DNA from: Halobacteriales archaeon QS_9_68_42
Lineage (GTDB): Archaea; Halobacteriota; Halobacteria; Halobacteriales; Haloarculaceae
DNA length: 23,185 bases
NCBI GenBank assembly: GCA_003022905.1
Contig: PXSE01000138.1
Span: 1-23,185, forward strand
Reading direction: 5' to 3'
In this document: positions 1 to 23,185 of the stretch, one piece after another
Layout: the number at the start of each line of letters is the position of its first letter
Position numbering within the stretch: the stretch's first letter is position 1
Notes under the pieces: generated by a model
The model's input: the letters and a program-made list of their open reading frames with translations, nothing else
Database searches by the model: none
What the model was told of the DNA's origin: nothing
Made by a program: the position numbers and the translations under genes

Positions 1-321
1 GACCGCCAGGTCGAGGCCCGAGACCGGGGTGTAGAAGTACGGCCGGAAATCGTAAACGCGGGCGTGGACCGGCTCCCTGTCGGTCGTCCGCCCGAAGACG
101 TGCAGCACCGGGTGCTCGTCGTCGCCGCTCCCCTCGACGGTGTAGTCGACCTGCTTGACTGAGAACTCGACGTGCTCGTCAGCCTCCGGGAACCGCTCCT
201 CGGAGATGTCGACGAGGTCGGCGTCATCGACGTCGGGGGAGGCGACGGCGGCGGCCTCCTCGGCGGGTCGGTCGGCGTCGTCGCCGCCCTCGTCGAACGC
301 CGCAAGCGTACCCTGTTCCAT
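1..321 (-). CDS. polB: DNA polymerase family B, N-terminal part (runs off the left edge)
   Basis: Replicative-type family B DNA polymerase; only the first 107 residues lie in the window. The start is the ATG at 319-321. After an acidic, low-complexity leader of about 50 residues (starting MEQGTLAAFDEG), the segment VEFSVKQVDYTVEG, then HPVLHVFGRTTDREPVHARV, then DFRPYFYTP matches the conserved N-terminal domain of haloarchaeal PolB as I remember it. The exonuclease and polymerase motifs would be beyond the edge, so the catalytic residues cannot be checked. A T-rich TATA-like box on the minus strand about 29 bases upstream of the ATG fits a leaderless transcript. It is transcribed away from the next gene. 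The call rests on recall of the family N-terminus, not on catalytic motifs. Confidence 0.8.
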   Translation of the reverse strand, partial: MEQGTLAAFDEGGDDADRPAEEAAAVASPDVDDADLVDISEERFPEADEHVEFSVKQVDYTVEGSGDDEHPVLHVFGRTTDREPVHARVYDFRPYFYTPVSGLDLAV

Positions 322-345
322 GGGTTCTCTCGTTGGTGCGCCCCG

Positions 346-354
346 GTAAAAACC
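346..354 (-). promoter_or_regulatory. TATA box of polB
   Basis: The minus strand reads GGTTTTTACC here, centred about 29 bases before the polB ATG. That is the distance expected for a haloarchaeal leaderless mRNA. Inferred from position and composition only. Confidence 0.45.
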
Positions 355-480
355 TCGGTGTTCCGGGCGAACCACTCGCCCGGTCCCGGCGGAACGGACC
401 CTCGCCCTCCTGCGTATCGAGACATGACACGCCCACAAGGGATTTACATTGACATACCGTACCATAGGGTGGTGAAAGCC

Positions 481-666
481 ATGCCGGACCCTGATGCGAA
501 GGCCGAGCGGGACAGCGCGGGAGAGCGCCCGGAACCGGGTGTCGCCGACGCCGTCGAGGCGACGGAATCCTACCAGACGGAGGAGGGCGTAGTCTTTTAC
601 GACGCGGAGAACCCGCTTGCGTGGATGCAGGCGGGCGAGGTCATCGACCTCGAAGAGACTGCCTGA
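481..666 (+). CDS. Small acidic haloarchaeal protein (DUF7331-like)
   Basis: A 61-residue protein of unknown function. It has an acidic, disordered N-terminal half, followed by SYQTEEGVVFYDAENPLAW and a short acidic tail ending in DLEETA. I associate this YQTEEGVVFYDAENPLAW core with a small haloarchaeal family (DUF7331), but have no function for it. The ATG at 481 is preferred over upstream in-frame starts (for example ATG 424) because the extension would be non-acidic and unlike haloarchaeal proteins. A GGTGGTGA sequence at 467-474 lies at ribosome-binding distance, so this gene is probably translated from a leader, unlike most neighbours. Cytoplasmic; no signal or membrane segment. Confidence 0.72.
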   Translation: MPDPDAKAERDSAGERPEPGVADAVEATESYQTEEGVVFYDAENPLAWMQAGEVIDLEETA

Positions 667-686
667 GTCACCTTTCGGTGGTCGTC

Positions 687-700
687 GAGCGCCGACGCTC
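687..700. terminator. Weak hairpin in the 667-950 intergenic stretch
   Basis: GAGCG (687-691) and CGCTC (696-700) form a 5-bp inverted repeat with a 4-base loop, 20 bases after the stop codon of the preceding gene and followed by CTTTC. It could be a weak 3'-end structure. In the rest of this 284-base gap I see only the promoter of the next gene. Confidence 0.2.
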
Positions 701-915
701 CTTTCGGCCTGTGCGCTCCGACCGTCCAGTACGACGCATTCGGCCCGAACCAACGGGCCGCCCCCGTCCGTCGCTCCGCCCCAGCTACTGCTCTCGAGCG
801 ACCCGGACGAGAACGCTCCGACGTTCCCGACGAGACCCGGCGGTCGGTCGGCCACCAGAGGTTCGACGACGACCGCTTCCCGGAGCCGTTGTCGGCGGCG
901 CCCCCTGCGAGGTCG

Positions 916-926
916 CGTTACTTTTC
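916..926 (+). promoter_or_regulatory. TATA box for the 951 gene
   Basis: GTTACTTTTC is centred about 29 bases before the GTG at 951. This supports that GTG as a leaderless start and argues against the longer upstream in-frame extension. Confidence 0.45.
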
Positions 927-950
927 ACCCCGGAGTCGCTGGTTGCGGAC

Positions 951-1283
951 GTGCCACCCATCGGCGACGACTCCGCCGAACCCGACGAGTTCGACCCGGG
1001 GAGCCTGGGCCCCGAGACGCCGGGCATCGACACCGACGGCGGCGACACGGTCGAAATCGACGGCGACGTCGACGAGGTGCTCCTCCGGACGTTCTGGGGG
1101 GCGGTCATCTCGCTGAACGTCGCCATGGCGGCCGTGCCGCTCGGCCTGATGCTGGTCTACTTCCGCGGGAACTGGGAGCTCGGCGGCCTCGCGGTCGCCG
1201 TCGGCCTCGTCGCCGGCGTCGCCACCTACCGGTTCTACTACGTGTTCAGGAAGGACCGCCGCTCCGGGGAGGACGTGACGTGA
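951..1283 (+). CDS. Small two-helix membrane protein (DUF7322-like)
   Basis: A 110-residue protein of unknown function. Residues 1-42 are very acidic and probably cytoplasmic. Two hydrophobic helices follow (about residues 49-69 and 75-96), joined by a short FRGNWELGG loop, and a basic tail YRFYYVFRKDRRSGEDVT follows the second helix. The layout matches a small haloarchaeal family I know as DUF7322; there is no known activity. The start is GTG at 951, chosen because a TATA-like box sits about 29 bases upstream and the sequence before it is not acidic. The 3' end overlaps the next gene by four bases (GTGA), so the two are almost certainly cotranscribed and translationally coupled. Confidence 0.75.
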   Translation: MPPIGDDSAEPDEFDPGSLGPETPGIDTDGGDTVEIDGDVDEVLLRTFWGAVISLNVAMAAVPLGLMLVYFRGNWELGGLAVAVGLVAGVATYRFYYVFRKDRRSGEDVT

Positions 1284-1693
1284 GGACCGTCGACCACGAC
1301 GGCGACCGCTATCTGCTGGTGAAGCGGTCCGACGAGTCCAGCCTCATCCGGGACCCCGAGACCGGCAAGGAGCGGTACCTGCCCAACGAGGAGCTTTCCG
1401 GGACGGGCGAGCCGCCGCTGGTCGTCGCGGCCCGCCGCGTCCCCGACCCGGCCCGCCGACTCGTCACGGCCGTCCCGTCGGAGCGGGCGCTCGGCGTGCT
1501 CCTCGAACTCGACGAGCGCGGGCCGATGGCGGTCCGGACCGTGCTCGCATCGTACGACCTCTGTGAGTCGGACCTCTACGGGCTGTTCGGTGAACTCCGC
1601 GCCGCTGGCCTCGTCGTGGAGGCCGACGTCGACGGCCGGCGGGGCTACCGGCTGACCGACAGCGGCCGCGAGGCCATCGAGGCCGTCCGGTAG
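1280..1693 (+). CDS. Winged-helix domain protein (DUF7346-like)
   Basis: A 137-residue protein starting with GTG inside the GTGA overlap with the previous gene. The N-terminal 50 residues (YLLVKRSDESSLIRDPETG, then ERYLPNEEL) form a small beta-rich region typical of this haloarchaeal family. The C-terminal half, from about residue 70 (SERALGVLLELDERGPMAVRT), followed by LFGELRAAGLVVEADV and RGYRLTDSGREAIEAV, reads as a winged helix: helices, recognition helix, then a wing and a closing helix. It probably binds DNA, but no target is visible. Its stop codon (1691-1693) directly abuts the rad50 stop (1694-1696) on the other strand, leaving no room for a separate terminator. Confidence 0.75.
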   Translation: MRTVDHDGDRYLLVKRSDESSLIRDPETGKERYLPNEELSGTGEPPLVVAARRVPDPARRLVTAVPSERALGVLLELDERGPMAVRTVLASYDLCESDLYGLFGELRAAGLVVEADVDGRRGYRLTDSGREAIEAVR

Positions 1694-4357
1694 TTAGGAG
1701 AGGGCCTCCACGGTCGCCGACCGCTCGACGGACGAGCGGTTCGTCGTCGGGTCCTTCCGGACCGCGACCAGGTCGTCTGCGGCCCCCACCAGTTCCTCGT
1801 CGTGGCTGACGACGATTATCTGCTCGACGCCGTGGGTCGTCATCGACTCGATGAGCTCGATGAGGTTCGAGACGTGTCCCGAGTCGAGGAAGACGGTCGG
1901 CTCATCGAGGATGAGCGGCGGCGTCGGCGCCCGGCCCTCGATGCCCTCCGACAGCAGCCGGTAGATGCCACACCGCAACGAGAGGTTGAACAGCGCCCGC
2001 TCGCCGCCCGACAGCTGTTCGGGCTCCAGCGGCGTCCCGTCCTTCTGGTAGACGGTCAGCTCGTAGTCGCCGTCCAGTTCGATGCGGGCGTAAGAGTCGT
2101 TCTCGTACACCAGCTGGAACGTCTCGTTGAGCATCGCCTCCAGCTTCTCGACGTTCCGCTGGCGGAGCTCCGTTCGCAGGTCGGCGTACGTCTCCTGTAG
2201 CTGTCGAGCCTCCTCGTACAGCGAGTCCAGCCGGTCGACGACGGCCTCGAGTTCGTCGCGCCGCTCGCGAAGCCCCTCCAGTTCCTCGAGTTCGTTCTCG
2301 ACGGCGCCGATCTCGGCCTGCAGTTCATTGCGGCGCTCCCGCTGCTCCTCGAGGTACGGCTCGACCCGCTCGAGGTAGTCCTCGGCGCGCTTCTTCTCGT
2401 CGTTGGCCTTCTCGAGGGCCGACCGGTCGAACTCCGCCTCGAGGTCGGTCTTCCGCTCGCGCTTGTCGGCCAGCCGCTCGCGGCGCTCGTCGTTCAGTTC
2501 GGCCTCCTTGTCGCGGCGCTCCCGGAGTTGCTCGATGTCCCGCTCGTTGTCGGCGACGTCCTCCAGTAGCTCCTCGATCCGCTCGAGCCGCTGGCGCCGG
2601 TCGTCGATAGTCGCCTTCTCGGCGTTCAGCTCGCCGATGGCCTCCCGGGCCTCCTCGGCGTCAGCCGCGGCGTCCTCAGCGTCGGCTTCCGCCTCCGTCG
2701 CTTCCGTCTCGAGTTCCTCGGCGTCCTCGCGTAGCTCCTCGACGCGCGTCTTGCGTTCCTCGAGAGTGTCGGCCTTCTGCTCGACCAGTTCGGCGACGTT
2801 CGACTGGGACTCTTCCAGCCGGGCAAGCTCGGTTTCAGTCTCGACCAGTTCGACGGCCCGCTTTCGCTCTTTCTCGAGTTCCTCGACGCGGCCCCCGGCG
2901 TCGGCGAGCTCCGACTCCAGTTCGGCGACCCGCTCGCGGTCCTCGTCGACGGACTCGACGTGTGGCGCCCCCTCGACGGGCTGGCCGCACTCGGGGCACT
3001 TGCCCGCCTCGAGCAGGCGTTCGGCCTCCCGGACCGTCTCCTCGGCGTTCCCGAGGTCCGCCTCCAGCTCCGCAACCCGCTCTCTGGCCGCCGTCAGCTC
3101 CTCGGCGACCGACTCGCGGTGGTCCTCGACGGCCGACCGCTCGACTTCGGCCGCCGACAGCTCCTCGCGGAGCGCTTCTATCTCCTCGTCCAGCTTCTCG
3201 AGGTCCGCGCGGCGCTCGGCGAGGCTCTCTCGCTTGGTCTCGACGTCCGCCTCGAGTTCGTCGGCCTCCGCGCGGGCCGCTTCGGCCTCCTCGTGGAGTT
3301 CGTCGGCCCGCTCGCAGGCCGTCTCGGCGGTGCTCTCGTACTCTTGAGCCTCGAGACGGTGCTCCTCGATGTCGTCCCGCAATGACTCGGCCTCGTCGTC
3401 GAGCGATTCGAGGCGGTTGGCGACGGCCTCCGGTTCGGCCGCCTTGAGGTTCGTCTCGGCGACGGCCGCCTCGAGTTCCTCCCGGAGGGCGTCGGTGGTC
3501 TCCCGTAGCGACCGGATGCGCTCGCCGAGCGCCTCGCGTTCGCCTTCCGCCTCCGAGATGGTGGCGGCCAGCTCCTCGATGTCGTCGTCGAGTTCCTCGA
3601 TCTCCTCGCGGCGGCTCTCGTACTCCTCGATGACGTTCTCGGCGGCCTCGAGCGCCTCGAGGGCCTCCTCGCGGTTCTCGCGCTTGTCCTCGATGTCCTC
3701 GGCGACCTCCGACAGCTCCGACCGGAGGCCGTTGAGCCGGTCGTGAAGGTCCTTGTCCTCCTTGGTTTCGATTTGCTCTGTTACCTGTGAGAGGGCGCCC
3801 TCCTTGTCGTCGCGGACACGCCCGACGCCGACGCGGGCGTCGCTGGCCCGCTCGCGGTACTCCTCGAGCTTGCCCAGCTGGAGCAGATCGTCGATCATGT
3901 CCTGGCGCTCGCCCGGCGAGGCGTTGATGAGCTTGTTCACCTCGCCCTGGCGGACGTACGCGCAGTTGACGAACGCATTGGCGTCCATCCGCAGCAGCGA
4001 CTCGACGCGGCTCTCGACGCCCGTGACCTGCTCTACCGTGCCCTCGGGCGTCTCCAGAACGCAGGTCGTCGTCTGGGCGGCCTCGCCGCGGAGCTTCACC
4101 TCCCGCTCGACGTGGTACGAGCCGCCGCCGTGGGCGAACCACAACTCGACGGCCATTTCCTCGGCGTCGTTCGAGATGACCTCGTCGAGCGTTCCCTCGA
4201 TGGCGTCGGCGCCGTACAGCGCGAAAAAACACGCCTCGAGCAGCGAGGACTTCCCGCTGCCGTTGACGCCGTGGACGACGGTGACGCCGGAACCGAGCGT
4301 TAACTCGCTGTCGGCGTAGCACTTGAAGTTCCGCAGTCGAACGCGCTCGAACTTCAC
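1694..4357 (-). CDS. rad50: DNA double-strand break repair ATPase Rad50
   Basis: An SMC-like ATPase that works with Mre11 to tether and process DNA ends. 887 residues, normal for haloarchaea. The N-terminal lobe has the Walker A motif GVNGSGKSS at 30-38 and the Q-loop region [11 protein letters not shown]. Two long, very Glu/Arg-rich coiled-coil arms flank the zinc hook [10 protein letters not shown] (cysteines 454 and 457). The C-terminal lobe carries the ABC signature [16 protein letters not shown], Walker [13 protein letters not shown] and the H-loop VVSHDEEL. All motifs are present, so the protein should be functional. The start codon is GTG (4355-4357) and overlaps the mre11 stop by four bases, indicating translational coupling. 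The acidic coiled coil leaves long meaningless open frames on the opposite strand. Confidence 0.97.
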
Positions 4358-5772
4358 AGGTAGTCCTCCATCGATGCTTGGTCGTCAGCGTCGTCGGCGG
4401 GAGCGCCTCCGCCCCCTGCTTCGGACTCACTGCCGTCGGCGGCCTCGACCGATTGTTCGGCGTCCGCCGTCGGTTTCGTTTCGGGTTCCGCCGTCCGCCC
4501 AGGGGCGGCCTCCTCGGGCGAGGCCTTGTCTCCGGCCTGCTCGTCGGGGGCCGCGTCGGCCGACGCTCCACCGCCCTCCGCGGCCGTCTCCTCCGAGGTG
4601 TCGTCCGACTCGTCGGGGAGGCGGTCGGCGACGGTCTCGGCTTCCTCGGCGGGGGCGGGCTCGAACGCCGACGGCTCCTCAAGCAGTTCCTCGACCCGGC
4701 GCTCGGTCTCGTCGGCGACGTTCGAGTCGGCCACCTTGCTCTCGCGGATGGTGCCGTCAAGGTCGCGGGCGGCCTCGCTCAGGCCGAGTTCCCGGACTCG
4801 CTCGCGGACGGCCTCGTCCGGGTCGGCGAAGGCGACCTCGAGATCGGTCTCCTCGGCAATCTCGCGGCGGTCGTTCACTCGGGCGACGAGCGCGCCGGCC
4901 TCGTCGGCTATGCTCTCGATCCGCGCCGCCGACACCTCCTCGCCGTCGCCCGTCAGCCCGACGTGGACCACCGCGTCCTCGAGGTCGTGCTCCCGGAGGC
5001 GGTCCCGGACCCGCTCGAACCCCTCGCCGGCCGCCAACTCAAGATCGACGAAGACGAACTCCCGGGTCTCGATGCCGCGCCGGGAGATGTCGACGCCTTT
5101 GTCGAACGCCACAATGTTGTACCCGCGGGCCTCGCGCTCGTCGGCGCTGGCCCGCTCGGTCGACCCGCAGTAGGTGACCCAAGTGTCGTCGACTTCCCCT
5201 CTTGTGGGCGCGTGCTCGTCGCCGAGCAGCATCGCGTTGAACTCGACGGTCGCCTCCGCCAGCACCTCGGCGGCGTCCCATTCGACGTTGCCGTAGTCGG
5301 GGACCAGCGGCTTGAAGAGGCCGTGGGAGACGAGCGCCGCGTGGTCGGCGTCGTGGGGCTCGAACTCGTAGGCGAGGTCGGCCCGCCGGGCGCGCGGAAC
5401 GAAGTCGAGTCCGTAGAAGGCGGTGTCGCCGACGACGGTCGGCGTCCCGTCGAGACGGGTCGCAAGTCCCATTGCCTCGAAGAGGTCCAGCCACTGGGCG
5501 TCCCGCTTGGTCTCGTGGTTGCCGACGACGGCGAGAAACGGGACGTCGGCCGCCGCGAGGGTCCCGAGGATTTCCTGGGTCCCCAGCAGGTCCGGCAGGC
5601 CGGGACGGCGGTCATGGAAGAGGTCGCCCGCGTGCACCACCGCGTCCACGTCGGACTCGACGGCGTCCGACACCACCTGCCGGAAGGCGTCGAGAAAGTC
5701 CTCGCGGCGCTCGGGCAGGTGGTACTGCCGGTATCCGAGGTGGGTGTCCCCGGTGTGAATCACCCGTGCCAT
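4354..5772 (-). CDS. mre11: DNA double-strand break repair nuclease Mre11
   Basis: Metallophosphoesterase nuclease of the Mre11-Rad50 complex, 472 residues. Phosphodiesterase motifs: GDTHLG (D9, H11), HAGDLFHD (D50), VGNHET (N85, H86), SHGLFKP (H150) and LGDEHAP (D185, H187). The last has Asp where most Mre11 proteins have the first His of GHxH; I believe this is common in haloarchaea. Residues about 195-345 form the capping and Rad50-binding part. Residues about 355-465 are a long acidic Ala/Glu/Asp/Pro linker, typical of salt-adapted proteins, ending in SMEDYL. Second gene of a three-gene minus-strand operon: it overlaps the upstream small gene by 13 bases and rad50 by 4. Confidence 0.96.
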
Positions 5773-6110
5773 CGGGACGACCCTTCGTCGTCGCCTCTTA
5801 AATCGATTCCGCGACCGCGGTGAAACTGGTCGTCGGCGTCGAGCCGCCCTTCGGCGGCGGCCCTGAACCGGCGGAACGCCGAAAGCGCCCGCTCGCCGCG
5901 CTCCTCAAGGGCGGTGGTCTCGACGGTCTCGACGGCCGCCGCCAGTTCGGCCAGCCCCGTCGTCTCGACGAACTCGGCGGCGGCCTCGAGGCTCTCGGTG
6001 GCGGCGTCGGCCCGCTTGATGATGGCCGTCTCGTCGGCGTCGGCCAGCCGGCGGAGCGACGCCTTCACGCTCGTCGGGTCCGGCTGCCGGTCCGGGTCTT
6101 CGGCGACCAC
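5760..6110 (-). CDS. Conserved small helical protein upstream of mre11
   Basis: About 116 residues, acidic and predicted all-helical, no recognised domain. Ala- and Glu-rich helices (for example ADADETAIIKRADAATESLE) are followed by a C-terminal [20 protein letters not shown] segment that looks conserved. Its stop overlaps the start of mre11 by 13 bases, so it is the first gene of the mre11-rad50 operon and may assist that complex (inference from position only). The start is uncertain: GTG at 6108-6110 is preferred because a TTTTTG box lies about 27-29 bases upstream; GTG at 6129-6131 (123 residues) or 6066-6068 (102 residues) are alternatives. No membrane segment or metal-binding motif is visible. 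Confidence 0.7.
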   Translation of the reverse strand: MVAEDPDRQPDPTSVKASLRRLADADETAIIKRADAATESLEAAAEFVETTGLAELAAAVETVETTALEERGERALSAFRRFRAAAEGRLDADDQFHRGRGIDLRGDDEGSSRWHG

Positions 6111-6171
6111 GGAACGAGGTGGCCCCGTCACCGGACAAAAACCCTCGGTACGCTCCCCGACACGGGGCCAA

Positions 6172-6182
6172 TCTCTAATTGT
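6172..6182 (+). promoter_or_regulatory. TATA box for the 6204 gene
   Basis: TCTCTAATTGT is centred about 26 bases before the GTG at 6204, which fits leaderless initiation there. Confidence 0.45.
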
Positions 6183-6203
6183 GTTCGGCCGGACGGACGG
6201 CCC

Positions 6204-6875
6204 GTGTTGCCGACCTTGCTGGATGGCCTGCTCGGGGTCCACGTCGCCGCGGGAGCGATTGCGCTGCTCGCGGGCCTCGTCGCCGCCGTGACCGAGAAGG
6301 GCGGTCGGCGGCACGTCCGCGCCGGACGGACCTACATCGCGTCGATGGCCGTCGTCGTGACGACGGCGCTCCCGCTCGCCGCCGTCGACGCCGACTACTT
6401 CCTGTTCTCCATCGCGGTGTTCAGCGGCTACCTTGTGTTCAGGGGATGGCGCGTGCTCGCCGGGAAGCGACCGGAACCGGGCGCCGCCGCGCCGGCCGAC
6501 TGGGCGGCGAACCTGACGATGTTTGGATTCGGCCTCGCCATGCTCTGTCTCGGTGCCGCCGACCTGCTGGCCGGCGACATCCTCGGAACCGCGCTCGTCG
6601 TCTTCGGCGCCATCGGCCTCGCGCTCGCGGGCAGCCAGGTGCGGTCCATCTACCGTCTGCCGGAGGACCCACGGGAGTGGATTTCCAAACACATCGTCTT
6701 CATGGGCGGCGGCTACATCGCAACGGTCACCGCCGCCGTGACCGTGAACCTCGTGATGCTGCCGCCTGTGCTCAGGTGGGTCGGACCGGCGCTGGTCGGG
6801 ACGCCACTCATCGCGGTGGCCGTCGCTCGATACGAACGCCGCTTCGGTTCGGGAGCGGAACCCCCGTCGCAGTAG
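6204..6875 (+). CDS. DUF2306-like multi-pass membrane protein
   Basis: 223 residues with about six or seven hydrophobic helices. The N-terminal part (GVHVAAGAIALLAGLVA, then HVRAGRTYIASM, and FLFSIAVFSGYLVFRGWRVL) resembles the DUF2306 family, which has a helix, a short basic HxRxGRxY loop and then a further helix. The C-terminal part has SIYRLPEDPREWISKHIVFMGGGYIATVTAA and ends in a basic, then neutral tail. The His residues in the HV, KHI and RRHVR segments could bind a cofactor, but this is only a guess; the function of the family is not known to me. The GTG at 6204 was chosen because a TATA-like box lies 26 bases upstream. Single gene with no operon partner. Confidence 0.7.
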   Translation: MLPTLLDGLLGVHVAAGAIALLAGLVAAVTEKGGRRHVRAGRTYIASMAVVVTTALPLAAVDADYFLFSIAVFSGYLVFRGWRVLAGKRPEPGAAAPADWAANLTMFGFGLAMLCLGAADLLAGDILGTALVVFGAIGLALAGSQVRSIYRLPEDPREWISKHIVFMGGGYIATVTAAVTVNLVMLPPVLRWVGPALVGTPLIAVAVARYERRFGSGAEPPSQ

Positions 6876-6968
6876 TCCGGGTTCCGGCGCTAACAGGTGG
6901 GGTTCGTCTCGACCGTCGGTAGCCAGCAGGAAGTCGAACGTTCAGCCGCCCGGTGGCAAGAGTGGTCT

Positions 6969-7232
6969 CTACTCCTCGACCGCCAGCGTGTAGACGCGCT
7001 TCCGCGCGTCGGTGAACGAGAACCGCGAGTCGACGGCGTCGATCTCCTCGAGCCGCGTCAGCGCGTACCGGACCGTCCGCGGGGGTAGCATCGTCTCCTC
7101 GGCCAGTTGGCTCTGGGTCAGTCGCTCATCGTACTCGAGCACCTTGGCGACCAGCTTCGCGCTCGGCGGCAGCTCCGCGACGGCCTCCCAGCCGACCGCG
7201 TCCGACTCCGCCTCGAGTTCGCTCGCACTCAT
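6969..7232 (-). CDS. Winged helix-turn-helix transcription regulator (MarR-like)
   Basis: 87 residues. After an acidic leader (about 20 residues) comes LPPSAKLVAKVLEY, the first helix, then DERLTQSQLAEETMLPPRTV, a helix-turn-helix with the recognition helix RTVRYALTRLEE, then the wing DSRFSFTDARKRVYTL. This is the compact haloarchaeal MarR/TrmB-type winged helix without an obvious ligand domain. It diverges from the PAN gene across a 169-base gap, so it may control itself or PAN, but no operator is clear. The ATG at 7230-7232 is preceded by an AGTATTATTAC box about 30 bases upstream, consistent with leaderless translation. The target genes are unknown. Confidence 0.82.
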   Translation of the reverse strand: MSASELEAESDAVGWEAVAELPPSAKLVAKVLEYDERLTQSQLAEETMLPPRTVRYALTRLEEIDAVDSRFSFTDARKRVYTLAVEE

Positions 7233-7256
7233 CGTACCCTTCGTACTCGATGACGG

Positions 7257-7267
7257 GTAATAATACT
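7257..7267 (-). promoter_or_regulatory. TATA box of the winged-helix regulator
   Basis: The minus strand reads AGTATTATTAC about 30 bases before the ATG at 7232, a strong AT block in a GC-rich background. Confidence 0.5.
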
Positions 7268-7371
7268 TGTTGTTCCGATTTATTTTCAATAGTAATTACG
7301 AGGCGGCGGCGGCCGGGGGCGTCGCACCCACCGTTTTCGGAGCCGTCAGGCGGGTGAGACTACCCGAAGTC

Positions 7372-7381
7372 TCTTATAATC
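7372..7381 (+). promoter_or_regulatory. TATA box of pan
   Basis: TCTTATAATC, with purine-rich CGAAG just upstream as a possible BRE, is centred 25 bases before the PAN ATG. This predicts a leaderless mRNA starting at or next to 7402. Confidence 0.6.
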
Positions 7382-7401
7382 GTGGGCGCTACCTCGGGGC
7401 A

Positions 7402-8619
7402 ATGACAGACACTGTTGACGACGTCGACCTCCCGTACGAGGACGACGCGTCACAGCAGGAGAAGGTGGCGGCGCTCGAGGAGCGTCTCGAGATTCTCGAA
7501 CAACAGAACGAGGAGATGCGGGACAAGCTGCTGGACGCCAACGCCGAGAACAACAAGTACCAGCAGAAGCTCGAGCGGCTCACCCACGAGAACAAGAAGC
7601 TCAAGCAGTCGCCGCTGTTCGTCGCCACCGTCCAAGAGCTGACCGACGAGGGCGTCGTCATCAAGCAGCACGGCAACAACCAAGAGGCGCTGACGGAGGT
7701 CACCGGCGAGATGCGGGAGTCGCTCGGCCCGGACGACCGCGTTGCGGTGAACAACTCCCTATCCATCGTCAAGCAACTGGACGACGAAACCGACGTCCGT
7801 GCCCGGGTGATGCAGGTCGACCAGTCGCCCGACATCACCTACGAGGACATCGGCGGCATCGACGAGCAGATGGACGAGGTACGGGAGACCGTCGAGATGC
7901 CAATCAAGAACCCCGGGATGTTCGACGAGGTGGGCATCGACCCGCCCTCCGGCGTGCTGCTGCACGGCCCGCCGGGAACGGGCAAGACGATGCTGGCGAA
8001 GGCCGTCGCCAACCAGACCGACGCCACCTTCATCAAGATGGCCGGCTCAGAGCTGGTCCACAAGTTCATCGGCGAGGGCGCCAAGCTCGTCCGGGACCTC
8101 TTCGAGCTGGCCCGCCAGCAGGAACCCGCGGTCGTGTTCGTCGACGAGATCGACGCCATCGCCGCCAAGCGCACCGAGTCGAAGACCTCCGGCGACGCCG
8201 AGGTCCAGCGGACGATGATGCAACTGCTCTCGGAGATGGACGGCTTCGAGGACCGCGGCCAGATATCCATCATCGCGGCGACGAACCGCTTCGACATGCT
8301 CGACCGGGCCATCCTCCGGCCAGGCCGGTTCGACCGTCTCATCGAGGTGCCCAAACCCGAACACGAGGGGCGCGAAATCATCTTCGAGATCCACACCCGC
8401 GACATGAACGTCGCCGACGACGTCGACTACGCCGAACTCGCGGCGACGGCCGACGACGCCTCCGGCGCCGACATCAAGGCCATCTCCACCGAGGCCGGGA
8501 TGTACGCCATCCGCGACGACCGCACCGAGGTCCGGATGCATGACTTCGAGAACGCCTGGGAGAAAATCCAGCAGACCGACGAGGCCGTCGACGCCGAGGT
8601 CTCCAAGACGTTCGCCTGA
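7402..8619 (+). CDS. pan1: Proteasome-activating nucleotidase PAN (PAN1 type)
   Basis: Hexameric AAA+ ATPase that unfolds proteins and feeds them to the 20S proteasome. 405 residues. Domains: an N-terminal coiled coil (about 17-68), an OB-fold (about 70-140, with LFVATVQELTDEGVVIKQHG), then the AAA+ domain with Walker A GPPGTGKT (189-196), pore loop KFIGEGAK (221-228), Walker B VVFVDEID (244-251), sensor AATNRFD and arginine-finger region RPGRFDRLI, followed by the small helical lid. The C-terminus is EVSKTFA, not the canonical HbYX, as I recall for other haloarchaeal PAN1 proteins. The N-terminus MTDTVDDVDLPY is typical of PAN1 rather than PAN2. Preceded by a strong TATA box at leaderless distance, and followed immediately by a T-run. 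Confidence 0.95.
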   Translation: MTDTVDDVDLPYEDDASQQEKVAALEERLEILEQQNEEMRDKLLDANAENNKYQQKLERLTHENKKLKQSPLFVATVQELTDEGVVIKQHGNNQEALTEVTGEMRESLGPDDRVAVNNSLSIVKQLDDETDVRARVMQVDQSPDITYEDIGGIDEQMDEVRETVEMPIKNPGMFDEVGIDPPSGVLLHGPPGTGKTMLAKAVANQTDATFIKMAGSELVHKFIGEGAKLVRDLFELARQQEPAVVFVDEIDAIAAKRTESKTSGDAEVQRTMMQLLSEMDGFEDRGQISIIAATNRFDMLDRAILRPGRFDRLIEVPKPEHEGREIIFEIHTRDMNVADDVDYAELAATADDASGADIKAISTEAGMYAIRDDRTEVRMHDFENAWEKIQQTDEAVDAEVSKTFA

Positions 8620-8621
8620 AC

Positions 8622-8666
8622 CTTTTTGCACGCTCGGCGCGCCTGCGGCGCGACTCGCGGCAAAAA
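8622..8666 (+). terminator. T-run and inverted repeat after pan
   Basis: CTTTTTGC begins 3 bases after the PAN stop. TTTTTGC (8623-8629) is matched by GCAAAAA (8660-8666), a perfect 7-bp inverted repeat around a 30-base GC-rich spacer containing GGCGCGCC. The T-run alone could end archaeal transcription. The inverted repeat might also be part of a dispersed intergenic element. Confidence 0.4.
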
Positions 8667-8771
8667 CGTTCATGAAAAAGACACTACGGGCCTCCCTACG
8701 GTCGGCCCTTGGTCCCGCGCTCCTTGCGGTCGCGCGGCGAACCGCTCGCTCACGGTGTTCGCTCGCGGATG
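8667..8771. repeat. Repeat-like GC-rich intergenic stretch
   Basis: Non-coding gap with recurring CGCTCG/GCGG words. It includes GCGAAC (8737-8742) facing GTTCGC (8757-8762), a 6-bp inverted repeat with a 14-base spacer. Such CGCTCG-rich intergenic text recurs in many haloarchaeal genomes in my experience, but only one copy is in this window, so repeat status is unproven. Confidence 0.25.
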
Positions 8772-8791
8772 CTATTTGTCGACGGCCTCGC

Positions 8792-8935
8792 TCAGAACAG
8801 CAGGAAGATGGCGTAGGGGATTGCGAAGAGGAGCACCGTCATCACCCCGAGGATGAGACCGTAGGCGAGGAACGTCCCAGCGGCGGTGAACCACGCCGGG
8901 TGGTCGTACTCCTCCTTCAGGTCGGCAACGTCCAT
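8792..8935 (-). CDS. 47-residue single-helix membrane protein
   Basis: A small gene starting MDVADLKEEYDHPAWFTAAG, continuing as one long hydrophobic segment (about residues 16-47) and ending in IFLLF at the stop. The N-terminus is acidic and probably cytoplasmic; the helix extends to the last residue, as in many haloarchaeal one-helix proteins. A CATCTAAG box on the minus strand lies about 28 bases before the ATG (8933-8935), fitting a leaderless mRNA, and codon use (G/C at third positions) matches the neighbours. Function unknown; small size suggests an accessory subunit of a membrane complex, but nothing in the context names one. Confidence 0.7.
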   Translation of the reverse strand: MDVADLKEEYDHPAWFTAAGTFLAYGLILGVMTVLLFAIPYAIFLLF

Positions 8936-8958
8936 GTTTCGAAGTTCGGTCGCTGTCC

Positions 8959-8966
8959 CTTAGATG
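8959..8966 (-). promoter_or_regulatory. TATA box of the 47-residue membrane protein
   Basis: The minus strand reads CATCTAAG, centred 28 bases before the ATG at 8935. Confidence 0.4.
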
Positions 8967-8979
8967 TACCGCTCGACGG

Positions 8980-9975
8980 TCACGGGACGACGACCGCACG
9001 GCCCTCGACGTCGCCGGCCTCGAGTCGTTCGAGCGTCGCTGGCAGGTCCGCGAGGCCGACCGGCTCGACGTTGATTGACAGCCGTCCCTGCCGGGCGAGG
9101 TCCAGCACGTCCCGCAACTCCGCGGGATTGCCCCACTGGACGGTCCGGTAGGTCACCTCGCTGCCGACCAGCGGGTTCCAGGCGAACTCGATAGAGCCGC
9201 CGCCGATGCCCGCCAGCACCAGGCGGCCGTCGGCGCCGAGGACGTTGCTCGCCCACCGGAGCGTTTCGTCGGCCCCGACGAAGTCGACGACGGCGTCCAC
9301 CGGACCGCCGGCGGCGGCCTTGATATTGCGGGGAACGGAGCCGCCGGTCCCGACCGCCGCGTCGGCGCCCAGTTCCTCCGCCCGCCCGAGTTTCGCGGGG
9401 TCGCGGTCGACGGCGACGACCCGACAGCCCCACAGCCGGCCGAACTGGACGCCGAACGAACCGAGGCCGCCGACGCCGACCACCGCGACCGAGTCGCCCG
9501 GTCCTACGTCGGCCTTCCGGAGCGACCGATAGGCGGTCAGCGCGGCGTCGGTCAGCGGCGCCGCCTCCACGGGGTCCAGCCCCTCCAGCGGCAGACAGTA
9601 GTCCGCTGTTGGCACACGGACGTACTCCGCGTAGCCGCCGTCGCTACCGATACCGAGCCAGTTCGTGAGGTTGCAGAGCTGGTCGTCGCCGCGGGCACAG
9701 GTTTCGCAGTCCCGACAGCCCCATCCGCCGAAGACCGCCACGTCGGTCCCGGCCGCGAGATCGACGCCAGCGCCCGTCTCGGCGACGGTGCCGGCCACCT
9801 CGTGGCCCAGCACCCGCGGCTCGACCAGCGGCAGGTCCCCGTCCATGACGTGTAAATCGGAGTGGCAGACCCCGCAGGCGCTCACCTCGACGAGTGCCTC
9901 TCCGGTGCCGACGTCCGGGCGCGATACGTCCTCGACTCTGAGTCCCTCGCCCGGGTAGAAGCGCGCCGCTCGCAT
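8980..9975 (-). CDS. Zinc-dependent medium-chain alcohol dehydrogenase
   Basis: NAD(P)-dependent oxidoreductase of the MDR superfamily, 331 residues, full length. Catalytic zinc ligands: C37 (ACGVCHSD), H58 (LGHEVAGTV) and probably D143 (PLTDAALTAYRSL), where Asp replaces the more common Cys, as known for Rhodococcus ruber ADH-A. Structural zinc site: C87, C90, C93 and C101. The Rossmann motif GVGGLG is at 167-172, and D190 at the end of the second strand (VVAVDRD) suggests NAD rather than NADP. Substrate cannot be told; secondary or short-chain alcohols and aldehydes are likely. Stands alone, divergent from no obvious partner, between a small membrane protein and a DUF5800 protein. The ATG at 9973-9975 matches the usual N-terminus MRAARFYPG. 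Confidence 0.92.
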   Translation of the reverse strand: MRAARFYPGEGLRVEDVSRPDVGTGEALVEVSACGVCHSDLHVMDGDLPLVEPRVLGHEVAGTVAETGAGVDLAAGTDVAVFGGWGCRDCETCARGDDQLCNLTNWLGIGSDGGYAEYVRVPTADYCLPLEGLDPVEAAPLTDAALTAYRSLRKADVGPGDSVAVVGVGGLGSFGVQFGRLWGCRVVAVDRDPAKLGRAEELGADAAVGTGGSVPRNIKAAAGGPVDAVVDFVGADETLRWASNVLGADGRLVLAGIGGGSIEFAWNPLVGSEVTYRTVQWGNPAELRDVLDLARQGRLSINVEPVGLADLPATLERLEAGDVEGRAVVVP

Positions 9976-10015
9976 GGGTGGTAGGACGCCGCGCGGACAA
10001 AGAGCGTTCCGGTGG

Positions 10016-10213
10016 TCACCCCAGGATGTCGGCGATGCGTCGCGGCTCCTCGGTCAGGGCGGGGTCCTCCTCGACGAGTTGCAGCACCTCGTGGTCGGTC
10101 ACGTCCGGGTACTCCTTCCGGGTGGCCTCCTCGATGAGTTCCGCCTCGAGGCGGAACTCGGTGCCCTCGTAGATGACCTCCACGCCCTGCTCGTCGAACG
10201 AGAGAACGGTCAT
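10016..10213 (-). CDS. DUF5800 family small protein
   Basis: 65 residues, starting MTVLSFDEQGVEVIYEGTEF, then a helical EAELIEEATRKEYPDVTDHE, and ending in EPRRIADILG. This matches the small haloarchaeal DUF5800 family as I remember it; no function is known to me. It has a beta hairpin followed by helices, with no Cys motif or membrane segment, and is acidic as expected of a cytoplasmic haloarchaeal protein. The ATG at 10211-10213 has a strong CTTATAACC box centred 26 bases upstream, so the mRNA is probably leaderless. It runs in the same direction as the alcohol dehydrogenase, 40 bases upstream of it, and may be cotranscribed with it. Confidence 0.82.
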   Translation of the reverse strand: MTVLSFDEQGVEVIYEGTEFRLEAELIEEATRKEYPDVTDHEVLQLVEEDPALTEEPRRIADILG

Positions 10214-10233
10214 ACCACGGTTTGGCGACTGTC

Positions 10234-10244
10234 GGTTATAAGGG
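10234..10244 (-). promoter_or_regulatory. TATA box of the DUF5800 gene
   Basis: The minus strand reads CCCTTATAACC, centred 26 bases before the ATG. The rest of the 256-base gap up to 10469 shows only a tandem CTGACAC repeat (10434-10447) and a facing GTGTC (10450-10454), with no gene. Confidence 0.55.
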
Positions 10245-10469
10245 TGGCTGGTCGGAACTGTCGGGTCGGGGGCGCCGTCGGGTCGTCTGCGGCCCGGACT
10301 CGGACCGACGGACGGGTATCGCGGACGGGACGCTCCCGGCACGAGCGGCGTCACGGCAGGAACGCGACGGAGTTTCCCCTCCCCGTCGCGGGGGGGTGCC
10401 CTCGCGAGCGCATCGATGGCCCCGGTATGCATTCTGACACCTGACACAAGTGTCTGTGGGCCGCAACGG

Positions 10470-10974
10470 CTACTGCATCGCGTCGGACGGGATTTTGAAC
10501 GCGACCGCGTACAGGAACTCCTTTTCACATATCTCGTAGCCGACCCGATAGAGTCCGGGGTCGTTGGTGACCGGCCAGACGGTCACCGGTTCAAGCGCCT
10601 CCACGACGGGCGCCGCGGCGACCGTGCCCGCGACCAGTTCGAGGGCGGCCGACTCGACGGCGTCGTACGGGCGGCCGGCGGCCGGCAGCGGCGTGTGGTC
10701 GTTCAGCTCCATCAGTTCGCTCGCGGCTGCCACCGTGTCGGGGTGGCTCTCCGCCGCGTTGGCCTCCGTCTGGCACTCGATCATTAATGACCCGTTCCGG
10801 TAACTGGACCCAAGTTCCACCCTTGAGGGGCCCGAAATCGATGCTCCGGAACGGCACCGCGCCGCCAGGGTCGGCGGCCTCAATGATGTCCTCCAGAAGC
10901 AAGCGGGCGGCCTCCCGGTGTGCCTTCAACAGCTCCCCACTCCGGTAGCCCCTGACGTCCCGGTCGATGATCAT
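10470..10974 (-). pseudogene. Unknown protein gene interrupted by a frame shift at 10785
   Basis: Two coherent protein pieces lie in adjacent frames. The first starts at the ATG 10972-10974 (MIIDRDVRGYRSGELLKAHR), continues through FRSIDFGPLKGGTWVQLPER, and then turns into non-haloarchaeal Arg/Gly-rich text. The second, in another frame, runs from about 10784 (MIECQTEANAAES, then LMELNDHTPLPAAGR) to the stop at 10470 (KIPSDAMQ). Removing the single base at 10785 (minus strand ATTAATG to ATTATG) joins them as LPERVIMIECQTEAN, giving a continuous acidic protein of about 167 residues. Only the first piece has a promoter: an ATTTATCT box 25 bases upstream. No family recognised. It may be a real pseudogene, a sequencing error, or less likely two genes; programmed shifting has no obvious slippery site. 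Confidence 0.68.
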
Positions 10975-10994
10975 CCGTACCTCTGTTCGACCTC

Positions 10995-11002
10995 AGATAA
11001 AT
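10995..11002 (-). promoter_or_regulatory. TATA box of the interrupted 10974 gene
   Basis: The minus strand reads ATTTATCT, centred 25 bases before the ATG at 10974. It shares the 155-179-base divergent gap with the bactofilin promoter. Confidence 0.5.
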
Positions 11003-11094
11003 GTACCGTCCGACACTGCGCGGCCGTCGAGAGCGCCCGCGTCACCGGCCCGGCCCGCTTCGGGCGTGCCCGCTCGATTGCAGGACTGCGAAAC

Positions 11095-11112
11095 GTCTGA
11101 CGCGCGTCAGAC
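11095..11112. promoter_or_regulatory. Perfect 18-bp palindrome, possible operator
   Basis: GTCTGACGCGCGTCAGAC is its own reverse complement. It lies between two divergent promoters, about 11 bases upstream of the bactofilin TATA-like box and about 92 bases before the minus-strand TATA box. A dimeric regulator or an upstream activator site is plausible; the binding protein is unknown. Confidence 0.45.
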
Positions 11113-11122
11113 TCCGGGGTGG

Positions 11123-11131
11123 ATTTAATAT
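11123..11131 (+). promoter_or_regulatory. TATA box of the bactofilin gene
   Basis: ATTTAATAT is centred about 27 bases before the GTG at 11154, favouring that codon over the ATG at 11130, which would lie inside the box. Confidence 0.45.
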
Positions 11132-11153
11132 GCGGCACGCGCCATTGCCCACC

Positions 11154-12195
11154 GTGTTCGGCTCCGACCCGCTCGAGGAACTGGTGATTCCCGACGACAC
11201 ACACGTCAAGGAGCACGACCTCGACACCGAGGGGGACGTGCTCGTCGGCGGGCAGAGCACCGTCGAGCTGGGGGTGCGCGGGGACAATGTCATCGCCGGC
11301 GAGCGTGTGGAGTTCGGCGGCGACATCGAGGCCGAGAGCGACTGCCGTCTCGACATGTGGTGTGACGTCGACGGCAACGTGCTCGTCGGCCAGGACGCCT
11401 ACCTCGGCGAGCGGGTCCATATCACCGGCCAACTCATCGTCTCCGGGGACCTCGACATCGGCGACGACGTCGACATCGAGCGCGGCTTCGAGGCCAACGG
11501 CTGGATCGTCATCCGCAACCCCATGCCCACCATCGTCTTCCTGTTCGTCTACCTCTCGCAACTCCTCCGAATCGGCGAGGAGGAAGCCGCCGAGGAGGTC
11601 GCCGAGGAGTTCTTAGCCGACGACCGCGAGGTCGAACCGGTCGTCGTCCCGCGGGGCGCCGACGTGTCCGACGACGCCTGGCGCGTCTCGACGCCGGCGA
11701 CGGTCGGCGACGACTGCCGGATGCACGGCAACGTCCGGGCGACCGACCAGCCTCCGCGCCAAGGAGGACATCCGCGTCGGCTCCGGCACGGTCGTCCACG
11801 GCGACGTGACCACCAAGGGCGGGAACGTGGTCGTCGCTCCCCAATCCCACGTTCGCGGCGACATCTCCTGTGAGGACTGCGACCTCTCGGAGGCCGCCGA
11901 GGTCGACGGCGCCATCCGCGCCCGCGGGGAGACGAACTTTACCGCCGTCCCCCAGGGGTTCAACGCGACGGCCGGCGCCGAGGCCGAGTCGACAGCGACG
12001 CCGACCGACGGCGAGAGCGAGGAGACGGCGGCCGACCTCGAGGCCGCCGTCGTCCCGTTCGGGACGGGCGAACTGGCGGCCGATGCGCTGCCCGCCATCG
12101 TCCCGCTCTCGGAGGGCGAACTGGACTGGGACGACCCCGCGGCGACCAACGGCGACGGCGTCGAGGGCGTCATCGCGGACGCCGAAAAGCGGTGA
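11154..12195 (+). pseudogene. Bactofilin-like polymer-forming protein, frameshifted
   Basis: Bactofilins build filament-like scaffolds from a right-handed beta-helix. The first frame starts at GTG 11154 (FGSDPLEELVIPDD) and shows beta-helix rungs with DVLVGGQSTVELGVRG, GNVLVGQDAYLGERVH and GDLDIGDDVDIERGFEANGW. Then comes a hydrophobic NPMPTIVFLFVYLSQLL segment, and rungs resume at VGDDCRMHGNVRA (11730). From 11749 the rungs continue in another frame: SLRAKEDIRVGSGTVVHGDV and VRGDISCEDCDL, then an acidic tail to the stop at 12195. Rungs here repeat every 18-19 codons, but NVRA and SLRA are only 19 bases apart, so about 35 bases seem missing; alternatively one extra base at GACCGACC. Each half alone would lack part of the helix. 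The bactofilin call is good; the cause of the shift is open. Confidence 0.78.
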
Positions 12196-12267
12196 CAAAG
12201 CGAGCGACTGCCGGACGCCCTCAAGTGGTAGCTGCCGGGCAATCGAAAGGCAGTTCGGCCCCCTCGC

Positions 12268-12278
12268 CCCAGGAGTGG
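12268..12278 (+). promoter_or_regulatory. Ribosome binding site of ychF
   Basis: CAGGAGTGGT contains GGAG five bases upstream of the ATG at 12280, complementary to the 16S rRNA 3' end. This gene therefore seems to use a leader, or to follow the bactofilin gene on one transcript (84-base gap). Confidence 0.45.
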
Positions 12279-12279
12279 T

Positions 12280-13407
12280 ATGCTCTCGGTCGCCCTCGCC
12301 GGCAAGCCCAACGCCGGCAAGTCGACGTTCTACCGGGCCGCCACCATGGCCGACGTCGACGTCGCCAACTACCCCTGTCTGGACCTCGAGTCGCGGTGCG
12401 ACAACAACAACTGCCACGACGGCAAGCGGTACGTCCCTATCGAGTTGCTGGACGTCGCGGGGCTGGTCCCCGGCGCCCACGAGGGGAAGGGCCTCGGCAA
12501 CCAGTTCCTCGATGCGCTGTCGAACGCCGACGTCATCCTGAACGTCGTCGACGCCTCCGGCGGCACCGACGCCGAGGGCGAACCGCTCGAGGTCGGCGCC
12601 TACGACCCCGTCCAGGACGTCGAGTTCATCGAGACGGAGATGGACCTGTGGCTGGCCTCCATCGTCGAGGACAACTGGGAAACCGTCGAGCGTGGGTCCC
12701 GCTCGCCGGAGTTCGACTTCGAGGACGCCCTGGCGGACGTACTGACCGGCGTCGGCGCCACCCAGTACGACGTGATGGCCGTTCTCCGGGAGATGGACTA
12801 CTCGACGGACCCGATGGCCTGGACCGACGCCGACCGCGAGGAACTGGCCCGCCTGGTCCGCCAGCGCACGAAACCCATCGTCGTCGTCGCCAACAAGGCT
12901 GACATCGCCCCCGCCGAGAACATCGAACGGCTCGAGGCGGCGGCCGGCCACGTCGTCCCCTGCACCGCCGAGGGCGAACTCGCCCTCCGGCAGGCCGTCG
13001 AGGCCGGCGCCGTCGCGTACGACCCCGGCGACGACGGCTTCGAGATAACGGCCGACGTCTCCGACTCGCAGGCGGGAGGACTGGAGCGCATCCGCGGCGT
13101 CGTTGAGGCGTTCGGCGGCACCGGCGTCCAGACCGCGCTCGATGAGGCCGTCTACGACCTGCTGGACCACTTCACCGCCTACCCGGTCCAGGACGCCACG
13201 AACTGGACCGACGGCCAGGGCAACGTCCTCCCCGACGCGTTTCTCCTGCCGAACGGGTCAACGCCGAAGGACCTCGCGTACGCTGTCCACTCCGACATCG
13301 GCGAGGGCTACCTTCACGCCGTCAACGCCCGCGCCGACCGTCGCATCGCCGAGGACCACGAACTCGACGAGGGCGACGTGGTCAAGATCGTCTCGACGGC
13401 GAACTGA
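12280..13407 (+). CDS. ychF: YchF/OLA1-type GTPase with an internal deletion
   Basis: Redox- and ribosome-linked translation-factor GTPase of the Obg-related YchF subfamily. 375 residues versus about 390-395 expected. G1 GKPNAGKS (8-15), G3 DVAGLVPGAHEGKGLGNQFL (from D58) and G4 NKAD (205-208) are present, and the C-terminal TGS domain is intact (TPKDLAYAVHSDIGEGYLHA, DEGDVVKIVSTAN). At residues 30-33 the text goes from NYP straight to CLDLESRC. Relatives have about 18 more residues here (NYPFTTID, then GVxxVRTxCPCLD), which hold switch I and the G2 threonine. The frame is kept. Without G2, nucleotide hydrolysis should be impaired, so this is either a non-functional allele or a sequence artefact. 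Confidence 0.9.
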   Translation: MLSVALAGKPNAGKSTFYRAATMADVDVANYPCLDLESRCDNNNCHDGKRYVPIELLDVAGLVPGAHEGKGLGNQFLDALSNADVILNVVDASGGTDAEGEPLEVGAYDPVQDVEFIETEMDLWLASIVEDNWETVERGSRSPEFDFEDALADVLTGVGATQYDVMAVLREMDYSTDPMAWTDADREELARLVRQRTKPIVVVANKADIAPAENIERLEAAAGHVVPCTAEGELALRQAVEAGAVAYDPGDDGFEITADVSDSQAGGLERIRGVVEAFGGTGVQTALDEAVYDLLDHFTAYPVQDATNWTDGQGNVLPDAFLLPNGSTPKDLAYAVHSDIGEGYLHAVNARADRRIAEDHELDEGDVVKIVSTAN

Positions 13408-13457
13408 CCCGGCGGCGACGGCTTCCGCCTGCGTATGATATTAGTGGCTCCAGCCGT

Positions 13458-13625
13458 ATGTTGAACTGTACCATGTGCCATGGCTTCGACATCCGTGACC
13501 GACGCGAGTTCGAGCGCGAGGAGTCCGACGACGAGCGGCCGTCGTTCGCCAATGAGGAGGCGAGCGTCGAGACCGAGGTGCTGACCGACGGCGGCGACGA
13601 CGAGGAAGCGGAAGCCGAGGAGTAG
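13458..13625 (+). CDS. Small acidic protein with one CxxC pair
   Basis: 55 residues starting MLNCTMCHGFDIRDRREFER, then a strongly acidic disordered stretch ending in DDEEAEAEE. One CxxC pair and a His near the N-terminus could bind a metal, but a second pair is missing, so a full zinc ribbon is unlikely unless the protein dimerises or is truncated. An AT-rich TATGATATTA box begins about 23 bases upstream of the ATG at 13458. ATG 13473 (MCHGF) is an alternative start. I do not recognise the family. The acidic composition and GC-rich third positions favour a real gene. Confidence 0.55.
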   Translation: MLNCTMCHGFDIRDRREFEREESDDERPSFANEEASVETEVLTDGGDDEEAEAEE

Positions 13626-13749
13626 TCCCCGGCGGTCGGATTCGGACTCGAACCTTCGACTTTCTTTCGCCGACGCGCTGACAGTGCCGGGACCCGCGAT
13701 GAGCCGACGGCCCGGCTGCCGGGCCCGCGCACCGCTCCGGGTGCGGGAA

Positions 13750-13759
13750 GATTTATGTT
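13750..13759 (+). promoter_or_regulatory. TATA box for the 13782 gene
   Basis: GATTTATGTT is centred about 27 bases before the ATG at 13782, which selects that codon over the ATG at 13755 that lies inside the box. Confidence 0.5.
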
Positions 13760-13781
13760 GCCGTCGGGAAAATTGTGGGAC

Positions 13782-14021
13782 ATGGCATCGGGGAACGAAC
13801 TCGCTCTCTACGGCTTCCTGTCGCTGGTGGCGGTCCTGCTCGTCCTCATAACCGGGCCGCTCGGGCTCATCGCGATTCCGTTCGCGCTCATCATCGTCGG
13901 GTTCGCGAAGATGAGCACGGAGTCGGACGAGGAGTCGACAGGGCCGGTCAACTGTCCCGACTGTGGCGCCCCGAACGAGCCGGGGGCGGAGGTCTGTCAG
14001 CACTGCGACGAGACGCTCTGA
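13782..14021 (+). CDS. Membrane-anchored zinc-ribbon protein
   Basis: 79 residues. Two closely spaced hydrophobic helices (about residues 6-22 and 25-41, LALYGFLSLVAVLLVLITG and LGLIAIPFALIIVGF) are followed by a short acidic linker and a C-terminal zinc ribbon NCPDCGAPNEPGAEVCQHCDETL with four cysteines in CxxC pairs. The ribbon is on the same side as the N-terminus, probably the cytoplasm. Such double-helix plus zinc-ribbon proteins are common in haloarchaea, and their role is not known. The start was chosen from the TATA position. It converges with the UbiA gene 13 bases downstream. Confidence 0.75.
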   Translation: MASGNELALYGFLSLVAVLLVLITGPLGLIAIPFALIIVGFAKMSTESDEESTGPVNCPDCGAPNEPGAEVCQHCDETL

Positions 14022-14034
14022 AGCCGGCCGGCGG

Positions 14035-14883
14035 TCACGCCAGCCACACCGCGGCGACCAGCACCGCCAGAAAGAGGTACGACCCGCGGATGAGGAGTTT
14101 CGTCGCCAGCGAGGCGTCCCCGCCGGCCCGCCAGGCGAAGGCGGCGACGACGCCGAACACCACCGGCGCGAAGACGCTGGCCGGCGGGAACACGCCGGCG
14201 ACCGCGAGCACGACCACCCCGACCATCCCCGCCGCCATCAGGCCGTAGGCGAACCGGTGGGCACGCCTGGGGCCGAGCAGGACCGCGACGGTCCGCTTCC
14301 CGATGGAGCGGTCGTACCCGTAGTCCTTGGCGTCGTCGATTGTCTTGATGCCCGAGAGGATGACGAGGAAGATAACGGCGAAGGCGACGACGGTGGCCGA
14401 CAGCACCGCCGTCTGCACGTAGTAGCCGCCCAGAAGCGCGAAGGCGATGCCCGCGGGGTAGCCCGCGGTCGCGCCCACCGGGTTGAGGTCGAGTTGCGGC
14501 GCGTGGAGGTAGCCGATGACCCACCCCGGCAGGGTCAGCAGTGCGGCCCACGGGTCGACGAGCAGGCTGATGGCGAGAAGACAACCGAAGAACACCGCCG
14601 TCGCCCCGGCGAGGGCGGCTCGACAGCCGACCGCGGTCAGGGGATGATCGTCGTCCTCGCCGCGGCGGTGGAAGTCGACGTAACCGTCCTTGATGTGGGC
14701 GGTGTAGAGGGCGGCGAAGGCGGCGGTCAGATGCAGCGCCAGCAGCGCGACGTCGAGACCGTCGGCCAGTACGGCGCCGAACGCAGAGGCCGCAAGCGGG
14801 GGCAGCATGAACACCGGGTGCACCTGCGACGCGAGCGCGCCGACGTCGGCCCGGACGCCTCGCCCGTGGCGTGCGATTGCCAT
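14035..14883 (-). CDS. UbiA-family prenyltransferase
   Basis: Integral membrane enzyme that moves a prenyl chain from its diphosphate to an acceptor. 282 residues, about eight or nine helices. The first Asp-rich motif is AHIKDGYVDFHRRGEDDDHP (residues about 62-81) and the second is KTIDDAKDYGYDRSIGKRT; the Asp residues bind magnesium and diphosphate. Between them are the usual GYLHAPQLDLNPVGATAGYP loop and transmembrane helices. The acceptor cannot be told: candidates in haloarchaea are menaquinone (DHNA), lipid (GGGP) or other aromatic acceptors, and no menaquinone genes are adjacent. The ATG at 14881-14883 has a GTAATTAG box about 26 bases upstream. Confidence 0.88.
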   Translation of the reverse strand: MAIARHGRGVRADVGALASQVHPVFMLPPLAASAFGAVLADGLDVALLALHLTAAFAALYTAHIKDGYVDFHRRGEDDDHPLTAVGCRAALAGATAVFFGCLLAISLLVDPWAALLTLPGWVIGYLHAPQLDLNPVGATAGYPAGIAFALLGGYYVQTAVLSATVVAFAVIFLVILSGIKTIDDAKDYGYDRSIGKRTVAVLLGPRRAHRFAYGLMAAGMVGVVVLAVAGVFPPASVFAPVVFGVVAAFAWRAGGDASLATKLLIRGSYLFLAVLVAAVWLA

Positions 14884-14904
14884 ACCCCACCTACGACGGG
14901 GGCA

Positions 14905-14912
14905 CTAATTAC
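14905..14912 (-). promoter_or_regulatory. TATA box of the UbiA gene
   Basis: The minus strand reads GTAATTAG, centred 26 bases before the ATG at 14883. The remaining gap to 15046 (about 130 bases) shows no gene. Confidence 0.4.
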
Positions 14913-15046
14913 TCTACGGCCGGCGGTCAGGGGCGTGTCATCGGCCGCGCGCAGCGAGGCGCAGTCCGCGAGCGGTCGGCCCCGTTCGAGGTCCCGCCCG
15001 ACGCCGGGTGACCGGCCGGCTCTCGCATAACTAAACACGGTGGCGG

Positions 15047-17227
15047 TCAGCGCCGGACCTCGTAGATGGTGACGTCGCCTCGCTGGAAGGCCACCTCGAG
15101 GTCCGGGTGGTCGGTGACGGCGAGGTCGTAGCTGTTCCGCTCGACCGGGCCGACGTAGACGTACTCGACGCCGTAGCGGTCGAACAGCGCCGACTGCTCG
15201 TCGGTCGACCCCTCGTAGAGGGTCCGGACGTCCGAATCCCGGCGGTCCACGAGTTCGGCGTCGCGGCGCTGTCGCTGCTGAAACACCGGCCCGCCGAGCA
15301 CCGTCGGATGGCCCGTGAGGCTCGCGGGCGCCGAGGCGCCGTTCCCGTCCTCGGGTTGCCACCGGTACCCCCCGGGAGCCATCACGATGGTCTGTCGACC
15401 CGGTTGCCGGTTCAGCCACTCGATTGCGGCCGCCTCGTCCGGGTAGAGCGCGTCGGCGTAGGCCGTCCCGTCCAGCGTCGGCCCGTCGGCGCCGACCGGG
15501 TCGTTGTCGAGCTGTGCAGGCACGACGAAGCCGGCGTACAGCCCGGTCAGCAGCACGACGGCGACCGTCAGGGCGGTGCCGGTGCGCCTGAGGCGGTCCC
15601 GGCCGATGTCGACGTCCAGCGACGGCCGCCCTCGGGCCAGCACCGGCAGCAGGGCCGCGGCGGCGACCGACCAGAACAGCCAGATGTGCGCGTAATACTT
15701 GAAGATGATGTTGAACCGCTCGCCCTCAAGACTGACCAGTTCCACGAGCAGGACGAGACCGGCCCCGGCGGCGACCAGCACCAGCGGGAACCCGGTCTCC
15801 GGCCGGTCCCGGAGCAACCACCACCCGGCGACGACGAGCGGCACCGTTAGGCCGACCGCGGGCGCGCCCAGCGCGGTCGTGACCCCGATGACGGCGACGC
15901 CGCCGAGCAGCACCGCAAGCGGCGGAATCCGGTCGGTCGAAAGCCGACGGGCGACGTACGCGGCGAACACCGCGAGGAAGGCCCCGTGGACGACGAGCAG
16001 CGGCCCGAGTCGCGCCCACTGGTCCCAATAGACGACCGTCTGGTCGGGACCGCCCGCGACGACGCCGACCCAGTACGGCAGCGTCCAGGCAATCGCGCCG
16101 ACGAGGACGGCCAGCGTCCCGGCGAGGGCGACCCCGAACCGGGCCGCCTCCTCGGCGGCGGCGTCCCGCTCCTCGAAGAGCCCCTCGCCGTGGGAGTTGA
16201 GCAGCGCGGTCGGCTCCCCGGGCGCGAACGCCAGCGCCAGGAGCGTGACCGCCAGTACGGTCGGGAACGACCAGATGTTGAACAGGGCGACGAGGCCGAC
16301 GACCGGCGGCAGGGCACCGAACAGGGCCAGCCGGCGGGTCCGGGTGTCGCCGAGCCAGTAGCTGAACAGCAGGGCGACGGCCAGCAGGGTGAACGGCTGG
16401 CTCATCATGTGGGCGTGGAGGTCGCCGTTTATCCAGGCGAAAAGCGGGAACTCGGTCGCCGCCAAGCCGCTCGAGGGGTCGTCGGGCCGGATGTCCATCA
16501 CCCGGCTGGCGGCGAAGTAGCCGAACTCGCCGGTGACGTCCGTGGGCGTCCAGGAACTCGCGCCCTCGGGGACGCCCGGCGCCGACGAGACGAGGCCGTC
16601 CGGGAGCAGCCACCCCAGGACGTTCGCGGCGGTGTGGAGGTTGCCGGCGACGCCGACGAAGAACGCGCCCAGCCCGGCCGCCGCCCGCCGCGGCACGTCC
16701 TGGGCCGACCCGAGGGCGCCGGCCAGCCCGAGCGCCAGGAGCGCCGACAGCATGTGGCCGCCGTAGTGGTACTTGACGGCCTCGCCGGCGAACCACACGT
16801 CCTCGGGCGGGAGCGCGTCGGCCCGGAGCGAGGCTTGCAGTAGCCCCACGTCGAGCATCTCCTCGCCGATGTCGACCGGCAGGGGCGCGATGGCGGGGTT
16901 CGCCGCGCGGATTGCGATCATTAGCAGGAAGGCGGCGGCGAACACCGCCGACGCCTCGGCGAACTCGCGGGAATCGACGGCGTCGCTGTCGCCGAGGAGA
17001 CCGCTGGCGAGGACGAGCGCCGCCAGGCCAGCGACGAGCGCGGGCCACCCAAAGGCGAGGTGCCCGACCAGGTGGCCGACGACGGCGACCACCGCGAGGC
17101 CGACCGGGACGGCGAACGCCGCCCCCGAATCGTCGAACCGGGGGAACAGCGCCCCGACCAGCGGGAGCGCGGCCACCCCGACGACCAGGTACGTCGCCAG
17201 CCACAGCACGACGAGCCCGTACTCCAT
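15047..17227 (-). CDS. DUF2298 (YYY-type) polytopic membrane protein
   Basis: 726 residues with many transmembrane helices and a soluble C-terminal domain from about residue 600. Matches the DUF2298 family of archaea and Chloroflexi: GLLQASLRADALPPEDVWFA, KYHYGGHML, FFVGVAGNLHTAANVLGWLL, EFPLFAWINGDLHAHMMSQP and RFNIIFKYYAHIWLFWS. The family resembles lipid-linked sugar glycosyltransferases (GT-C fold), but its substrate is unknown. After HMLSALLA the protein goes almost directly to GLAGALGSAQ, whereas relatives have about 25 more residues containing an AYNLALA segment, so an in-frame loss near residue 165 (about 16730) is suspected. The start ATG 17225-17227 has a GGTTTACG box 27 bases upstream; two in-frame GTG codons directly precede it. 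It diverges from the GT2 gene. Confidence 0.88.
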   Translation of the reverse strand: MEYGLVVLWLATYLVVGVAALPLVGALFPRFDDSGAAFAVPVGLAVVAVVGHLVGHLAFGWPALVAGLAALVLASGLLGDSDAVDSREFAEASAVFAAAFLLMIAIRAANPAIAPLPVDIGEEMLDVGLLQASLRADALPPEDVWFAGEAVKYHYGGHMLSALLALGLAGALGSAQDVPRRAAAGLGAFFVGVAGNLHTAANVLGWLLPDGLVSSAPGVPEGASSWTPTDVTGEFGYFAASRVMDIRPDDPSSGLAATEFPLFAWINGDLHAHMMSQPFTLLAVALLFSYWLGDTRTRRLALFGALPPVVGLVALFNIWSFPTVLAVTLLALAFAPGEPTALLNSHGEGLFEERDAAAEEAARFGVALAGTLAVLVGAIAWTLPYWVGVVAGGPDQTVVYWDQWARLGPLLVVHGAFLAVFAAYVARRLSTDRIPPLAVLLGGVAVIGVTTALGAPAVGLTVPLVVAGWWLLRDRPETGFPLVLVAAGAGLVLLVELVSLEGERFNIIFKYYAHIWLFWSVAAAALLPVLARGRPSLDVDIGRDRLRRTGTALTVAVVLLTGLYAGFVVPAQLDNDPVGADGPTLDGTAYADALYPDEAAAIEWLNRQPGRQTIVMAPGGYRWQPEDGNGASAPASLTGHPTVLGGPVFQQRQRRDAELVDRRDSDVRTLYEGSTDEQSALFDRYGVEYVYVGPVERNSYDLAVTDHPDLEVAFQRGDVTIYEVRR

Positions 17228-17250
17228 CACCACACCCGGCGGCGCCGGCC

Positions 17251-17258
17251 CGTAAACC
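17251..17258 (-). promoter_or_regulatory. TATA box of the DUF2298 gene
   Basis: The minus strand reads GGTTTACG, centred about 27 bases before the ATG at 17227. Confidence 0.35.
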
Positions 17259-17323
17259 TCTTGCGGAGTCGACGTTTTCGGGGAATCGAACCGCTTTTGC
17301 GGACCCCGGCGCGAGGGAGTACC

Positions 17324-17980
17324 ATGACCCGCCTCGGGGTCGTTGTTCCCGCCTTCCGCCCGGACGTCGGCCGCCTGGAGTCGTACCTCCGGGACCTGGC
17401 GGCCGAACTCGACCCGGCGACGCTCCGGGTCGAACTCGACGACCCGGCCGCCGCAACGCTGGAAGCCCTCTCCGCACTCGAGATGTCCGCCCTGGAGGTC
17501 GACGCCGTCCCGTACCGTCGGGGGAAGGGCGCGGCCGTCACCGCCGGCTTCGAGGCGCTCTCGACGGACCGGCTGGCGTTCGCCGATGCCGACGGCAGCA
17601 CGCCCGCCGCCGAGGTCCGGCGCGTCGTCGACGCCCTTGATGAGGCCGGTGTGGTGGTCGGCTCCCGGCGGCACCCCGACGCCGAGGTGGTCGGCCACCG
17701 GACGTTCGCCCGACGGTTCCTCGGCGACGGCTTCGCGTGGCTAGCCCGCCGCCTGCTCGAGGCGGACCTGTACGACTACCAGTGCGGCGCGAAGGCGCTC
17801 TGGGAGGACCGCCCGGGATCGACCGTCTCACCGGTCCGGACGTCGCTGTCGATGGCGACGGCGCTCTTCGTCGCCCGCCACCGCGCGAAACGGCTCGGGA
17901 ACAGCCCGCTCCACGACGCAATCGCGCGCGGCGAGGAGCCGACGGCGCTCGTCGAACGGGGGAGCCACAGGCGCCGATGA
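17324..17980 (+). CDS. GT2 glycosyltransferase (dolichyl-phosphate mannosyltransferase-like), shortened
   Basis: Transfers a sugar from a nucleotide donor, probably to a polyprenyl phosphate. 218 residues. GT-A fold: LGVVVPAFRPDVGRLESYL (first strand), the nucleotide-binding YRRGKGAAVTAGFEAL, metal-binding FADADGS (DAD at 88-90), GSRRHPDAEV and FLGDGFAWLARRLLEADLYD. At YQCGAKALWEDRPGSTV (junction at residues 159/160, about 17800) the chain skips the segment that relatives have between CGAKAL and WEDRPGSTVSP, roughly 35-45 residues with the GFAWDVELV acceptor-site motif. The frame is kept. If real, the enzyme should be inactive or altered. The 3' end overlaps the GtrA-like gene by four bases (ATGA), so they form an operon. 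Confidence 0.88.
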   Translation: MTRLGVVVPAFRPDVGRLESYLRDLAAELDPATLRVELDDPAAATLEALSALEMSALEVDAVPYRRGKGAAVTAGFEALSTDRLAFADADGSTPAAEVRRVVDALDEAGVVVGSRRHPDAEVVGHRTFARRFLGDGFAWLARRLLEADLYDYQCGAKALWEDRPGSTVSPVRTSLSMATALFVARHRAKRLGNSPLHDAIARGEEPTALVERGSHRRR

Positions 17981-18519
17981 CGACGGCCGACCCCGACGAG
18001 ACGGCCATTGACGCCGACGAGGAGGCCGGCGGCGGCGAGTACGGCCCCCTGGCGGCGCTCCAGGACCGGCTTCGGGCGCTGGCGACCGCCGAGCGCGTCG
18101 GCCAGTTCGTCTCTGTCGGCGTCGCCGGCGCCACCCTCGAGACGGTCATCGTCGCACTGCTGACCAGCGGCGTGCTTGCGACGACGGCGCCGCCGCTCGC
18201 GGCGAAAGCCGTCGGCGCCGAGGCCTCGATCACCCTGATGTTCCTGCTCAACGACCGCTGGACGTTCGCCGACGAGGGCGAGGGCGGCATCGTGTCGCTT
18301 CTGGGCCGGTACGGCAAGTCGCACCTCGTCCGCCTCGGCGGCCTCTCGGTGGCGTTCGCGGCGCTTTTCGTCCTCACGTCGCTGACGGACGTCCGGCTTC
18401 TCGTCGCCGGCGCCGACCTCTGGCCCACGGTCGCCAACGGCATCGCCATCGGCGTCGGCATGGCGCTCAACTACGTCGCCGAGAGCCTCCTCACCTGGCG
18501 GGTCCACGACGCGCGGTAG
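17977..18519 (+). CDS. GtrA-family membrane protein
   Basis: 180 residues. After an acidic 45-residue leader there are four hydrophobic helices: VGQFVSVGVAGATLETVIVALL, AAKAVGAEASITLMFLLN, VRLGGLSVAFAALFVLTSL and VANGIAIGVGMALNYVAESL, with the loop LNDRWTFAD and the ending LLTWRVHDAR typical of GtrA. GtrA proteins are thought to flip or hand over polyprenyl-phosphate sugars. It overlaps the upstream GT2 gene by ATGA, so the pair probably makes and moves a polyprenyl-phosphate sugar, feeding glycosylation outside the membrane (inference). Appears complete, unlike its GT2 partner. Confidence 0.9.
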   Translation: MTTADPDETAIDADEEAGGGEYGPLAALQDRLRALATAERVGQFVSVGVAGATLETVIVALLTSGVLATTAPPLAAKAVGAEASITLMFLLNDRWTFADEGEGGIVSLLGRYGKSHLVRLGGLSVAFAALFVLTSLTDVRLLVAGADLWPTVANGIAIGVGMALNYVAESLLTWRVHDAR

Positions 18520-18547
18520 GATTCCACGGACGGCACCCATATCACAA

Positions 18548-18557
18548 CCCTTAATGG
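18548..18557 (+). promoter_or_regulatory. TATA box of the initiator tRNA
   Basis: CCCTTAATGG is centred 27 bases before the mature tRNA 5' end, matching an archaeal tRNA promoter. Confidence 0.5.
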
Positions 18558-18579
18558 GCACAGCGGAGTAGCATCTGGT

Positions 18580-18654
18580 AGCGGGATGGGATAGCCAGGA
18601 GATTCCGCCGGGCTCATAACCCGGAGACCGGACGTTCAAATCGTCCTCCCGCTA
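18580..18654 (+). tRNA. Initiator tRNA-Met (CAT)
   Basis: Complete cloverleaf of 75 bases. Acceptor stem AGCGGGA/TCCCGCT with discriminator A at 18654. The anticodon arm CCGGG-CTCATAA-CCCGG puts CAT at 18615-18617, and the T arm is GGACG-TTCAAAT-CGTCC. The A1-U72 pair and three consecutive G-C pairs next to the anticodon loop are marks of an archaeal initiator, not an elongator or Ile-CAT tRNA. CCA is not encoded (ACTCC follows). No intron. Confidence 0.95.
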
Positions 18655-18669
18655 CTCCCCTTCGATTCG

Positions 18670-18939
18670 TCACTCCTTGCTGCTCACCACCTCCAGATCG
18701 CCGTCCGTTCGCCGGACGTACAGCAGGACATCGGCCGTCCCCGACTCGTCGACGTCGTTTAGCTCCGGCGCACACCCTATCATCCCGACCTCGTTGAACC
18801 CGCAGGCGTCACAGACGGCGTCCTCGCCTCGCGGCTCGTAGCCGCTCTCTCGCTCGACTGCCGGAAGGTAGCCCGTGTCGGCGACCTTCTCGCCGCAGAC
18901 CGAACACGTCGGGGTCGCCGGCGTTGACGTGAGTTCCAT
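18670..18939 (-). CDS. Small zinc-binding protein with two CxxC pairs
   Basis: 89 residues. TCSVCGEKVADTGYLPAVER, then AVCDACGFNEVGMIGCAPEL: the two CxxC pairs about 31 residues apart form a probable zinc ribbon. The C-terminal half (ADVLLYVRRTDGDLEVVSS) is a beta-rich strand pair, and an extra Cys (IGCAP) is near the second pair. Cytoplasmic; no function recognised. The ATG at 18937-18939 is preceded by a CTATTTTTG box about 26 bases upstream, so leaderless. The gene is convergent with the initiator tRNA, 15 bases from its 3' end. Confidence 0.78.
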   Translation of the reverse strand: MELTSTPATPTCSVCGEKVADTGYLPAVERESGYEPRGEDAVCDACGFNEVGMIGCAPELNDVDESGTADVLLYVRRTDGDLEVVSSKE

Positions 18940-18960
18940 GTCCGTCCTTTGGCGGGACGG

Positions 18961-18970
18961 CAAAAATAGC
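18961..18970 (-). promoter_or_regulatory. TATA box of the zinc-ribbon gene
   Basis: The minus strand reads GCTATTTTTG, centred 26 bases before the ATG at 18939. Confidence 0.5.
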
Positions 18971-19055
18971 TCTCGGCCGGTGGTCGGGGGCCGGCCTCGC
19001 TCGGCCTGCCCGGAAGGGCAACCTTCTCGGTGGCGCCGCGAGGACGGCCACACAT

Positions 19056-20180
19056 ATGCGACACAGCACACCGGCCGCGACGGTGGGCGTCGTCGGCGGG
19101 GGCCAGCTCGGCCGCATGCTCGGGGAGGCGGCGGGGCCGCTCGGCGTCGAGGTAATCGTCTCGGACCCGACGCCGGACTGCCCGGCGGCGCCGGTCGTCC
19201 GCGACCAGGTCGTCGGCGGCTTCGATGACCGGGCGGCGGTCCGCCAACTCGCCGAGCGGGCGGACGTCCTCACCTTCGAGATAGAGCTGGCCGACCCCGA
19301 CGAGATGGCGGCGGTGAGCGAGGCGACGGGCACGCCGGTCCACCCCGACCCCGACACGCTCCGGACCATCCAGGACAAGCTTGTCCAGAACCGGGCACTG
19401 GCCGACGCCGGGATTCCGGTTCCGGCGTTCCGCGGCGTCGACACCGCCGCGGAACTCCGGGTCGCCGGCGAGGAACTCGGCTGGCCGCTGATGCTCAAGG
19501 CTCGGGAGGGCGGCTACGACGGCCGAGGCAACTTCCCCGTCGAGGGCCCCGACAACGCCGAGGACGCCATCGCCGAGGCCGGCCCGGCGCTGGCCGAGGA
19601 ACTGGTCGACTTCGAGCGGGAACTCGCCGTCATCGGCGTCAAGGGTAATGACGAGGTGCGAGCGTTCCCGGTCACCGAGACGGTCCACGAGGAAGAGATT
19701 CTGCGGGAACTGGTGACGCCGGCTCGGACCGACCCGGCGGTCCGCGAGCGCGCACGGGAGGTGGCCTTCGACGTGCTGGAGACCCTGGACGGCCGCGGCG
19801 TCTACGGCATCGAACTGTTCGAACTGGCGGACGGCGGAATCCTGGTCAACGAGATTGCCCCGCGGCCGCACAACTCCGGGCACTGGACCATCGAGGGCGC
19901 CCGCTCCTCGCAGTTCGAACAGCACGTCCGGGCGGTGCTCGGGTGGCCGCTCGGGTCGGCCGAGCGGCGGTCGTCTGCGGTGACGACGAACCTCCTCGGG
20001 GACGTCGAGAAGCCGGAACCCGTGGAGCTGTCGGGCGTCGAGGCCGTCCTCGAGGAGCCGTCGGCGTCGCTGCACTGGTACGGCAAGCGCGAGGTCCGGC
20101 CGCTCCGGAAGATGGGCCACGTCACGCTGACGGACGCCGACGCCGACGCGGCGACGCTGACCACCAGCACGTACGCGTAG
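19056..20180 (+). CDS. purK: N5-carboxyaminoimidazole ribonucleotide synthase, 3' end replaced
   Basis: ATP-grasp enzyme that carboxylates AIR with bicarbonate in purine synthesis; PurE acts next. 374 residues. N-terminal VGVVGGGQLGRMLGEAAGPL (nucleotide fold), then RTIQDKLVQNRALADAGIPV and KAREGGYDGRGNF (ATP-grasp), VYGIELFELADGGILVNEIA and PRPHNSGHWTIEGA (metal and substrate site). The conserved C-terminal RKMGHVTLTD is present, but the last residues (about DAATLTTSTYA) are antisense to the CPBP gene's codons for NNLYAYVLVV. Relatives run some 20 residues further after MGHVT. The true 3' end therefore seems lost at about 20150-20165, although all catalytic parts remain. ATG 19056 gives the usual start. 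Confidence 0.92.
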   Translation: MRHSTPAATVGVVGGGQLGRMLGEAAGPLGVEVIVSDPTPDCPAAPVVRDQVVGGFDDRAAVRQLAERADVLTFEIELADPDEMAAVSEATGTPVHPDPDTLRTIQDKLVQNRALADAGIPVPAFRGVDTAAELRVAGEELGWPLMLKAREGGYDGRGNFPVEGPDNAEDAIAEAGPALAEELVDFERELAVIGVKGNDEVRAFPVTETVHEEEILRELVTPARTDPAVRERAREVAFDVLETLDGRGVYGIELFELADGGILVNEIAPRPHNSGHWTIEGARSSQFEQHVRAVLGWPLGSAERRSSAVTTNLLGDVEKPEPVELSGVEAVLEEPSASLHWYGKREVRPLRKMGHVTLTDADADAATLTTSTYA

Positions 20181-20860
20181 AGGTTGTTGAGCGCGTGTAG
20201 CAGCCACGCGCTCGTCAGGTCGTCGAAGTATAGCCGCAGCGCCGTCGGGAGGATGCCCCACACCGTGGTGTAGACGACGCCGGTGGGACCGAGGCTGACG
20301 ATGTGCATTGCGCCGAACAGCACCACGACGACGGCGCCGGCGGCGACGGGGTGGAGGCCGCGGGCGAGCAGCGCCCCGAGCAGGTACCCCCGGAACAGGG
20401 CCTCCTCGACCAGCGGCGCGAGGACGACGCTGCCGACGACGATTATCGCCACGGTGGTCGGGTCCGAGAGCGCGTAGTCGAACCCTTCCATCGGCGGGAG
20501 GCCGACGGCCTCGGCGGCCGCGGTGACGACCGGGAACAGCAGAACCCCGGCGACGAGCGCCGCCAGCGTCGCCGCCACCTCGCGAGCGCTCGGGCGGTCG
20601 AACGCGAAGACGGCCCGCCGACCGGACTCCGAGAGCCGGAGACAGAGCCCCGCGCCGACGACCGCCAGGGCAGCGCCGTAGACCAGCGAGGCGTCGGCCG
20701 ACGTGTACGCCCGGCCGCCCCCGGTGGTGACGGCGTGGACGGCGAAGGCCAGCGACGTGAGGGCGATGGGTAGGTACGCGAAGGCCGTACTTTCCGCAAC
20801 ACGGCCCCGGAGCGGTGCGAGCGACTCGGCGGACGGGAACTGTGGCTGGAGGGTGGCCAT
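19802..20860 (-). CDS. CPBP-family (CAAX protease-like) membrane protein, stop codon lost
   Basis: Intramembrane metalloprotease-like protein with about eight helices. Motifs: APLVEEALFRGYLLGALLAR (EExxxR), VLFGAMHIVSLGPTG (second His motif) and WLLHALNNLYAYV (HxxNN). The ATG is at 20858-20860. Real protein text covers 20160-20860 only (about 234 residues); beyond YAYVLVV the frame has no stop and runs 360 bases antisense through purK (SVAASASASV and on) to 19802. Convergent genes do not normally overlap like this, so a deletion at about 20160 that removed both 3' ends is the simplest reading. Role of such CPBP proteins in haloarchaea is unknown. If translated as is, it carries a long nonsense tail. 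Confidence 0.75.
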   Translation of the reverse strand: MATLQPQFPSAESLAPLRGRVAESTAFAYLPIALTSLAFAVHAVTTGGGRAYTSADASLVYGAALAVVGAGLCLRLSESGRRAVFAFDRPSAREVAATLAALVAGVLLFPVVTAAAEAVGLPPMEGFDYALSDPTTVAIIVVGSVVLAPLVEEALFRGYLLGALLARGLHPVAAGAVVVVLFGAMHIVSLGPTGVVYTTVWGILPTALRLYFDDLTSAWLLHALNNLYAYVLVVSVAASASASVSVTWPIFRSGRTSRLPYQCSDADGSSRTASTPDSSTGSGFSTSPRRFVVTADDRRSADPSGHPSTARTCCSNCEERAPSMVQCPELCGRGAISLTRIPPSASSNSSMP

Positions 20861-20910
20861 TCGGCGGGGCAACGGCGGCCTCCGGGTTCAACCCTCCGGA
20901 ATCCGGTGGA

Positions 20911-21354
20911 CTACTCGACCGTCAGCCGGCCCATCGTGGTCTGCTCCGTCTCGCCGTCGCTGGCGTGGACTCGAAAGTCATACCCGCCGAGCGGTGCGTC
21001 CGCCGCGGCCCGGACTGGGAGGCGGACGGAGACGCGCCGGGCGGTCTCCCACCGCCAGACGGGCGGCTCGACATCCCAGACTATCTTCGGGTCGGGGTCG
21101 AGGTCGGCCTCGCCGAACAGGAATTCGACGGGCGCCGTCCCGCCGGGGTCGGCGGCGCTCGGCCGGTCGGCCACGCGGAGGTGGAGCGTCGCCGCGGCCT
21201 CGATGGGAACCGGGGCGGTTTCCCCGCGTTCGACGGTCGTGTCGCCGACCGAGAGTCCGCTCTCCGGTCGGTATCCGGCCGAGCAGCCGGCGAGGGCGAC
21301 GCCGACGAGGCCGGTGCTCCCGGCGAGCGTCGAGAGGTACGAGCGGCGTTTCAC
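20911..21354 (-). CDS. Secreted lipoprotein, unknown function
   Basis: 147 residues. The N-terminus KRRSYLSTLAGSTGLVGVAL has the basic residues and hydrophobic core of a signal peptide, followed by the lipobox LAGC with the anchor cysteine at residue 24. The rest is beta-rich and acidic (VERGETAPVPIEAAATLHLR, then VRLPVRAAADAPLGGYDFRV), resembling a small immunoglobulin-like extracellular domain. Start GTG 21352-21354; a GACATATACC box lies 28 bases upstream, fitting leaderless initiation. No enzymatic motif. The lipoprotein call is good; the function is not known. Divergent from purE. Confidence 0.8.
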   Translation of the reverse strand: MKRRSYLSTLAGSTGLVGVALAGCSAGYRPESGLSVGDTTVERGETAPVPIEAAATLHLRVADRPSAADPGGTAPVEFLFGEADLDPDPKIVWDVEPPVWRWETARRVSVRLPVRAAADAPLGGYDFRVHASDGETEQTTMGRLTVE

Positions 21355-21377
21355 GCCCTCAGCATTCGACAGGAGTC

Positions 21378-21387
21378 GGTATATGTC
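21378..21387 (-). promoter_or_regulatory. TATA box of the lipoprotein gene
   Basis: The minus strand reads GACATATACC, centred 28 bases before the GTG at 21354. Confidence 0.5.
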
Positions 21388-21457
21388 TTCGGTCAGGGAG
21401 TGGCCCGCGCCGCCCGGGACCGCAACGCCAAAGCGCCGGCCGCCCCGGGACCCGCAC

Positions 21458-22081
21458 ATGACGCGCTCACAGGAGGTCCAGAACCTCATTGACATGCTGG
21501 AGGCCGAGGCGGCGACCGACCGCGACCCGGAGGCGACGCCGGAGGTCGGTATCATCATGGGGTCGGACTCGGACCTCGAGGCGATGTACGGCGCCTACGA
21601 GGCGCTGACCGAACTCGGGTTCGAGGAGGTGACCGACTACGACGACCCGCCGGAGGCCCGGTTCACGTTCGAGACCTACGTCGTCTCGGCCCACCGGACG
21701 CCCGAGTTGATGTACGCCTACGGCGAGACAGCCCGCGAGCGCGGCCTCAACGTCATCATTGCCGGCGCGGGCGGGAAGTCCGCCGACCTGCCGAACATGA
21801 CCGCCTCCATCGCGTACCCGCTGCCGGTCGTCGGGGTGCCGGTCCAGGAGAAGTCCGTCGACTCCGTCGTGGGGATGCCGACGGGTGCACCCATCGTCGC
21901 CGTCGACGCCGGCAAGTCGTTCAACGCGGCGCTGTCGACCGTCCAGATCCTCTCGCGGGCCCACCCGGAACTGGCGGACCGACTTGAGGCGTACCACGAC
22001 GACCTGCAGGACGGCGTCGGCGAGGTCTCGGCACAGCTTCACGGGTCCGGCACCGAGCGGTTCAGAGCCGACCGGGAATGA
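21458..22081 (+). CDS. purE: N5-carboxyaminoimidazole ribonucleotide mutase
   Basis: Moves the carboxyl group of N5-CAIR to C4, the step after PurK. 207 residues, full length for haloarchaea, which carry an N-terminal extension of about 28 residues (MTRSQEVQNLIDMLEAEAAT). The conserved core has IIMGSDSDLEAM (phosphate loop), YVVSAHRTPELMYAYGET (catalytic His), NVIIAGAGGKSADLPNMTAS, PVVGVPVQEKSVDSVVGMPT and the helical C-terminus. All active-site motifs are present. In many haloarchaea purK and purE are adjacent, as I recall; here a CPBP gene and a lipoprotein gene on the other strand lie between them. No clear promoter is visible upstream. Confidence 0.96.
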   Translation: MTRSQEVQNLIDMLEAEAATDRDPEATPEVGIIMGSDSDLEAMYGAYEALTELGFEEVTDYDDPPEARFTFETYVVSAHRTPELMYAYGETARERGLNVIIAGAGGKSADLPNMTASIAYPLPVVGVPVQEKSVDSVVGMPTGAPIVAVDAGKSFNAALSTVQILSRAHPELADRLEAYHDDLQDGVGEVSAQLHGSGTERFRADRE

Positions 22082-22084
22082 GGG

Positions 22085-22330
22085 CGGTCACGTCTTCCCG
22101 TAACAGTAGTTGGTAATACGACTTCTTTATTTAGTGTACCGATGAAACCCCCCCGTGCGTTGAGACGCGTATTGACCGGGTGAGCTCCTGGCAACCTCTT
22201 TATGTGTTCTTCGTAGCGTGCTGAATACAGCGCGCGAGTCTTGCACGACGATCGGCCTGATTGAGACTATGGGTAGCGGTCAATGTAAGTAGGCCATTGG
22301 ATGTATCAACTGATATAAATTGCAAAAAAG
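22085..22330. other. Non-coding left part of an AT-rich island
   Basis: After purE the base composition drops sharply. I see no gene in this stretch: stops occur in all frames and the text lacks the GC-rich codon pattern of the rest of the window. A run of seven C lies in AAACCCCCCCG (about 22145), and GCGT/ACGC can form a small hairpin near 22157. An RNA gene cannot be excluded. Confidence 0.35.
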
Positions 22331-22338
22331 ATATACTA
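22330..22338 (+). promoter_or_regulatory. TATA box for the 22360 gene
   Basis: GATATACTA is centred 27 bases before the ATG at 22360. Confidence 0.5.
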
Positions 22339-22359
22339 TGTTACTGTTATTCAGCATGT

Positions 22360-22611
22360 ATGTCGGATAACCAACGGGCGGTTGATTCCTCCGATAGCAT
22401 TAGTTCGCGGTCAATCGCACCACTGTTGCTCGTAATCGGACTCCTATCAATTATATTCGTAACCGTTATGATAACACCGGCTGAAATAATCGTCACGACG
22501 ATAATCCTCTCTTTCCTCCTCGTAATCGTGTATTTGTTGTGGAGTTTGTCACGGTCTGTAAAGAAACTGAACCGGAGGTTCGAACGTATTGAAAATGAAT
22601 TAAATGACTAA
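22360..22611 (+). CDS. Small two-helix membrane protein in the AT-rich island
   Basis: 83 residues starting MSDNQRAVDSSDSISSRSIA, then two hydrophobic helices (PLLLVIGLLSIIFVTVMI and EIIVTTIILSFLLVIVYLLW), then a basic amphipathic tail SVKKLNRRFERIENELND that could form a short coiled coil. Codons use A/T in the third position freely, unlike every other gene here, so recent acquisition or a different origin is likely. A TATA box sits at leaderless distance, and the acidic-to-basic layout is plausible for haloviral or accessory membrane proteins. No family recognised. Confidence 0.62.
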   Translation: MSDNQRAVDSSDSISSRSIAPLLLVIGLLSIIFVTVMITPAEIIVTTIILSFLLVIVYLLWSLSRSVKKLNRRFERIENELND

Positions 22612-22850
22612 TACGTTTCCCAACCACTACATTCAGCTATAGATATAGTTATTGAGCAGTGTTTTTAGCATTGATGAGCTAAAATAAAATAGTGTCACAT
22701 ACCGGATGAATCCTCTATATCTTGCACGGCGCTCGTGACAAGAGTCATATATGTTCCGATTTTCCGTTGCTCGGTCACCCGTCTGTACTGGTTGAGTGTT
22801 TTACGGTCACAATTGAGTAAAGAAACCGTGTTACAACTGGTAATGCTCGG
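22612..22850. other. Non-coding right part of the AT-rich island
   Basis: Very AT-rich, with T-runs (CAGTGTTTTTAGC near 22660) that may end transcription of the small membrane gene. A 66-codon open frame on the minus strand (22695-22895) has no acidic bias, no promoter and no family resemblance, so I do not call it. The composition returns to normal at about 22850 (CGGCCGAGCGCGCCCGC). Confidence 0.35.
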
Positions 22851-22895
22851 CCGAGCGCGCCCGCGGGAACCCGCCCTGCCCATGGCGTAAATCAA

Positions 22896-22906
22896 CTCTT
22901 ATGTAT
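22896..22906 (+). promoter_or_regulatory. TATA box of the nuo operon
   Basis: CTCTTATGTATG is centred about 39 bases before the nuoA ATG, which predicts a short leader of about 12 bases. Confidence 0.4.
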
Positions 22907-22939
22907 GGGTGCGCCCAACTGTCGAACGATACAGACCCG

Positions 22940-23185
22940 ATGAGCAATCCATGGATCGCCGTCGGGGCACTGGCGCTCGTGGGAATCGCGATTCCGACGT
23001 CGATGATCGTGATCTCGAGCCTCCTGCGGCCCAGCGTGCCCGAGCAAGGAAAGCGCGCCACCTACGAGTCCGGCGAGGTACCGACCGGGTCGACGCGCAT
23101 CCGGTTCAACATCCAGTACTACATGATCGCGTTGCTGTTCGTCGTCTTCGACATCGAGACGGTGCTCATCTTCCCGTGGGCACTC
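22940..23185 (+). CDS. nuoA: NADH dehydrogenase-like complex I subunit A (NuoA/NDH-3), partial
   Basis: First 82 residues of the membrane subunit next to the quinone site of the archaeal complex I-like (Fpo/Nuo) enzyme; it continues past the right edge. Hydrophobic helix 1 (WIAVGALALVGIAIPTSMIV) is followed by the family loop RPSVPEQGKRATYESGEVPT (the conserved E-S-G-E in place of the bacterial E-C-G), then the start of helix 2 in RFNIQYYMIALLFVVFDIET with its acidic D-x-E. In haloarchaea this is the first gene of the nuo cluster. The start ATG is at 22940, and the family N-terminus MSNPWIAVGALAL fits. Confidence 0.94.
   Translation, partial: MSNPWIAVGALALVGIAIPTSMIVISSLLRPSVPEQGKRATYESGEVPTGSTRIRFNIQYYMIALLFVVFDIETVLIFPWAL

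Follow-up and report, generated by a model that had tools for sequence, protein, structure and literature searches.

Five short segments of conserved DNA are missing from a 23,185-bp stretch of haloarchaeal DNA (hereafter, the window), and comparison with related sequences suggests that these losses are very probably local assembly errors, in which short uncovered stretches were dropped at joins. The window makes up an entire contig by itself: database proteins identical to its DUF2298 protein and to its glycosyltransferase sit on a contig of the same 23,185 bp. It comes from a haloarchaeon close to Natronomonas, with haloarchaeal relatives inside that genus and near it. Because the losses are confined to this contig among the relatives compared, measure 32–120 bp and are of a kind seen in three of four fragmented drafts and not between isolate genomes, assembly gaps are the better supported of the two readings offered in the original prediction, the other being deletion between small direct repeats. 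On the assembly-error reading, stretches of this length would have been unrepresented in the assembled fragments, and two fragments would then have been joined end to end with the missing stretch dropped. Joining over random short coverage gaps seems to fit best as the cause.

DNA alignment with Natronomonas-like relatives places the losses at 11747 (32 bp), 12372–12376 (54 bp), 16730 (78 bp), 17800 (120 bp) and 20158–20160 (80–82 bp), a span of 8.4 kb; the relatives that could be placed at these junctions numbered four, five, three, one and two, respectively, so that the glycosyltransferase junction at 17800 is defined by a single relative. The loss at 11747/11748 shifts the frame of a beta-helix or bactofilin-like scaffold gene (11130–12192, forward strand; family matches weak and under Pfam cut-offs), and a gap of 32 was found against all four relatives placed there. 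In ychF (12280–13407, forward strand, 375 amino acids; PF08438, PF01926 and PF02824), 18 codons are absent in frame relative to five of five relatives, about 15 residues past what we take to be the first nucleotide-binding motif. Two further in-frame losses remove 26 codons from a DUF2298 membrane protein (15047–17224, reverse strand, 725 amino acids; PF10060) and 40 codons from a family 2 glycosyltransferase (17324–17980, forward strand, 218 amino acids; PF00535). At the last junction, purK (19056–20180, forward strand; PF02222 and PF17769) loses its end and its frame runs into the neighbouring, convergent gene for a CPBP/Rce1-like membrane protease (20153–20872, reverse strand; PF02517), whose end is gone as well. 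Here the comparison consists of two genomes, N. marina, against which 80 bp are absent, and the closer G435, against which 82 bp are absent and which matches the two sides of the junction at 92% and 96% identity.

The original prediction had described six lesions within 10 kb: frame shifts at 10785 and at 11740–11752, in-frame losses at 12375, 17800 and probably 16730, and a junction near 20160 truncating two convergent genes. Five of these are the losses described above. In place of the sixth, a supposed loss at 10785, there is a +1 frame shift around 10826–10840, and it probably is a local assembly error too: it splits a small gene (10473–10974, reverse strand) into two overlapping frames that together correspond to a single uninterrupted frame in N. 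marina (L078), L074 and L075, the 10473–10883 frame having no Pfam family match. Genes in the first 10 kb and purE had been described as full length. This was borne out for purE and, against N. marina, for Rad50, PAN (proteasome-activating nucleotidase) and the gene at 6972–7238, which have no gap of at least three residues; the Mre11 region has small gaps of 5, 3 and 9 residues. The window copy of PAN, an AAA ATPase (7267–8619, forward strand; PF00004 and PF16450), is intact and aligns with N. marina at 91% identity, ungapped from 7312, and a dehydrogenase gene at 8980–9975 aligns through at 81% when compared as DNA. The mre11–rad50 genes, apparently intact, lie roughly 6 kb from the lesions. 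In a plasmid search of the window, ychF matched in one record and 77–113 bp over a tRNA matched in four.

As for the clustering itself, the losses exist and exceed what chance would give, but a range test returned P = 0.06 to 0.10 for the five losses and P = 0.04 for six including the frame shift. The five losses are thus loosely clustered, and their tightness within the contig is not by itself a strong signal.

Relatives with the same protein lengths would have made the lesions ordinary family variants with shorter proteins, a reading to which we give practically no weight. No support for it was found in the best 120 matches of each search, where the close relatives listed carry the longer form. 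Every one of the 120 listed YchF relatives has extra residues at the site (18 residues in the 12 shown), and in multiple alignments the missing segment is present in 118 of 119 listed relatives both for DUF2298 (at least 18 residues) and for the glycosyltransferase (at least 25 residues). The glycosyltransferase exception, P0274, is 181 amino acids long and leaves the family two residues past the same point. When rows were placed pairwise, a cruder method, 7 of the 119 for DUF2298 seemed to lack the segment; one of these (P0164) is a 517-residue fragment, and we attribute the other six, of 754–759 residues, to gap placement. At the DNA level, neither the span at 16730 nor that at 17800 varies in length among N. 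marina and the six other genomes where they were found. Intact relatives of the affected genes are common among the listed matches, and, among the relatives compared, the conserved sequence is missing from this one contig only. Outside the gaps, the closest listed relatives are 93.6% (YchF), 95.9% (DUF2298) and 95.0% (glycosyltransferase) identical to the window proteins, whose frames in the window are open from end to end; further stops or shifts, as expected of a decaying pseudogene, were not seen in these three genes. Such identity to intact relatives of fixed length, together with open frames, favours assembly error.

To put the losses on a quantitative footing, we compared the window and pieces of four drafts with 800 kb of N. 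marina and counted cleanly flanked one-sided gaps of 20–300 bp, repeating the count between isolates in three pairs that share genomes. By isolates we mean named species on contigs of megabases, by drafts the genomes G315, G440, G371 and G435, which are set apart by their fragmentation and on that basis appear to be metagenome assemblies; N. marina, N. salina, N. halophila and N. gomsonensis are G434, G338, G294 and G432, respectively. Identity cut-offs were 72% for the window and drafts and 70% for the isolates. The window aligns with N. marina at 74–88% identity by aligned piece, and its DUF2298 gene is 74–85% identical to the nearest genomes compared (G440, G315, G434, G371 and G435).

In the 20.4 kb of the window that was compared, the aligner reported three gaps of at least 50 bp for sequence missing from the query (78, 123 and 80 bp, the second being 120 bp on closer alignment); the ychF gap, which it had split into 27 and 20 bp, becomes a fourth event when joined by hand, and similar splits could hide events in the other sequences. 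The isolate pairs gave none in 333 kb in either direction, only gaps of 20–48 bp, whereas the drafts gave 12 in 316 kb (2 in 121 kb for G315, 0 in 50 kb for G440, 7 in 100 kb for G371 and 3 in 44 kb for G435), so that these losses occur in fragmented drafts rather than in finished isolates. Against the upper bound for the isolates, the window stands at P = 9 × 10−4 with three events and 4 × 10−5 with four; its rate also exceeds that of the drafts, at P = 0.06 and 0.014, respectively. At least one third genome confirms 11 of the 12 draft losses; for the remaining one, of 61 bp in G371, there was no further genome to compare, and just part of it falls within a coding-like frame; another G371 loss, of 63 bp, sits where relatives vary by 3 bp. 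Like those of the window, the losses in G315, G371 and G435 are one-sided, 58–130 bp long and affect segments that other relatives keep; unlike them, they occur at a lower rate. The microhomology figures given below are those of the window junctions.

Differences in the other direction also occur. Relative to N. marina, seven extra stretches of at least 50 bp were counted (one in the window, two in G315, one in G435 and three in G371), and wherever the region could be located in N. gomsonensis or N. halophila these were fully or partially absent, with at most 45 of 137 bp and 41 of 73 bp retained. As the isolates show no extras of this size while the window and drafts do, the differences are not only losses. 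For the window's extra stretch, 254 bp at 658–911, a source was looked for and none was found.

The genes hit in the drafts bear on how the losses should be read. In G315, an in-frame loss of 60 bp affects dnaK and another of 87 bp affects PAN. The PAN gene of G371 is missing 120 bp at a site that overlaps the PAN loss of G315 and includes what is presumably the second nucleotide-binding motif. In G435, two out-of-frame losses remove 58 bp from dnaK and 59 bp from purK. The dnaK assignment follows from the N. marina copy, which matches PF00012. A cell would be unlikely to survive with a DnaK damaged in this way, and the PAN losses would likewise hardly be tolerated. We therefore read the draft losses as errors, which supports the same reading for the window. 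Of the genes hit there, ychF, purK and others are presumably indispensable.

Real, recent deletions, a burst in one population that tolerated damage to ychF, purK, the glycosyltransferase and others, strike us as very improbable, even though three of the four intragenic losses are in frame, the window rate is above that of the drafts and the ychF junction carries 4–5 bp of microhomology. This reading would require five separate recent losses in 8.4 kb, in genes of which ychF, DUF2298 and the glycosyltransferase are otherwise open, each removing a stretch kept by nearly all listed relatives, and isolate pairs show nothing comparable. Its in-frame component is modest: three of four in the window (P = 0.11), 5 of 12 in the drafts (P = 0.37; 11 of these 12 lie wholly in a coding-like frame) and 8 of 16 for both together (P = 0.13), a weak hint of selection. 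The draft count had earlier stood at five of eight and became 5 of 12 once more of G371 was included. Nor do the junctions point to repeats. Slippage deletions between short direct repeats resemble the window events in being short losses, but four of the five window junctions share only 0–1 bp, ychF with its 4–5 bp aside, and no shared direct repeat was found at the ends of the lost segments; with junctions nearly free of repeats, the small-repeat deletions of the original prediction are left unsupported. A natural Natronomonas-like population undergoing a burst of repeat-poor deletions of 30–120 bp, for example through faulty end joining, and sampled before selection had removed the damaged cells, is a reading that we regard as extremely improbable.

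Two technical routes other than plain joining can also be considered. Read-level chimeras that lack a middle part, produced when a polymerase skips or read pairs are wrongly merged, and adopted by a thinly covered contig, would fit losses of 30–130 bp without long repeats as well as thin coverage; at ordinary depth, however, they would be outvoted, and the four window segments tested (scaffold, DUF2298, glycosyltransferase and purK) have neither unusual folding nor extreme GC content, so that we consider this route improbable. Where there was aligner overlap, the folding result covers just part of the segment. Among 11 draft gaps of at least 30 bp, two show comparatively stable folding, a 48-bp gap in G371 that surpasses 93% of random windows and a 130-bp gap in G435 that surpasses 88%, and a 60-bp gap in G315 is AT-rich for its genome. 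Break points at shared conserved stretches were also considered and rejected: across 13 segments, the mean identity of the segment minus that of its flanks ranged from −8.7 to +8.5 points with no trend. Repeats, hairpins and shared conserved stretches therefore give no cause. The other route, in effect a subtype of the assembly-error reading, holds that paired contigs were once separated by runs of N in the record and that these were later removed. It agrees with junctions that mostly lack overlap, with a placement unrelated to conservation and with a window that contains no N, but it has left no direct sign, and we hold it to be unlikely.

Local assembly errors thus remain the reading that we prefer, and some observations count against it: the window rate above that of the drafts, the in-frame hint and the extra stretches. 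In addition, G440, the nearest relative, has no loss of at least 50 bp in 50 kb. Errors of a related sort have been described. According to Chen et al. 2020 (PMC7111523), metagenome scaffolds contain local assembly errors, with IDBA-UD the most suspected assembler, and a worked case had 13 errors in a 1.13-Mb genome. As in the window, protein-coding genes are broken there by short erroneous stretches within the assembled sequence. Their criterion is the lack of perfect read support, whereas the window was judged by comparing sequences, and the case described there has far fewer errors per kilobase than the five losses in 23 kb reported here.

The observation of broken genes therefore holds, but biology does not follow from it: as the losses are most likely assembly joins, the broken genes are not to be read as biology. 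The scaffold gene, ychF, the DUF2298 gene, the glycosyltransferase, purK and the CPBP gene should be treated as misassembled; on this reading six genes, perhaps seven, are misrepresented on this contig, and their proteins are unfit for use as they stand. If the losses are artefacts, they matter only as a warning to users of the annotation. The same kind of loss occurs in three draft relatives, in genes that include dnaK, PAN and purK, and counting one-sided gaps against a finished relative reveals such errors without the reads. Claims of gene loss or of essentiality that draw on drafts of this kind would be wrong.

The gene for the proteasome-activating nucleotidase (7267..8619, + strand) is intact in the window, unlike its copies in two fragmented draft relatives, G315 and G371, whose losses overlap in position (87 bp at 9425 of L074, the DNA of G315, and 120 bp at 14980 of L075, that of G371). 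P0274, a relative of the window's family 2 glycosyltransferase (17324..17980, + strand; 120 bp absent at 17800), is encoded on a 1,301-bp contig and departs from the family sequence 2 residues past the start of the window's loss, probably through a frame shift.

Between the beta-helix/bactofilin-like scaffold gene and ychF, the spacer measures about 580–630 bp in G315 and the isolate N. marina and less than 50 bp in the window (12196–12244); G440 and G371 align straight across it, likewise without the 580–630 bp. At 658–911, the window carries an intergenic stretch of about 254 bp, flanked by two genes, that is wholly absent from G315 and G371 and almost entirely missing from N. gomsonensis; a search for a copy in the relatives' DNA compared returned only matches of 24–28 bp.

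L074 8129–16412 (G315 contig C4), the counterpart of window 6970–14965, is inverted, since N. marina and G371 both share the window's orientation here and G315 has the opposite one. Roughly 70 bp (window 14965–15038) occur at each end of the inverted part, in opposed orientations, and the sequence would fit either a genuine inversion or a misassembly.

Window 19002–21125, from purK to the convergent CPBP gene, is 91–96% identical to L077 (G435), compared with 76–84% for the remaining aligned pieces, which may reflect either recent between-species exchange or mixing in one of the two contigs.
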